From NCBI GenBank assembly GCA_030609325.1, contig JAUWCL010000001.1:104746-168745 (forward strand): a stretch of 64,000 bases of DNA. Reading direction: 5' to 3'. The position numbers and the translations under genes were made by a program. Origin of the DNA: Candidatus Krumholzibacteriota bacterium (lineage in GTDB: Bacteria; Krumholzibacteriota; Krumholzibacteriia; Krumholzibacteriales; Krumholzibacteriaceae). Below the pieces are notes generated by a model. It did not search any database and had not been told where the DNA came from. It saw only the letters and a program-made list of their open reading frames with translations. Of the stretch, positions 1-64,000 are shown piece by piece (within the stretch, counting starts at the first letter, position 1; every line of letters starts with the position of its first letter).

Positions 1-1299
1 CCTCATGATCCCGTACTGCAGCTCGAGCTCGGCCGGCGAGAAGACCAGGCCAAGAAAGTCCTTCTTTGCCATCCCTATCCCGTGCTCTCCGCTCAGCGCC
101 CCCCCCATCTCCGCGACTCGCGTGAAGAGCCGATCGACGAATACCATCGCCCTCTTTATCTCCGCACTTCGGCGCCTGTCGGTCATGATGTTGACGTGCA
201 GATTCCCGTCCCCGCAATGCCCGAATATGTAGCAGTCGAGCTCGAGCTCCGAGGCGAGCCGGTGTATCCATGAGACGGCCTCGCCCAACCCACCGAGCGG
301 GAGCGAGATATCCTCGTTGATCTTCGTGATCCCCATGCGTGCCAGACTGGGGCTGACCGATCTGCGCAGTTCCCAGAGGATATCCCTCTCCCCGTCGTCC
401 CGTGCGGTCAGCATCCCGAGCCCGTGATTGTCGCAGAACGACGAGAGAAGGCCGTACTGCGTATCCACATCTTCGGGTGAGCCGTCCATCTCGAAGAAGA
501 GACAGCTGCTCCCCCTGTCGATCCCCGAGAGTTTCCTGTACTCGCTGACACAGCGCATCGTCTTCGAGTCGATAAACTCGAGGACGCTCGGTGTGAATCC
601 GGTCGCGAGGAGCGCCGAGGCGGTGTTCATCGCCTCGCCGTCCTCCCCCGCCGCCACTAGCACGGTCCTGAACACCTCCGGCCTCGGGAGCACCCGCATC
701 CTGACGGAGTAGATCGCTCCGAGCGTGCCTTCAGCGCCGATCAGCAGCGCGGCGGGGCCGCGTTGAGCAGACTCGATCACCTCTCCCCCGGAATCGATCC
801 AGACCATCGACCGCACGTACCGCCTCGTCACACCGTACTTGTAGGCCCTCGGGCCGCCGGCGTTCTCAGCGATGTTACCGCCGATCGTCGAGACCCTGAA
901 GCTCGCAGGGTCGGGCGGATAAAAGAATCCGCGAGGTTCGAGATACTCCTGGAGATCGTTGTTCACTATCCCCGCCTCGACCGTCACGGTCCGTGCCTCC
1001 GTATCCATTTCGAGCACCCTGTTCATCTTCTCGGTCGAGACTACGACTCCACCGCATGGAACCGATCCTCCGGAAAATCCGGTCCCGGCCCCCCTCATGA
1101 AAAGAGGCACGCCGATCCGACGCGCCTCGAAAACCGTCTTCTGCAGATCATCGAGCCCTCGAGGGAAAACTACGGCGTCGCACCACCCCCTTCTGCCAGT
1201 GGCGTCGAAACCGTACGATAACGTGTAGCGTGCCTCCCGGCGAAAGGATATCCCCCGCAGCCTCTTTCCCAGCTCCTTTATTTCGCTTTCGAGCTCCAT
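1..1299 (-). CDS. FAD-linked oxidase, glycolate/D-lactate oxidase GlcD-like (C-terminus truncated by window edge)
   Basis: Not in ORF track because it is open at the left edge. Manual minus-strand translation from ATG at 1299 gives MELESEIKELGKRLRG...GAGTGFSGGSVP...STIGGNIAENAGGPRAYKYGVT...FGHCGDGNLHVN...GEHGIGMAKK, typical of FAD_binding_4/FAD-oxidase_C proteins. Confidence 0.88.
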   Translation of the reverse strand, partial: MELESEIKELGKRLRGISFRREARYTLSYGFDATGRRGWCDAVVFPRGLDDLQKTVFEARRIGVPLFMRGAGTGFSGGSVPCGGVVVSTEKMNRVLEMDTEARTVTVEAGIVNNDLQEYLEPRGFFYPPDPASFRVSTIGGNIAENAGGPRAYKYGVTRRYVRSMVWIDSGGEVIESAQRGPAALLIGAEGTLGAIYSVRMRVLPRPEVFRTVLVAAGEDGEAMNTASALLATGFTPSVLEFIDSKTMRCVSEYRKLSGIDRGSSCLFFEMDGSPEDVDTQYGLLSSFCDNHGLGMLTARDDGERDILWELRRSVSPSLARMGITKINEDISLPLGGLGEAVSWIHRLASELELDCYIFGHCGDGNLHVNIMTDRRRSAEIKRAMVFVDRLFTRVAEMGGALSGEHGIGMAKKDFLGLVFSPAELELQYGIMR

Positions 1300-2490
1300 C
1301 TACGAATAGTCGCTTACGAAGCTCTCGAACCTGTCGAGGGCCATCGTCAGCTGCTCCTCGCCCGCCGCGAACGAGAAGCGGATCATGTTGTCCAATCCGA
1401 ACGGCGCGCCCGGGATCACGAGAAGCCCCTTCTCCTGGAGGAGCTTCTCGCAGAACTCGGCGCTCCCGCTCACCCCGCAGGCGGGATAGAGTGACGAGAC
1501 GTCGGCGAGGAAGTAGAAGGCACCGCCCGGCTCGGGAAAACTGATCCCCGGAATCGCCGCCAGGCGCTCTCCGAACATCTTCTTTCGCTTTTCGAATTCG
1601 ACGCGCATGCGCTCGCGGTCGGCAGCGCCGCTCCGGACCGCCTCGAGAGCGGCCCACTGGGAAATCGCGTTGGGGCACCCCGTCGCGTGGGCCTGGTAGG
1701 CGCCCATCCTGTAGGCGAGCTGTTCCTCGGCGAGCGCGAATCCTACCCTCCAGCCCGTCATCGCGTAGCTCTTCGAGACGCCGGTGACCACGACCGACTG
1801 GTCCTTGAGAGAAGGTAGAAGCTTGACGGGAGAGTGGTGCTCGACACCGTCGAATGTGAGGAACTCGTATATCTCGTCGCTTATCAATGCTATCCCCTCT
1901 TCGAGTAGAACGTTCCCGACAGCCTCGAGCTCTTCTCTCGTATAGACGATCCCCGCAGGGTTGTTCGGCGAGTTGAAGAGCAGTACCTTCGGCTTGCCCC
2001 TGCCGATCTCATTTCTGAGCATCTCAACGGTCATCTTGTACCCCGTCTTCGTCCCGGTCTCGACGATCCTCGGCACCGCCCCGACGAGCTTGACCATCTC
2101 CGGATAGCTGACCCAGTACGGCGTGACGAACATCACCTCATCGCCCGGATCGGTGAGGGCGTAGAGGGAGTTGAATATGGAGTGTTTCGCCCCGTGGGAG
2201 ATGACGACCTCTTTCCAGCCGTAATCGACGCCGAGAAACGCAGTGTATTCCTCGGCCACCGCCTCGCGGAGCTGCCTGATCCCGGCTGCCGGGGTGTATC
2301 GCGTCTTTCCCTCTCTTATCGCCTTTATACCTGCCTCTTTGATGACATCAGGCGTCTCGAAATCGGGTTCACCAGCGGCAAGCCCCACGACATCCTCGCC
2401 CGCCTCCTTGAGGGTGTTGGCCCTCGTGTTGAGGCTGAGGGTCACGGACGGCTCGATTCCTGCCGCCCTCCTGCTGATGAATCCTGACAA
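1300..2490 (-). CDS. Class I/II pyridoxal-phosphate aminotransferase (aspartate aminotransferase-like)
   Basis: 396 aa; GLAAGEPDFETPD, NSPNNPAG, SDEIYE, GVSKSYAMTGWRVGF motifs. Confidence 0.93.
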   Translation of the reverse strand: MSGFISRRAAGIEPSVTLSLNTRANTLKEAGEDVVGLAAGEPDFETPDVIKEAGIKAIREGKTRYTPAAGIRQLREAVAEEYTAFLGVDYGWKEVVISHGAKHSIFNSLYALTDPGDEVMFVTPYWVSYPEMVKLVGAVPRIVETGTKTGYKMTVEMLRNEIGRGKPKVLLFNSPNNPAGIVYTREELEAVGNVLLEEGIALISDEIYEFLTFDGVEHHSPVKLLPSLKDQSVVVTGVSKSYAMTGWRVGFALAEEQLAYRMGAYQAHATGCPNAISQWAALEAVRSGAADRERMRVEFEKRKKMFGERLAAIPGISFPEPGGAFYFLADVSSLYPACGVSGSAEFCEKLLQEKGLLVIPGAPFGLDNMIRFSFAAGEEQLTMALDRFESFVSDYS

Positions 2491-2506
2491 TTCGTCCCTC
2501 CCGGCG

Positions 2507-3001
2507 TTATCCGCTCTGCAGCGGCTTCCACTCTTCGAGCCTTTTTACCACGGCTTCCGGAACGAGGCATCCGATATCCCCGCCGAGCCTGTATATCTCC
2601 TTCACCAGAGAGCTGTGAAGGTAGATATATTTCTCGCTCGGCATGAGGAATACGGTCTCGAACTCCGGCCGTAATTTTCTGTTCATAAGTGCGATCATCA
2701 GCTCGTATTCGAAGTCCGAAACGGCCCGGAGGCCCCTGATGACCACATCCACCTCCCTGTTCCTGAACTCGTCGACGAGCAGCCCGTCGAAGGTGACTAC
2801 CTCTACCCGATCGATGCCGGTGAGGCTTTCCTTCACGACCGTCTCGCGCTGCTCGAGCGTGAGAAACGGTCCCTTGTGGTAACCTGCGGCCACCGCTACG
2901 ATGACCTTGTCGAACAGGCCCGAGATCCGCTCCACGAGATCCACGTGGCCGTTCGTGATCGGGTCGAAAGTGCCCGGATAAAGGGCTATCCTGCCTTTCA
3001 T
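2507..3001 (-). CDS. coaD: Pantetheine-phosphate adenylyltransferase
   Basis: 164 aa; ALYPGTFDPITNGHVDLVERISGLFD and VIRGLRAVSDFEYELMIALMNRKL. Confidence 0.96.
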   Translation of the reverse strand: MKGRIALYPGTFDPITNGHVDLVERISGLFDKVIVAVAAGYHKGPFLTLEQRETVVKESLTGIDRVEVVTFDGLLVDEFRNREVDVVIRGLRAVSDFEYELMIALMNRKLRPEFETVFLMPSEKYIYLHSSLVKEIYRLGGDIGCLVPEAVVKRLEEWKPLQSG

Positions 3002-3582
3002 TCCTGTCCCTCCGCGCCTGGGCCCTGCGGCCCGTCCTCTCTATATTCGAGATACGTCACTATCGTCTGTCCGAATTTCCTCGTCCTTTTCTTCTCGAGC
3101 GAGCCGCCGGAGGGGATATCATACTCCCCGCCGCTCTCGGTGATCAGCAGACCGCAGATCTTCCTCCCCGCCGAGCTGATCGTTCCGGCGATCCTCTGCG
3201 AGAGCTTCGAGGCGTAGGGCGGATCTACGAAGATTATGTCGAATGTTTTCTTCGATCTGATGAGGCGCTCGAGGTATTTCACAGCGTCTCCGCGCACCAC
3301 CTCGGCCTGATCGGCCACCCTGCACCTGTCGAGGTTGGTCCTCAGCGCCTTGAGGATCTTCTGGTCCTGCTCGACGAATACCACCCTCGACGCCCCCCTG
3401 CTCAATGCCTCGATCCCTATCGAGCCGGAGCCGGCGAAGAGGTCGAGCACCACGGCATCCTGGACCCTGCCGTACAGGGTGTCGAATACCGAACCCTTGA
3501 CGATCTGGGCCGTAGGCCTGAACTGGGGTCCATGTCCGCCCCTGAGGGCGATGCCCCTGCATCTTCCCGTTATTACTCTCAT
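2998..3582 (-). CDS. rsmD: 16S rRNA (guanine(966)-N(2))-methyltransferase RsmD
   Basis: 194 aa; MRVITGRCRGIALRG, VLDLFAGSGSIGIEALSRGA, FVDPPY motif; overlaps coaD by 4 bp. Confidence 0.93.
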   Translation of the reverse strand: MRVITGRCRGIALRGGHGPQFRPTAQIVKGSVFDTLYGRVQDAVVLDLFAGSGSIGIEALSRGASRVVFVEQDQKILKALRTNLDRCRVADQAEVVRGDAVKYLERLIRSKKTFDIIFVDPPYASKLSQRIAGTISSAGRKICGLLITESGGEYDIPSGGSLEKKRTRKFGQTIVTYLEYREDGPQGPGAEGQE

Positions 3583-3650
3583 AAGGCATTTCAGGATAAA
3601 TAATCAACGGGCGGGCGGCAAGAGAAAAGGGCTTCCGGCCCGTCCGGCAT

Positions 3651-3687
3651 AAAAAAAGCCCCCGGGGTCAGGGAATCACCCGGGGGC
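3651..3687 (-). terminator. Intrinsic terminator downstream of pilQ
   Basis: Minus strand GCCCCCGGG-loop-CCCGGGGGC followed by TTTTTTTAT; stem arms at 3658-3666 and 3679-3687. Confidence 0.85.
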
Positions 3688-3711
3688 GCGACGTCCAGTG
3701 GAGGGGCAAGA

Positions 3712-5601
3712 TTATTCCACTATCGTCGGTGTCACGAATATCACGAGTTCCTGCTGCTTGTTTACCTTCGATTTCGAAGAGAAGAACCAGCCGATACCCG
3801 GAATGTCCTTGAGAATGGGAACGCCTCTCACGAACTCGCTCTCGATCTCCTTCATCAGCCCACCGATCACGGCCGTCTCTCCGTTGTTGACTATAACCCT
3901 GGTATCGGCCTCGGTCATGGAGATGATAACTCCGCCCTGGGCGGTAGCCTCGTTCTGGAGGTCGCTGACTTCAGGATGCAGGTCGAGAGTGATGGTCCTG
4001 TCGGCGTTCACATGAGGAATGACCCTCAGCATGATACCGATTTTGGTGAGCTCGGTGATCGGGTTTCCGGCCTCATCCGAGACGATGAGGGGGATCTCCT
4101 TACCGACCAGAATACTCGCCTCGCGGTTGTCCATCGTGGTGATCCGCGGGTTGGAGATCAGTTTCGCCTTGTTGCCCTTCTCGAGAGCCTTGAAGACAGC
4201 GGCGAACTCACCCCAGGACTGGACGGTCCCGTATGTCAGCCTGGTTGCCGCCGCGGCGATGTTCGCCGTGACCTCGGCGCTTCCCGTTCCGTCCAGGGTG
4301 GACGATGCGAGGTTCATGAAGGCCCAGTCAATACCGAGCTCCCTCGAGGCCTCGACGTCGATCTCGACGATCTTGGCGTTGATATCAACCTGGTAGGTCC
4401 TCTTGTCGAGCTCGCGTACCATGCCCTCTATCTTCTCGATATTCTTCTCGATGTCGTTGACGACAAGGGAGTTGCTGCCCTCATCGACGGCGATCATTCC
4501 GCGCTGGCTCACGATATTCTCCAGCGCCATGCGAATCTCTTCGGCGTTCGAGTTGTTGATGAAGATGATCCTGGTGACGAGGGGCAGAAGGTCGTCCTTC
4601 TTCCTCTCGGCCATCTTCTCGTCCAGTTCCTCTTTCATCAGGGCCTGCGTCTCGGCAACCCTGATCATACCGAACTCCTCGCGGTAGCCGTAGCCGTACG
4701 CCTTCAAAAGGATGTCGAGCGTCTCTTCCCATGGTGTGTCCTTGATATGGACGTATACATCGCCCTCCACGTCCTTGCCCGAGACGATGTTTACGCCGGC
4801 AAAGTCCGAGATGGTGCGGAGTACCGTCTTGATGTCGGCGCCCTGCGCGTCCAGCGTGATCTTGCGCCGGCCCATGGCCAGCCCGCCGCCGGCGGCGGGA
4901 GCGCCGCGCACGTAGTTCTGTGTCCAGTCGTTTGCCGCCCTGGCTACCCTGGCAGGAGCCGAGTTGATCTCGGTCTTGATCTCGACCGGCTCGACCTTCA
5001 CCCAAGGATCCTCTTCTACGATTTCTTCCCTCTTTTTCTCGGTCTGCTGCACGGTGACCGGCTTCTCCCCCGGAGTCGTCATCGGCAGTACCGGACCCAT
5101 CGTTGCCCCGGCGACCGGGATGTGCCTCGGCTCGGCAGGCTCGGGCCTGGCGAACGGCTTTATCTCGAGGATCGGGGAGTCGTCGGCCGACGCGGTCCTG
5201 ACCGTGCCCCGGGGCGACAGCTCGACGACCTGGTAGTCGCCGCTCTCATATGTCTTCCAGTCGACCTTCATCTTCAGGTCTACAACGACCCTGCTTATCA
5301 GCACGGGATCGTTCTGATACTGACTCGTTCTGACATTGCTGACTATTCCGTTCTCGGGATAATCATCGACGTTTCTCACATCGTACATTGCGCCTATGCA
5401 ATCCACTACGAGCCTGTCAGGATCGCTCATAGTGAAGGTCCTGAACTGGATGTCCCCGACCTTGCTTATCTCGAGCCTGACCTTTTCACCCTCGGGAACG
5501 ACCTTGACGCCGTTGATCTCCGATACAGCGGCGAGACCGAGACCGGGCAGGACAAGACCCGCGATGATTACCAGGGCGGATCTGCGGATGCTCATCATCA
5601 T
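3712..5601 (-). CDS. pilQ: Type IV pilus secretin PilQ (AMIN, STN, secretin domains)
   Basis: 629 aa; secretin core VGKEIPLIVSDEAG...VIPHVNADRTITLDLHPEVSDL...NGETAVIGGLMKE...VPILKDIPGIGWFF. Confidence 0.93.
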   Translation of the reverse strand: MMMSIRRSALVIIAGLVLPGLGLAAVSEINGVKVVPEGEKVRLEISKVGDIQFRTFTMSDPDRLVVDCIGAMYDVRNVDDYPENGIVSNVRTSQYQNDPVLISRVVVDLKMKVDWKTYESGDYQVVELSPRGTVRTASADDSPILEIKPFARPEPAEPRHIPVAGATMGPVLPMTTPGEKPVTVQQTEKKREEIVEEDPWVKVEPVEIKTEINSAPARVARAANDWTQNYVRGAPAAGGGLAMGRRKITLDAQGADIKTVLRTISDFAGVNIVSGKDVEGDVYVHIKDTPWEETLDILLKAYGYGYREEFGMIRVAETQALMKEELDEKMAERKKDDLLPLVTRIIFINNSNAEEIRMALENIVSQRGMIAVDEGSNSLVVNDIEKNIEKIEGMVRELDKRTYQVDINAKIVEIDVEASRELGIDWAFMNLASSTLDGTGSAEVTANIAAAATRLTYGTVQSWGEFAAVFKALEKGNKAKLISNPRITTMDNREASILVGKEIPLIVSDEAGNPITELTKIGIMLRVIPHVNADRTITLDLHPEVSDLQNEATAQGGVIISMTEADTRVIVNNGETAVIGGLMKEIESEFVRGVPILKDIPGIGWFFSSKSKVNKQQELVIFVTPTIVE

Positions 5602-6065
5602 GATTCTCCTTTGTTCTTACTGCTGCCCTCTATATTGAGGGTTACACTGGTCGTCTGTCCGAACATCGAGATCCTCGCCACCAGCATCCGGTCGCCGACG
5701 GAAACAATGCTTCCGTTACGGATCGGATCGCCGGCCTTGAGAATGTAGGCAAATCCGTTGCTGTCCTCGAGCATCGCGTATTTCTCCATGCCGCCGGTGA
5801 GGACTCCGACGAGTGTCACGGCGTTGATATCGACGAGCTCGAACTCGGACTGTTCGTATTCTCCGACGATGAGGCTCTGGAAGGGATCTCTCCGGTTGAA
5901 CGCCTGGTAGTAATACCTCTTCTCGCGGATGATCTTGCCCTCCACCATCTTTCCGTCCTGCGCGAGGACCGGGAAAAGCGGTAAAGCGGAAAGGAGAAGA
6001 GCGGCACCCGTGAACGCCCAGATCGCCTTCCAGGCTTTCTTATGAACTCTTCTTGACGCTCTCAT
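5598..6065 (-). CDS. pilP: Type IV pilus assembly lipoprotein/inner-membrane protein PilP-like
   Basis: 155 aa between pilO and pilQ; YQAFNRRDPFQSL motif and C-terminal beta domain. Confidence 0.8.
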   Translation of the reverse strand: MRASRRVHKKAWKAIWAFTGAALLLSALPLFPVLAQDGKMVEGKIIREKRYYYQAFNRRDPFQSLIVGEYEQSEFELVDINAVTLVGVLTGGMEKYAMLEDSNGFAYILKAGDPIRNGSIVSVGDRMLVARISMFGQTTSVTLNIEGSSKNKGES

Positions 6066-6648
6066 CTGTCACCTCCCCACTTTTATTCATCGTGAACGCG
6101 GTCATAGTCATCTCTGCTTCGATGGTAAATCCGCCGGTATTGTCCTTGTCCTTGTAGGGTTTGACCCTCAGGCCGGTCACGTTGATGATCCTGTCGAGGT
6201 TCGCCACCTTCGACAGGAACACGCCGACCTCATGATACTCACCCCGGATCTTCACCTTTACGGGATTCTCAGTTATGAATTCCATCGTGACGGGGAGCTG
6301 CGGCTCGAAGAGCTCGAACCGGACGCCGGACTGGCTTCCCGCCCGCGTCACCTTGCGGAGCAGCTGCGCCACTTCCTTCTCATGGGGCAGGAGGCTCTGG
6401 GCGGCGATCCACTTCTCGTGAAGCCGCTCGTACTCCTCCTCGAGTCTGGCCAGACTGTTCACTGTCTTCCTGGCCTTCTCCAGCTCTGCGCTTAACTTGT
6501 CATACTCCGAATCGAGCGTATTGACGCGCGCCTTCAGCGGCTGAAAGAAGAAAGGCATGAAAGACGTGAAAAAGTACACGTAGCCGACTATGACGAGGAG
6601 TATCCCCACAATAAGCGTCTTCTGTACCTTGGGATCCTTGAAATCCAT
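6040..6648 (-). CDS. pilO: Type IV pilus assembly protein PilO
   Basis: 202 aa; N-terminal TM, coiled coil, FELFEPQ...V.I.GEYHEVGVFLSKVANLDRIINV. Confidence 0.85.
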   Translation of the reverse strand: MDFKDPKVQKTLIVGILLVIVGYVYFFTSFMPFFFQPLKARVNTLDSEYDKLSAELEKARKTVNSLARLEEEYERLHEKWIAAQSLLPHEKEVAQLLRKVTRAGSQSGVRFELFEPQLPVTMEFITENPVKVKIRGEYHEVGVFLSKVANLDRIINVTGLRVKPYKDKDNTGGFTIEAEMTMTAFTMNKSGEVTDESVKKSS

Positions 6649-6665
6649 TCCATTACCTCTCTTCC

Positions 6666-7220
6666 CTACTGAGGCATCACATTGGCGCTCAGGCTGAATT
6701 TCATCACTTCACGCTTCTTGATCTGCCCCCGCTCCGCGATCTTGAGGTCGACGCTCGTCACGAGCGGCGAATCCTCCAGATTGGAGATCATGTCGGCAAC
6801 GGTGAAGTTGGAGAACGTTATTCCGTCTATCATGAAATTGTTCGGTGAGAGCTCGTTGATATCGGTCAGCCAGCAGTTCACCGGCAGTTTGTAGCTGATA
6901 TCGTTGAGAAACTTCACCCTGTAATACCTGTTTCTGTCGAGCGATGTGATGAGGCTGAGCCTCTTGTTGACTTCCTCCCGCTCCTTGGTGATCTGCTTGA
7001 TCTTGGCCAGCTGCGGGGCGAGTTTTCTGGACTCCTCCTTCGCCACCTCGATCTTCTTTTCAAGGCTTCTGACCCTGTGCCGCTGGATAGTGCCGCTTAT
7101 TGCTATCGAGGCGACAAAGACCACGATCGCCGCGACCACGTACACTGTCGACATCTCGGGAAGGTGCAGTTCCTTCCTCTTGGCCCTGTCTTCCGCTGGA
7201 AGAAGATTTATCCGTATCAT
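6666..7220 (-). CDS. pilN: Type IV pilus assembly protein PilN
   Basis: 184 aa; MIRINLLPAEDR start, single TM, fimbrial assembly domain; next to pilM. Confidence 0.88.
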   Translation of the reverse strand: MIRINLLPAEDRAKRKELHLPEMSTVYVVAAIVVFVASIAISGTIQRHRVRSLEKKIEVAKEESRKLAPQLAKIKQITKEREEVNKRLSLITSLDRNRYYRVKFLNDISYKLPVNCWLTDINELSPNNFMIDGITFSNFTVADMISNLEDSPLVTSVDLKIAERGQIKKREVMKFSLSANVMPQ

Positions 7221-8347
7221 TACTTGCCCGCCTTTCTCAGAGCGAGACCGATGCCGACAGTCAGCAGCGGCGCCAGGCTGTCGAGGTCTTCTTCATATTC
7301 GCCGAATACGCCTTCATCCCATTCGACAGCGTCGAGAGGATTGTGTATGGAGAATTCCATCCCGTGCTTCTCCGAAAGGATCTCCCTGAGGAAAGGTATG
7401 TGTGCCCCTCCTCCGCTCAGTGTGACCTCGTTTATATCCTCGGTGTCTCCCGCGGCCTTCAGAAAAGAAAGGCTGCGCTCGATGCCGAGCGAGAGGTCGT
7501 CGGAGCGCTTCTTTATGATTTCCCTTATCTTCGAACCGTCCAGTTCCCCGGTCTCCCCGTGGATGACCTTCTGGGCCTCCTCGTAATCGAGACCGAGTTC
7601 CTTCTGCAAAGATTCGACGAACTGGTCGGTGCCGACACTGATGTCCCTCGTGAACTGGGGACTGTCCCCCTGTATGATGTTGATGTTGGTAACATCGCTT
7701 CCGATGTTGATCAGGCCAATCGCCTTCCGGCTGCTGTCCGAATGATGATCGTCGAAGTCCTCTTCATCGTCCGAATCGCCGAAGCTTCCTGAGACGGCAT
7801 TCCTGCTCGACTCGAAGCAGTTCTGCACGGCGAATGAATCGACGTCGATTATCGTCGGAGAGAGTCCTGCGTCCCTTATCAGGCTGGCGTGGACGTTTAC
7901 CATGTCCTTCTTCGCGGCGACAAGCAGGACCTCCATCTGGTTGGCCCCGATGTCGTCATTGAGAATCTGGAAATCGAGGCAGACGTCGTCGATATCGAAC
8001 GGCACGTGCTGCTCGGCTTCCCAGAAGATCGCCTCCTGCGCGTCCTCCGGGGTCATCTTGTCCATAACAACCTTCTTGACGATGACCGCGCGGCCCGAAA
8101 CAGCCGACACGACATTGTCGGTCGCTATCCCCGACTGCTCGACGCACTCCCTGATCCCGTCGATCACCAGCCCCCTGTCCATGATCTCGCCCTCGACGAT
8201 CGCCTCGGGCAGTAACCTCGTGCAGCCGAAACGGACGATCTTCGGCGTGCCGCCGGAGTGATCGATCTCGACGATCTTGATCAGGCTCGAACCGATGTCG
8301 AGTCCGACGGTCGAGGATTTCTTGCTGAGAAATGGTAATGAGATCAT
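7220..8347 (-). CDS. pilM: Type IV pilus assembly ATPase-fold protein PilM
   Basis: 375 aa; VGLDIGSSLIKIVEI, actin/FtsA-like fold, GLINIGSDVTNINI, LSGGGAHIPFL. Confidence 0.92.
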   Translation of the reverse strand: MISLPFLSKKSSTVGLDIGSSLIKIVEIDHSGGTPKIVRFGCTRLLPEAIVEGEIMDRGLVIDGIRECVEQSGIATDNVVSAVSGRAVIVKKVVMDKMTPEDAQEAIFWEAEQHVPFDIDDVCLDFQILNDDIGANQMEVLLVAAKKDMVNVHASLIRDAGLSPTIIDVDSFAVQNCFESSRNAVSGSFGDSDDEEDFDDHHSDSSRKAIGLINIGSDVTNINIIQGDSPQFTRDISVGTDQFVESLQKELGLDYEEAQKVIHGETGELDGSKIREIIKKRSDDLSLGIERSLSFLKAAGDTEDINEVTLSGGGAHIPFLREILSEKHGMEFSIHNPLDAVEWDEGVFGEYEEDLDSLAPLLTVGIGLALRKAGK

Positions 8348-8480
8348 TCTCGCACCAGCCTTTTAAAATTCCTCTCAACAGGGTGGTCCAGGACCGCGCC
8401 TGTCACCCCTTGCCGACGCATCCGATACGCCGTATCCGATTGAGATAAATCGATAGTTTCTTCCTCGAGTGCCCGATAAC

Positions 8481-8495
8481 GCAACAAATGTGCCA
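8481..8495 (-). promoter_or_regulatory. Sigma-54 (-24/-12) promoter upstream of pilMNOPQ
   Basis: Minus strand TGGCACATTTGTTGC, consensus-like TGGCAYR-N4-TTGC; about 135 nt upstream of pilM ATG. Confidence 0.75.
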
Positions 8496-8733
8496 ACGCA
8501 TCGATACCCCGGCATCATTCAACTCGTGCATTACCATGTGGTTACAAACTGATATCCCGGGCACCGACGACCGTGTCCACGGTATCTGCAATAAATCCAT
8601 GCAATTCGCCAGAACGAGGGGACATTCCCGTCAACTTTGATGGACGTGGCGCCATTCACGGCCATAAATCGCGCCGATCCGGCAGGAGAGGCACCCCTTG
8701 AGGCGTTAGATGTCGCTGAAAATGTGTATGGAA

Positions 8734-9498
8734 TCAGAAACGTCCGAAATACCAGGCGAGCAGGGCCGAGCCGAAAACCATGCAAAATGCGGCTGACGGG
8801 GCGAGAAATGAGCCGAAGGCGACAGCCGTCTGCCCGTCGCCGCCCCTGCGCATCAGGGAGATGCCGTACACCGAACCGAAGAAAGAGGCGATCACTATCA
8901 CGGGCAGGATCAGGCCTATCCCGAGAAACGCGCCTATCATCGCCATGAGCTTGACGTCGCCTCCCCCCATCCCCTCGACTTTCCTCATCTTCCTGTAGAG
9001 GATACCGACGAGCCAGAGGCTGCCGCCGCCGGCGAGCGCTCCCGCCGACGACGAGATCAGGCTGAGGCCCGGATTGAAAAAACTCCACACAAGCCCGACC
9101 GCAATAAAGGAGAGACTGATCTGGTCGGGAATGATCCTGTGGTCCCAGTCGATCACCGTTATCGCGAGCAGCGCCATCAGGAACGAGTAGGCAAAAGCGG
9201 CGTTCACCCAGTCGCCGTGGAGGTGCACTGCCAAAACGGCGAGCAGGCCCCCGAGCAGTTCGATCACCGGGTAGCGCGGAGAGATCGAGGCGCCGCAGCG
9301 GCGGCACCTGCCGCGCAGGGTGAGGTAGCTGAGAACGGGGATGTTCTCGTACCAGGAGATCGTCTTCCCGCATCCGGGGCAGAACGACCTGGGCCTGACC
9401 ACAGATCTGCCGAGCGGCATACGGTAGATGACCACGTTGAGAAAACTGCCTGCCATCAGGCCGAATATAAAGACCGGTATTTCCACTATCCAGTTCAT
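8734..9498 (-). CDS. pilD: Prepilin leader peptidase/N-methyltransferase (A24)
   Basis: 254 aa; FGLMAGSFLNVVIYR, two CxxC pairs (CPGC, CRRC), GGGDVKLMAMIGAFLG. Confidence 0.95.
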   Translation of the reverse strand: MNWIVEIPVFIFGLMAGSFLNVVIYRMPLGRSVVRPRSFCPGCGKTISWYENIPVLSYLTLRGRCRRCGASISPRYPVIELLGGLLAVLAVHLHGDWVNAAFAYSFLMALLAITVIDWDHRIIPDQISLSFIAVGLVWSFFNPGLSLISSSAGALAGGGSLWLVGILYRKMRKVEGMGGGDVKLMAMIGAFLGIGLILPVIVIASFFGSVYGISLMRRGGDGQTAVAFGSFLAPSAAFCMVFGSALLAWYFGRF

Positions 9499-10172
9499 AC
9501 CCCGCCCATCCCCTGCTGCCTTCTCGCCTCGAGCTTCGCGATGTACCTTTCCGCCAGCTCGCTTATGTATCTGTTGTCCGAGCTCTCCGCCATCTCTTTC
9601 CAGAGAACGATGCTCGCCTCGATGTTCCCGCCCTTCGAGGCCGCTTCGGCGGCGAACCTGGCCGCCCTGTTGCCGTCGGCATTGGGCAGCGTGGCTGCTA
9701 CGCGGAAATACTTCTCCGCCTCCCTGTAATCCCTGCCCTCGAGGTAATGGAGCAATCCCATCTCGAAAGTGAGCCAGTAATCGTCGGGGTTGTTCCTCAG
9801 GCCCTTCTCCATGAGATTCTTTGCTGCGGCGAAATTCCCCAGGTCCTCCGTGATCACCAGGGCACTCAGCTTGTAGGCACCGAGGAAATGCGGATCGAGA
9901 TCGGTGATCATCTCGGCGAGATGGTTGAACAGGTGGATGTCGTTCTGGCTGAGCCTGTATCCGCCATAGTACTGCACCGCCCTGAACCAGTAGAGATCGG
10001 CGGCAAGCTCCCTGTAGCCGAGAGAGGCCATTATCATGAAATCGCTCGTGGGCAGGTAAGAGACCTCGATCCCGGCCTTGCCATCGAGAACCGGCTCGAC
10101 CGTCATCGCGGCTCCGACGATCGCGGAGACCGCGAACGCGAAAAAGAAGATCCTGGCAAAGGTCCTTATCAT
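9495..10172 (-). CDS. TPR-containing exported protein of the pil locus
   Basis: 225 aa with N-terminal hydrophobic segment and TPR-like repeats; overlaps pilD start by 4 bp. Confidence 0.7.
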   Translation of the reverse strand: MIRTFARIFFFAFAVSAIVGAAMTVEPVLDGKAGIEVSYLPTSDFMIMASLGYRELAADLYWFRAVQYYGGYRLSQNDIHLFNHLAEMITDLDPHFLGAYKLSALVITEDLGNFAAAKNLMEKGLRNNPDDYWLTFEMGLLHYLEGRDYREAEKYFRVAATLPNADGNRAARFAAEAASKGGNIEASIVLWKEMAESSDNRYISELAERYIAKLEARRQQGMGGV

Positions 10173-10173
10173 C

Positions 10174-10944
10174 TCAGCTAAACTCCCTCCGCCTGAATAC
10201 GAGCCAGGCGAAATAGAGCATGGCGCACGTATATACTACTCCGTACGCCGCCGGCAGGAGGATCTCGGATGCCGAGTACCTCAGGCCGTGGACCGCCTCG
10301 TGACGGAGATTGAATACCTTCAGGTTGGGAAGAATGAAATAGAGCACGTCCGTCACGTAGTTCATCGCTTTCCCGCCGAACTTCTGCGCGAAGAGTCTCA
10401 GGTCGCCGCTCAACGTGCCGGCGACGAATATGCAGATAGTGAAGAAAGACGTCAGAAGGGGCGTCGTGAAGGTGCTGAAGAATATCATCACGGCGATTAT
10501 CAGCCCTATCTCGACGAGAGACAGGCCGACGGCGAGGAATACCGCCGGAGTCAGTGCGGCACCGCCGAGAAGCATCATCACGGCGAGCACGGCCGTCATG
10601 ATCCCGATGAGGACCGCCAGGGACAGAGCAACGCCGGCGAATTTCCCGACGAGATACTCGGCACGCGACACCGGCCTGGCAAGCACCATCAGGACGGCCT
10701 TCTTGTCCACTTCCTTGTGAACGAGGTTGCTGCCTACGATTATCGCCGTCAGGATCCCCAGTATCGAGATTCCGGCCAGCCCGACATCGGTCACGATCTT
10801 CCCCTTCGCCGCCCCGACTGAGAGGGGCGACAGGATGAAAACGCTCACGAGCAGGACCATCGCATATATGATGACGAGGTAGAACAGCTTCTCCCTCGCC
10901 GATTCCCTGAACGTATTCAGCGCAACGCTGTATATCTTTCTCAC
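10174..10944 (-). CDS. ABC-2 type transporter permease (position of M. xanthus PilI)
   Basis: 256 aa multi-TM protein directly downstream of an ABC ATPase; HKEVDKKAVLMVLARPVSRAEYLVGKF is typical of ABC-2 permeases. Confidence 0.85.
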   Translation of the reverse strand: MRKIYSVALNTFRESAREKLFYLVIIYAMVLLVSVFILSPLSVGAAKGKIVTDVGLAGISILGILTAIIVGSNLVHKEVDKKAVLMVLARPVSRAEYLVGKFAGVALSLAVLIGIMTAVLAVMMLLGGAALTPAVFLAVGLSLVEIGLIIAVMIFFSTFTTPLLTSFFTICIFVAGTLSGDLRLFAQKFGGKAMNYVTDVLYFILPNLKVFNLRHEAVHGLRYSASEILLPAAYGVVYTCAMLYFAWLVFRRREFS

Positions 10945-11933
10945 CTCTCACCACCCCCGGTCGCGTGTCCGGCGTAATGCTGAATGCCTGCGCTTTCCCT
11001 CTCTTCCGTTATTTTTCCGTTTATCTCGCTCATGAACACTTCCTCGAGCGACGGATGGTGGTTTGAGACATTGAGCACTTCCGCGCCGCTGTTGTAAAGA
11101 TGCTGAACGACGGTGCGGACAAGCTCCCGCTTTCTCACTACGAGAAATATCTCCTCGCCGTTGACGGCGACCGAATCCATGTACCCCGATACGGGATCGA
11201 GCTCGGAGACCGGGCATCCCCTGGCGGTTATCTCCACCATCCCTTCGCCTATCCGGAAGACCTCGGCCAGGCCTACTGTTCTGATCACTGCTCCGTCCTT
11301 GATGATGCATGCCCTGTCGCAAAGAGCCTCCATATCGGGAAGAATATGCGATGAGAAGAAGATCGTCTTTCCCCTGCCCTTCAGATCGAGAAGGATATCC
11401 TTCACTGTCTTCCTGCCGATCGGATCGAGACCGGAGAAAGGCTCGTCGAGGATCAGAAGATCGGGCTCGTCGAGGATCGCCTGCGCGAGTCCCGCCCTCT
11501 GGAGCATCCCTTTCGAGAATCCCTTCGTCCTCCTGTTCGCATGCTCTTCGAGCCCGAGGAGCGAAGAAACCTCCCGAACCCTCGATGCGGCCACGTTCGC
11601 CGGCACATCGCTCAGATCGGCGCAGAAGCGGAGGAATTCGCTCAGCGTCAGGTGAGGATAGATGTAGGGATTCTCGGGAAGATACCCGACCCTCTTCATG
11701 ACCGACCTGTCGGCGAGAGGTTTTCCGAATATCTGAACCGAGCCTGAATCGGGCCTGAGAAGGCCGAGGATTATCTTTATGGTGGTCGTCTTACCCGCGC
11801 CGTTCGGGCCGAGAAATCCGAGTATCTCGCCTGCGCCCGCCGAGAATGAGACGCCGTGAAGGACCTCGCGCGAGGCAAACGACATATCCCCGCGGAACGA
11901 TTTCTTCACCCCGTCGACCTGTAGAACTTCCAT
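10941..11933 (-). CDS. ABC transporter ATP-binding protein (position of M. xanthus PilH)
   Basis: ORF runs to 12089 but the likely start is MEVLQVDGVKKSFRG at 11933; Walker A GPNGAGKTTTIK, signature FSKGMLQRAGLAQAI, Walker B LLILDEPFSGLD. Confidence 0.92.
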   Translation of the reverse strand: MEVLQVDGVKKSFRGDMSFASREVLHGVSFSAGAGEILGFLGPNGAGKTTTIKIILGLLRPDSGSVQIFGKPLADRSVMKRVGYLPENPYIYPHLTLSEFLRFCADLSDVPANVAASRVREVSSLLGLEEHANRRTKGFSKGMLQRAGLAQAILDEPDLLILDEPFSGLDPIGRKTVKDILLDLKGRGKTIFFSSHILPDMEALCDRACIIKDGAVIRTVGLAEVFRIGEGMVEITARGCPVSELDPVSGYMDSVAVNGEEIFLVVRKRELVRTVVQHLYNSGAEVLNVSNHHPSLEEVFMSEINGKITEERESAGIQHYAGHATGGGER

Positions 11934-12092
11934 TGTACCACCCCTCTGCATCCGTTTTTCCGCCTGCGGCCCGTCCAGGGACCGCAAACCGTCAGAAAAC
12001 GTACCACCGGATGTCCTGTAACCGGACATCCGGCCCCTGAATATCCTTCTTCTGTAACAGGTTGCAGATTCCGTACCGGCCGGGCACAAAGA

Positions 12093-12120
12093 AAGGGGCG
12101 GCCCTCATGAGCCGCCCCTT
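12093..12120 (-). terminator. Hairpin terminator downstream of pilA
   Basis: Perfect 10-bp stem AAGGGGCGGC/GCCGCCCCTT with 8-nt loop just after the pilin stop; weak T-tract. Confidence 0.65.
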
Positions 12121-12144
12121 GATCGACTTGATCTCTATCGAACT

Positions 12145-12579
12145 CTACTGACCGCTGCTCAGCGTGATGACCAGGACACCGGCATCCTTACCGCAGCCGG
12201 TGATCGTATAGCCAACGTTGACAAGGGCCATGACGATAGGCACGTAGCCTGTCTGGCCGGAGGTCGCCGCGGCGACATCGACCGGCTCGGTAGCAGCCTT
12301 GGTGAAAGGATTCTCAAGAAGCCCTCCGCCGGGGAGCATGGCGGTGATCGTGTCGCCGTTCGGAGCGGCATCGACACCGACGTTAGCCGCGTAAACGCCA
12401 TCGTTCTGGACCGCGAAGTCCTCGGCGGCGAGCTGCACGGTGTGGCAGTTCGACTTGACGGAGGCTTCCTTGGCCCTCGCCTGCATGCTGATGAAGTTCG
12501 GGATAGCGATAGCAGCGAGGATACCGATGATGACCACGACGATCATCAGCTCGATAAGGGTGAAACCCTTGTTATTCAT
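12145..12579 (-). CDS. pilA: Type IV major pilin PilA
   Basis: 144 aa; class III leader MNNKG|FTLIELMIVVVIIGILAAIAIPNF. Confidence 0.95.
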   Translation of the reverse strand: MNNKGFTLIELMIVVVIIGILAAIAIPNFISMQARAKEASVKSNCHTVQLAAEDFAVQNDGVYAANVGVDAAPNGDTITAMLPGGGLLENPFTKAATEPVDVAAATSGQTGYVPIVMALVNVGYTITGCGKDAGVLVITLSSGQ

Positions 12580-12604
12580 CTTGCACCTCCCAGGTACAAT
12601 CTGT

Positions 12605-12690
12605 CGAAGCCAGGGGGCTTCGGTCCATCGGTCTTACGGCCGGAAGGCCGTTGATCTCGTCCTTCAGCCCCGCCATCGGAATTCGGGGCT
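12605..12690 (-). ncRNA. Structured pilA 5' leader with three consecutive hairpins
   Basis: Inverted repeats 12605-12622 (7-bp stem), 12636-12651 (6-bp stem), 12666-12690 (7-bp stem) between a sigma-54 promoter and the pilA start. Confidence 0.5.
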
Positions 12691-12704
12691 CGGGTCTTTT
12701 TTAC

Positions 12705-12719
12705 GCATCATCCGTGCCA
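12705..12719 (-). promoter_or_regulatory. Sigma-54 promoter of pilA
   Basis: Minus strand TTGGCACGGATGATGCGT (TGGCACG-N4-ATGC), about 130 nt upstream of pilA ATG. Confidence 0.75.
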
Positions 12720-12886
12720 ACCATCGGAAAACATCCATCTTATCCAAACGGTTGTTTTACAGGGAATTACGGCCTCCTCCCGCGCCCTGTAAACGGGCCT
12801 TGATGTTTATATTTGCCCGGTTCCGTTTCAGTTTGCAAGAATTCACCTGTTTCACCGGTAGTTCTCAAATCGCCTTCAAGGGGTAT

Positions 12887-14260
12887 TCAGACCTTCATCA
12901 TCTCGCGCTCGAGACCGTATCTCTGAATCTTCCTGTAAAGAGTCGAGGCATTTATACCGAGTATCGAGCTGGCCTTCTTCTTCTGCCAGTTCGTCTCCTC
13001 GAGGACCGAGATGAGGTACTCCTTCTCCAGTTCCTCGAGTGTCATCTGCGCCGTATCCATGTTGAGGCCGCGTCTGCTGCCGGTCCTGGCCCTGACCTTG
13101 TCAGTAAGGTCCTCGGCCTCGACCAGATCGCCATCCTTCAGGATGACGGCCCTTTCCATGATGTTCTCGAGCTCGCGGACGTTGCCGGGGAAATCGTATT
13201 CGATGAGGAGGTTCATCGCCTCCTTCGATATCGTCTTCTTCTCTCCCGTCTTGGCGGACACCTTCTCGAGGAAATGCTCGACGAGAAGGGGGATATCGTC
13301 GCGCCTCTGGCGCAGGGGCGGGATAACTATGGGGATCACGTTGAGCCTGTAATAGAGATCGGCCCTGAAGGCATCCTCCTGGACCGCTTTCTCCAGATCG
13401 GCGTTTGTGGCGGCGATCAGCCGCGCGTTGACCTTTATCGGCGAGGTCCCGCCCACCGGGATGATCTCGCGTTCCTGCAGGACCCTGAGCAGCTTGACCT
13501 GGATCGCCGGCGAGGTCTCGCCGACCTCGTCGAGGAAGAAGGTCCCCCCGCTGGCCACCTTGAAGAGACCGTCCTTGTCCCTGATCGCGCCCGTGAAGCT
13601 CCCCTTGACATGCCCGAAGAGCTCGCTCTCGAGGAGGTTTTCCGGAAGGGCGCCGCAGTTGATCGAGACGAACGGGCTGGATGCCCGCACCGACCTGTAA
13701 TGTATCGCCCTCGCGATGAGCTCCTTGCCCGTTCCACTCTCCCCGCATACGAGGATCGTGCTTTCGGTGTCGGCCACCTTGTCGACAAGGGTGAATACCT
13801 TCCGGATCCCCTCGCTCTTGCCGATGATCTCCTTGAAATCGTCCTTGCTTCTGAGCTGCTTCTTGAGGAAGGTATTCTCGCTCTTCACGCGGTGGACGTC
13901 GAGCGCGTTGCGGATGACCATCTTGATCTGGTCGTTCTTCGCAGCACGTTTTATCAGATAGTGGAAGGCTCCTCTGTTGAGGGCCTCGATAGCCGTCTTC
14001 TGCGAAGCGTAGGCCGTCATGATAATAACCGGGATACTCGGATCGAACTCCTTGATCGCGGAAAGCAACTCTATCCCGTCCATCCCCTCCATCCGGATAT
14101 CTGTAATCACGACGTCGTAGTTCGAGTCCTTGACCTCGCTGACGGCCTTGTTTCCGCTCGAGGCGGTCTTCACCTTGTACCCTTCCTTTTTAAGCATGAT
14201 CGAAAGGTACTGGCACATACTCTTCTCGTCGTCGACTATCAGGATTTTTTCACCCGCCAT
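12887..14260 (-). CDS. pilR: Sigma-54-dependent NtrC-family response regulator PilR
   Basis: 457 aa; receiver DVVITDIRMEGMDG, AAA+ GESGTGKELIARAIH, GSFTGA (GAFTGA variant), Fis-type HTH. Confidence 0.92.
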   Translation of the reverse strand: MAGEKILIVDDEKSMCQYLSIMLKKEGYKVKTASSGNKAVSEVKDSNYDVVITDIRMEGMDGIELLSAIKEFDPSIPVIIMTAYASQKTAIEALNRGAFHYLIKRAAKNDQIKMVIRNALDVHRVKSENTFLKKQLRSKDDFKEIIGKSEGIRKVFTLVDKVADTESTILVCGESGTGKELIARAIHYRSVRASSPFVSINCGALPENLLESELFGHVKGSFTGAIRDKDGLFKVASGGTFFLDEVGETSPAIQVKLLRVLQEREIIPVGGTSPIKVNARLIAATNADLEKAVQEDAFRADLYYRLNVIPIVIPPLRQRRDDIPLLVEHFLEKVSAKTGEKKTISKEAMNLLIEYDFPGNVRELENIMERAVILKDGDLVEAEDLTDKVRARTGSRRGLNMDTAQMTLEELEKEYLISVLEETNWQKKKASSILGINASTLYRKIQRYGLEREMMKV

Positions 14261-14309
14261 TTAACAATAACCCCCCGTTTTAGCGATGCGGTCCTCCGCC
14301 GGCGGCGGA

Positions 14310-16058
14310 TCAGACCATCGCGAACTCTTCCTCGATTATCATCTCTTCTTCGGTTTCTTCGGTCGCGCAGCGTCGGACGGGCAGGATGACGATGAACTCC
14401 GTCCCTCCGTCGTCCGAACTGCGAACATCTATGAGACCGGAATGGCTCTCTACGATACGCGCGGCGATCGCAAGGCCCAGTCCGGTTCCTCCCTTTCTCG
14501 TGGTAAAGAACGGTTCGAAGACGTGCGGAAGCACCTCTTCCGGAATAGCCGGACCGTCGTTGTGGAAACAGATCTCGATGCATTCCTCGTCGGTCCTGTC
14601 CTCGGAAAGCCGGCGCATGACCCTGCTCGCCGAGAGCGTCAGTTTTCCGCCGCCGCTCATCGCCTCGCAGGCGTTGTTGCCGAGGTTGAGGAATACCTGG
14701 CGGATCTGCTCCTCGTCGACATATATCCTCGAACCCTCCGAATCGCTGTCGATCGTGATCTCCACCCTTTCCCCCGAAGGAGTCGCGTTCCTCAGAAGCA
14801 TCGCGATCTCGCCGAGACATCTGTCGATGTCCGACGGCAAGAACGACGGCTTGCGGAGCCTCGCATACTCGAGGAAATCGGATATGATCCTGTCGAGCCT
14901 CTCCGATTCCCTTATGATAAGATCCATCAACTCGGCGTTGTCGCCGGAAAGGCCCTCTATCTCGCCCTTGAGCATCTCGATCGATCCGCTGATAGACGCC
15001 AGCGGAGCCCGGACCTCGTGCGCGATGGCTGCGGACAGCTCGCCCACGGCGGCCATCCTGTCCGCCTGCCTGATCCTCTTGCGCATCTCCTTGACCTCCG
15101 AAAGGTCCTGGAAGATCGCGATGACCCCTTTTATTTCGTCCTGTTCGTCCTTCAGAAGCGATATGCTTATCCCGAGCTGTACAAGCGTCCCGTCCACCCT
15201 TATTACGTCGATCTCGTGGCGCTGCCTCGGCAGCCCGCTCCGCAGCGCGAGCGTAAGTTCTTCGGCAAGAACGGGCATATAAGAGAAGGCGTCGGTGACA
15301 GGCACCCCCTCGAATCCCATGTTTCTGTCCAGTCCGAGTATCGATTCCGCCGCCGGATTCACCGTGAGTACGGAACCATCCGGATCGGTTACGATCAGTC
15401 CGCTGCTCATGTTCTTCAGAATGCTGTCTGTGTCGAGCCTGATCTGCCTGATTTCCTTCTCCTTGTCGGCGATTTCCTCGTGTTTGTTCTGGAGACGGTA
15501 GGAGACATATCCGCTGACCAGGCCGGTAAAGACGAAGACCGCCATATGGAGGTATCCTCGCAGGATAGTCCTGGCGATGCCCCTGGACGATACGTCGGCG
15601 ACCCATCCCCCGCCTACCGGGTCGACGTAGCCGCCGATCTCGAGAAGTATGTATGTGATGTAGGCCGAGGTCGCCAGGAGGGCCGTTACCAGCCCGCCGG
15701 ACACCTTGAAGTACTCACCGCCCACTATTATCGGCAGGATATAAAGAATGGAAAAGAACGAGCCCGAGCCACCGCTGAAGTGGGAGAGCATCGTGAGCAC
15801 TACTATGTCCACCGCGACGAGGACACGGACGATGACCTTCAGATCGACGCCCGCCCTGAAAGTCAGGTATACGGCGCCGGCGCTGAGATAGATTACCCCG
15901 AGGAGCCCGTACATCGCGGCCACGGAGAGGGCCCGGTCCTCCATCTGCAGCACCATGATCGCCGCTCCGACCATCAGGGTCGAGACGACCAGCCGCAGGT
16001 AGACCAGCCTCCTGGCACTGGACTCGCCAGAATGTGAGAGAGCACGCGGTGTAAACAT
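14310..16058 (-). CDS. pilS: Membrane sensor histidine kinase PilS
   Basis: 582 aa; N-terminal TMs, PAS, AIAHEVRAPLASISGSIEMLKGE H-box, GTGLGLAIAARIVESHSG. Confidence 0.9.
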   Translation of the reverse strand: MFTPRALSHSGESSARRLVYLRLVVSTLMVGAAIMVLQMEDRALSVAAMYGLLGVIYLSAGAVYLTFRAGVDLKVIVRVLVAVDIVVLTMLSHFSGGSGSFFSILYILPIIVGGEYFKVSGGLVTALLATSAYITYILLEIGGYVDPVGGGWVADVSSRGIARTILRGYLHMAVFVFTGLVSGYVSYRLQNKHEEIADKEKEIRQIRLDTDSILKNMSSGLIVTDPDGSVLTVNPAAESILGLDRNMGFEGVPVTDAFSYMPVLAEELTLALRSGLPRQRHEIDVIRVDGTLVQLGISISLLKDEQDEIKGVIAIFQDLSEVKEMRKRIRQADRMAAVGELSAAIAHEVRAPLASISGSIEMLKGEIEGLSGDNAELMDLIIRESERLDRIISDFLEYARLRKPSFLPSDIDRCLGEIAMLLRNATPSGERVEITIDSDSEGSRIYVDEEQIRQVFLNLGNNACEAMSGGGKLTLSASRVMRRLSEDRTDEECIEICFHNDGPAIPEEVLPHVFEPFFTTRKGGTGLGLAIAARIVESHSGLIDVRSSDDGGTEFIVILPVRRCATEETEEEMIIEEEFAMV

Positions 16059-16090
16059 CTTCTCCCTCCAAAATCAGGCTTCGCCGGATT

Positions 16091-17299
16091 CTAGCCGGCG
16101 ACGACGGTAACGAGCTTGAACATCGGAAGGTACATCGCTACGAGCATCCCTCCAACGACCACTCCCATCACGACGATCATTATAGGCTCGATGGCGGCCG
16201 TAAGCGCCTCGACTGCCGAATCGACCTCGTCATCGTAGAAATCCGCTATCTTGTCGAGCATCTCGTCCAGGGCGCCCGTCTGTTCTCCTACGGAGATCAT
16301 CTGGACGACCATCGGCGGGAACACGCCGCAGGCCTTGAGCGGCTCGGCGATCGTGTTACCCTCGCTGATGCTTTGCCTCGTCTCCATGATGGCCCTCTCG
16401 AGGACCTTGTTGCCGGCCGTTCGGGCCGTGATCTCGAGGCCGTTGAGGATCGGCACACCGCTGGCGATCAGGGTGCCGAGCGTACGGGTGAACCTTGCCA
16501 CGGCGCCCTTGCGGACGACGTTGCCGAGGATCGGTAGATTGAGCATGATCTTGTCGATCCTGTACTGCCCGCTTTCGGTCGCGTAGTACCTCTTCAGTCC
16601 GATGGCGCTTCCCACACCGAATGCGAGGAGCAGCCACCAGTTCGCCCGCAGGAAGTCACTGAGCATCATGACAATCATCGTCGGGAGCGGGAGCTCGCCG
16701 CCGAAATCGCTGAACATCTTGGCGAAGGTCGGGATGATGAACATCAGCATGAACATCGTCGCTCCGGTGGCTACGCAGAACACGATCGTCGGATAGGTCA
16801 AGGCGCCCTTGACCTTGCGCCTCAGGGCGTCTGCCTTCTCGAGATATACGGCCAGACGGTTGAGGATCAGGTCGAGGATACCTCCGGTCTCTCCGGCGTC
16901 GATCATGTTAACAAACAGCTCGCCGAAGCACTTGTGCTTGCGCATCGAGTCGGCCAGCGTCAAACCCGACTCGACGTCCGACATCACGTCGGAGACGACC
17001 TTCTTGAAATTGGGCTTCTCGATCTGGCTCGAGAGGATGTCGAGGCACTGGACCATCGGCAGACCGGCATTGATCATCGTCGCGAACTGCCTCGTGAAGA
17101 TCCCCATGTCCTTGACCGTGATCCTGTTTCCTATGCCGAAATTGATCTGGATATCCTTCGGCTTGTGACGGATCGACGTGATTATGATCTTCCGTTTACG
17201 CAGGTGATTGATCAGTTCCTGCTTGTTTTCACACTCTAAATCACCGGAAAGAACTTCGCCCGTAGGCGTTCTTCCCTTCCACAGAAATGTAGTCGCCAT
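16091..17299 (-). CDS. pilC: Type IV pilus inner-membrane platform protein PilC
   Basis: ORF extends to 17407; likely start MATTFLWKGRTPTGEVLSG at 17299; GspF/PilC domains with FTRQFATMINAGLPMVQCLDIL. Confidence 0.95.
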   Translation of the reverse strand: MATTFLWKGRTPTGEVLSGDLECENKQELINHLRKRKIIITSIRHKPKDIQINFGIGNRITVKDMGIFTRQFATMINAGLPMVQCLDILSSQIEKPNFKKVVSDVMSDVESGLTLADSMRKHKCFGELFVNMIDAGETGGILDLILNRLAVYLEKADALRRKVKGALTYPTIVFCVATGATMFMLMFIIPTFAKMFSDFGGELPLPTMIVMMLSDFLRANWWLLLAFGVGSAIGLKRYYATESGQYRIDKIMLNLPILGNVVRKGAVARFTRTLGTLIASGVPILNGLEITARTAGNKVLERAIMETRQSISEGNTIAEPLKACGVFPPMVVQMISVGEQTGALDEMLDKIADFYDDEVDSAVEALTAAIEPIMIVVMGVVVGGMLVAMYLPMFKLVTVVAG

Positions 17300-17318
17300 C
17301 GGTTTCCCCCTTACAGAA

Positions 17319-18428
17319 TCACTTCTTGAACTGGTAGTCGCGCGCGTGGAAATCGGCGCCGCTGCCAGGACCCTCGCCGAGCATCTGCTGCAGTTCGACA
17401 GGATCACTGCTCCTTCTCAGAGCTTCTTCCTTCATTATCTTCCTGTCGCAGAAGGCCTGGAACAGGCCCTGGTTCATCGTCTGCATTCCGAATTTATGGC
17501 CGGCCTGCATCAGGCCGTATATCTGGTGGACTTTATCGTCTCGTATCGTCGCCCGGATCGCGGGCGTGCACACCATCACCTCGCAGACCATGACCCGGCC
17601 TTTTCCCGAGGCGTGCGGTATGAGCTGCTGCGTCACGACGCCCTCGAGGACGAACGCGAGCTGGGCTCGGACCTGTCCCTGCTGGGCCGCGGGGAAGGTG
17701 TCGACTATCCTGTTTATAGATTCAAAGGTCGAGTTGGTATGAAGGGTGGCCAGGGCCAGATGGCCCGTTTCGGCGATCGTCAGGGCGGCTGACATAGTCT
17801 CCAGGTCACGCATCTCGCCGATGAGGATGATGTCGGGATCCTGCCTCAGGACGTGCTTCAGGGCCGTGGCGAAGTTTACCGTGTCGGCCTTGACCTCTCG
17901 CTGGTTCACGATGCACTGCTTGTGCTGGTGAATGTACTCGATCGGGTCCTCGATCGTGATCACGTGAGCCTGGCGTTCCTTGTTGATCTTGTCGATCAAG
18001 CTGGCAAGCGTGGTCGACTTTCCCGAACCGGTAGGTCCGGTGATGAGGACCAGGCCTTTCTGCTTCTCGGCAAATGCCTTCACGACGGGCGGAAGGCCGA
18101 GTTCCTCGAAGCTGAGAATCTCGAAAGGGATCTGTCTGATCGCAATGCTGGTGACGCCCCTCTGCTGGAAGACGTTCGCGCGGAACCTCGACAGGCCCTG
18201 TACCCCGAACGAGAAATCGAGCTCCTTCTCGTTCTCGAATCTCTTCTGCTGCTCCTCGGTAAGAACGCTGTAGGCGATCTGCTTGCTGAACTCGGGGGTG
18301 ACGACGGGATGCGATGTCGGGTGTATGATACCGTCGATTCTCAACATCGGCGGTACTCCCGCCGTAATGTGAAGATCGCTTGCCTTTTTCTCTATCATCT
18401 CCTGCAACAGTTCTCTAAGATTCACCAT
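17319..18428 (-). CDS. pilT: Twitching motility retraction ATPase PilT
   Basis: 369 aa; KASDLHITAGVPPMLRIDG, GPTGSGKSTTLASLID, AIRQIP, TAETGHLALATLHTN-type motif. Confidence 0.95.
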   Translation of the reverse strand: MVNLRELLQEMIEKKASDLHITAGVPPMLRIDGIIHPTSHPVVTPEFSKQIAYSVLTEEQQKRFENEKELDFSFGVQGLSRFRANVFQQRGVTSIAIRQIPFEILSFEELGLPPVVKAFAEKQKGLVLITGPTGSGKSTTLASLIDKINKERQAHVITIEDPIEYIHQHKQCIVNQREVKADTVNFATALKHVLRQDPDIILIGEMRDLETMSAALTIAETGHLALATLHTNSTFESINRIVDTFPAAQQGQVRAQLAFVLEGVVTQQLIPHASGKGRVMVCEVMVCTPAIRATIRDDKVHQIYGLMQAGHKFGMQTMNQGLFQAFCDRKIMKEEALRRSSDPVELQQMLGEGPGSGADFHARDYQFKK

Positions 18429-18471
18429 ATTTTTCCTTCTTCCCTCCGACGTGATACACGGCCGATGATCG

Positions 18472-20154
18472 TTACTGGTCGGTCGTCTCCCTGAGGATCT
18501 CTTCTGCCGAGGTCCAGCCGGCTTTCAATTTCTCGACACCGTCGGCCCTGAGAGTTAGCATGCCTTCCTTTACGGCCTGCTCGTTGATCTCCGTCGACGA
18601 ACATCTGTTGAGTATCATCTCTCTGATTTCCGGTGATATCGGCATGACCTCGTACAGGCCTGTCCTGCCCTTGTAGCCGGTGTTGCTGCATTTCGGGCAA
18701 CCGACAGGATCGAAGATCTCGAAAGGAGGCTCATCCGGGATGCCGAGCTCGCGCAGTACCTCGGGATGGATCTCCTCCTTCTTCTTGCAGTTCTCGCAGA
18801 GCCGGCGGATAAGCCTCTGCGCCTGGATGAGGTTCGTCGAGCTCGCCACGAGGAACGGCTCGATGCCCATGTCGATCATCCTGTTGATCGTGCTCGCAGC
18901 GTCGTTCGTATGAAGGGTGCTGAGCACGAGGTGGCCCGTAAGCGCCGCCTTGACGGCGATCGATCCCGTCTCGAGGTCACGGATCTCACCGACCATTATG
19001 ATGTTGGGGTCCTGGCGGAGGAAGGCCTTGAGCGCCGCGGCGAAGGTCAAGCCTATCTCCTCGTGCACGTTGACCTGGTTGATCCCTTCGAGGTTGTACT
19101 CGACCGGGTCCTCTGAGGTCATGATATTGTGGTGCGGAAGATTGATCTTGTGAAGAGCGGAGTAAAGAGTGGTCGTTTTTCCGCTACCGGTCGGACCGGT
19201 CACGATCACCATGCCGTAGGGCGATTCGATTGCCTTGAGGAACTTCTCGAGAGCCGCGGGCTGGAATCCGAGCTTGGTCAGGTCTATCTGGAGGTTGCTC
19301 TTGTCGAGGATTCGCATCACGATCTTCTCGCCGTATATCGTAGGCAGGCTGCTGACACGCAGATCGATCTTCTTGGTGCCGATCCTGATCTTGATGCGTC
19401 CGTCCTGCGGCACTCTCTTCTCGGCGATATCGAGCTCGGCCATGATCTTGATTCGCGAGGTTATGGCGCCTTTCATCTTGACCGGGGGCGCCATCATCTC
19501 GTGAAGCTGCCCGTCGATCCTGAAACGGACCCTCATCGATTTTTCGAACGGCTCGATGTGGATATCGCTAGCGCCCTTGTTCACCGCGTCTGATATGAGG
19601 GAGTTGACGAGCTTGACGACGGGAGCGTTCTCGCTCTGCGCCTCGACAAGCCCGAGATCTTCTTCCATATCCTCGACGATCTCGAAGTCCTCGTCCTCGA
19701 TGTCGCGCATTACCTCGGCGAGCGAGTCGGCCGAATCGTAGAACCGGTCGATCGCCCTCTTGATCGCCGTCTCCGTGGCGACTACCGGACACACCTCGAG
19801 ACCGGTGATGAACTTGATGTCGTCGATTGCGAAGATGTTGTCGGGATTGGCCATCGCCAGAGTGAGGACCCTACCCTCCCTGGAGATCGGTACGACCTGG
19901 AACTTGGTCGCAACCTCTGAGGGTATCAGATCGACGGAGTGCTCCTCAGCCTCGAGCTCGTCGAGGTCGACCGCGGGTACCTGGTACTGCTGCGAGAGGA
20001 ACTCGGAGAAGGCCTTCTCCGAGATCGCTCCCGTCTTCACCAGGTTGTAGCCGAGACTGCCGCCGGCCTGTCCCTGCTCGGCCAGAGCAAGTTCTAGCTG
20101 GTCCTGGCTGATAAGACTCGACTCGATCAGCTGGTTGGCTATATTGTCACTCAA
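18472..20154 (-). CDS. pilB: Type IV pilus extension ATPase PilB
   Basis: 560 aa; MshEN N-domain, GPTGSGKTTTLYSALH, RQDPNIIMVGEIRD, CxxC zinc motif GCPKCSNTGYKGRTGLYEVM. Confidence 0.95.
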   Translation of the reverse strand: MSDNIANQLIESSLISQDQLELALAEQGQAGGSLGYNLVKTGAISEKAFSEFLSQQYQVPAVDLDELEAEEHSVDLIPSEVATKFQVVPISREGRVLTLAMANPDNIFAIDDIKFITGLEVCPVVATETAIKRAIDRFYDSADSLAEVMRDIEDEDFEIVEDMEEDLGLVEAQSENAPVVKLVNSLISDAVNKGASDIHIEPFEKSMRVRFRIDGQLHEMMAPPVKMKGAITSRIKIMAELDIAEKRVPQDGRIKIRIGTKKIDLRVSSLPTIYGEKIVMRILDKSNLQIDLTKLGFQPAALEKFLKAIESPYGMVIVTGPTGSGKTTTLYSALHKINLPHHNIMTSEDPVEYNLEGINQVNVHEEIGLTFAAALKAFLRQDPNIIMVGEIRDLETGSIAVKAALTGHLVLSTLHTNDAASTINRMIDMGIEPFLVASSTNLIQAQRLIRRLCENCKKKEEIHPEVLRELGIPDEPPFEIFDPVGCPKCSNTGYKGRTGLYEVMPISPEIREMILNRCSSTEINEQAVKEGMLTLRADGVEKLKAGWTSAEEILRETTDQ

Positions 20155-20276
20155 GGACTTCCTCCGCCCGGATATATATACTCACAAACCTGATGCAAAT
20201 CCTCATCCACCTGAAGCGGTCGTGAGCGTTATTCTGCCTTAGAAATACTCCAGCCCGTAATTTCATCCCCCCGACC

Positions 20277-20291
20277 GCAATAAGCATGCCA
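20277..20291 (-). promoter_or_regulatory. Sigma-54 promoter of pilBTCSR block
   Basis: Minus strand TGGCATGCTTATTGC (TGGCAYG-N4-TTGC), about 125 nt upstream of pilB start. Confidence 0.75.
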
Positions 20292-20605
20292 CGGGTCGGC
20301 CGGGCGGATAACGGGAAGAGGGGCAACGACTTTCATGGGAAAATCGGGGCCTGTGGACCACTTGAGAGGGTCGAACGGAGAAACCCCGACCGTCACGAAA
20401 AGGCCTGCCCACAGGGGATTATCCAAGAATCTCCCGACGCGGCGGCACATCACCGGGGATTCCCGGGCCGGGTGCAGCTTGCAAGCGGATTCGCACAATG
20501 CAAGGCCGGGCGACGGCGCAATACTCCCGTGCCGGTGTCCAGAATCGTTTACCTTCTGTTGGATTTTCTGCCAGCGAAAGAAGTCGTGGAGGTCATCGGA
20601 CGGCG

Positions 20606-22471
20606 TCAGTCGAAGAGGCGCCAGTTGATCCCGAAACGGTAGTGCCTGCCCGGCATATACATCCCCGGCACCGTCTCGTACTTCTCGTCGAGGATGTTCT
20701 TCGTCTCGAATTTCACCACGGCCCCGAGCACCGTTATCGACAGGGAGAAATCGAGGAGCGTGCAGCGGCCGAGCTCGGCCCCGGGAAAGAGGCGGCTCCC
20801 CGTCTCCGAGGCATTGAGCCCGATGATGAAAAGCTCGGTCCTTTTGAACGACGGGCGGCTCAGCCAGATCCCTCCCCTGACATGATACTCGGGGACGCCC
20901 GGAGTGATCTCCGCTCTGTCGGCGAACCAGTATCCCGTCAGCTTCCAGCCGTAATCGAAGGATGCCACCCCGGTGGAACCTCCTCCCCTCAGCGCGGCGC
21001 GCAGCCCGATCACGTCGTCCCTGCCGTCGGACATGTAGACGGCCGGATCGGAGCCCTCGAGGGATATCCTGTTCCTTTCGAACCTCACGAAGATATCGGT
21101 CGTCACGGCGGTCCCGTAGCCGAGACCGAGCGAGATCTCGTCGGAGGTCTCGTGGCCCAGGTCAGGATTCCCCGCCGTTCTCAGCTCCGTTCCGTCCGGC
21201 AGTCTCCCCAGCCCGGGCTGATAGAGCTCCTCTGCGGTGGGCGTGCGGACCCGCCTGGCTGCCATGAGCGTCTGGTAGAGCCCGCGTTCATTTCCCCGTG
21301 AGAGCGCCGCCTCGCCGCCGGCGAAGAATCCCGATCCCGTCATCGAGCCTGCCGAGATCCCTCCCCTCCAGCGCAGCGCCCCGGCATCGCCGCCGAGGGT
21401 CAGACCGCCCTCCGCGCGGTCGACGTCGGGCGAGAAAGTCTCTCCCCAGAGACGGTTCTCGAACGCAGCCCTCTCGGCCGAGACGAATCCCTTCACGGCG
21501 GTCGAGCCCGCAAATCCGTGCCATGTGACCGATCCCCCGAACACAAGTCCCGAGGTCCACCCCGCCTTCCTCCTCATCTCGACCAGCCGCTGCCTCAGCG
21601 ATACCTCGGCGCCGCCCCTCACATACCTGATCTCTGAATCGAGGCCGCTGTACCTGACATTCTCGGGGGGCTGCAGCGGATCGCGGTATTCAGGCCGGTT
21701 GCGGGTACCGTTGTACGAATCCTCGAACGTCCGGAGCCGGACGAGAACCCTGTCGCCTGCCTTTCCCCTGAGGGTCAGCTCGAGCATGACCGATCTCGAG
21801 TTGTACTGGCCGACCAGGGCCGACGGTTCGTCGACGACAGACTGTAAATAATCCTGCATGTATTCGTCGTATGTGATCGTTCCGTTGATAAATGCGTCGG
21901 GCGACGAGAACCACGCCTTGCGACACTTGCGGCCCTTCCCGCCCCAAATGAAATCGCCGGCGCTGATTGGCGGCTTCCGACCTCCTTCCTCTACGATGAT
22001 GTTTATCACTCCGCCGGATGCGGCCCTGCCGGTGAGCGACGGCGAGGAACTGTAGATGACCTCTACGCGGCGAACCCTCGATAGTGTCAGGAACCTCGCA
22101 AGCGGATCCTCGTTGTACGGATCGTTATATGGCACACCGTTGACGAGCAGCGTCATTCCCCTTACCGTCCTGCCGTTGACAGTGTAGAGGGTCCTCGATC
22201 CGGGCGGGCCGTTCTGCAGGACGCCGACTCCCGGGAGATGCTCGATGATGTCCTCGATCGTGTTTATATCGAAACGGGCGAGCTCCTCGGCGGTCACGAC
22301 GAAGACCTCGCCGGGAAGGGCGAGGGTGTCGCCCGCCGCGGACAGGTAGGCACCCCCGTAGCGGGATGCCTCCCCCCTGCATTCGGCGGCGGAAACCGCC
22401 GCGATGACGGCAGTCAATATAAGCAATATACCGACGGCGGTGACCGGCAACAGATTCGTCAGACGTATCAT
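20606..22471 (-). CDS. TonB-dependent receptor-like outer-membrane protein
   Basis: Probable start MIRLTNLLPVTAVGILLILTAV at 22471 (ORF extends to 22624 over the PHP gene); plug domain FDINTIEDIIEHLPGVGVLQNGPPGSRTLYTVNGRTVRGMTLLVNGVPYNDPYNEDP. Confidence 0.85.
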   Translation of the reverse strand: MIRLTNLLPVTAVGILLILTAVIAAVSAAECRGEASRYGGAYLSAAGDTLALPGEVFVVTAEELARFDINTIEDIIEHLPGVGVLQNGPPGSRTLYTVNGRTVRGMTLLVNGVPYNDPYNEDPLARFLTLSRVRRVEVIYSSSPSLTGRAASGGVINIIVEEGGRKPPISAGDFIWGGKGRKCRKAWFSSPDAFINGTITYDEYMQDYLQSVVDEPSALVGQYNSRSVMLELTLRGKAGDRVLVRLRTFEDSYNGTRNRPEYRDPLQPPENVRYSGLDSEIRYVRGGAEVSLRQRLVEMRRKAGWTSGLVFGGSVTWHGFAGSTAVKGFVSAERAAFENRLWGETFSPDVDRAEGGLTLGGDAGALRWRGGISAGSMTGSGFFAGGEAALSRGNERGLYQTLMAARRVRTPTAEELYQPGLGRLPDGTELRTAGNPDLGHETSDEISLGLGYGTAVTTDIFVRFERNRISLEGSDPAVYMSDGRDDVIGLRAALRGGGSTGVASFDYGWKLTGYWFADRAEITPGVPEYHVRGGIWLSRPSFKRTELFIIGLNASETGSRLFPGAELGRCTLLDFSLSITVLGAVVKFETKNILDEKYETVPGMYMPGRHYRFGINWRLFD

Positions 22472-22503
22472 AGAGGGATATTGTGGGGCAGTACGCCCGC
22501 CGG

Positions 22504-23343
22504 TCAAGCCGAAAGTCCCGAGGCGAGACTGCGGAGCGCCGTCACCGAGTCGTACGGCACATCGATCTCCCCGATGCCGGCCTTCCTCGCCTCGTCGAAA
22601 TGATAATCGGAGCCGCCCGTGCATACGAGCCCGCGTCTGCCTGCCTCGCGGACGGCGAGCCTCGTGATCTCCTCAGTGTGGTTGGGATGCCAGGCCTCGA
22701 TGCCTTCGACCCCGCAACCGAAGATCCGGTCCACCAGCCCACGCTTCCTGATGTTCGCTCCGGGATGGGCCCAGACGGCGACGCCCCCCGATTCCTTCAT
22801 GATGGAAACGACGTCCTCGAGCGGAAGGACCTTCTTCGGGACGTGGCACGACGCGCCGTATCCGAGGAACCTGTTGAACGCCTCCTGGAATTCGGCGACG
22901 ATCCCCTTCCTCAGGAGGACCTTAGCCACATGCGGCCTCCCGACCGTCCCCGCGCCGGCGTCGGCCACTATCTCATCGAACGTCACCGGTACTCCGAGGT
23001 CCTGCAGCTTATCGGCGATCCTTTCCGCACGCTCGGCCCTGCCCCTCTCGAGATCCTCGAGGACGGCGGACAGCCTCACGCCCGACAGATCAAAGCAGTA
23101 TCCGAGAATATGGATGTCGAGGTCCTTTTCCATCACGCTGAACTCGATCCCCGTGATTATCTCGATCCCGAGAACGCCGCCGGCCTCGATCGCTTCGGCC
23201 TGTCCCGCGACCGTGTCGTGATCGGCTATCGATATCGCCGAAAGGCCCGCATCGGCGGCCGCGCGCACGATCCCGGCGGGCGACATCGCCCCGTCGGAGT
23301 AGTATGAATGTATGTGAAGATCACAGGAAGAAATGGAATTCAT
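22504..23343 (-). CDS. PHP-domain phosphoesterase
   Basis: 279 aa; DLHIHSYYSDGAMSP...SIADHDTV, GSDYHF. Confidence 0.9.
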   Translation of the reverse strand: MNSISSCDLHIHSYYSDGAMSPAGIVRAAADAGLSAISIADHDTVAGQAEAIEAGGVLGIEIITGIEFSVMEKDLDIHILGYCFDLSGVRLSAVLEDLERGRAERAERIADKLQDLGVPVTFDEIVADAGAGTVGRPHVAKVLLRKGIVAEFQEAFNRFLGYGASCHVPKKVLPLEDVVSIMKESGGVAVWAHPGANIRKRGLVDRIFGCGVEGIEAWHPNHTEEITRLAVREAGRRGLVCTGGSDYHFDEARKAGIGEIDVPYDSVTALRSLASGLSA

Positions 23344-23352
23344 CCGGTTCTT

Positions 23353-24756
23353 TCAGCTTACGGTACTGTACTTCTTCATCTTTTCCGATATTTCACGGAA
23401 AGTCACGTCGACTATGTAGACTTCCTCGAAATGCTCCCTCGCCTTCTCGGCCTCATTCAACGCCTCGTAGGCCAGGCCGAGGTTGTAATGGATACCGAGG
23501 TTGTCTCCGCCTGTCGTCATCGCTATCTCGAGTCCGCGATTGAGCTGCTTTACGGCCAGGCGCGGATTGTTGAGCTGCAGGAAGCAGTGTCCGATCATCT
23601 CGAGACCGCGCAGCTGGAGCTGCTCGGACCTCGCCGATATCTGCAGTTCCCTGATCGCCTCGTTGTAGAGGGCCATCTCGATGTATGCCATTCCGAGATC
23701 GTAGTGGCTCCTGAAATCGTTCTCTTCCACGTCGCTCGTTATTTCCTCTACAAGACTGTTCGTGTCGACGACGGCCGCCTCGTTGGCGGCGTCCTCGACG
23801 TTGAGTATGTTGGAGAGGTCGTCATCCAAAGGAGTGACGCCCGCGTCAGGCTCCTCCGCGGAATCGTTCACAGGAGCTTCGTCGATAACACACTCCTCTG
23901 TGACTTCGGGTGCTGTCGGGGCTTCCTGTTTCTCTTCGGCTTCCCGGGCCGCGGGCTGTGCAGCCGCGGCGGGTGTTTCCTCCACGGCCGGTTCCGGTGA
24001 CGCTTCAGGATCGCTTCCTGCGGATTCCGCGGCTGCGGTCATGTCAATCTCGTCGACGGTCAGATCGGGTTCGTCGTCCGTGTCCCCGTCATCCTCCAGC
24101 TCGAGGCTTTCCGCGAGGATCTCCTCCATGCGGGCCTGCTCATCGGCGGTCAGGGCCTCCCGGAGGAGATCGAGTCTGCCCCGGTAGAAATCGGTCTTTT
24201 CACCGTCACCGCTGCCGACGCTCCGCACGATCAGCCGGGCGAAGACCTCCGCTGCGGAGATTTTCAGGCCGGCATGCGTGAGCACCTCGGCGGCCCTGGC
24301 ATGGAGATCGTCGTCTTCAGGCACGAGTTCGAGGATGGCCTCCACCTTCGGGAGAATATTCTCCCGCATCGGGTCCGCCTCGCCGGCGGATACCAGTTCG
24401 AGATACTGTATGAACATCATCGAGGCCTCGCAGTTGAACTTCTGCTTGGCCTTCAGCTCTCCGAGCTTGTAAATCGATTCTAGCCTGTTGGGAACGACCC
24501 TCAGTATCTTCTTGCATACCGCTACGGCATTATTGTAGAGGGCGACCTTCTCGTAGTTGTCCACGGCCTTCTCGAAAGACGAGACGGCCTGCATCCGGTC
24601 CTCCGCCCTGAGATATATGTCGCCGAGCTCGTTGTAGAGGTTGGGATTGTGCGACTCGACCTGGAGGAGCTTCTTGTACGCCTCTATGGCGTCAGAGATC
24701 TTCCCCTTCTTCAGGTGATTCTGAGCCTTCTGCCTGAGCTGACTGGCCCTGCTCAC
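23353..24756 (-). CDS. TPR protein
   Basis: 467 aa with repeated TPR units at both ends and an acidic/Ala-Pro-rich linker. Confidence 0.85.
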   Translation of the reverse strand: MSRASQLRQKAQNHLKKGKISDAIEAYKKLLQVESHNPNLYNELGDIYLRAEDRMQAVSSFEKAVDNYEKVALYNNAVAVCKKILRVVPNRLESIYKLGELKAKQKFNCEASMMFIQYLELVSAGEADPMRENILPKVEAILELVPEDDDLHARAAEVLTHAGLKISAAEVFARLIVRSVGSGDGEKTDFYRGRLDLLREALTADEQARMEEILAESLELEDDGDTDDEPDLTVDEIDMTAAAESAGSDPEASPEPAVEETPAAAAQPAAREAEEKQEAPTAPEVTEECVIDEAPVNDSAEEPDAGVTPLDDDLSNILNVEDAANEAAVVDTNSLVEEITSDVEENDFRSHYDLGMAYIEMALYNEAIRELQISARSEQLQLRGLEMIGHCFLQLNNPRLAVKQLNRGLEIAMTTGGDNLGIHYNLGLAYEALNEAEKAREHFEEVYIVDVTFREISEKMKKYSTVS

Positions 24757-26051
24757 AGGCCGACCTCGCTTCTCTCCCTGTACCCCTGGAGTTCCCAGAC
24801 CACGGAACCTTCCTTGATAACGACGACGGCGTGATTCTCGCCTGCGCGAGACGGTATCTCGCGGTAGTCCTCAACATCGTATATTACAAAATCAGCCTTC
24901 TTGCCCGCTTCCAGCGACCCGACCTTGTCTTCCATGCCGACGGCGCAGGCGGCGTTGAACGTCGCAGCGACTATCGCCTCGGCCGGCACCATCCCCATCT
25001 GTGAACAGGCTATCGAAACGGCGAGCGGCATCGAGTGCGACGGCGCACTCCCCGGATTGAAATCTGTCGACAGTGCGACTGCGACATTGGAGTCTATCAT
25101 CTCCCTGGCGGGCGCGTAATGCCTCGAAGCGAGCCCGAACGAGGTCGACGGCAGAAGCACCGCTATCGTCGGGCTTCCCGAGAGAGCGGCTATCCCGGTC
25201 GGAGTCACATTCGTGAGGTGCTCCACCGATACGGCGCCCATTTCAACGGCAAGCTCGGTCCCGCCCAGGGCATATATCTCGTCCGAGTGGACCTTGAGGC
25301 CGAAGCCGTGCCGCATACCCGCCTCGAGTATGCGCCTCGTCTCATCCACGTCGAAAACGCCCTTCTCGCAGAAGACGTCGATGTACCTGGCCAGCCCCGC
25401 ATCAGCCACCGCCGGTATCATCTCGCCGATCAGAATATCGACGTACTTTCCGCCGTCCTTCTCGCCGGGCGGCTTGTGATGCGCGCCCATGAAGGTGGCG
25501 ACGACGTCGAGAGGTGTCCCGGCCGCGAGGCGTCCGATCACCCTCAACTGCTTCATCTCGCTCTCGAGCTCGAGCCCGTACCCACTCTTGATCTCGATCG
25601 TAGTTACGCCCTGCTCGAGCATCTTCAGGATGCGGCGCCTGCTTATCTCGAAGAGCCGGTCCTCGTCTGTCTCCCGCAGCTCACTGACGGAACGCTTGAT
25701 CCCACCGCCACGCCCGTCGATCTCGAGGTAGCTGTCTCCCCTGATCCTCGCCTCGTACTCGTCGGCTCGATACCCGGCGAAGACGGCGTGGGTGTGAGGA
25801 TCGACCCATCCCGGCATTACGACCCGGCCGTCGGCGTATATCGTCGATACGACCTCGGATCCGCCGATAGCGGCCCGCACCTCGTCCTCGGTGCCGGCCG
25901 CTATTATCCGTCCGGCGGACACGGCCAGGGCTCCGTCATTCACAAGGCCGGGATCGGCAAGATTTTTCCCCCTGCGTGGTCCCTTTTCGCCACTTCGACA
26001 AGTAACGAGCTGTCCGGCGCCGAGGAGCATCAGATCGACCGTCTCAGGCAA
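24753..26051 (-). CDS. hutI: Imidazolonepropionase
   Basis: 432 aa; VMPGWVDPHTHAVFAGYRADEYEARI, TTIEIKSGYGL, FMGAHH, STDFNPGSAPSHSMPLAVSIACSQMGMVPAEAI. Confidence 0.93.
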   Translation of the reverse strand: MPETVDLMLLGAGQLVTCRSGEKGPRRGKNLADPGLVNDGALAVSAGRIIAAGTEDEVRAAIGGSEVVSTIYADGRVVMPGWVDPHTHAVFAGYRADEYEARIRGDSYLEIDGRGGGIKRSVSELRETDEDRLFEISRRRILKMLEQGVTTIEIKSGYGLELESEMKQLRVIGRLAAGTPLDVVATFMGAHHKPPGEKDGGKYVDILIGEMIPAVADAGLARYIDVFCEKGVFDVDETRRILEAGMRHGFGLKVHSDEIYALGGTELAVEMGAVSVEHLTNVTPTGIAALSGSPTIAVLLPSTSFGLASRHYAPAREMIDSNVAVALSTDFNPGSAPSHSMPLAVSIACSQMGMVPAEAIVAATFNAACAVGMEDKVGSLEAGKKADFVIYDVEDYREIPSRAGENHAVVVIKEGSVVWELQGYRERSEVGL

Positions 26052-26174
26052 GCGCCACTCCTTGCGTAATCGAACCGCACTCCCGCCATTACGCGGGCAA
26101 AATGCATAAATCGTGTGTCGCGAAAGAGGTACCCAGTTTTGAACCGTTCGGGATTTCCAGATGCGGAAGGATAG

Positions 26175-27830
26175 TTATTTCCCCAGCATCGGGATATTGA
26201 GCCCTGCATCTTTCGCTTTTTCAACGGCTATCGCATAGCCGGCATCGGCATGTCTTGCAACTCCTGTGCCAGGGTCATTATTGAGGCAACGCGCTAATTT
26301 TTCACGGCCTTCCGGCGTTCCATCGGCCACCACCGCGATGCCCGCGTGGATGGACAGTCCCATGCCCACGCCCCCCCCGTGATGAACCGATACCCACGCC
26401 GCCCCGTTCGCCGTGTTGAGCAGGGCATTCAGGATCGGCCAGTCGGCCACCGCGTCACTGCCGTCCTTCATACCTTCGGTCTCCCGGTAGGGTGAAGCGA
26501 CCGACCCGCTGTCAAGGTGGTCGCGCCCGATCACGATCGGTGCGCTGATCTCACCTCTGGCAACGAGATCATGCATCGCCAGGCCGAACCTCTCCCTCTC
26601 GCCGTACGAGAGCCAGCAGATCCTTGACGGCAGGCCCTGGAATGCGACCTGTTCGCGTGCCATCCTGATCCACCTGCAGAGCGACTCGTTCTCGGGGAAC
26701 ATCTCGAGCACGAGGTCGTCGGTCCTCCAGATATCCTCCTTCTTCCCCGAAAGGGCGATCCATCTGAACGGCCCCTTGCCGATACAGAACATCGGACGGA
26801 TGAACGCGGGGACGAATCCGGGGAAGTCGAAGGCGTTCTTCAGCCCGCCCTTCTCCGCCTGGCCACGGATGTTGTTGCCGTAGTCGAATACGATCGATCC
26901 CTTTTTCTGGAGGTCGAGCATCGCCCGGACATGGAGGACGATCGACTCTGTCGCTTCCTTGATGTACCTGTCCGGATCGCTCTTCCTCAGCGCAGCGGCC
27001 TCCTCGAGGGTGTAGCCCCTCGGCACATACCCGTTGAGAGGATCGTGCGCGGAGGTCTGATCTGTGACCACGTCGATGACGACGTCCCGCCTGGCCAGTT
27101 CGGGAAAGACATCGGCCGCGTTGCCGACAAGCCCTATGGATAGGGGCTTTTTCGCTTTCACCGCTTCGGCCGCCTTCTCGAGCGCGCGGTCGAGATCGGT
27201 CTCCATCACGTCGCAGTACTTCGTATCGAGTCGCTTCCTGATCCGCTCGTGGTCGACCTCCACTATGAGGCAGACGCCGCCGTTCATCGTGACGGCCAGG
27301 GGCTGAGCGCCGCTCATACCGCCGAGGCCTCCGGAGAGGAGGAACCTCCCCGCGAGGCTTCCACCGAAATGCTGGTTGGCACACTCTGCCAGCGTCTCAT
27401 AGGTCCCCTGCAGGATCCCCTGCGTGCCTATGTACATCCACGAGCCGGCCGTCATCTGGCCGTACATCATAAGGTCTTTCGACTCGAGCTCCCAGAAGTG
27501 CTCCCATGTGGCCCACTTCGGGACGAGAAGCGAATTTGCTATCAGTACCCTCGGCGCACCCTCGTGCGTCTGGAAAACAGCGACCGGCTTGCCCGACTGG
27601 ACGAGAAGGGTCTCGTCGTTTCCAAGACCCTTCAGGGTATCGATGATCGCGTGGTAGCAGTCCCAGTTCCTCGCTGCCTTTCCCCTGCCGCCGTACACGA
27701 CGAGCTCGTCGGGATTCTCAGCGTTCTCGGGATCGAGGTTGTTCATCAGCATCCTCATCGCCGCTTCCTGGAACCATCCCCGGCAGGTGATCTCGCTTCC
27801 GCGGGGAGCTCTGATTACATCCGGACTCAT
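26175..27830 (-). CDS. hutU: Urocanate hydratase
   Basis: 551 aa; [83 protein letters not shown]. Confidence 0.97.
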
Positions 27831-27981
27831 TTCCAGCCACCTCCGAACAAGATTTCAACTATTTACGTAACGTGCTGTTATAGTATGCTTTAAATCGCAA
27901 CATCCCTCGGGGCGGAACGGAAAAGACTCTACACCATTCGAGGCTCACTGGCAACCGTAAAGGGCGCCTGGAGCTGTGTAT

Positions 27982-30339
27982 TTACATACTCCCCGTCTCG
28001 AACCAGTCGGCCGCGAAGCCCGCCACCTCGCCGGCCGAAGATACCTGCCTCGCCATCACGGGCAGCGACGTCAGAACGGCCTGGGCGTACGACTTCGTCC
28101 CGAGCCTCGGATCCATCAGGACCACCACCCCGCGGTCGTCCTTCCTCCGTATCAGCCGCCCCACTCCCTGCCTCAGCCTGAGGATCGCCTCAGGCAGGGA
28201 GAGCCTTGCGAAGGGATTGCCTCCCTCGGCCTGCATCCTCTCCGACCTCGCCTCGATGACCGGCTCGGTGGGAACGGGGAACGGGAGTTTCGGGATGACG
28301 AGGATCTCCAGCTCTCCCCCGGGAAAGTCCACTCCCTCCCAGAACGAGGCTACCCCGAGCAGGACCGCTCCCCGGTTCGATCTGAAGATAGAGGCGAGCT
28401 CTTCCCTGCTTCTTCCATCTCCCTGCACGAGGAGGGTCCCGTCGAACCCGAGGCACTCGAGCTCTTTCCCGGTTGCGAGGCACATCCTGTACGAGGTGAA
28501 GAGCGCCATGATCCTCCTCCCTGTCTCTCCGGAGAGCCCGTCTATCATCCGGCCGACATGGCCGGCGAACGACTTGTCGTTCGGGTCCGTCATCTCCTCG
28601 GTCCTCATTATCAGCATGTTCTTTTCGTAATCGAAGGGCGAGCCTGCGACGAGATTGACGGGCTCCTTCCCCGTCAGGCCGATCCCGAGCCGCTCCATCA
28701 CATAGTCGAACGATCCTTTCTCGGCGAGCGTGGCCGATGTGAAGACGGCCGAGACGGTCCTTTCCTCGAGGTAATCGGCGAAGCGCCTGTCGATCTCGAG
28801 GGGCGAACCGCAGATCGCAGCGACCTCGCCACCACCGGTCCATTCGATCCAGAAGACGCCGTCTGGATCGTCCGCATCCTGGAGGTACCTCACAGACTCG
28901 GAGAGTGCCTCAAGCTCCTCGTCGACGAAACGAAGCTCGTTCTGCAATACGGTCATCGACTGGGGCACCCGTGCTTCACAGAAAAGTTTAAGTATCTCCC
29001 GTAATTCAATGTTATTAAGATAGAAGCGGATGAACGTATCTTCAGGTCCGGAGAACTTTCCTTCGCCGTATCGGGTCCTCGTCCCGGCTGTCTCGCCGGC
29101 GGATGTCGATGCCGCCGCCGTGAAGATCGAGGCGAAAGCGGCCTCGAGCTCGGTCTTCTTCGCCGCGAGCATCTGCACCTTCCCGGCCCAGCCGTCCCTC
29201 CCGTTTCCGCGCCCGGCCGACTCGAGCTCGAGCGAGAAGAGCTTCCATCTCTCGTCAAGCGGGGAGACCGGCTCGACCTGGTCGAATATCCTCTCGAGTG
29301 TCTTTATCGAGATCGTTATGGAGAGGTTGTCCATCACGCACCGCTCGAGATGGTGCGCCTCGTCGAATATGACGCGGCTGTACGGCCCGAGCACCGTCCC
29401 TCCCTGCCTGTGGTCGGTCATCAGCAGGGCGTGGTTCACAAACAAGATAGCCGCTTCGGCCGCTCTCTTCCTCGCACCGAGCAGGGGACAGCCGACGGCA
29501 TGGGAGCAGGCCTTCATCAGGCACCGCGGCGGGGCGCAGATAGATCGCACGGGAAAGGGTTTCACGCTCGAGGGTATCGACTCGGCCGTTCCCTCGGATG
29601 CGAGGGCCGCGGCGAGCCCGAGACGCAACGCCGCATCCGGATCGTCGCCCGAGAGCCTGACCGTTCGGGAAACGAGCTTTCTCGAGCAGATGTAGTTCTC
29701 CCTCCCCATGAGCCTCTCGACGGGCAGGTCGTACCCGTTGAGGACGCGAAGCGCCGGGAGCTCCTTCTCGAGAAGCTGCTGCTGGAGGTTTCTCGTGTGG
29801 GTGGAGACTACTACCCGCTCCCCCGTGGCGGAGGCGAAGATCGCCGACGGGACGAGGTAGGCTAGAGATTTCCCGGTCCCGGTACCCGCTTCCACGAAAG
29901 AGATCTCGTCGCGCGCCAGCGCCGTCATCACGGTCCTCGCCATCGCGGCCTGGCCCTCGCGCCTCTCGCCGAGGGCTTCCTGGACCCGCGCGATGTCGCG
30001 CTCGACGGCCTGTTCGAGAGCGCCGGGCTCGATGTCGTCACGCGGGGACGCGGGCCGGGATCTGTCGTCCGCAGCGGCTTCTTCCACGGGGCCTTCGAAG
30101 AGATCGCCCTTTCCCGAGGCCGAGATAACGGCCCTTTCCAGTATCGGGATTCCGGGGAAACCGGTCTCGCGAGCGAAGCGCAGGAGCAGAGCGGGAGGCA
30201 CAGGGCCGGACGCTATGGCGCGGCAGAGACGCCCATCGGCCCCCGGCTCTTTCAGCGATTCCCTGTCGTTGTGGGGAACCAGATCGAGAAATGCCCCGAC
30301 GCCGGTGTCGGGCGTATCGTATCCATTACAGGCGGGCAT
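27982..30339 (-). CDS. dinG: ATP-dependent helicase DinG/XPD-like
   Basis: 785 aa; EAGTGTGKSLAYLVPS, IFDEAHHL, FWEGVDFPG, RQGVGRLIR. Confidence 0.88.
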   Translation of the reverse strand: MPACNGYDTPDTGVGAFLDLVPHNDRESLKEPGADGRLCRAIASGPVPPALLLRFARETGFPGIPILERAVISASGKGDLFEGPVEEAAADDRSRPASPRDDIEPGALEQAVERDIARVQEALGERREGQAAMARTVMTALARDEISFVEAGTGTGKSLAYLVPSAIFASATGERVVVSTHTRNLQQQLLEKELPALRVLNGYDLPVERLMGRENYICSRKLVSRTVRLSGDDPDAALRLGLAAALASEGTAESIPSSVKPFPVRSICAPPRCLMKACSHAVGCPLLGARKRAAEAAILFVNHALLMTDHRQGGTVLGPYSRVIFDEAHHLERCVMDNLSITISIKTLERIFDQVEPVSPLDERWKLFSLELESAGRGNGRDGWAGKVQMLAAKKTELEAAFASIFTAAASTSAGETAGTRTRYGEGKFSGPEDTFIRFYLNNIELREILKLFCEARVPQSMTVLQNELRFVDEELEALSESVRYLQDADDPDGVFWIEWTGGGEVAAICGSPLEIDRRFADYLEERTVSAVFTSATLAEKGSFDYVMERLGIGLTGKEPVNLVAGSPFDYEKNMLIMRTEEMTDPNDKSFAGHVGRMIDGLSGETGRRIMALFTSYRMCLATGKELECLGFDGTLLVQGDGRSREELASIFRSNRGAVLLGVASFWEGVDFPGGELEILVIPKLPFPVPTEPVIEARSERMQAEGGNPFARLSLPEAILRLRQGVGRLIRRKDDRGVVVLMDPRLGTKSYAQAVLTSLPVMARQVSSAGEVAGFAADWFETGSM

Positions 30340-30360
30340 CGAGATCCTCCTCCGCCCTTC

Positions 30361-31635
30361 CTATTCCCTGCTGCGCCTTGTCCCTCTTATCGCGCAGAAC
30401 TCCCCGCACATCGTGCAGAGGTTCTCCGAACCGGCTGGGCTCGCGTCGAACATCTCCCTCGCCCTGGCCGGATCGATGCTCGAATCGAGCACCGTCTCCC
30501 AGTCGAGCTCCGCCCTCGCACGGGATATCTTGCGGTCCCAGTCACTCGCCCCGTGCACACCCTTGGCGATGTCTCCGGCGTGGGCGGCTATTCTCGTGCT
30601 GATCACCCCGTCGCGGACGTCGGCGACCGAAGGGAGCCTGAGGTGCTCGGCGGGGGTGACGTAGCATAGGAAGTCCGCGCCGTGCCAGGCGGCCACCGCT
30701 CCGCCGATCGCCGCGGTGATGTGATCGTATCCCGGCGCGACGTCCGTCACGAGCGGGCCGAGGACGTAGAACGGCGCGCCCCCGCAGACCTTCTTCTGCA
30801 GGATCATGTTCGACGGGATCTCGTGTATCGGCACGTGGCCCGGGCCCTCGACGAACACGCTGACTCCGGCCTTCCTCGCCCTGTCGACCAGCTCCCCTAT
30901 GACAAGGAGTTCGCCGACCTGCGGCCGGTCGGTCGAGTCGGCTATCGCGCCTGGACGCAGCCCGTCGCCGAGGCTCAGTGCAAAATCGTACTGATGGGCG
31001 ATCTCGAGGAGCTCGTCGAAATACTCGTAGTACGGGTTTTCCCTGCCGTTCTTCACGATCCACTGGAGGAGGAAGCACCCCCCGCGGCTGACGACGCCGG
31101 CCGTCCTGCTCCCGGCGACCTCTCCTGTGAATCTGCGCACGAGGCCGCAGTGGATCGTCATGAAATCGACGCCGTCCTTCGCCTGCCGTTCGACGACGCC
31201 GAGGAAATCCTCCTTCGTGCAGTCGGCGATCTCCCCACCCCTCTTAATCACCTCTACGACCGCCTGGTATATCGGTACAGTACCCACGGGCACAGTGCAT
31301 CTGTCGAGTATGGATCGCCTGATCGCGTCGATGTCTCCTCCCGTCGAGAGGTCCATCAGCGCGTCGGCCCCCGCGTCGACAGCAACGTCGAGCTTCTGCA
31401 GCTCGATCCCCGGATCGTCGTGGTCGGGACTCGTGCCGATATTGGCATTAACCTTCGTGCTCAGGCCTTCCCCGATCCCTATCACCCGGCTGTGAGCGCG
31501 CGCATACCCGGTGATCACGGCCCTGCCGTCGGCGACGAGGGCCCTGAGTCTTTCGGTGTCGATCCCTTCGAACTGCGCGACTTCCTTCAGCGCGGAGCTT
31601 GTCTCGCCCGCCCTGGCCTTTTCGATTTCCGTCAA
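30361..31635 (-). CDS. thiC: Phosphomethylpyrimidine synthase ThiC
   Basis: 424 aa; DLSTGGDIDAIR, MTIHCGLVRRF, SRGGCFLLQWI, EGPGHVPIHEI, C-terminal CTMCGEFCAI Fe-S motif. Confidence 0.96.
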   Translation of the reverse strand: MTEIEKARAGETSSALKEVAQFEGIDTERLRALVADGRAVITGYARAHSRVIGIGEGLSTKVNANIGTSPDHDDPGIELQKLDVAVDAGADALMDLSTGGDIDAIRRSILDRCTVPVGTVPIYQAVVEVIKRGGEIADCTKEDFLGVVERQAKDGVDFMTIHCGLVRRFTGEVAGSRTAGVVSRGGCFLLQWIVKNGRENPYYEYFDELLEIAHQYDFALSLGDGLRPGAIADSTDRPQVGELLVIGELVDRARKAGVSVFVEGPGHVPIHEIPSNMILQKKVCGGAPFYVLGPLVTDVAPGYDHITAAIGGAVAAWHGADFLCYVTPAEHLRLPSVADVRDGVISTRIAAHAGDIAKGVHGASDWDRKISRARAELDWETVLDSSIDPARAREMFDASPAGSENLCTMCGEFCAIRGTRRSRE

Positions 31636-31728
31636 GCGGAGCCTCCTCTCTTTATCCGTTCAATGGCATTTAATTATAATCGACAGGTCCCGCCCTTGCT
31701 ACCCCGATTTTACGGATTTTACGGATGG

Positions 31729-33492
31729 TCAGAAGTTCTCGATGAGCGAGATGTGGATGAGCATACCATCGAGGGCGATCCTGTCCCCCATGCCGAAACT
31801 CAGCGCCACGGTGCCCAGCTTCGAGGAGGACATCATGCCGAACCCGAGCCCGTCGCGGAAGTCCCAGCCGATGTCCCTCCTGTAGCAGGCCCCCGCGTCG
31901 TAGAAGAGGAATATCCTCGACGCGCCGCCGAACCTGTACTCGAGGTTGGCCCAGGCTATCTTCTCGCCGCGGAACTGGTTCTCCCTGTAGCCCCTCAGGC
32001 TCCTCACCCCTCCCAGCGGATAGGTCTCGGCCGCCTTTACGTCGCCGGTCGAGAAGACGCCCTCCGAGACGAGCCTCATGAAGATCGACTGCCTCGTGAA
32101 AGCAGGAATCTCGACGTCTCCCTCGAAACGGTAGAGAAGCTGCCTGTCGCTGTCTGTACCGCCGGCGGCGTATTCCTTCCTCAGGGCACCCTCGACCCTG
32201 AGGACGAGTGCGGCCCGCCCCGGCGGCCAGAGCGTCCTGATGCCTGCCCTGAACCTGTGCCTGACGCTCCTGTCGAAAAGGAGATCGTTCTGCGGGACGT
32301 TGTTGTCCCAGGTGTAGCCGGCGAGCAGCTCGCTGCCGGGCCCGGCGTCGAGGCTCATGTCAAAGCCGACCAGCGTGTAGTCGTACAGGGTATCGTAGAC
32401 ATCCTGTCTCAGCTCCGCGTCAAATCCCATGGGCAGGGAGAAGAAGAAATCCTCCGAGTACCTGAACTGCAGCGTCCGATAACTCACACCGTCATTGAGC
32501 CACCTGAAATCGACGTCCCTGCCGCTGCCACCTATGTTTCTCAGCGTGATATCGACCGATCCGTTGGTGATGTAACCTTCCTTTTCCTTCTTCGCGAAGC
32601 CGAAGATCCCCTGTATCGAATTACACCGTTTGGCCTCCTCGACCGGGATCCTCACATCGACCCTGCCGGGGCCGAGCCTGCGGACCTCGACCTGCCCCAC
32701 ACCGGCGAAGAGGCCCGAGACAGAGAGGTAGCGCTGTGCGCGCGGCAGTTTCTCCTCGTCGAAACGCTCCCCCGTCACGAGCCTCGACGTCCTCAGTGCC
32801 AGCGACGTATCTGTCTTCGTTAAGCCGTCGAAGACAACCGTCTCGATAATCGACTCCTCCCCCCCGTATACGGCGAAGGTCAGGTCCACGGCGTTCGTCT
32901 CCGAGTCGTATTCGAACCCGGTCATCCAGACCTGCGCATAGGGGTATCCCGAACGGTTGAGCTCCTCGAGGAGACCGGTCATCGAACTCTCGAGCGCCAC
33001 CGGGTCGAACCATGCCCCGGCAGAGACGCCGAGCCTGCCGGCGAGCTCCTCCCCGGGGATGACCTCGGATCCGCTGATCGTCACCTTGCCCGTCTTCGCC
33101 CGGCTTCCCTCGGAGATCAACAGCGTGATCTCCACCGCCTCTCCCCTCATCGTCGTGTCGACGGCTGCACGAGCACCGAGAAGGCCGGCGGTGAAGCAGA
33201 GGGAATCTATCCGTCCAAGCTCCAGATCAACGAGTGAATCGCTCAGCTGCTCGCCCGCACGGAGGTGACTGCCGCGTTCGATAGCGCCGGCGTCGAGAAG
33301 GTCCAGCCCCTCCCATTGCACCTTCGATATCCACGGACGGCCTGTCCCGAGGGTATCGCCGACCTCCCGGGCGGGAGCGGGGCTGCCCGCCTCAGACACA
33401 CCTCCCCACGGGGCGGAGAGGACCGCCGTGACGATCAGCGCGGCCGCCAGGGCCGCGCTAGAAGTAAGCGCGGCTCTCCAGCTTGAAAGCAT
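31729..33492 (-). CDS. BamA/TamA-family outer-membrane surface antigen (POTRA + Omp85 barrel)
   Basis: 587 aa; POTRA-like repeats then barrel with YPLGGVRSLRGYRENQFRG and a C-terminal F. Confidence 0.85.
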   Translation of the reverse strand: MLSSWRAALTSSAALAAALIVTAVLSAPWGGVSEAGSPAPAREVGDTLGTGRPWISKVQWEGLDLLDAGAIERGSHLRAGEQLSDSLVDLELGRIDSLCFTAGLLGARAAVDTTMRGEAVEITLLISEGSRAKTGKVTISGSEVIPGEELAGRLGVSAGAWFDPVALESSMTGLLEELNRSGYPYAQVWMTGFEYDSETNAVDLTFAVYGGEESIIETVVFDGLTKTDTSLALRTSRLVTGERFDEEKLPRAQRYLSVSGLFAGVGQVEVRRLGPGRVDVRIPVEEAKRCNSIQGIFGFAKKEKEGYITNGSVDITLRNIGGSGRDVDFRWLNDGVSYRTLQFRYSEDFFFSLPMGFDAELRQDVYDTLYDYTLVGFDMSLDAGPGSELLAGYTWDNNVPQNDLLFDRSVRHRFRAGIRTLWPPGRAALVLRVEGALRKEYAAGGTDSDRQLLYRFEGDVEIPAFTRQSIFMRLVSEGVFSTGDVKAAETYPLGGVRSLRGYRENQFRGEKIAWANLEYRFGGASRIFLFYDAGACYRRDIGWDFRDGLGFGMMSSSKLGTVALSFGMGDRIALDGMLIHISLIENF

Positions 33493-36400
33493 GGACTGTC
33501 CTTACCTCTCCGCTGAAATCCTTTTCCCTGTGCCCGTTGTAATTTATTCCGAAACTGATGAACTTCGTGAACCTATACTGCCCCACGACGTTCCAGTCCT
33601 CCCTCAGTCCCTGCTCGAGGAAGAAGAGGGGCTTGCCATCGCTCGACTTCTCGTCGGTCCAGGTGAGTTTGAGCAGGGCGTTGAGATGGATCTTCGTCCC
33701 TATGGAAGCGTCGAACGACGGCGTGACGAATATCGAGACCTGCTCCGCCAGCGATACGGCGTCCTTCCTGTTCTCCGCTCCCCCATCGATGGCAAGCTTG
33801 ACCGACGGCCTCAGCTTCCACGCGAGTCTCGTCGAGCCCCGCAGGCTCTCGACCCTGTACATCTGGCCCGCCGCACCCGACACCATGCGCGAGCTCAGCG
33901 AGGTCTGTCCCTGGAATGTCAGCGTCAGCGATCTGGCAGGAATCAACTCGAACCTCCCCTGGATCTCCCTCGTGTATCTCTCGACCGAGACGTCCTCGCT
34001 GCGGTTGTCCTCCTCGTCCTCCCTGAAGAAGATCAGCCTGATGTTGTACCCTTTCACGTCCCCGAGGAATCCCCACTCGGTCCTGAAACTGTTCTTCCCG
34101 TAGAGCGTCCATTCGTCCCTCTGCAGGAGGGACGGATCGAGCAGATAGAGCCTCGCCAGCTCATCGGTTCGCGACCTCTCTACGACCGAGAAGAAGTTGT
34201 CGACCGATACGTTCCTACTGATCCAACGCCACATGCCGGTATCGGACGACGGTGTGAGCGACAGGCCGCGGACGCCGCTGCCGATGCTGAGCCTCCATGA
34301 GAGCTCTACCGTGCGGACGGGGACCGCGTCCTCGGCGGGAAGAAAGATGACCATGTAATCCCCTCTGTTCTGCCCGACCTCGTTTCCCTCCTCGTCGTAG
34401 TCGCCCTGGTTCTCGCCGACGTATACGACCGCCTTCTCGAGTCTCCTGTCGACTCCCGAGCTGATCCTGTAGCTCACGTCGTTCGTGACGGCGCCGGTCC
34501 ACCAGGCGTCCCTGTACCTCAGCCTTCCGAGGTCGTGCCTCCCCGAAGCTCCCGTATCCCTGTACTTCGTGTTCCTCCTGCTCGCGATCACCTCTACTAT
34601 CGCCTCGCCCGAGCTGTATCCTCCATCGAGCCTGATCTCGTCGTTCTCTCTCGCCCTGAACCATCCGCCCCCCCCGGCCTCCATCCTGTCGGTGTTCCTC
34701 ATAGTGTACGACAATGTCCCCCTGAAACTTCCCGCCTTCCTCTTCGAGAGCGAGAAGATGTTCTGGTAGTAAAACCTGCCCGTATCGGGGGCGTCCGCAT
34801 TGAACGACCTGTACCTCTCGGTGTCGAAAACGACCCGCGGCAGGAGCTCCCAGAAGCCGAACGCACCCTCGGCGTGCAGACAGCGCCTGTCGCGGCCGAG
34901 GTCGTTCTTCGAATCGTACCCGGCCGCCTCGATCCCGCGGTCGGCCTTGTCCCCGAGCGCGAGGGACGCCTCGGTCTTCCGCGCCCCCGGACCACCCGTC
35001 CTCTGCAGCCTGTTGTAGCTTCCACCGAGCTTCCAGAGCTTCTCCCCCTCCCAGGTCAGGGTGAGGCCCGAAATCTTCTCCGTCCCCTCGAGCGGCACGT
35101 CGGTCAGGTTCCAGTTCCTGTAGAAATAGGCGTCCCTCACCTTGTCGGGCGCGCGGAACCTCTCCTCGAGAGATGAATACCCGGCGAGCAGCGACAGCCT
35201 GCTCGCGCCGACCGCCTGGTTCTTCATCCCGCCGCTGAATCTCAGCGCTCCGCCCCGATTGTCCTCGTCTCCTGCGCCCGAGAGGACGTTGGCGTCAAAG
35301 AGCGACAGGTTTCCCTCGGCCGAGAGAAAGAGGCTCCCCTTCGCCGCGTCGAATCCGAGGGAGAAGACCTCCTTGCGCTCCGGCAGCAGAAGCGGCTTTC
35401 CGACGAGGTGGGTTCCCTCACCTGCTCCGTTGTACCTGTATTTGATCCCGCCGCGTCTCGTGAATCCATCAGTGACGTAGTCGCCCTTCCCCTCTCCGGC
35501 ATCGAAAAAGTCGACGAGGAAGTCGCCCCCCTCCTCGACGAACTCAAAATGCTCGGGGACCGTATCGGCAGGGACGAGGATGTAGGCGTCGAGTACGTCC
35601 TCGACCGGCATGATGCCGGGGGCCACCGCCTTCGAAGGATCGTCGCCGGCCCCGGCGAGGATGTCCCTCTCCTCGTCAGTCATCACACCGCGCACCGGGT
35701 CGTCGGGATCGTCCGATTCCCTGAAGTAGAATCCCTTAAGCGTCGCCGCGCCTCCGGCCAACGGCGACGTCCAGCCGCCTGTCAGAGTCGTCCTGCCGTA
35801 TCCGTCCTCACCGCTCTGGTAATCGACGACGATCTCCGAGTCGGATGTTATCGTCACCCGCTCCGTAAAGGTAATCGTCCCCCTGCCGTAGTCTATGACA
35901 TAGTGGTTCTCCGCGCCGCGCCGCATCCGGCGGCCGTCGAGGTAGACGACCTCGGTTCCCGGCAGGATGATGACCCCGTTGAAGCGCCTCGCGTCGAGGA
36001 GCTCGTACGGCCCCTGGACCCCCTCTGTCCCGAAGAACCTCGCCGTCTTAAACCTGCCCTTCGTGATACCGCCTCCGGCGAAGAGCTCCTGGTTCCATGC
36101 GTTCACCTTCACCGAGGCGCCCCTCAGCTCCCGCTCGAATCTCGAGAAGCTCGACCAGTCCTGCCCGCCGGCGAAATCGCCGAAGTTCGTCTCGGTATGC
36201 CTGCTCCTGACCTGCACGGCGACCTTGTCGAGATGCTTCAGCTCCTCCGTGTTCCCCTGCGGCTGAACGGGAAGGTTGTCGTCGGTAAGATATGCCCTCA
36301 CCTCGAGGTCCTTCGCCAGCTTTCCCATCATCGTCACCTTGAGGCTCTGGTCTATCCCGAGGTCCTTACCCGAGCCGACCGAGAATCCCACCGTCTTGTT

Positions 36401-36868
36401 GCCGGAGAGCCTCAGCCTGTACGGGCTGGCCGCCTTATCCTTCCCCGGCTCCGTCGAGGAGAGAGCCGGCATGGTGACCTGGTGCCGGGGCGCCTCACCG
36501 GGGAATCTCGAAGCGAATACCGGGGCGAAGGCGAAAGGGTACCTCTTCCACCGGACGTCCAGTATCTCGCCGCCGACCGGGCGCTCGACGAGTATCAGCG
36601 TACCCTTGAGTATGTTTATCCTGTAATCCGTTTCCCTCTGAAGGGGCAGGCCGTCGAGGACGACCGAGTCGCTCCCGGCGATGATGAACGACACGCCGAG
36701 ATCGATACGGGTCTCGCCCTCCGAGAGCGCGATCCTCCTCGACTCGACGTAATGGTCCCGCACTGGCGCCATCACGCGGAGGTTCTCTCCCTCACCGGCC
36801 TCGAGCAGTCCGGCGGCCAGGATCGTAAGGAGAGCGGCTGCCTGGAGTCGAAAGGAGATCATGGTCAT
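33458..36868 (-). CDS. Very large predicted outer-membrane beta-barrel protein (possibly SprA-like)
   Basis: 1136 aa with signal-like N-terminus, repeated amphipathic beta-strand patterning and terminal aromatic residue (ESRAYF). Confidence 0.6.
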   Translation of the reverse strand: MTMISFRLQAAALLTILAAGLLEAGEGENLRVMAPVRDHYVESRRIALSEGETRIDLGVSFIIAGSDSVVLDGLPLQRETDYRINILKGTLILVERPVGGEILDVRWKRYPFAFAPVFASRFPGEAPRHQVTMPALSSTEPGKDKAASPYRLRLSGNKTVGFSVGSGKDLGIDQSLKVTMMGKLAKDLEVRAYLTDDNLPVQPQGNTEELKHLDKVAVQVRSRHTETNFGDFAGGQDWSSFSRFERELRGASVKVNAWNQELFAGGGITKGRFKTARFFGTEGVQGPYELLDARRFNGVIILPGTEVVYLDGRRMRRGAENHYVIDYGRGTITFTERVTITSDSEIVVDYQSGEDGYGRTTLTGGWTSPLAGGAATLKGFYFRESDDPDDPVRGVMTDEERDILAGAGDDPSKAVAPGIMPVEDVLDAYILVPADTVPEHFEFVEEGGDFLVDFFDAGEGKGDYVTDGFTRRGGIKYRYNGAGEGTHLVGKPLLLPERKEVFSLGFDAAKGSLFLSAEGNLSLFDANVLSGAGDEDNRGGALRFSGGMKNQAVGASRLSLLAGYSSLEERFRAPDKVRDAYFYRNWNLTDVPLEGTEKISGLTLTWEGEKLWKLGGSYNRLQRTGGPGARKTEASLALGDKADRGIEAAGYDSKNDLGRDRRCLHAEGAFGFWELLPRVVFDTERYRSFNADAPDTGRFYYQNIFSLSKRKAGSFRGTLSYTMRNTDRMEAGGGGWFRARENDEIRLDGGYSSGEAIVEVIASRRNTKYRDTGASGRHDLGRLRYRDAWWTGAVTNDVSYRISSGVDRRLEKAVVYVGENQGDYDEEGNEVGQNRGDYMVIFLPAEDAVPVRTVELSWRLSIGSGVRGLSLTPSSDTGMWRWISRNVSVDNFFSVVERSRTDELARLYLLDPSLLQRDEWTLYGKNSFRTEWGFLGDVKGYNIRLIFFREDEEDNRSEDVSVERYTREIQGRFELIPARSLTLTFQGQTSLSSRMVSGAAGQMYRVESLRGSTRLAWKLRPSVKLAIDGGAENRKDAVSLAEQVSIFVTPSFDASIGTKIHLNALLKLTWTDEKSSDGKPLFFLEQGLREDWNVVGQYRFTKFISFGINYNGHREKDFSGEVRTVHAFKLESRAYF

Positions 36869-37812
36869 TTACCGGGGTAGTCGAGTCGGTACACGAGGAT
36901 CGACCTCGTCTTCAGGTCGGCGATGTACAGGCGGTAGTCCCACGAGGCCGCAACGGCGGAGGGCCTGATCTCCTCTCCCCCGCCTATCGTCAGCACGTGA
37001 GCGAGAGAGGGCGTGAAAGCGTAGACGAGACCCGTTCCCGGATCGGCGACGAATAGATAGCCGTCGAGCCCGCCGCACACATATCGCGGGGATTTCATCT
37101 CCCCTCCGCCGGAGAGGGCGGCATAACCTTCGAAGCCTCCCGCGCCGCCGAGGATCTGTACGCGCGAGTTCCCGAACTCTGCCACCGCGATCCTCTCGTC
37201 GCCGAAAAGGGCCGCCTTCACCGGCTTCTCGAAGCTTCCATCGGCCCAGCCGTACTCGCCCGTCCTTATCTCCACATCGAGGAGAGGCGACCATACCGTT
37301 ATCTCGTGATTCTCGATGTCGGTCGTCAGCAGCCTTCCGCCTGCGCTGCTAGTGAGGGAAGCGGGCCTCATCCGCTCGAAGAGCGAGAAGTCGAGGAGCA
37401 CGTCGAGCCACGCCCCCTTGTATTCGTACCTCAGCATCCTGTTTCCTGCGTAATCGAGGACGTACACGAACGTGCCGTGCGCGGCCACGTCTATCGGATA
37501 GAACCCCGCGTCAAGACCGGGCACCTCGAACTCGAGAGAGGCGCCGTCCTGCGAATACCTGTATACCTTTCCCGCCATCGCATCGGCGACGAGGACGAAT
37601 CCCCTGTCGTCAACGGCGAGCCCGAGGGGTTCCCTAAGCTCTCCGGCGCCGAGGACGATGTCGAGCCGTTCGGCCCGGAGAACATCTTCGGTGACGGTCG
37701 ATGTGGAATCCTCCTGCGCATGCAGACCCACCGGGAAGACGGCGATGCACAGCAGAATGCTTATGAGAATAGATGGGATTTTCATCTCGTCAGAACGGCC
37801 TGTTGACCGCAA
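36865..37812 (-). CDS. NHL-repeat beta-propeller lipoprotein/exported protein
   Basis: 315 aa; LREPLGLAVDDRGFVLVADAMAGKVYRYS-type repeats. Confidence 0.75.
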   Translation of the reverse strand: MRSTGRSDEMKIPSILISILLCIAVFPVGLHAQEDSTSTVTEDVLRAERLDIVLGAGELREPLGLAVDDRGFVLVADAMAGKVYRYSQDGASLEFEVPGLDAGFYPIDVAAHGTFVYVLDYAGNRMLRYEYKGAWLDVLLDFSLFERMRPASLTSSAGGRLLTTDIENHEITVWSPLLDVEIRTGEYGWADGSFEKPVKAALFGDERIAVAEFGNSRVQILGGAGGFEGYAALSGGGEMKSPRYVCGGLDGYLFVADPGTGLVYAFTPSLAHVLTIGGGEEIRPSAVAASWDYRLYIADLKTRSILVYRLDYPGK

Positions 37813-38581
37813 AGTAGAATCCGCCGGGCCTCGGTCCCACCTCGAACCTTACGGGAATGTTCGACGAGGTGTCGACGTCATTCGTCGACCTCCTGGCGAT
37901 GTATACCGCGTCGACGGAGCTGACGACCCTGAGCGCGAAGAGATAAAAGGCCGCGTAGAGGGCGTTGCGACCGGCATTCTCGCTGTCGCCCCTGAGAGTG
38001 TTGAAGTTGTGCTGGGCGTCGGTCGACGTCCACCTCCATGCCATCTCCGACGAGACGTAGTTCTCGAGGTAGTAGGCGTCCATCGCGGTCTGGTCGGGGT
38101 AGTACAGGTCGCGGGCCTCTCGCCTGACGTATTCATTGTATCCTCCGGGGCCGTCGCTGCTGATCCACCTGCCCACGTTCTCGTAATAGCCCTGATCGTG
38201 TCCCGTCCCGCCGACTCCGGCGTAGGCCGCCGCATAATCTATATACGCGCTCTCTTTTGAGCTCGACCTCCACAGCGACGTACCTAGGGTTATCCACCCG
38301 GCGGTTTCGAGGGTCCAGTAAACGTAAGCTCTTGTCTTACTCCCCATGCGGTACTGGCCGAGGCCTGGGAGCAGGAAGCTCAGGCCGCCCTCCTTCGCGG
38401 GGGAATACGTGCCCACCGCGATAGTTCCCGTCTCGTCCTGCGCGAATCCCTCCGACGCGAGATGCCAGGCGTATCCTCCCGCGGGCGCGTCCGACGGGAG
38501 CCGGGTCGAGAACGGCTTCGCCGCCATCGCTCCGTGGGAGGCTGTCACGATTACGAGCAGAAATACTGTCAGCTTTCTCAT
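37790..38581 (-). CDS. Exported membrane protein, DUF5683-like
   Basis: 263 aa; LSFLLPGLGQYRMGSKTRAYVYWTLETAGWITLGTSLWRSSSKESAYIDYAA, a DUF5683-type pattern. Confidence 0.65.
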   Translation of the reverse strand: MRKLTVFLLVIVTASHGAMAAKPFSTRLPSDAPAGGYAWHLASEGFAQDETGTIAVGTYSPAKEGGLSFLLPGLGQYRMGSKTRAYVYWTLETAGWITLGTSLWRSSSKESAYIDYAAAYAGVGGTGHDQGYYENVGRWISSDGPGGYNEYVRREARDLYYPDQTAMDAYYLENYVSSEMAWRWTSTDAQHNFNTLRGDSENAGRNALYAAFYLFALRVVSSVDAVYIARRSTNDVDTSSNIPVRFEVGPRPGGFYFAVNRPF

Positions 38582-38591
38582 GATCCTCCCC

Positions 38592-39515
38592 CTAGAAACG
38601 ATAGCTCAGCCCGATAGACGACGATTCGAAGCCCGGCCTGAAGTCGAGAGTCCATCCGCCGTCGTCGTAATCGCCCCTGTTGTAACGGTAAGCCAGCCAT
38701 CCGGCGTCGAGCATCGAGACGACATGGTTGATGATAAGGGCCATCACGTATCGGTCCGCCCTGAGGAGATAGTCGTCGCTCTCCGTGCGCATCGCCCAGT
38801 AGGCGGTCCTGTTCGGGGTCCACGGCTCGAAATCGTCGTAGTTCCCGTTCCAGTCGTCCCATCCGAATGAGAAGGCGTCGTATTTGCCCATGTTCTCGTA
38901 ATATTCCTCGCGATCGAGATGTCGCGGTATGTAAACGAAGTAGTCGGCGCTACCCTTACCTTCCTCGTTGTACTGCTCCCAGCTGTCGCAGCCTTCGGGC
39001 CCGAGTCCGGTGCAGTATGGATGCTGCAGAAGGAACCTCTCCTCGCTCCAGTGCTCGTCGCCGAACATCTCGTATTCGGTCTTCACTTCCTTGCCCTTGT
39101 CGTAGTTATCCCGGTAAGAGTACCAGAAAAATATTTCCATACCCAGGAAGACCGGGACCCTTAGGTAGTGGGAGACCTTCTTCGAGCCGGTAGCCACGTA
39201 GAGCTCTCCCATTCCGGGAAGGACGGCCGAGGCGATCACTGCGGCGGCAATGTTTCTCTTCGGCCTCGCCGATACGAACGAGCCCGCTTCCTGGAAGCCG
39301 GCTCTCTGCGCTTCGAGCTCCTCGCGCGTGACGATCGGCGTCTCGAGCTTCCTGCCGGTCAGCCTCAGCGTCTCGTTCATCCTGTAACGCTCGAGGTCGA
39401 ATGTCTTGCCGCCGGTCTCTTTTGCGGCGGCTGCGTGCGTGGTTGGAGCGGCGGAGACCTGTATAGCGAGGCCCGTGAGAAGCAGCGCAAGCAAGCAGCT
39501 GACGACAAAACGCAT
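38592..39515 (-). CDS. Exported membrane protein, DUF5683-like (paralogue of preceding gene)
   Basis: 307 aa; AAVIASAVLPGMGELYVATGSKKVSHYLRVPVFLGMEIFFWYSY; same layout as 37790-38581. Confidence 0.6.
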   Translation of the reverse strand: MRFVVSCLLALLLTGLAIQVSAAPTTHAAAAKETGGKTFDLERYRMNETLRLTGRKLETPIVTREELEAQRAGFQEAGSFVSARPKRNIAAAVIASAVLPGMGELYVATGSKKVSHYLRVPVFLGMEIFFWYSYRDNYDKGKEVKTEYEMFGDEHWSEERFLLQHPYCTGLGPEGCDSWEQYNEEGKGSADYFVYIPRHLDREEYYENMGKYDAFSFGWDDWNGNYDDFEPWTPNRTAYWAMRTESDDYLLRADRYVMALIINHVVSMLDAGWLAYRYNRGDYDDGGWTLDFRPGFESSSIGLSYRF

Positions 39516-39531
39516 CGATATCCTCCGGTTG

Positions 39532-42500
39532 TTAATTTACAATAGCGAATTTTCTGGTCGTCTCCACCGTCCTGCCGCCCGACCTGACGACGATGCGACA
39601 GAGATAGACGCCCGACGCCCGGCCGGTCATCTCTACGGCAAACTCGGCCTGCCCCCCCGAGAGGGACATGCTCCTCTCGAGGACCCTCTCCCCTTCGAGT
39701 GTCAACACGTCGAGCTTCGCCTCCCCCTCGTCAGGCGCGGTGAAATGGAAGGCCACCCTTTTGCCGGTCGAGGGATTGGGATATATCACGAGGTTCCTGT
39801 CGAGATCGGCCCACTGCGGCTGCTCGACGTCGAATCCCGAAGACGGCAGGATATACGAGTCCCTGTCTGCGCCGCCGTATACCGACGTCCACGAAGCCGA
39901 CATGTCGAAGTCCCCGAAGGGGACCCTGTGCCACCTGGCTCTGCCTCCCTCGGGCCTCCACTGCCCGAAACCGCTTTCTTCCGAGTTGAAGACGAGATCG
40001 AACCATGATATGAACCCGTCCCCTGACACGGCGGTGAGATCGACGGGCTCGATGAAGGAACCGGCCGTTTTTCTCGGCCATCCTGGTACGAGGTCGCCTT
40101 TATGGTCGAACACATACATGATGCCCGCGTCGGTACCCGCCAGGACCCACGCACCGTCGGCGCCGGCGGCGGTCACGATCGGCACGGAGATGTTCACCAC
40201 GACGGGAAGGACGTAGACGCGGTTTATGTCTCGCGGCCACCCGGTGACGTTCGCTCCCGACGGATCGATCGCGTATATCGTGCTGCCGTCTGTGTAGACG
40301 AGATCGAGGCGTCCGTCGCCGTTGAGGTCCTGGATCGCGGGCGGGAAGGGTATCGCAATGCCTTCGCGTCTCTCGCTGATCCTCCCCTCGCTTCTGTAGA
40401 GGACGATCTTACCTGTCGCCGCGGCGATTATCCATATCTCGCTTCCCGCGCTGCCGGGAACAATATCCCCGCCGGTAAGAAAAATCTCTCCCGAAAGGTC
40501 GGACGCCGAAAGGGAGACTTCGACGGCGAACGATCCGTCATGAATGAGTCCCCCGGATGTTATCCAGTAGCTCTCCAGCATGGCGCCGCCGCTTCCGTCG
40601 GACGGGACGGTGAGCGCGAACACCGCGTTCGCTTCATCGCTGGCGTCCTTCTCGACGACGAGGTTGCCGGTGAAGCGGCAACCCGCCTCAGGAGATGCCG
40701 GCGTGCCGGCAGCGAGCCCGTCGGTCCCGATCAGGTGAAGCGGGCCGGTCTTTTCGGCGGCCACCACGTAGACTCCATGCGAGGTATGAACAGGCACGGG
40801 GAATGTCGCGAGCGTCGTATCGAGCGTCACGGGCCAGGAATGACACTGGGTCCAGTCGTCCTCGCTGAACGCGTAGATCGTTCCGTCGATACCGGCTACT
40901 ATGACCACATCCTCAGCGGGGCCGCCGCAGTCGGTGAAGCCGGAGATACAGGCAGCCGGAGTGAGCGCCGGGCCGCCGATGTCGAATACCGGAGCGGAAT
41001 GTCCTGCCATCCAGCCCTTCCCGTCCTCGTCGATCATCAGGGCGTCATGCAGCCCGCCCAGGGGGATCACACCGAATTTCGAGGGCGAAATGCCGCCGGG
41101 AATCATCTTCGTAGCAACCCGCTCCCTGCAGCCCGCAGCGAAGGTCATCAGCGTGTCCCTGCCTGAGACAGACTCGAGACGAAGGCCGCTCTGGACCTGC
41201 CAGTTGCTCCAGGCCGGCGGCAGCGTCGAATCGTTCATCTCTACGGCGTTCCCCTCGTAGAACGCGTCGTCGTACCATCCCAGCCCGAATCTCGACGTGG
41301 GATCGCCGAGATCGACGACGCCGTTCGCCTCGATGAGCGAGACGCCGAAGGGCCAGCGCGAGTTGACCTCGTTCGCCTCCCACCTGCGCTCGATGAAGAA
41401 CTCGTCGACGTGCCACACGAGAATGCCCGGTCCCCAGTCCGGTCCCGGCCACGGTGATTCGGTGGGAAGCAGGTAGTCGTACCCGTTGGTGAATTCCCAG
41501 TCTATGACGTCGGGTATCCCGCTCCCGCAGTTCATACAGTTGCCCGGCCCGAGTATCACGCCGGTGACCTCGTCGGTCACAAAGCCGGTGATCAGCCCGT
41601 CGAGCTCGGCCGCCCTGTTCTCGATCAGCCAATACTCGTCGGCCGATATCTCGACCCTCACGCCCCTGGACGGGCATTTCCCCGAGGCGGAGAGGGCGAC
41701 GGCATCCTCGAAGGTGCCGATAGTGTCTACATCCAGCCAGCCGAGAAAATATTTCGACCAGGCGCAGAGGCCGCCGGGTACGAACCCTTCGGCGTAGTGC
41801 TCGCCCCCCTCTTCGTCGACGATGATCGCGCCGAGCTGCCCCCCGCTGTCCATGTTGTCGAAGACGCCTATTGCGGAAGAATTCGTGTAGATGTCGTAGA
41901 GGTCGCAAAGGCCGAGCTGGTGCCCGAACTCGTGCGCCAGTACGGCGGCGATCCCGCCGTTGTAGCCGTCCTGGATCGATGTTTCCGGAATGACGGAGAG
42001 CTCGGTGATGACGTTCCCGCCCTCCACGACGATCTCGTCGCCGTCGCCGAGTATCGCATAGAATGAAGGGACATCGTTGGGGCTGTTGCCGAGCACGTCG
42101 GACTGTAGATTTGCCCCGGCGTGCGCCACCACTATCGCGTCGAAGTCGCTCAGCCTGACGGGGTATCCGTCCGACTGAAGCGAGTCGTCGCAGACGGCGA
42201 CCGCGTCCTGCACGAACTTCACCAGCATCTCGGTCGTCCACCGTCCCGATTTTCCCGGACCGTAGTCGGCCAGGTCGGTGAGTCTGTAGCTTTCGTTCTC
42301 CCCGGCGGGAAGTATATCCCACGTTATCTCGGCGGCGCCGCACGACTGAAAATCGTAATACCGGGCCATCGCTTCCATATGTGAATCGAAATAGGCTTTG
42401 TTGTGAGGGGTCGGGTCGATCACGGATGTTCCGATCGAGTCGAAGTCGAAGTCGCCCCCCGTCCTTATGCTCGTCAGGCTGCCCGACCTGTCAGACCGGA

Positions 42501-42819
42501 AGGATATCCGCACAACGACGACGTTCCACATAGCGGCAGGGGCGGCGGGACCCTGGAGCATCCTGGACGCCGAGGCCTCCCTCGTGCGGCGCAGGCCCCT
42601 GAGCGAGGGCCTGTCGAAGCCGAATATCCTCGCTCCCGTCATGGCTCCGTCGGGTACAGGAGCCTCGCGCCCGGTGTGGTACAGCCCCCCCGCCCGTCTC
42701 TCGAGAACGGGAACGGGATGTCCGTCTGCGGCGAGCGCGCCCGTCTGCAGGACGGCGAGCAGAAAAAATATGATTACACCGGCAGGCTTGCAAATGCGAT
42801 CAGCCATCGGTCGGACCAA
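39532..42819 (-). CDS. Secreted M6-like metalloprotease with C-terminal type A sorting-like domain
   Basis: 1095 aa; zinc motif VLAHEFGHQLGLCDLYD; C-terminus NLVIYPNPSTGKRVAFHFTAPDEGEAKLDVLTLEGERV...GVYLCRIVVRSGGRTVETTRKFAIVN. Confidence 0.88.
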   Translation of the reverse strand: MVRPMADRICKPAGVIIFFLLAVLQTGALAADGHPVPVLERRAGGLYHTGREAPVPDGAMTGARIFGFDRPSLRGLRRTREASASRMLQGPAAPAAMWNVVVVRISFRSDRSGSLTSIRTGGDFDFDSIGTSVIDPTPHNKAYFDSHMEAMARYYDFQSCGAAEITWDILPAGENESYRLTDLADYGPGKSGRWTTEMLVKFVQDAVAVCDDSLQSDGYPVRLSDFDAIVVAHAGANLQSDVLGNSPNDVPSFYAILGDGDEIVVEGGNVITELSVIPETSIQDGYNGGIAAVLAHEFGHQLGLCDLYDIYTNSSAIGVFDNMDSGGQLGAIIVDEEGGEHYAEGFVPGGLCAWSKYFLGWLDVDTIGTFEDAVALSASGKCPSRGVRVEISADEYWLIENRAAELDGLITGFVTDEVTGVILGPGNCMNCGSGIPDVIDWEFTNGYDYLLPTESPWPGPDWGPGILVWHVDEFFIERRWEANEVNSRWPFGVSLIEANGVVDLGDPTSRFGLGWYDDAFYEGNAVEMNDSTLPPAWSNWQVQSGLRLESVSGRDTLMTFAAGCRERVATKMIPGGISPSKFGVIPLGGLHDALMIDEDGKGWMAGHSAPVFDIGGPALTPAACISGFTDCGGPAEDVVIVAGIDGTIYAFSEDDWTQCHSWPVTLDTTLATFPVPVHTSHGVYVVAAEKTGPLHLIGTDGLAAGTPASPEAGCRFTGNLVVEKDASDEANAVFALTVPSDGSGGAMLESYWITSGGLIHDGSFAVEVSLSASDLSGEIFLTGGDIVPGSAGSEIWIIAAATGKIVLYRSEGRISERREGIAIPFPPAIQDLNGDGRLDLVYTDGSTIYAIDPSGANVTGWPRDINRVYVLPVVVNISVPIVTAAGADGAWVLAGTDAGIMYVFDHKGDLVPGWPRKTAGSFIEPVDLTAVSGDGFISWFDLVFNSEESGFGQWRPEGGRARWHRVPFGDFDMSASWTSVYGGADRDSYILPSSGFDVEQPQWADLDRNLVIYPNPSTGKRVAFHFTAPDEGEAKLDVLTLEGERVLERSMSLSGGQAEFAVEMTGRASGVYLCRIVVRSGGRTVETTRKFAIVN

Positions 42820-42837
42820 GTGCCTTTCCCAGGGGTA

Positions 42838-43833
42838 TCAGAAGGTGACGCCGATGGACCAGCGGTGGACCCTCGCGAGGTCCTTCGACTGCGGGATGCT
42901 GGCCCAATCTATTCTTACCGTGTTATTGATTACGAATCCGAGACCATAGGTCGCCGACTCGATATTTCCATCCTTGTCGTAGACGTACCCGAGACGCAGG
43001 GCGATCAGGTCAGAGTACAGGAATTCGGTCCCGGCGTGATACGTGTTGGAGCGCTCGAACTCGACCATCGGCCTGTTGATCTCTCCTATGATGTACAACC
43101 TGGCCAGGTCACTCCATACCGGAGCCCACGCAAAGCTTCCCTTGAGGTTCCTCGGCAGGGGGGCCGCCTGGTCTACGTTCATGAATGTGATCGACGGCCC
43201 GAGGTTCGAGACGGCGAGGCCGAGGCTCATCCTCCTGATCATAAAGCTGCTTATGCCGAAATCGGGGATCTTCCACAACGCGCCGAAATCGACGGCGACA
43301 GAGCTTCCCGTTCCCGAAGTGCCCTCGAGCGTGGCCCATGCCGGCGCGAGGCTTATGTATACGAACTTCAGGTTCATTCCGAGTGAGATCTGGTCGCCCA
43401 GCTTCACCGCGCCGCCGATCATCGGGGAGACCTCCCACGCCGACGCGGTTCCCAGCTCCTCGGGCGTCGTGCCGGTCACCGTATACTCGCCGTAGGTCAG
43501 GTACTGTATTGCGAATCCGACCGTTCCTATGCCCTTTATCTTGTAGATACCGCCTATATAATCGAAGAAGACGTCTGAGGCGAGATCAGGGACGAGCTGC
43601 GAGTGCATCAGGTCTATGGCAATATTGTCGACGAACGCCATCCCGGCGGGGTTCCACCACATCGCGGTCGCGTCATCTGCGATCGCCCCGAAACTCTGGC
43701 CCATCCCGTTGGCTCTCGCTCCGGGAGGGATTATGAGGCTGCCCGCTCCCGCTTCTCCCTGTGCGAACGCCGTGGAAGAGGCAGCAGCAATAATGAACAA
43801 TGAGATTGTGATCAGCCTTCCCGTTCTTGCCAT
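42838..43833 (-). CDS. PorV/PorQ-family outer-membrane protein
   Basis: 331 aa; LIIPPGARANGMGQSFGAIADDATAMWWNPAGMAF, UPF0164/PorV-type signature. Confidence 0.85.
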   Translation of the reverse strand: MARTGRLITISLFIIAAASSTAFAQGEAGAGSLIIPPGARANGMGQSFGAIADDATAMWWNPAGMAFVDNIAIDLMHSQLVPDLASDVFFDYIGGIYKIKGIGTVGFAIQYLTYGEYTVTGTTPEELGTASAWEVSPMIGGAVKLGDQISLGMNLKFVYISLAPAWATLEGTSGTGSSVAVDFGALWKIPDFGISSFMIRRMSLGLAVSNLGPSITFMNVDQAAPLPRNLKGSFAWAPVWSDLARLYIIGEINRPMVEFERSNTYHAGTEFLYSDLIALRLGYVYDKDGNIESATYGLGFVINNTVRIDWASIPQSKDLARVHRWSIGVTF

Positions 43834-43960
43834 GATTCAGGTTCTCCTTTTTGTTGGCCTTCTATAAGTGAATTAAGTATCTGAAAACTTCCCGGTCAAG
43901 CATTTTGCCTCTGTCGGAAAACGCTTTCCCGCCGTTATAAACATTTTTTTTGACAAACGG

Positions 43961-46900
43961 TTATCTGAGATGTACCGCCTTCCCACTGACCGTCTCGCTG
44001 CGGTTGAAGGAATCCCTGAAGGATACCTCGAGGACATAGATGTACGTGCCGTTCGCGATCCGGTCACCGATATAATCCCTTCCCTCCCAGTAAATACTGT
44101 TGAATCCCTCTTCCGCCGCCAGCTCGGCGTTCCATATCTCGACGCCGGAGAGGTTGTACACGTGCAGAAGGACGTCGGCCCTGCTGCTCAGCTGAAACAC
44201 GAAATTCGTCGATTCCGTGAACGGGTTGGGCATATTGAATACGTCGCTCACCATATAGAGGCCCTCTTCGACGACCTCGAAGACGAGGGTGTCGGTCGCC
44301 GATTCGCCGAGGTTGTCGAATGCCCTGACTATCACGGAGTGCTCGCCGGGCGCGAAACCGGAGTGAAGGGGGTACTCGACGCACCCGGTCGTCGAGGAAC
44401 CGTGCTCATATTCGAAGTATTCCGTCACGAATATCGGATAGCCGCTGCGATCGAACTCGAAGAAGATCGAGCTCTGCGGCTCGGTGCCGAGGATGGCGAT
44501 CCCGTCGTCGTCCGATATCTCTGCCACGAGGATAGCCCCCCTCTTCACCTTCGTCGCCTGGCCGGAAAAGTAGAGGTCTATATCGGGCGGGGCCTCGTTC
44601 GGCGGAACGGTCCCTGACGGGACGATCGCCAGTGTGTCGGTGGCGCCGACACCGTCGGCCCCCGCCTCGCTGACGTACGAGCGGACCCTCGCCCTCGACC
44701 CGTTCCTGCACCTGACCGGTATCACGAAGTCGAGATCGAACCTGCCGGCGGTAACGTCGACCGAGCCCCTGAATATGTCCTTGCCGGGGAGCCTGTATTC
44801 GAGTTTCTTCTCGATGCCCCAGTGGATGATATCCTCGCTGATCATCTCCATCGATTCCTGGACCACGATCTCCGCCGTGCCGTTGAAGGTCGAGAGGAGT
44901 TCTCCTCCCTCCGTCACGCGGCCGATCAGCGTATACCTGTTCCCTGTTTTCATCGTGTCTATGACGGCGATATCGTGCTCGACCATATGCCCCGGAAGGG
45001 CGAGCGTGAGTGCGGGATCGCCGAGCAGGGTGTACTTGGCGTTGTTGCTCGTGTACATATATGTCTTGTCGTCGATCTTGGCCATCATCAGTGCGGTACC
45101 GATCGGCTCCGTCGCCGTGCTGTCCCCGCCTGTGAAAAGATAGTCGAAATAGATATAGTTCAGCTCCCTGTTCGGGAACAGTCTCGTCGGAGCGACCCCC
45201 GCGATCACTGCTATGGCCCCACCGTTGTCGAGGACGGAGATCTCCTGCCCCATGCTCCTGTGATAGGGAAATTCCAGGTCGCCCACGGAGCAGGAGAATG
45301 CGAGGAAAAGGGGCTGCTTCGTTCCGTTCATCAGGGAATACAGGTCGGACATCTGCATCACTCTCTCGTCGGCGAGCTGCTTAGGGGATCCGTGCCCCGC
45401 GTAGTTGACCACGAGGGCGCCGCACGACCATTCCTCGAGCAGGTCGCTGGTCGCGCCGGGCTTGAGGTCCCCGACGAATGGATAGTGATGCAGGTATATC
45501 TTGCTGTAGTCGATGAATCTCGGAATCGGGCCGTCATCGGCCGTCATCCATTCGGCGTCCCACGTAAAGTAGAAATCGTTGTCGGTGTTCGTCGAGTACT
45601 CGTCGTCAGCGACGATGATCACCCTGTTTCTCCAGGTCCCCATGTCGATGCCTGATTCGTGCCTGATCACGCGATCTATCCAGATGTCGGCGTCCCTGCG
45701 CGTGAGCACAGGCATCCTGCCGATAGCAACATCGACTAACCTGTCATAGCCCGTATCGAGCTTGGCGAGGAAATCGTCGTCTTCAACTCCCTCGTCCTCG
45801 TAGTTTACGTTGATGTAGACCGGAACGAAATCGTTCGACCGGCCGAGTATGTCCCTCGCGTCGTAGGTGCAATTTCCGATGAGCAGCGCGTAATCGATCA
45901 CCGGCGCGCCGCCGTCGCTGAAATTGTCGTAGAGAAACTTCAGGTAGTTCCTGACGGCCAGCGGATCCTTCATCCCTCCGGAGAAGTTGTTGTAGACGTC
46001 CTCGATATCGACCGCTCTCACGACAGGATCGCTCGAATAGGGCAGGTTGTTCCTGCGGTGGGACGCGAGGCGGTTCGCCGCGTCCCGGAAATTGCGGTGA
46101 TAGATTATGATCATATCGGGAGGGGTCTCGTCCCTCAGCGAGGGGAGCACTCCCGGCGACATGCTCTCGATCGCGATCGACGGGGTGAGCAGGCCCGACG
46201 CGGCGGAAGCGTGGTAGTGCAGCGGGACCGTATCGAGCATGTCCTCGAAGACTACCTCGCCCTCGTTGTTCTGCCATCCGGTCAGCCGTACCGGTCCGGT
46301 ATGGGCGGTTACGTCGAACAGGAACAGCTCCTCCGTCGACTGGAACCCACTCATCGTGACAGCGGCGGTGCGCATATCGGACGGCGCGAAGAAATCGAGT
46401 CTCCCGTCGATCGGCCTCAGATACCTGTCGTAGAATATCTCGTACCAGAGGACGTACATCACGTCGTCGGAGATCTTGGTGAACCTGAAGTTGTTCGCCC
46501 CTTCCACGATCGAGCTCACGGCCGCCTCGATAGTGTCCGGCCTGAAATCGGAATTGACTATCCAGTTCATGTGACCCGCGTACTCGGCGTTCACGTAGCA
46601 GTCGGCGTCGTTGAGATTGTTGTTGTATATGTAGGGGCCGTAGCCGAGAGTCCTGACCATCCCGGCGCCGCCGGCGACGTCGACGCACCGGAACTCGTCG
46701 TTGAAGACCGTCGTGCCCACATTCAGGCGCCTCCAGTACCAGAAGTCGTCGGTGTGTATCGGATCGTAGAGCACGTCCCGCTCGACATGTATGCGGTGAC
46801 GGCAGGTCGTGACGTAGAGGTCCGGCGAGCCGGACGGAGAGACATCCCTGCTCTGCACCCTTGCCGGCTCTCCCTCGAACGAACCGCCCCAGCTCATCCA

Positions 46901-47926
46901 GTATACGCTGTTGCCGGAATATTTATGCTTGTAGAAGCGGATATCGTCGGCCGAAGGATCGAGATGGTCGGTCCATCCGCGTATCCCGAGACCGTAGAAT
47001 ATGAAATACTCGCCGGGCATCATCGAGCCCGTATTGTCTCCCGAATATTTGAGATCGACCTCGGAGAGGTGGTACTCCTCCTCGAAGCTCCCGCCGTGTC
47101 TCGTGCTGTCGGGCTGCTGATGCGGGCCGGCGGTGAATATGCGGACGGTCGCCGGATCGATGTCCTGTGGATTGACGCCGGCCCTGGTCAGGTCCTCGTA
47201 CGAGATCCTGTACAGTCCCGTGCCCTCCATCGTCAGCTTCAGCCACTTGTCGGAGATGGCGAACTCGAAAGGGGTCCTCTGGCCCGGGGCCTCGAGCGCC
47301 GGCCTTTCCTCGACGGCGGTCCACCTGCCCGCTCCGATGACGTAACGGTCCTCGGGCCTCGGTGCCCGGCGCTTGCCGGAGGCCGGCCGCACGGGAGCCC
47401 AGGACAGCCTGACGACTATCCTCTCGGCGTGGAACAGGCGCCCGTTCTCCGGATCGGTGAGAACTGGATATATGTCGACAAGCGCCAGCCTTCTCTTCCT
47501 CAGTATCTCCACCGACGCAAGCATGGCGAAATCCCTGGACGCTGCAGGGGCGGTCTCCTTCGCCGCTTTCCCGGCGCCGGCGGCGGGATCGCCGCCGCCG
47601 GACCAGACTTCAGGCACAGCGCCTTCTACCGGCACGGTTCGACTGTCCAGAACCTGAAGCCTGATTCCGCGGTCAGCCGGCACTTCAATGAGAAATCTCT
47701 TGACGGGCAGCACGGGCAGGCCCGGTATCCTCTCCAGCGTGAATCCGGGTATCCGGATGATCGCGTCCCCGCCATCCTCCCCTCCCGTAAACGAAACGGC
47801 GGGACGGCCGGTGGTGAACTCGACGGTGACTCCGGCATCGTCCTCTGAGACGATACGCCAGTGTCCCGCCCCGGCGGCGGCCGGAACGAGCATGGCGATC
47901 AGAAGCAATATCGGGATCCTCTTCAT
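43961..47926 (-). CDS. Gingipain-type C25 peptidase, PorU-like, with C-terminal FlgD-Ig/sorting-like domain
   Basis: Probable start MKRIPILLLIAMLVPAAAGAG at 47926 (ORF to 47992); catalytic region NYAGHGSPKQL...LFLAFSCSVGDLEFP; C-terminal FNMPNPFTESTNFVFQLSSRADVLLHVYNLSG. Confidence 0.88.
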   Translation of the reverse strand: MKRIPILLLIAMLVPAAAGAGHWRIVSEDDAGVTVEFTTGRPAVSFTGGEDGGDAIIRIPGFTLERIPGLPVLPVKRFLIEVPADRGIRLQVLDSRTVPVEGAVPEVWSGGGDPAAGAGKAAKETAPAASRDFAMLASVEILRKRRLALVDIYPVLTDPENGRLFHAERIVVRLSWAPVRPASGKRRAPRPEDRYVIGAGRWTAVEERPALEAPGQRTPFEFAISDKWLKLTMEGTGLYRISYEDLTRAGVNPQDIDPATVRIFTAGPHQQPDSTRHGGSFEEEYHLSEVDLKYSGDNTGSMMPGEYFIFYGLGIRGWTDHLDPSADDIRFYKHKYSGNSVYWMSWGGSFEGEPARVQSRDVSPSGSPDLYVTTCRHRIHVERDVLYDPIHTDDFWYWRRLNVGTTVFNDEFRCVDVAGGAGMVRTLGYGPYIYNNNLNDADCYVNAEYAGHMNWIVNSDFRPDTIEAAVSSIVEGANNFRFTKISDDVMYVLWYEIFYDRYLRPIDGRLDFFAPSDMRTAAVTMSGFQSTEELFLFDVTAHTGPVRLTGWQNNEGEVVFEDMLDTVPLHYHASAASGLLTPSIAIESMSPGVLPSLRDETPPDMIIIYHRNFRDAANRLASHRRNNLPYSSDPVVRAVDIEDVYNNFSGGMKDPLAVRNYLKFLYDNFSDGGAPVIDYALLIGNCTYDARDILGRSNDFVPVYINVNYEDEGVEDDDFLAKLDTGYDRLVDVAIGRMPVLTRRDADIWIDRVIRHESGIDMGTWRNRVIIVADDEYSTNTDNDFYFTWDAEWMTADDGPIPRFIDYSKIYLHHYPFVGDLKPGATSDLLEEWSCGALVVNYAGHGSPKQLADERVMQMSDLYSLMNGTKQPLFLAFSCSVGDLEFPYHRSMGQEISVLDNGGAIAVIAGVAPTRLFPNRELNYIYFDYLFTGGDSTATEPIGTALMMAKIDDKTYMYTSNNAKYTLLGDPALTLALPGHMVEHDIAVIDTMKTGNRYTLIGRVTEGGELLSTFNGTAEIVVQESMEMISEDIIHWGIEKKLEYRLPGKDIFRGSVDVTAGRFDLDFVIPVRCRNGSRARVRSYVSEAGADGVGATDTLAIVPSGTVPPNEAPPDIDLYFSGQATKVKRGAILVAEISDDDGIAILGTEPQSSIFFEFDRSGYPIFVTEYFEYEHGSSTTGCVEYPLHSGFAPGEHSVIVRAFDNLGESATDTLVFEVVEEGLYMVSDVFNMPNPFTESTNFVFQLSSRADVLLHVYNLSGVEIWNAELAAEEGFNSIYWEGRDYIGDRIANGTYIYVLEVSFRDSFNRSETVSGKAVHLR

Positions 47927-48363
47927 CCGTTCCTCCTGATCATCCACACGATGACGACCGCCGTGAAGGCGACCTGAAGGACGATGCTCCACGTGCCGGT
48001 CTCTCTTCCGTGCCTGATCAGTCCCTTCCTGTGCCCGGGAAATATCTTCTGGTCGTCACGGATCTTTCCCGTCTTCCAGAGCAGGTTTTCGAGATCCGGC
48101 AGGACGGCGAAGAGCCCGCACAGCACTATGGCCGTACTGTACGCCCCGCCGGCGAACAGGATGATCATCGTGACGATCCACAGGACGATCTCCAGACGGT
48201 AGTCCTCAAAATCCCTGTGAGGTATCATATCGAGCAGCAGGTGACTGCCCAGACCAACGAACGGAGCCGCGATCGGATTAGGAATAAGCGAACCGGCAAG
48301 CGCTCCGGCGGCAAAATGAGTGAACACGCTCACGGACTGTGCCTCCGCGGGGGAATCAGTCAT
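47923..48363 (-). CDS. Small membrane protein, DUF457/YdjM-like putative metal-dependent hydrolase
   Basis: 146 aa; FTHFAAGALAGSLIPNPIAAPFVGLGSHLLLDMIPHRD. Confidence 0.65.
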   Translation of the reverse strand: MTDSPAEAQSVSVFTHFAAGALAGSLIPNPIAAPFVGLGSHLLLDMIPHRDFEDYRLEIVLWIVTMIILFAGGAYSTAIVLCGLFAVLPDLENLLWKTGKIRDDQKIFPGHRKGLIRHGRETGTWSIVLQVAFTAVVIVWMIRRNG

Positions 48364-48526
48364 CGAGAGGTTGTGCGCGCTCGACGAGCATTATGGGAAT
48401 ATCCTCTTCCACGGGATATTTCACTGCGCAGCTCTCGCAGATCAGCCACCCACCGTCCTCGCTGAGGCAGACCCTCTCCTTGCAGCGGGGACAGGCAAGA
48501 ATATCGAGCAGATCCTGTCTGACCAT
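48356..48526 (-). CDS. Trm112-like zinc-binding protein
   Basis: Manually translated (below ORF-track cutoff): MVRQDLLDILACPRCKERVCLSEDGGWLICESCAVKYPVEEDIPIMLVERAQPLDD; LACPxC, CxxC and YPVEEDIPIML motif. Confidence 0.9.
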   Translation of the reverse strand: MVRQDLLDILACPRCKERVCLSEDGGWLICESCAVKYPVEEDIPIMLVERAQPLDD

Positions 48527-48539
48527 CGTACTCTTCCCC

Positions 48540-48626
48540 TCAAAGAAAAATCCCTGATAAAGACGGGAAACTCCAACTTCCCATCAGGGACCTGCAGCAC
48601 AGAAGCAATTTTCTTGCGGGTATCAT
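48540..48626 (-). CDS. Candidate 28-aa leader ORF
   Basis: MIPARKLLLCCRSLMGSWSFPSLSGIFL preceded by GAGGAGCGGGGAGCG; ends right after the intrinsic terminator T-tract. Confidence 0.3.
   Translation of the reverse strand: MIPARKLLLCCRSLMGSWSFPSLSGIFL
48542..48590 (-). terminator. Intrinsic terminator in the leader of the Trm112-like gene
   Basis: Minus strand TCCCTGAT...ATCAGGGA (48551-48590, with internal GGGAA/TTCCC pairing) followed by TTTTTCTTTG. Confidence 0.75.
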
Positions 48627-48655
48627 CGCTCCCCGCTCCTCAAGCTGGCTGTATA

Positions 48656-48685
48656 ATTATAAGAAAAAACAGGCCTTCAGGTCAA
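48656..48685 (-). promoter_or_regulatory. Sigma-70-type promoter TTGACC-N18-TATAAT
   Basis: -35 at 48680-48685, -10 at 48656-48661, minus strand. Confidence 0.75.
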
Positions 48686-48725
48686 GCCGATAATCGGCAT
48701 TTGGTGGCATTTGGTCGGCATTTGG
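48686..48725. repeat. 13-bp palindrome plus three direct GGCATTTGG repeats abutting the promoter
   Basis: GCCGATAATCGGC at 48686-48698; GGCATTTGG at 48696-48704, 48706-48714 and 48717-48725 (10- and 11-bp spacing). Confidence 0.85.
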
Positions 48726-48733
48726 GCTCTCTG

Positions 48734-49687
48734 TCACTCCTCGACAGCCCCCATCTCGGAGAATCTCTGCCTGCGGCGTTCGAGCAGGAGATCGGCCTGG
48801 AGGGCCTCGATCCGTTCCAGCTCGGCCAGGACCTCGCCGCGGACGCGCTGAGCGATCCCCTCCGGGTCCCTGTGGGCCGCCCCGCGGGATTCCTCGATTA
48901 TCCTGTCTATCACCTTGAGCCTGAGACAGTCCCCGGCGGTGAGCCGCAGGGCCTCCGCGGCATCGGGAGCCTTCTCCCTGCTCTTCCACAGGATCGCGGC
49001 GCACCCTTCGGGAGAGATCACGGAGTATATCGAATGCTCCAGCATCAGCACGCTGTCCCCGACGGCGAGCGCCAGCGCTCCCCCGCTGCCCCCCTCGCCG
49101 ATTATCACGACGACGACGGGGGTATCTATATCAAATGCCTGCTGCAGGTTGTCGGCTATCGCCCTGGGCTGGCCCCTCTCTTCCGCCTCGACACCGGGGT
49201 AGGCGCCGGGGGTATCGACGATCGAGAGTATCGGCATCCTGAACTTCTCGGCGGTCTTCATCAGCCGCAGCGCTTTCCTGAATCCTTCGGGGTTGGCCAT
49301 CCCGAAGTTCCGCGACAGCCTCTCCCTCGTGCTGCGGCCCTTTTCGTGACCGACGATCATGATCCTGCGGCCTCCCATCGAGGCAATCCCGCCGACCACG
49401 GCCGGATCGTCCCTGAAGATACGGTCGCCGTGGAGCTCCTCGAACTCCTCGCACATCAGCCTGATGTAATCGACGGCCGTCGGACGCATCGGATGCCTGG
49501 CGAGCTGGACCTGCTCCCACGCGGAAAGTTCCCTGTAGACCTTTCCCTCGATGTCGGCGAGCCGCTTCTCGAGGCCGGCTATCTCACCGGCGGAGGTCTT
49601 TCCCTCCTTCTTGAGCCGGTCGATCCTCCCCTGGAGCTCGTAGACCGGCTTCTCGAATCCGAGGATCCTCGCGTTGCGCTGTTCCAT
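48734..49687 (-). CDS. accA: Acetyl-CoA carboxylase carboxyltransferase subunit alpha
   Basis: 317 aa; RPTAVDYIRLMCEEFEELHGDRIFRDDPAVVGGIA, GHEKGRSTRERLSRNFGMANPEGFRKALRLM, PGAYPGVEAEERGQ. Confidence 0.97.
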   Translation of the reverse strand: MEQRNARILGFEKPVYELQGRIDRLKKEGKTSAGEIAGLEKRLADIEGKVYRELSAWEQVQLARHPMRPTAVDYIRLMCEEFEELHGDRIFRDDPAVVGGIASMGGRRIMIVGHEKGRSTRERLSRNFGMANPEGFRKALRLMKTAEKFRMPILSIVDTPGAYPGVEAEERGQPRAIADNLQQAFDIDTPVVVVIIGEGGSGGALALAVGDSVLMLEHSIYSVISPEGCAAILWKSREKAPDAAEALRLTAGDCLRLKVIDRIIEESRGAAHRDPEGIAQRVRGEVLAELERIEALQADLLLERRRQRFSEMGAVEE

Positions 49688-49727
49688 CCGATCACATCTT
49701 TCCGGCCCGCTTCGCAGCGGGACCGAT

Positions 49728-50501
49728 CTAGAACCAGTTCAGATACACGATCTCCAGCGAACGAGCCACACCGCTCTCCGGAATATAGTTCCCGAGAAGG
49801 TCCCTGAACAGGAGCCTCATCCTGAGGTTCTCTCCGTAATCTATCCTGATCCCGCAGTTGAGATATCCCTTGCCCCTCGTCCTGGTCGTCGGGACGTCGG
49901 GATCGTCGTCGTCGAAAGCCGCGTCGTAATCGAGCAGCAGCGTCAGACCCGGAATGATCGTAAAGGAGGTGCCGGCGAAGAGGTCTATGCCGTTCTCGTC
50001 CCGGTTCTCGAATGAATAGCTGATGCCGCCGTGCAGCCCTATGTTGATGCGGGCGTCGAAGTTCCTGCTCACTACGGCGTAGGCGCCGAGCGATTTCCAT
50101 TCGTATCTCTCATCATCGTCGAGGTAGTACCCGTCGCCCTGCGTGTCTATACCGAGGGCGAACGCGGGCCCGGCGAGACCCTCCTCGATCACCCTGAGCC
50201 TCAGCAGGAAACCGGGCAGGTTGTTCGCCTCGATCTCTCCCCGGCCTATGAAATTCTGGAGTCCGAACGACACGCCGATCATGAGCCTGTCGTGGAACCC
50301 GACCCCGATGCCGAAGAGGAGGTCGTTGCCCGGGCCGATCCTGCCCTCGAACATATACGCCCCATGCCCGATAAGGCCCGCCGTCGGCGTCGACACCACC
50401 TTGAGGTCCTCGAGCAGCTGCGCTCCCGCGCCGCCCGCGGCCAGCATCACCACCGTGATCACCGCGACAGACAGGACGACCGGCCTACGAGACTTCCACA
50501 T
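49728..50501 (-). CDS. Exported predicted outer-membrane beta-barrel protein
   Basis: 257 aa with signal peptide and alternating beta-strand pattern, C-terminal LNWF. Confidence 0.6.
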   Translation of the reverse strand: MWKSRRPVVLSVAVITVVMLAAGGAGAQLLEDLKVVSTPTAGLIGHGAYMFEGRIGPGNDLLFGIGVGFHDRLMIGVSFGLQNFIGRGEIEANNLPGFLLRLRVIEEGLAGPAFALGIDTQGDGYYLDDDERYEWKSLGAYAVVSRNFDARINIGLHGGISYSFENRDENGIDLFAGTSFTIIPGLTLLLDYDAAFDDDDPDVPTTRTRGKGYLNCGIRIDYGENLRMRLLFRDLLGNYIPESGVARSLEIVYLNWF

Positions 50502-53500
50502 ATTCCACCCCCGATATCTTCTTTAGTTCTCCGATCAGCTCGAGGCTGGGAGAGACTCCCATAGCCCTCGGCCTGACCTTCCTCTCGCCGTCTCCGTTGA
50601 GCTTTACGTGAAGCACCACCTGTTTCTCGCCCGAGTAGCGTGATATGGCGTTCCTCAGCCGCTCGAGCTCCGCGTCACCGAGTTTCTCTCCCTCTACCCT
50701 CAGATGAATCGCGCGGGTCAGGTACCTCAGCGCCTCGTCTATAGTGTAGACCTTGTCGGCGATCACCTTCGTCTCGGTCCCGTCCCTGATCGTGACCTTC
50801 CCCGGGATGACGACGAGACTGTCCTTCTCGAGCCTCTCCCGGTTCGTCCGGAAAGAGCTGGCAAAGACGATCACCTCGTATGAACCGTTGAAATCCTCCA
50901 CCGTGACAAAGGCCATCGCCTGACCTTTGCGGTCGTTTATCACCCTCCGATCGATGACCATACCGACAAGGATGACCTGCTCCTTGTCCTTCTTGTCCTG
51001 CAGTGTCGTGCTGTCGACCGACAGCAGCGGCCTCAGTATATCACGGTACTTGTCGAGGGGATGGCCGGAGAAGTAGAATCCGAGCGATTCCTTCTCCCAG
51101 TGAAGCCGTTCGCTGTCATCCCATGGGGGAACATCGTCGAGCGGCGCCGTCTCCCACTCGGGAGAGCCGTCGCTGAAGCCGAGGAACGTCTGCCCCTTGT
51201 CCTTCTCAGCCTGTCTTCGCTGCGCGCGCGTTATAATCCGGTCCAGCGAGGCCATCTTCGGCGACCTCGTACCGGGCAGGGAATCCATCGCCCCGCTCTG
51301 GATAAGGCTCTCGATGACGCGGCGGTTGACCTGTCTCAGGTCGATGCGGTCGCAGAAATCGAACAGGTCGCGGAACGGGCCGTTCTGCTTTCTTTCCTCG
51401 ACAACGCCTCCGACCGCCTTCTCGCCTACGTTCTTGATTGCGGCGAGCCCGTACGTTATCGCCCCGCCGGCCAGCCCGAAGCTGGTTCTGCCCGAATTGA
51501 TGTCTGGCGGGTCGACGAGCAGGTCGAGGTTCCTGCATTCTTCGAGAAGCACGATCAGACGGTTCGTGTCTCCCATGTCGCTCGTCATCGCAGCGGCCAT
51601 AAATGCCGCCGTATGATGCGCCTTGAGGTATGCCGTCTGCATCGAGACCATCGCGTAGGCCGCCGAGTGCGACTTGTTGAACCCGTACCCGGCGAAATGA
51701 GCCATCAGCTCGAAGACCTTCTTCGCCGTCTTCTGCGGGATGTCGCGCTCGACCGCCCCCTCGATGAAGGCCTTGCGCTGCTTCTCCATCTCCTTGACCT
51801 TTTTCTTCCCCATCGCGCGCCGCAGTATGTCGGCCTGTCCGAGGCTGAAGCCGGCCATGTCGCTCGCTATGCGCATGACCTGCTCCTGGTAGAGGATCAC
51901 GCCGTACGTCTCCTCGAGGATCGGCTCGAGAAGATCGTGGTCGTACCGAATCTTCTTGCGCCCGTGCTTGCGCTCTACGAAGTCGGCCACCATCCCGCTG
52001 CCCAGCGGGCCCGGCCTGTAAAGAGCGTTGACGGCAATGACGTCGCCGAAGACGGTCGGCTCGATCCTGCGCAGGAGATCCCTCATGCCCGAGGACTCGA
52101 GCTGGAAAAGGGCCACAGTGCGTCCCTTTTTGAGAAGCTCGAAGGTCTCCGGGTCGTCGATCGGTATCTCGTCGATATCCAGTTCGACACCTTCGTGTTC
52201 CTTTATCAGGGCCAGCGTTTTCTCGAGATGTGAAAGGGTCTTCAGCCCGAGGATGTCTATCTTCAGCAGGCCTATGCTCTCGAGGATCTTCATCTCGTAC
52301 TGAGTGGTCACCTCGCCCTTTGTCGAGCAGTAGAGAGGAACGTGGTCCACAAGTCTCGTCGGAGTTATGACGACCCCGGCGGCATGCGTCGATGCGTGAC
52401 GGGCCAGCCCCTCGAGCCGCAGCGAAAGGTCGACGAGGCGCTTTATCTGCGGGTCGCTGTCGTAGCGTTCCTTCATCTCGGACACCGACTCGAGCGCCGA
52501 CGTCAGGGTCGTACCCGGCGCTGCGGGGATCATCTTGGCCAGCTTGTCGACATCGCCGTAGGGGATCTTCAGCACCCTGCCGACATCCCTTACGGCCGCC
52601 CTCGCAGCCATCCTCCCGAAGGTGATTATCTGGCAGACGTTCTCCTTGCCGTACTTCTCGACGACATGATCGATGACTACCTGACGTTTCTCGTCGCAGA
52701 AGTCTATATCTATATCCGGCATCGAGATACGCTCAGGATTTAAAAATCTTTCGAAGAGAAGGCCGTGTTCGAGAGGGTTGATGTTCGTGATGCCGAGAAC
52801 GTAGCAGACGAGGCTTCCAGCCGCCGATCCCCTTCCCGGCCCGACGGGGATTCCCATCTCCTTGGCCGCGTGTACGATATCCCAGACGATGAGAAAATAA
52901 CCGGCAAAGTTCATCTTGTTGATCACGTCGAGCTCGTATCGGATCCTCTCCCGGGCCTCTGGAGTCGATTCGTGAAGACGCTTCGGGAGGTACTCGTCCA
53001 CGAGATGCCCGAGGTATTTCTCGGGGCTCTCATACGGCTCGGGGATCGGGAAGATCGGAAGCTGCGTCCCCCTGTCTGTCAGCTCGAGCTCGCACTTCGC
53101 CGCGATCTCGAGCGTGTTCGACAGCGCCTCGGGATAATCGGCAAACAGCCTGTGCATCTCTTCGGGAGACTTGAAGTATGTCTCCGGGTGCGAGCGCATC
53201 CCCCTCGCCGGATCGTCGAGATCCTTGCCCGTCTGCAGGCAGAGCAGGACGTCGTGCGCCTCGTGGTCTTCCGCCCTGCAGAAGTGACAGTCGTTCGTCG
53301 CTACGATCGGAAGATCGAGCTCCCGGGCCAGCTCGACGAGCATCGGGATCAGCTTGATCTCATCCGGAATACCGTGATTCTGCAGCTCTATGTAGAAGTC
53401 GCCCGGCGCGAAGATCGAGGCGAACCTCCTCGCGAGTCCGGCCGCCTCTTTCCTGCGCCCGTCCCTGAGAAGCTTCGGGATGCTGCCCTGAAGGCAGGCG

Positions 53501-53916
53501 CTCAGGCCGATCAGGCCTTCGGCTCTCTTCTCGAGAAGCTCGAGATCTATCCTCGGCTTGTAGTAGAAGCCTTCCGTATATGCGATCGACGAGAGCTCGA
53601 GCAGGTTCCTGTAACCAGTCTCATTCTTCACGAGGAGGACGAGATGCTCGTTCTTCGCCTGGCCCCGAATGGCCGTCTTCTGCGTGTGGCCGCCCCTGGC
53701 GACATAGGCCTCCATGCCGATGATCGGCTTGATCCCCGCCGCCTTCGCCTCGCGGAAGAACGGTATCGCGCCGAAGAGATTGCCGTGGTCGGTGAGCGCG
53801 ACGGCGCTCATCCCCATATCCACCGCGGTGGATACGAGGTCCTTGATACGAAGCGCACCATCGAGAAGGCTGTACTCCGAATGGTTGTGAAGATGAAGAA
53901 AACCTGCGCCGGCCAT
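50485..53916 (-). CDS. dnaE: DNA polymerase III subunit alpha
   Basis: 1143 aa; PHP HNHSEYSLLDGALRIKDLV, GPGRGSAAGSLVCYVLGIT, PDIDIDFCDEKR, C-terminal OB fold. Confidence 0.97.
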   Translation of the reverse strand: MAGAGFLHLHNHSEYSLLDGALRIKDLVSTAVDMGMSAVALTDHGNLFGAIPFFREAKAAGIKPIIGMEAYVARGGHTQKTAIRGQAKNEHLVLLVKNETGYRNLLELSSIAYTEGFYYKPRIDLELLEKRAEGLIGLSACLQGSIPKLLRDGRRKEAAGLARRFASIFAPGDFYIELQNHGIPDEIKLIPMLVELARELDLPIVATNDCHFCRAEDHEAHDVLLCLQTGKDLDDPARGMRSHPETYFKSPEEMHRLFADYPEALSNTLEIAAKCELELTDRGTQLPIFPIPEPYESPEKYLGHLVDEYLPKRLHESTPEARERIRYELDVINKMNFAGYFLIVWDIVHAAKEMGIPVGPGRGSAAGSLVCYVLGITNINPLEHGLLFERFLNPERISMPDIDIDFCDEKRQVVIDHVVEKYGKENVCQIITFGRMAARAAVRDVGRVLKIPYGDVDKLAKMIPAAPGTTLTSALESVSEMKERYDSDPQIKRLVDLSLRLEGLARHASTHAAGVVITPTRLVDHVPLYCSTKGEVTTQYEMKILESIGLLKIDILGLKTLSHLEKTLALIKEHEGVELDIDEIPIDDPETFELLKKGRTVALFQLESSGMRDLLRRIEPTVFGDVIAVNALYRPGPLGSGMVADFVERKHGRKKIRYDHDLLEPILEETYGVILYQEQVMRIASDMAGFSLGQADILRRAMGKKKVKEMEKQRKAFIEGAVERDIPQKTAKKVFELMAHFAGYGFNKSHSAAYAMVSMQTAYLKAHHTAAFMAAAMTSDMGDTNRLIVLLEECRNLDLLVDPPDINSGRTSFGLAGGAITYGLAAIKNVGEKAVGGVVEERKQNGPFRDLFDFCDRIDLRQVNRRVIESLIQSGAMDSLPGTRSPKMASLDRIITRAQRRQAEKDKGQTFLGFSDGSPEWETAPLDDVPPWDDSERLHWEKESLGFYFSGHPLDKYRDILRPLLSVDSTTLQDKKDKEQVILVGMVIDRRVINDRKGQAMAFVTVEDFNGSYEVIVFASSFRTNRERLEKDSLVVIPGKVTIRDGTETKVIADKVYTIDEALRYLTRAIHLRVEGEKLGDAELERLRNAISRYSGEKQVVLHVKLNGDGERKVRPRAMGVSPSLELIGELKKISGVEYVEVS

Positions 53917-53938
53917 TCTGCCTCTACCTCCCGGCCGC

Positions 53939-56203
53939 CTATTCTAGCATAAATCCGAATTCGCCGACACTCCTGTTTCCTGCGCGATCGCTGACCACCA
54001 CGGAAAGCACCGTACGGCCCACGGAAAACGACGCGGGTACGGGGATGACGAGCCTCTTTCTGAACGCGTCCCACTCGCAGACGACCCTCTCTCCCCCGAG
54101 CCAGGCCTCGGCGGTCCACGGATCGACGCCGGTCCCCTCCTCGGTGACGGGGACGGCACAGAAATAAGGCTTGAAGAATCCGCTTCCCGCGTGACTCTTC
54201 TCCACCGCTACATGCTCGATCACCGGCGGAATGCCGTCACTGAAGAACATGTACGTGCCCGGCCTGCCGACCGATACGTACCCGCCCTCCATGGCCGGGA
54301 CGCCGACGCATTTCCATCCCTTTCCCTCCTTCCAGATGAAGAGCCCCGTCTTCCCGCCCGGCTCGCAGTGGAGCCTCATCGGTTTCGACAGGTTCTCAAC
54401 GGGGAAGTCGAGGTCGAAAGGTCCGCTGACCGGAGTCAGTCCCGCGGGGACGGGCCCGCGCATCGGGACCTCGGTGATCGCGAGCGGCGTGGTCCCGCGA
54501 AGGGAAGGCGCTTCCATCCTCGCGCCGATCGAATCTGAGAGGGTGAACCGGGCGCTGCCGCCGGAGCGCAGCGCGAATATCCTCGAGGCTTTCGCGGCGA
54601 AGACAGGGAATCCCCTGTAATCGACACCCGAGAATGTAAAGACCGCGTCGCCCGGGCCGAACGCCTCGGTCACGGCGATTGCGACATACTCCAACGGGGC
54701 CGTCTGGTAGACGGGCAGCGGGCTGTCCTCCCCCACGGCTATCCCGGGCATCGAGGCAAGGACGGCATCGGTTCTCACATGGAGGAAGACGCCCTCGTCG
54801 AAGGTCCCCGGAAGGAGCGACGCGAAGACCATGTCCCGCACCGCCGAGACCTGCGGCGAGGCGAACCATCTGCTGACCTCGGCGCCCTCATCGTCGACCA
54901 CATCGATCCTGTAGACAGCTCCGGCACGGTCGGTCACCACCGCCCTGTAATACTCCCCCACGCGCTCCGGTGCCAGCTCGCTCCAGGTACCTCCCCCGTC
55001 GAGAGATTCAAAGAGCCTGACGATCACATCGCCGCCGTCCGGATCCCCGGCCGCTACGACGACCTCCGCCGCCGCCTCGAGCCTGTGCGCCGTTGTAATC
55101 ACGGGAAAGTCATGTATTGCGAAATGGAATATGGCGCTCGAGGAGTTCCCCGAGGCGTCCCTGACCGTCAGGAGCCCTACGTGGAGCCCCTTCTGGAGGG
55201 CGACCCCGGATTCCCTCTGCCCGGTATGCACAACTCCCGGACCGGACCTATCGGTCCTCGTGCCTCCCCGGACGGGATAGAGCCTCAGGTAGCGGCCCGC
55301 CGGCCCTTCTCCCCTGACACGGTACTCGGCCGATATCTCGCCCGCCTGCGAATATGAAAAGACCTCGTTTCTCACCGAATAGACCGTCTTCCCGTCGACC
55401 GCCAGTTCGATCGACACGGGAGCCATCCTGTACCTCCCGTACCCCTGCTCGTCCCATGTGGATAGCCCGAAGCCGAACACCCCGTCGAGATGCAGGATGT
55501 CGGGCAGTATGAACCGCGACGACCCGGACGCCCTGAAATGCCTGACTATCGGCAGGGGGCCCTCCTCCGTGACGCTTCCGCGACCGAGAGGGACGATCTC
55601 GAGACCCGAGATGATCGGCGGCGCACAGTCGGGCACTGTATAGATATCGACGAGGGGATTGACCGGCCTCCCGGCCCCGTCGCGCAGCTCGAAATGCAGA
55701 TGCGGCGCGCTCGTCCCCGTCTCGCCGGAGAAGGCAACCGTATCGCCGGCCTCGAACCGGTACGCACCGCCAGGCAGACGGAAGTCGCACCAGTTCGTCT
55801 CCCTCTGCACCCTGTAATGCCAGGCGAGGGAGTCGACCGTCCTGTCGAACTGGTCGAGATGAGCGTAGACCGCCGTGCTGCCGTCGGTGAGCTTGAGGTA
55901 AAGCGCCTTCCCGTACCCGGCGGCGGCGACCCTCACCCTGACAACGCGGCCTTCCGCTACGGCGAGGCACGGGAGGCCGACCGCCCCGTACGAACGGAGA
56001 TCTATCCCCGCATGATAGTGACCGTTCCTGTATTCGCTGAAACTGGAACTGAGGCGCCTTTTGCCGTGCATCGGCCACAGGTAGACCTCGCCGCGCGCCC
56101 CGGTGGGGGATGCGGGAAGCAGCGCTACCGCCAGAACGGCGGCCGCGGACAGCCGGGCGAGCGACCGGCTGCGGGACGTATTCCGAATTCTCTTTTTATA
56201 CAT
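53939..56203 (-). CDS. M23-family peptidase with long C-terminal extension
   Basis: 754 aa; YRNGHYHAGIDLRSYGAVGLPCLAVAEGRVVRV...HLHFELRDGAGRPVNPL. Confidence 0.88.
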   Translation of the reverse strand: MYKKRIRNTSRSRSLARLSAAAVLAVALLPASPTGARGEVYLWPMHGKRRLSSSFSEYRNGHYHAGIDLRSYGAVGLPCLAVAEGRVVRVRVAAAGYGKALYLKLTDGSTAVYAHLDQFDRTVDSLAWHYRVQRETNWCDFRLPGGAYRFEAGDTVAFSGETGTSAPHLHFELRDGAGRPVNPLVDIYTVPDCAPPIISGLEIVPLGRGSVTEEGPLPIVRHFRASGSSRFILPDILHLDGVFGFGLSTWDEQGYGRYRMAPVSIELAVDGKTVYSVRNEVFSYSQAGEISAEYRVRGEGPAGRYLRLYPVRGGTRTDRSGPGVVHTGQRESGVALQKGLHVGLLTVRDASGNSSSAIFHFAIHDFPVITTAHRLEAAAEVVVAAGDPDGGDVIVRLFESLDGGGTWSELAPERVGEYYRAVVTDRAGAVYRIDVVDDEGAEVSRWFASPQVSAVRDMVFASLLPGTFDEGVFLHVRTDAVLASMPGIAVGEDSPLPVYQTAPLEYVAIAVTEAFGPGDAVFTFSGVDYRGFPVFAAKASRIFALRSGGSARFTLSDSIGARMEAPSLRGTTPLAITEVPMRGPVPAGLTPVSGPFDLDFPVENLSKPMRLHCEPGGKTGLFIWKEGKGWKCVGVPAMEGGYVSVGRPGTYMFFSDGIPPVIEHVAVEKSHAGSGFFKPYFCAVPVTEEGTGVDPWTAEAWLGGERVVCEWDAFRKRLVIPVPASFSVGRTVLSVVVSDRAGNRSVGEFGFMLE

Positions 56204-56349
56204 ATCCCGTGGAAATTACCACCGCCGCGCGAATGGTGTCAACGCCGTTAAAATATTTGCAAGCGGACATCTTATTTGCTAGTTTAATGGATTATGACTG
56301 AATGATTTCTGAGTATTCGACATGTTTCGAAAGGACAGGGTAGCGCCAG

Positions 56350-58152
56350 ATGCTTAAACAATTGCGCGAAAACACGAAAACGATCCTGTGGGTCGTCGTG
56401 GTGGCGTTCGTGGTCTCCATATTCGCCGTCTGGGGAATGAACATTGGTAGCGGCGGCAGGCGGCCGGGTGAAGGGAGCAACGTGATCGGCTCGGTCGACG
56501 GTATCGAGCTCAGCAGGCAGATGTACGCCAACACTTTCCAGGAGCTGTACAACAATCTAAAGATGCAGCGCGGAGAAGATTTCAGGCTGAGCAACACAGA
56601 GTCGTACATGCTCAACGAGCAGGCCTGGGAAATGATGATCCAGAAGACGATCATCGCGAAGGAGATCGAGAGGCTCGGGATCACCGTCACCGACGGCGAG
56701 CTCGTCTCGTTCCTGCGCCGGAACCCCCACCCCACCCTCAGGCAGATGTTCACCGGCGAAGAGGGCAACTTCGACTACCAGGCATACCTGCAGGCCCTTT
56801 CGAATCCCGACGCCGACTGGATAGAGCTGGAGAGATGGGGACGCTCCATCCTCCCCGAGCTCAAGCTGGAGATTATGCTCTCCTCACAGGTACACGTCTC
56901 GGAGAGACAGATCCGCAACAGGTTCCAAAGGCAGAATACGAGGATAAAAGCCCGTTACGTAAAGGTCCCGTTTTCTGACGAGGACCCGCCTTACGAGCCT
57001 GCCGACGCCGAGATACGGGCCATGTACGAGGAAAAACGGGAAGACTTCAAGGCCCCCGAGAAGAGGGCGATCAGGATGGTCAGGCTCGAGAAGGCCCCTA
57101 CCGACCTCGATGAGCTCGACGTCTTCGAGAGGATTAACGATCTTCGCGGCGAGATCCTTGCGGGTCTCGATTTCGCCGAGGCGGCCAGGCAGGAATCTGA
57201 CGATTACATGACCGCGCAGAAGGACGGCGACCTGGGATTCTTCGGCCGCGGCGTCATGGACACCCTCTTCACCGAAACGGCCTTCGCGCTCGAACCCGGA
57301 GAGATCAGCGAGCCGGTGAGGACGACCTTCGGATACCACCTCATAAGGACGGAAGAAAAGACTGTCGAGGAAGGCGAAGAGAAGGTCAGGGCGAGCCACA
57401 TACTGATGCGGGTCGAGCCCGGTTACGACACGATCGATTCGCTGAGAACGATGCTCACAAACCTGCGGGAGGCGATCACCGACAAGGGCCTCCCGGCCGC
57501 CGCCGCCGACTTCGGCCTCGAGATCACCGAGCCGGAGCCGTTCGTAGAGGGATCGTTTATCAAGGATCACGGCTATCTTCCGCGCGTCGTGAATTTCGCA
57601 TTCAACAACGGCGTAGGCAAGATCAGCGGGACAATGGAGAACGAGCAGTACATCTACATAGTCGAGGTCATACAGGTCATCGGCGAATCGACGATGCCGC
57701 TCGAAGAGGTAAGGCCGCAGCTCGTCGAGAGGATAAAGGCGGAACGCTTGGCAAACACCGCTCTCGAAACGGCCAGGGAGCTTCGCGCCAGAGCCGTCAC
57801 CGGGGGCGACCTCGAGGCGGCCGCCCATTCGTTCGAGCTCGAAGTGACCGAGACGCCCCCCTTCATAATCGATTCGTCCATCCCTGAGATAGGCATGGGA
57901 ACGGGATTCGCCGCTGCCGCGTACGAGCTGCAGACCGGCAGGATCGGGCCTCCCGTCAAGGGCCAGAACGAGTGGTTTATAATCCAGGTCGTCGACAGGG
58001 TACCCGGAGAAACGTCCGAACTGATCGCCCAGAAGGAAGCGATCCTCCAGCAGCTCAGGCAGGAGAGCGCGTCGCGCTTCCTCGCCCTCTGGTACGACAA
58101 GCTGCGCAAGGACGCCAAGGTCGTCGACCACCGCGAACAGACGCTGAACTGA
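56350..58152 (+). CDS. Peptidyl-prolyl isomerase, PpiD/SurA-like
   Basis: 600 aa; N-terminal TM, SurA_N-like domain, rotamase domain GDLGFFGRGVMDTLFTETAFALEPGEISEPVRTTFGYHLIRTEEKT. Confidence 0.9.
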   Translation: MLKQLRENTKTILWVVVVAFVVSIFAVWGMNIGSGGRRPGEGSNVIGSVDGIELSRQMYANTFQELYNNLKMQRGEDFRLSNTESYMLNEQAWEMMIQKTIIAKEIERLGITVTDGELVSFLRRNPHPTLRQMFTGEEGNFDYQAYLQALSNPDADWIELERWGRSILPELKLEIMLSSQVHVSERQIRNRFQRQNTRIKARYVKVPFSDEDPPYEPADAEIRAMYEEKREDFKAPEKRAIRMVRLEKAPTDLDELDVFERINDLRGEILAGLDFAEAARQESDDYMTAQKDGDLGFFGRGVMDTLFTETAFALEPGEISEPVRTTFGYHLIRTEEKTVEEGEEKVRASHILMRVEPGYDTIDSLRTMLTNLREAITDKGLPAAAADFGLEITEPEPFVEGSFIKDHGYLPRVVNFAFNNGVGKISGTMENEQYIYIVEVIQVIGESTMPLEEVRPQLVERIKAERLANTALETARELRARAVTGGDLEAAAHSFELEVTETPPFIIDSSIPEIGMGTGFAAAAYELQTGRIGPPVKGQNEWFIIQVVDRVPGETSELIAQKEAILQQLRQESASRFLALWYDKLRKDAKVVDHREQTLN

Positions 58153-58180
58153 GGTATTAATCGTACTTCTGAAGCAAGTA

Positions 58181-58268
58181 GTTAGAACACTTGCGTGCAA
58201 CTGATGCGCGTGGGGGGGCTCTGCAGCCCGCGTGACACCGCAGCGTGTCGGCTGCATGCGCTAATTGG
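58181..58268 (-). repeat. attC-like site (array-terminal, degenerate)
   Basis: Imperfect inverted arms TTGCGTGCAAC (58191-58201) and GCTGCATGCGC (58251-58261); shares TAGCGYATGCAGCCGAC...TGTCACGC with the 61.6-kb site. Confidence 0.55.
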
Positions 58269-58294
58269 GCGCCCAGCCTCTTGCTCGCACGGCT

Positions 58295-59275
58295 TTAATC
58301 ACCTATCCGTAGCCCCCCACTTCGACCACCGTCCACAGGGAATGGCTCCGACATTCCCCGCCGTTTCCACCGCGACAGCTCCTTCATCTCCCCGACCCGC
58401 CGAAGCCCCTCCTCCGTCACGCCTGCCGCTCTCATCATCCCTCTGCTCAACCCCCCCGTCAGATAGTCTAGCCCTATGTCGATCTCGCTGTAGCTCATCC
58501 CCAGCGCATACTCATCGCTGATCCCTCTCATCATGTCCGGTGATGGCGCTTGCTGTCGAATCTGATCCGGCACCCCGAGGTACCGGGCAAGCTGTCGCAC
58601 TTGCGTCTTGTACAGCCCAATCAGCGGCTGGTATGGAAGATCATCCACTCCATCCTTCACGAACCAGCCTACCTCCCATTCGGACCGGTTGGCCCCTCCG
58701 AGTAGTAGCCAGTTCTGGGCTCTGGCCTTTGACTCCAACACCTCACGGCGATAGCGATGCCTGGCGTAGAACAACTCTTCTGCGTATCGGTTGACAAACC
58801 TGAGTACTGAGCCCCGAGGTCTGCGGTCTCCGACCTCACCTCCCCCCGCTCGCAGCGACGACACAAACGGGGTTTCCCCGGCCATCAAGTGATACGATCT
58901 GTACATGAACCGGTTGATGAATGGTGACAGTCGTGTTATCCGCATCCCCCACGAAGTATAGATGCCCCCTTCCCTCCTGCCCGGTTCGATACTCTCAGTC
59001 TCCAGTTCGATTCCCAGCCAGTGCGCTACTTGTCCAGCATTGGATCCTTGACCTCGCTCACTGTCCCGATCGTAGAGATACATCGCATGAACGGAGCTTT
59101 CACCCAATGACCGTGTAGCCAGAGCCACAAGTACGGCAGAATCGACCCCTCCACTCAGCCCAGCCAGAACACCTCTCGCCGAATGCCGTGCGCAGAGGTG
59201 ATGCAGGTACTCGGCCACAGCCTTGACCGCGCGTTCTTCATCGATCCTCAAGAGTGCACTTGCTGTTATCATCAT
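58295..59275 (-). CDS. NadE-like ATP-pyrophosphatase family protein
   Basis: 326 aa; GVLAGLSGGVDSAVLVALATRSLG (PP-loop) and LLGGANRSEWEVGWFVKDGVDDLPYQPLIGLYKTQVRQLARYLGVP. Confidence 0.8.
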   Translation of the reverse strand: MMITASALLRIDEERAVKAVAEYLHHLCARHSARGVLAGLSGGVDSAVLVALATRSLGESSVHAMYLYDRDSERGQGSNAGQVAHWLGIELETESIEPGRREGGIYTSWGMRITRLSPFINRFMYRSYHLMAGETPFVSSLRAGGGEVGDRRPRGSVLRFVNRYAEELFYARHRYRREVLESKARAQNWLLLGGANRSEWEVGWFVKDGVDDLPYQPLIGLYKTQVRQLARYLGVPDQIRQQAPSPDMMRGISDEYALGMSYSEIDIGLDYLTGGLSRGMMRAAGVTEEGLRRVGEMKELSRWKRRGMSEPFPVDGGRSGGLRIGD

Positions 59276-59315
59276 CTGGCTTGTACTCGGTGTCAGGCTT
59301 TTCTCTCCCTCAATT

Positions 59316-61004
59316 TTATTTTTCCTCTGGTACTAGAAACCATTTTCCTTTCTCTTTATAATACAGGCCGGTATCCAATTTCTCATCATCACGATAGAGT
59401 ATATAATCTACATACCACTCGCTTGGGCCTTTGATCTTCGAACCGGCTCCGATCAGATCTTCTGGTCTATTTGCAACGCACAAAGTAAAAGGCAGCTTCT
59501 TATTGAATGGGTTCGGCATACAGGAGATCAAAAATATTCCTTCACCCTCATATCTTTTCTCTCCAAATTCTATTGCATTTTCACGAAACCTCAACGGAAT
59601 TCCGATTTTTAATTGTCCCAAAAATAAGTTGTCCTTCGGATTGCCGTAAATAAAACTGGCTTTATTTTGCCAATCGATCTCCAGAGCCTTTTTATCGCTT
59701 ATAAGTATAGGTTCTATTCGCGCCGAAGATAGAAACCCGGCAAAATTTTCCAGATCTCTCTTAACCTTGTTGATTGACTCATTATCAATAGCAGTCGGAT
59801 ATATGAGATAGATGCAATCGGTGCGAGCGAAGATAGCATCTAAGGGGCCTCTAAAGGCAGTTATCCTCTCTGGTAGATCCTCAACGGAAATTTGATTGAG
59901 TCTATTAGCGATAACCGGCACAAATTGGCCGAAGGTCGGATATTGCTCTCGGTGGGTTTCATAAACGTCCAGCAGGCTGTCAATATAGCTAATGTACCAG
60001 AACCCCTTTCCTTCGTGGTATTCCAGAGATTTCTCCTTCTTGAAATCTTTGTTGGTTTTAGCTCGAAGATGAATCTCGCCACAAGCACGCACTAAGTGCT
60101 CATAAAGAGTAACCCTCCAATTGGGATAAGCCTGCCTTTGCATCATTCTTTTGATAGGCTCAAACAAAGCAATAGATTTCATAAAAAGTTCATAGTTTTG
60201 GTCCACCAGGGGATTCACAAAAGGATGGCTCCATTCGTGTAGTGTTATACTTTCAAGATAATTAAGACAAGCAAAGGTTGTGCGCTTCCCCCTAATTGAG
60301 CAAGGGCCGATTACAGCATAGAGATCATATCCTTCTTCGGTCTTTATTGGTATCCCATAGTTTCCTGAAAATAGTGGCGAGAGAATAAGATTAAAGCTAT
60401 TCCTCGATTCACCGTAAAAATCTTCAAGGGTTTGAACATAATTATTCCCTTCAAATAATGAGTCCACCTCGGCAATCAAAGTGTCATACAGAGGCTTATG
60501 AGCATTATAGAACCGCATAAAGTCTGTACTGCGTGCAAAATCTCTGAGTTTATCGGCAAATTCCATCAGATTTTCATCACCATCTGCTCTTTTAATCAAG
60601 TAGTCTGAATACGGAGCTTTTTGAACAAGTTCTGGGGGATCATCATGATAGAGCATGAACTGAACTGGCGCATCGTAAGCAAAATTAGCGTCAATCAAAC
60701 TTTCAGCATAAGTTACAGCCGGATGATCTTTAAACTCTCCGAAATATTGGTCAATGTCATACTTGTATGCAGTCTTGCTCTTTATATGCCCTTTTTGAGC
60801 CCAGGAAGTGAAGTGCTGAACTACAGCCAATAACTCAATCTGGGAGTCAACGGTAATAGAAAACCTTTTTTGTGAAGGCTTTTCTACTTTACCAATTGCT
60901 TCCTCAGTTTCGATTACTTTCTGCGCAGTGACTGAGCCGACAAGCCCTATCACCATCAACCCTGCACAGGCTACTGTCACAAATATTTTGTAAATGTTTC
61001 TCAT
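59316..61004 (-). CDS. DUF4932-like exported putative zinc metallopeptidase
   Basis: 562 aa with signal peptide; LHEWSHPFVNPLVD (HExxH); clearly AT-rich relative to flanking backbone. Confidence 0.75.
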   Translation of the reverse strand: MRNIYKIFVTVACAGLMVIGLVGSVTAQKVIETEEAIGKVEKPSQKRFSITVDSQIELLAVVQHFTSWAQKGHIKSKTAYKYDIDQYFGEFKDHPAVTYAESLIDANFAYDAPVQFMLYHDDPPELVQKAPYSDYLIKRADGDENLMEFADKLRDFARSTDFMRFYNAHKPLYDTLIAEVDSLFEGNNYVQTLEDFYGESRNSFNLILSPLFSGNYGIPIKTEEGYDLYAVIGPCSIRGKRTTFACLNYLESITLHEWSHPFVNPLVDQNYELFMKSIALFEPIKRMMQRQAYPNWRVTLYEHLVRACGEIHLRAKTNKDFKKEKSLEYHEGKGFWYISYIDSLLDVYETHREQYPTFGQFVPVIANRLNQISVEDLPERITAFRGPLDAIFARTDCIYLIYPTAIDNESINKVKRDLENFAGFLSSARIEPILISDKKALEIDWQNKASFIYGNPKDNLFLGQLKIGIPLRFRENAIEFGEKRYEGEGIFLISCMPNPFNKKLPFTLCVANRPEDLIGAGSKIKGPSEWYVDYILYRDDEKLDTGLYYKEKGKWFLVPEEK

Positions 61005-61048
61005 TTTTACTTCCCTCCTTTATGTTTGTATCGCCAAGCAAAATTTAG

Positions 61049-61079
61049 CCATCGCTGTAGAACCGCCAGTTACCCAACG
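61049..61079 (-). repeat. 31-bp copy of the group II intron 3'-end sequence (relic)
   Basis: CCATCGCTGTAGAACCGCCAGTTACCCAACG differs by one base from 63652-63682. Confidence 0.8.
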
Positions 61080-61102
61080 GCACATCCCTTTGGCCACGAT
61101 TC

Positions 61103-61306
61103 TCATCCTTGCCAGATTGCCTTCGTGACTACCGAGCTGATCATCGCGAGGAGCATGCTGAGGAGGTTTCCGACCAAGAAGTGCGTGTTCGATATCTCCG
61201 ATCCTTGTTCGGTGTGAAGACGTGTGCCCAGCTTCATGGCGCCAAAGGCGATAAGCATCTGGGGGATAGCCATGAATGAGCGCGGTATACAGCACGAGTC
61301 GCTCAA
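61103..61306 (-). CDS. Short hypothetical membrane protein or fragment
   Basis: 67 aa; hydrophobic HFLVGNLLSMLLAMISSVVTKAIW; no family recognised. Confidence 0.3.
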   Translation of the reverse strand: MSDSCCIPRSFMAIPQMLIAFGAMKLGTRLHTEQGSEISNTHFLVGNLLSMLLAMISSVVTKAIWQG

Positions 61307-61345
61307 GGGGAGCCGTCAGCTGCAAGTGATAGATCATAAAAGCCC

Positions 61346-61496
61346 TTAGTTATGAAGTACATCTTCAAGAAACTCTCGAGGTGTCATCACTTTGATACCC
61401 TTATACCCTGACACTTTTCGAAGAAGTTTATCGCCGCTAATAATTATCGCATCCACCTGCCAAAGCGCAAGCCAGAAACTTGTCGTCCTTCAGGCA
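61346..61496 (-). pseudogene. Truncated, frameshifted PIN-domain toxin (COG1569-like)
   Basis: Manual translation in two frames: CLKDDKFLACALAG then, after a frameshift near 61457, VDAIIISGDKLLRKVSGYKGIKVMTPREFLEDVLHN*. Confidence 0.75.
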
Positions 61497-61620
61497 CGTT
61501 AACACCCTGGCCGTCTGCTTCTTCGCTTTGACGAGGCTGTATCAAGCTTCAGGGAGTGCGGTCTCCCCTTCGGCCTACATGGTTCCCTGGGTACGCTTCA
61601 CACGGCTCGTTCGGCCTCAG

Positions 61621-61687
61621 GCCTCCTCCCCGTGCGCAAGCAGCCAGCGTGACAGCCAAGCTCGTCGGCTGCATACGCTAGTTATGT
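61621..61687 (-). repeat. Half attC-like site at 3' end of cassette gene 61678-62304
   Basis: Minus strand ACATAAC-TAGCGTATGCAGCCGACGAGCTTGGCTGTCACGCTGGCTGC; partner arm missing. Confidence 0.55.
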
Positions 61688-62304
61688 GGCACTGCCTTGG
61701 GATCTCCCTCCGTGTTCCCGGTCGGGAGTATCCTCAAGGTCGACGTAATCCTGTGATAGACGTCCTCATGCTCGCGGAACGCCGGATCGTTGGAGTTGTG
61801 CGCGTCGTGCAGTACATGGACTGCGCCCTGAGACACCACCAGCAGATACTCCCGCACGAGCGACTCGTGGGTCCACCGAACCCATGTCTTCGCCTCCTGG
61901 CCTGCCACGATACTGTCCGATGCAGTCCCGTTCCAGAGATCCGACAGATCGAACTGCGAGTAGTAGGCATCCAGATCGAGGGTGTCCGGATTCGCAAGAA
62001 CCCTGATCTCATATCGCCCGGGCCAGAACGCTTCGGACCCCTCAATGAACACTACCCTATGAATCTCACCCTCCTCAAGGACCGCAGTACCTAGCGCAAC
62101 GTCACTCGCCTTCGGCTCCACGGCAACAACAGCACTCCAATCTACTGGGTACGAAATCTCAATTCCGGCACGATCGTTGCGATACACCTTCCAGTCAGCG
62201 CCCGGCGAATCCACATCGCTGCTCGCTGACCCGAGGGCTGCCCCAAGCGACGCCGCAAGAACAACAGGGATCAATGTGCGACCGAGTCGACTCATAGCAT
62301 CCAA
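61678..62304 (-). CDS. Hypothetical exported cassette protein
   Basis: 208 aa with signal peptide TLIPVVLAASLGAALGSASS; stop codon lies inside an attC-like core. Confidence 0.65.
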   Translation of the reverse strand: MDAMSRLGRTLIPVVLAASLGAALGSASSDVDSPGADWKVYRNDRAGIEISYPVDWSAVVAVEPKASDVALGTAVLEEGEIHRVVFIEGSEAFWPGRYEIRVLANPDTLDLDAYYSQFDLSDLWNGTASDSIVAGQEAKTWVRWTHESLVREYLLVVSQGAVHVLHDAHNSNDPAFREHEDVYHRITSTLRILPTGNTEGDPKAVPHN

Positions 62305-62316
62305 TCTGGCAGTGCC

Positions 62317-62416
62317 ACATAACGTCTCACTTCAGCTGCGGGCGCCATTCTGGCGCGGCGGGTGCTCCGCAGCCGCCGTGACAGCCAAGACCTCTAGCTG
62401 CAAGTGATGGATGTGG
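62317..62416 (-). repeat. attC site
   Basis: Arms CACTTCAGCT (62328-62337) and AGCTGCAAGTG (62396-62406), complementary except one extrahelical base; core GTTATGT on minus strand at 62317-62323. Confidence 0.7.
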
Positions 62417-62594
62417 CCCGTTCTGTTCAGCACCTCAAATCTCTCGAGTCCTCAAAGGGTGAGCGGGACACAATGGATGTCGGCGTTCCTGAAAACAGGA
62501 TCTCAGCTTCGAAAAACTCGTCCTGACGCCCCGGGGCAAAGACATCTATCCCGGTACTTGGATTCGTGGTCTCCGCTCACCCACAGTAAAGTCA

Positions 62595-62909
62595 TCAGTG
62601 CCTGCTGCGTCGACTCTTGTCCCACATTGTGCCAATCCATCCAGTAATATAACCGTTGTCTCCACACATGGGACACACCCATCGAATCGTCTCATCATCA
62701 TCTCGAAGAACGCACGATGAAATCACGCCCGAACATCGTTTGTGCCCCGGCCGACGACGACATGATACCTGGGCGCGCCCTCCTGTCGTGAACTCGATGA
62801 TACCCCCAATATGCTTCGCCAGATTCTCGGCAGGCTTCGGCAGATCAGATGGGAGCGAACCATCCTCTGCCAGAAAGTGTCGGATATTCGTGATCCAAGT
62901 ATCTCCCAT
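62595..62909 (-). CDS. Small hypothetical cassette protein, Cys-rich
   Basis: Likely start MGDTWITNIRHFLAEDG at 62909; CxxC motif VCPMCGDNGYITGW suggests zinc binding. Confidence 0.65.
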   Translation of the reverse strand: MGDTWITNIRHFLAEDGSLPSDLPKPAENLAKHIGGIIEFTTGGRAQVSCRRRPGHKRCSGVISSCVLRDDDETIRWVCPMCGDNGYITGWIGTMWDKSRRSRH

Positions 62910-62927
62910 TCTCAAAATCTCCCGTAC

Positions 62928-63026
62928 ACATAACGGCAACGCTCAGCGACGAGCGGCGCAAACGCGAGCGTTGTTATTCTCTTGGGGGGCGGAGCGCCGA
63001 TCGCCAGCTGCAGCGGGATGTTAGGT
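62928..63026 (-). repeat. attC site
   Basis: Arms CGCTCAGCG (62940-62948) and GCTGCAGCG (63007-63015) with one extrahelical base; outer ends ACATAAC and GTTAGGT; mazF stop codon lies in the core. Confidence 0.8.
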
Positions 63027-63359
63027 TCCGATAATCTCGTTCAGTCCCTCAACCACTAATGCCAACTCTTCTGGAGTTGCCTTGCCAATTATTTTTCCTA
63101 TTCGTTCAACCGAGAGGGTTCTGATTTGACTGATCTTCGCCCAGGATCGCTTGGGCAATTTCGTAGAATCTAACTCTAATGTAAGCGGAAAGCCCGCTCG
63201 CTGAGACTGGCTTGTAAGAGCAATAGCTATCACAGTACCAGATCGCTCATTGAATACATCTTGACTCAGGATCAGTACAGGTCGCAGACCAGCCTGTTCC
63301 CTTCCACGAACTGGATTCAAATCAGCCCAGCGAATCTCGCCCCTCAGTATTCGGGCCAT
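63021..63359 (-). CDS. MazF/PemK-family toxin
   Basis: 112 aa; RGEIRWADLNPVRGREQAGLRPVLILSQDVFNERSGTVIAIALTS. Confidence 0.92.
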   Translation of the reverse strand: MARILRGEIRWADLNPVRGREQAGLRPVLILSQDVFNERSGTVIAIALTSQSQRAGFPLTLELDSTKLPKRSWAKISQIRTLSVERIGKIIGKATPEELALVVEGLNEIIGT

Positions 63360-63595
63360 TCAGACAAAACCTCCGCAAGCCCTTCTTCTGCCAACGCTTT
63401 CTCGAATTGAGGATCGAGCTTCGAGCATTCAATAGCCAACCGTCTATGCTGCAAACGATTAAGTTTTTCCTCAAGTGCAGCTTGAATTGCTTGGCTGCGA
63501 TTGGGAAACACTTTGCTTCTGATAAGACGATCTAGCTGGCTTAACAGGTTTTGCTCTATTGTGATAGCAATTTTTGAACGAGCCATAATTACCAC
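63344..63595 (-). CDS. Ribbon-helix-helix antitoxin (MazE/CopG-like)
   Basis: 83 aa (GTG start, or ATG at 63586); KIAITIEQNLLSQLDRLIRSKVFPNRSQAIQAALEEKL; overlaps toxin start. Confidence 0.85.
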   Translation of the reverse strand: MVIMARSKIAITIEQNLLSQLDRLIRSKVFPNRSQAIQAALEEKLNRLQHRRLAIECSKLDPQFEKALAEEGLAEVLSEWPEY

Positions 63596-63598
63596 CTG

Positions 63599-63633
63599 GT
63601 ATGATAATATGTCATACTCTTCAATTCTGTCAA
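63599..63633 (-). promoter_or_regulatory. Toxin-antitoxin promoter with overlapping palindromic operator
   Basis: TTGACA (63628-63633)-N18-TATTAT (63604-63609); inverted repeat GTATGA/TCATAC at 63599-63617. Confidence 0.7.
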
Positions 63634-63651
63634 GAGCTTTTTATCCGTGAA

Positions 63652-64000
63652 CCATCGCGGTAGAACCGCCAGTTACCCAACGTCCCCCGCACAGATCCCG
63701 GCGTGCGGAATTACCGCACCGGGCTCCTCAGTGATTCTCGCTTCCGCAGCAAGACTCAGCATGCAGCCTTGTTCGCTATCCCCTGCAGGGAGGTTGACAG
63801 GTGCTTATCCGGTCCTACATGCCCGGAACCTGTTTCCTTTGCAGGCTGCAAATCACTGTCCACCGCTTCCCCCTGTGGTCGGCCCTACCGCCTCTGAGTA
63901 CTATCAGTGGATCTGACTCCCGAAAGATCATCGGCGCTCCTCCCGGAACAACCTACCTGGTGCAATCCAGGAATCTCTCGGGTCTCCCAAGTTCTCGACG
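63652..64000 (-). mobile_element. 3' part of a group II intron lacking most of its reverse transcriptase (continues beyond window)
   Basis: Domain V-like 34-nt hairpin GAGCCCGGTGCGGTAATTCCGCACGCCGGGATCT (63693-63726) followed by a domain VI-like segment; upstream peptide HLSTSLQGIANKAAC* resembles the N-terminus of bacterial intron RTs, then the ORF stops. Confidence 0.6.

Follow-up and report, generated by a model that had tools for sequence, protein, structure and literature searches.

The 64,000-nucleotide stretch that we analysed (the window) covers contig positions 104746–168745 of a Candidatus Krumholzibacteriota genome of 2.63 Mb in 56 contigs. It contains an operon of eight genes on the (−) strand, which runs from 47992 to 31729 in the order porU–porV–M6–DUF5683a–DUF5683b–propeller–giant–Omp85. 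All of its genes lie on this strand, transcription proceeds from high to low coordinates, and neighbouring genes are separated by short gaps or overlap. The distal half of the operon consists of the five genes from DUF5683a to Omp85, which a sequence-only reading had singled out. These five ORFs are present on the (−) strand where that reading placed them, and their family hints are as it described. The five-gene unit that it proposed is too small: the conserved unit has eight genes, or ten when two small leader genes are counted.

The two small genes precede and overlap porU. One encodes a Trm112p-like zinc-ribbon protein of 56 aa (48356..48526, (−); PF03966, 1.2e-9), and its position upstream of porU is kept across the class. 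The other is an ORF for a small membrane protein of 146 aa (47923..48363, (−)), which is kept in several families; a Pfam search with its last 134 residues gave no match. Ahead of both, a consensus scan placed a promoter, TTGACC-18-TATAAT, at 48656..48685 (−), with 11 of 12 positions matching. Its boxes, CTTGAC and TATA(A/C)T, are invariant in 8/8 aligned sequences from two families. Because the two conserved small genes and the promoter all lie ahead of porU, the operon probably comprises ten genes. Between the promoter and the first small gene, the sequence TCCCTG...CAGGGA followed by TTTTT can form a terminator- or attenuator-like hairpin (48546..48590, (−)). The core of its outer stem is retained in all 8 sequences, double-sided changes were seen in 4 of 14 pairs, and an Rfam search returned no match. 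Judged from its sequence, the hairpin may act as an attenuator or represent a short non-coding RNA. The gene spacing, together with the one conserved promoter, agrees with the earlier proposal of a single transcript. Co-transcription by itself, of course, is not proof of joint function.

The promoter-proximal genes connect the operon to the type IX secretion system (T9SS). PorU, the T9SS sortase (a C25 peptidase; 43961..47992, (−), with a probable start near 47929), scored 544.8 bits against the equivalog cut-off of 420 (NF033707). The catalytic GHG (His) and SC (Cys) motifs are present in 21/21 sequences, and the operon copy is the only PorU in the genome above the cut-off. Next to it lies a PorV-family outer-membrane carrier (42838..43833, (−); PF19572, 2.7e-16). 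It passed the PorV/PorQ family model NF033709 (190.8 bits against a cut-off of 90) and fell below the strict T9SS_OM_PorV equivalog (123.6 against 250). The linkage of PorU and PorV to the five genes, which the sequence-only reading had pointed out, is thus real, with the correction that on a (−) strand operon they lie upstream rather than downstream. The third gene encodes an M6-type metalloprotease with a T9SS C-terminal sorting domain (39532..42819, (−); PF05547 above cut-off, CTD by TIGR04183). It shares the M6 fold and the T9SS sorting tail with NF052323, a family of T9SS-dependent inactivated M6 proteins, against which it scored 182 bits (cut-off 600). In contrast to that inactivated family, its zinc motif HEFGHxxG (HExxHxxG) is intact, and the motif is retained in nearly all aligned relatives.

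Two DUF5683-like proteins follow on the (−) strand. The first, of 307 aa, carries a signal peptide and is conserved (38592..39515; PF18935, 2.5e-5); the second has 263 aa (37790..38581; PF18935, 0.023). With 24.8 and 15.1 bits, both stay under the Pfam gathering score of 26.7; profile–profile comparison showed that the two are homologous to each other (P 3e-25). The next gene encodes an NHL β-propeller of 315 aa with a signal peptide (36865..37812, (−); PF01436, 3.6e-15), and its position in the operon is conserved among relatives. An apparent loss of the propeller gene in family f4 was rejected, as the slot is filled by an equally long protein with propeller-like sequence; this protein is too divergent from the propeller for BLAST and gave no match in Pfam. 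The giant protein of 1136 aa is encoded at 33458..36868 (−), and the operon ends with an Omp85-family protein of 587 aa (31729..33492, (−)). The earlier description had listed three overlaps or near contacts among these genes. Those between giant and Omp85 (~35 nt) and between NHL and giant (ATGA) are real and are present in many relatives, mainly of family f1. The one at 37790/37812 would need a TTG start; the likelier start for the propeller gene, ATG at 37785, leaves a gap of 4 nt instead.

The Omp85 protein combines two POTRA matches (PF07244, 1e-18; 68.3 bits against a cut-off of 21.3) with a predicted barrel, for which the PF01103 match was weak (23.2 bits in the protein scan and 26.1 in the genome scan, cut-off 24). 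The POTRA domains and the RGY-type barrel motif are common to the Omp85 family (BamA/TamA), and the motif (L/V)RG(Y/F/W) was found in every relative in which that region is aligned. The operon protein differs from BamA in scoring below the BamA equivalog TIGR03303 (99.1 against 297 bits), and the genome has eight further Omp85 matches, which makes nine in all. Its gene comes after the giant gene in every relative whose contig extends that far, and the protein is apparently dedicated to the operon. Searches for a T9SS sorting signal with Pfam and NCBIfam models found none in Omp85, the giant, the NHL protein or the DUF5683 pair.

Conservation of the gene neighbourhood, a check named in advance, was assessed in 28 relatives, the order being judged wherever the contig was long enough. 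Co-conservation was strong: the same genes, in the same order and on the same strand, occur in families f1 to f7, which puts the arrangement in seven or more families of the class, and in distant families the operon proteins have diverged down to 25–35% identity. The order of porU and porV with the five genes is unbroken in every sufficiently long contig. Three genomes, two of f7 and one of f1, have a block without the M6 gene.

Across the phylum, the giant is a core gene kept in single copy, present in 77/80 genomes and in 45/46 of those of good quality. A scan of genome contigs found close relatives only, the nearest named ones being Candidatus Krumholzibacteriota MAGs, and a scan of viral contigs found none. 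One close relative (L040, ~5445–5522) has a single TAG stop right after giant residue 365, either a true lesion or perhaps a mistake of the assembly. No Pfam family corresponds to the giant, and SprA_N (PF14349), present in the true SprA of this genome, was not found in it with Pfam. In a few members Pfam matched DUF2460, DUF3078 or OMP_b-brl, none of which was accepted as the family of the giant. A PDB sequence search with the single giant sequence gave no match; with the giant profile, the search reached SprA at E 0.16.

The sequence-only reading had likened the repeated DYGRGTITFTERVTITSDSEIVVDYQ-type segments of the giant to SprA. Indeed, the only match of the giant above noise in NCBIfam was a local one to TIGR04189 (SprA), at residues 298–351 (4.4e-5). 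With 20.8 bits it lies below the curated SprA cut-off of 200, and the same model touches 27/30 members of the giant family. Profile–profile comparison aligned this segment (repeat 2, residues 295–353; 35810..35986, (−)) with residues 714–771 of Krumholzibacteriota SprA at P 4.9e-9, and both lines of evidence identify the DYGRGTITFTERVTITSDSEIVVDYQ segment as a genuine SprA-type repeat. The segment is also repeated as claimed: there are two copies, the other lying close to the N terminus (repeat 1, residues 47–110; 36539..36730, (−)). Repeat 1 matched the same SprA repeat at P 3.6e-7 in the whole-protein comparison and at P 7e-14 as a segment, exceeding all 60 column shuffles. An AlphaFold model of repeat 2 (81 aa) reached pLDDT 65; a Foldseek search of the PDB with it produced no match with E under 0.001, and the 50 best matches listed did not include SprA.

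In many members, the repeat (residues ~298–354, 35807–35977) also matches the phage tail-tube family NF052337, the distal-tail family TIGR02217 and DUF2460. These matches hint at a β module common to SprA and phage tail proteins, and this resemblance means that the repeat may be a mobile β module.

The likeness to SprA extends beyond the repeats. Between the two copies, a hairpin module (residues 145–284; 36017..36436, (−)) is homologous to SprA residues ~208–362. The match was weak in the whole-protein comparison (P 0.002), reached P 3.5e-5 as a segment, and improved to 9.6e-6 when 57 giants and 31 SprAs were aligned. With 60 column shuffles per segment, the maximum for the hairpins was 18.5 against a real score of 36.5. 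When the module was slid along SprA, scores of 36–39 occurred solely at the homologous site, with at most 18 elsewhere, and among all windows tested the match was specific to SprA 91–366. Omp85, PorV, PorU and M6 controls gave at most 20. Against the corresponding stretch of Flavobacterium SprA the hairpin profile was weak, 12 of 20,000 shuffles scoring equally high, so the hairpin claim rests on the Krumholzibacteriota SprA profile. The C-terminal end matched the SprA C terminus weakly (segment P 0.0001–0.003; shuffle maximum 22.5 against a real 35.2) and less cleanly, as it also reached 25.8 against Omp85. In the larger alignments (57 giants, 31 SprAs) the barrel half likewise stayed weak, with P 0.003 for the C terminus and P 0.09 for the middle. 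All segment P values are somewhat optimistic because the segment boundaries were picked after the whole-protein comparison. The hairpin module, repeat 2 and the C terminus stand in the same order in giant and SprA. The proposed resemblance to SprA is therefore borne out by two β repeats and an N-terminal hairpin module in SprA order, and we conclude from these profile matches that, over its N-terminal third, the giant is related to SprA, if divergent from it.

The C-terminal part of the giant (residues ~501–1136; 33458..35368, (−)) is a predicted barrel in an amphipathic-strand model, and it ends in an invariant phenylalanine, F1136. Searches of Pfam, NCBIfam and PDB profiles gave no family match for this half. 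Strands were counted by an alternating-strand model with approximate emission values, which was also applied to control proteins of the same genomes. The giant was assigned 16–36 strands over the reasonable range of penalties, and 24 where the model agreed best with the controls. That setting called 12 strands for PorV (14 expected from known structures), ~13 for the Omp85 barrel (16 expected) and 48 for SprA (36 known). Given these under- and over-calls, the giant probably has 20–30 strands, a crude estimate. The ~600 aa of strand–turn pattern noticed in the earlier reading is plausible under this model, and the 36-strand barrel that it had asked about is not supported. AlphaFold prediction of the whole giant from a shallow alignment of six sequences reached pLDDT 27 and pTM 0.21 and yielded no usable model. 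We consider that the giant very probably forms a barrel whose end resembles that of SprA.

The comparison with SprA/Sov (TIGR04189; PDB 6h3i, 8gl6; PMC10994853) also brings out the differences. The hairpin module, the β repeat and the barrel-like C-terminal end are common to both, whereas SprA/Sov proteins have ~2,100–2,400 aa and the giant is half as long; no counterpart of SprA residues ~363–700 and most of the middle was found in it. We thus read the giant, on these sequence comparisons, as a SprA-superfamily protein that is divergent and of half length, and not as SprA in the curated sense. It coexists with a separate true SprA and is gene-linked to PorU and PorV. This true SprA, of 2163 aa, is encoded on another contig (C26) and scored 482 bits summed; SprA was found in 58/58 class genomes examined. 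In addition, the genome has 36 sorting-domain matches. GldL, GldM and GldN were not detected with their models; the same three models matched in no control genome, so that their sensitivity is unproven. In a T9SS with SprA, PorU and 36 sorting domains, the motor may be either too divergent or replaced by a different source of power.

PorZ contains β-propellers. In the T9SS attachment complex (PorU, PorV, PorQ and PorZ), two components, the catalytic PorU and a PorV-family carrier, have counterparts in the operon, and the giant, Omp85 and the DUF5683 pair are extra. The NHL protein has 315 aa and no detected sorting domain, and its identity with PorZ is unsupported.

We propose that the operon is an outer-membrane finishing module of the Krumholzibacteriota T9SS, with the giant as a second outer-membrane stage; we give this reading a probability of about 0.5. 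The giant would form a large outer-membrane barrel, on the order of 20–30 strands, which the adjacent Omp85 would help to insert. Together with PorV and PorU it would act on T9SS cargo in one of two ways: it would either let some of the cargo through as a channel or serve as a platform that brings the PorV–cargo complex to PorU. The giant may have periplasmic or surface partners in the propeller and the two DUF5683-like proteins, and SprA, encoded elsewhere, would stay the main translocon. Weighing against this reading are the weak match of the barrel half to SprA, the low confidence of the AlphaFold prediction, the likeness of the repeat to phage tail proteins and the negative searches for GldL, GldM and GldN. 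The literature presents SprA as the T9SS translocon, a barrel of 36 strands, and one paper calls it FCB-specific (PMC10994853, PMC12611786). In Flavobacterium, PorV docks at the lateral opening of SprA and takes the cargo away (PMC10994853); a SprA-like barrel encoded in a porU–porV operon would be a natural second docking site. The earlier suggestion of a free-standing new export machine is not supported, as the operon is part of a T9SS whose true SprA is encoded elsewhere in the genome. The five genes therefore appear to extend the T9SS in a phylum-specific way and not to form a machine of their own. A stronger version is a two-barrel T9SS, in which a half-size SprA-derived translocon with its own Omp85 and propeller would work beside SprA, possibly without a GldLM motor; this we hold only tentatively and consider rather doubtful.

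In the main rival explanation, Omp85, the giant, the propeller and the DUF5683 proteins would together assemble giant barrels in the outer membrane. Such a TAM- or BAM-accessory-like device, dedicated to this task, would insert SprA and other very large barrels, and the giant would be its scaffold or its client, not a channel. The constant position of the Omp85 gene behind the giant gene fits this explanation, as does the presence of eight other Omp85 matches, since the operon Omp85 may then be specialised. Flavobacterium offers a precedent: its BAM complex is greatly expanded and suspected to be connected with the T9SS, and the Bacteroidota bamA locus encodes two essential T9SS components (PMC12611786). 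However, no T9SS proteins are among the Flavobacterium BAM subunits (PMC12611786), and the giant is akin to SprA and not to known assembly factors. We consider this explanation possible, with odds clearly against it.

A further explanation is that the five genes constitute a separate envelope system that exports lipid, polysaccharide or lipoprotein and shares no more than a transcript with porU and porV. The absence of M6 from three genomes, which indicates that membership of the block is not rigid, would fit, and so would the five proteins' lack of a detected T9SS sorting signal. The never-broken order with porU and porV in sufficiently long contigs and the SprA modules of the giant argue against it, making this explanation unlikely. 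Finally, the giant might have no transport role and be nothing more than a large barrel of the surface or a scaffold, with borrowed SprA-type repeats, as the sharing of the repeat with phage tail proteins and the barrel half without a family match might suggest. This is highly improbable, given that the match to SprA at the homologous site includes the hairpin module and not the repeats alone, and that the giant is kept near-universally in single copy.

The T9SS, SprA, PorU and PorV are already known. In the literature searched, we found no account of a T9SS in Krumholzibacteriota, nor any report of a SprA relative of half length that is coupled to an Omp85 protein. The distribution of the giant, which we surveyed within the phylum, may be wider, or the protein may already be catalogued elsewhere. 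A half-length SprA relative tied to PorU, PorV and Omp85 offers a smaller comparison for asking which parts of SprA make the channel, and its near-universal presence in the phylum makes the handling of T9SS cargo beyond the Bacteroidota a question open to testing.
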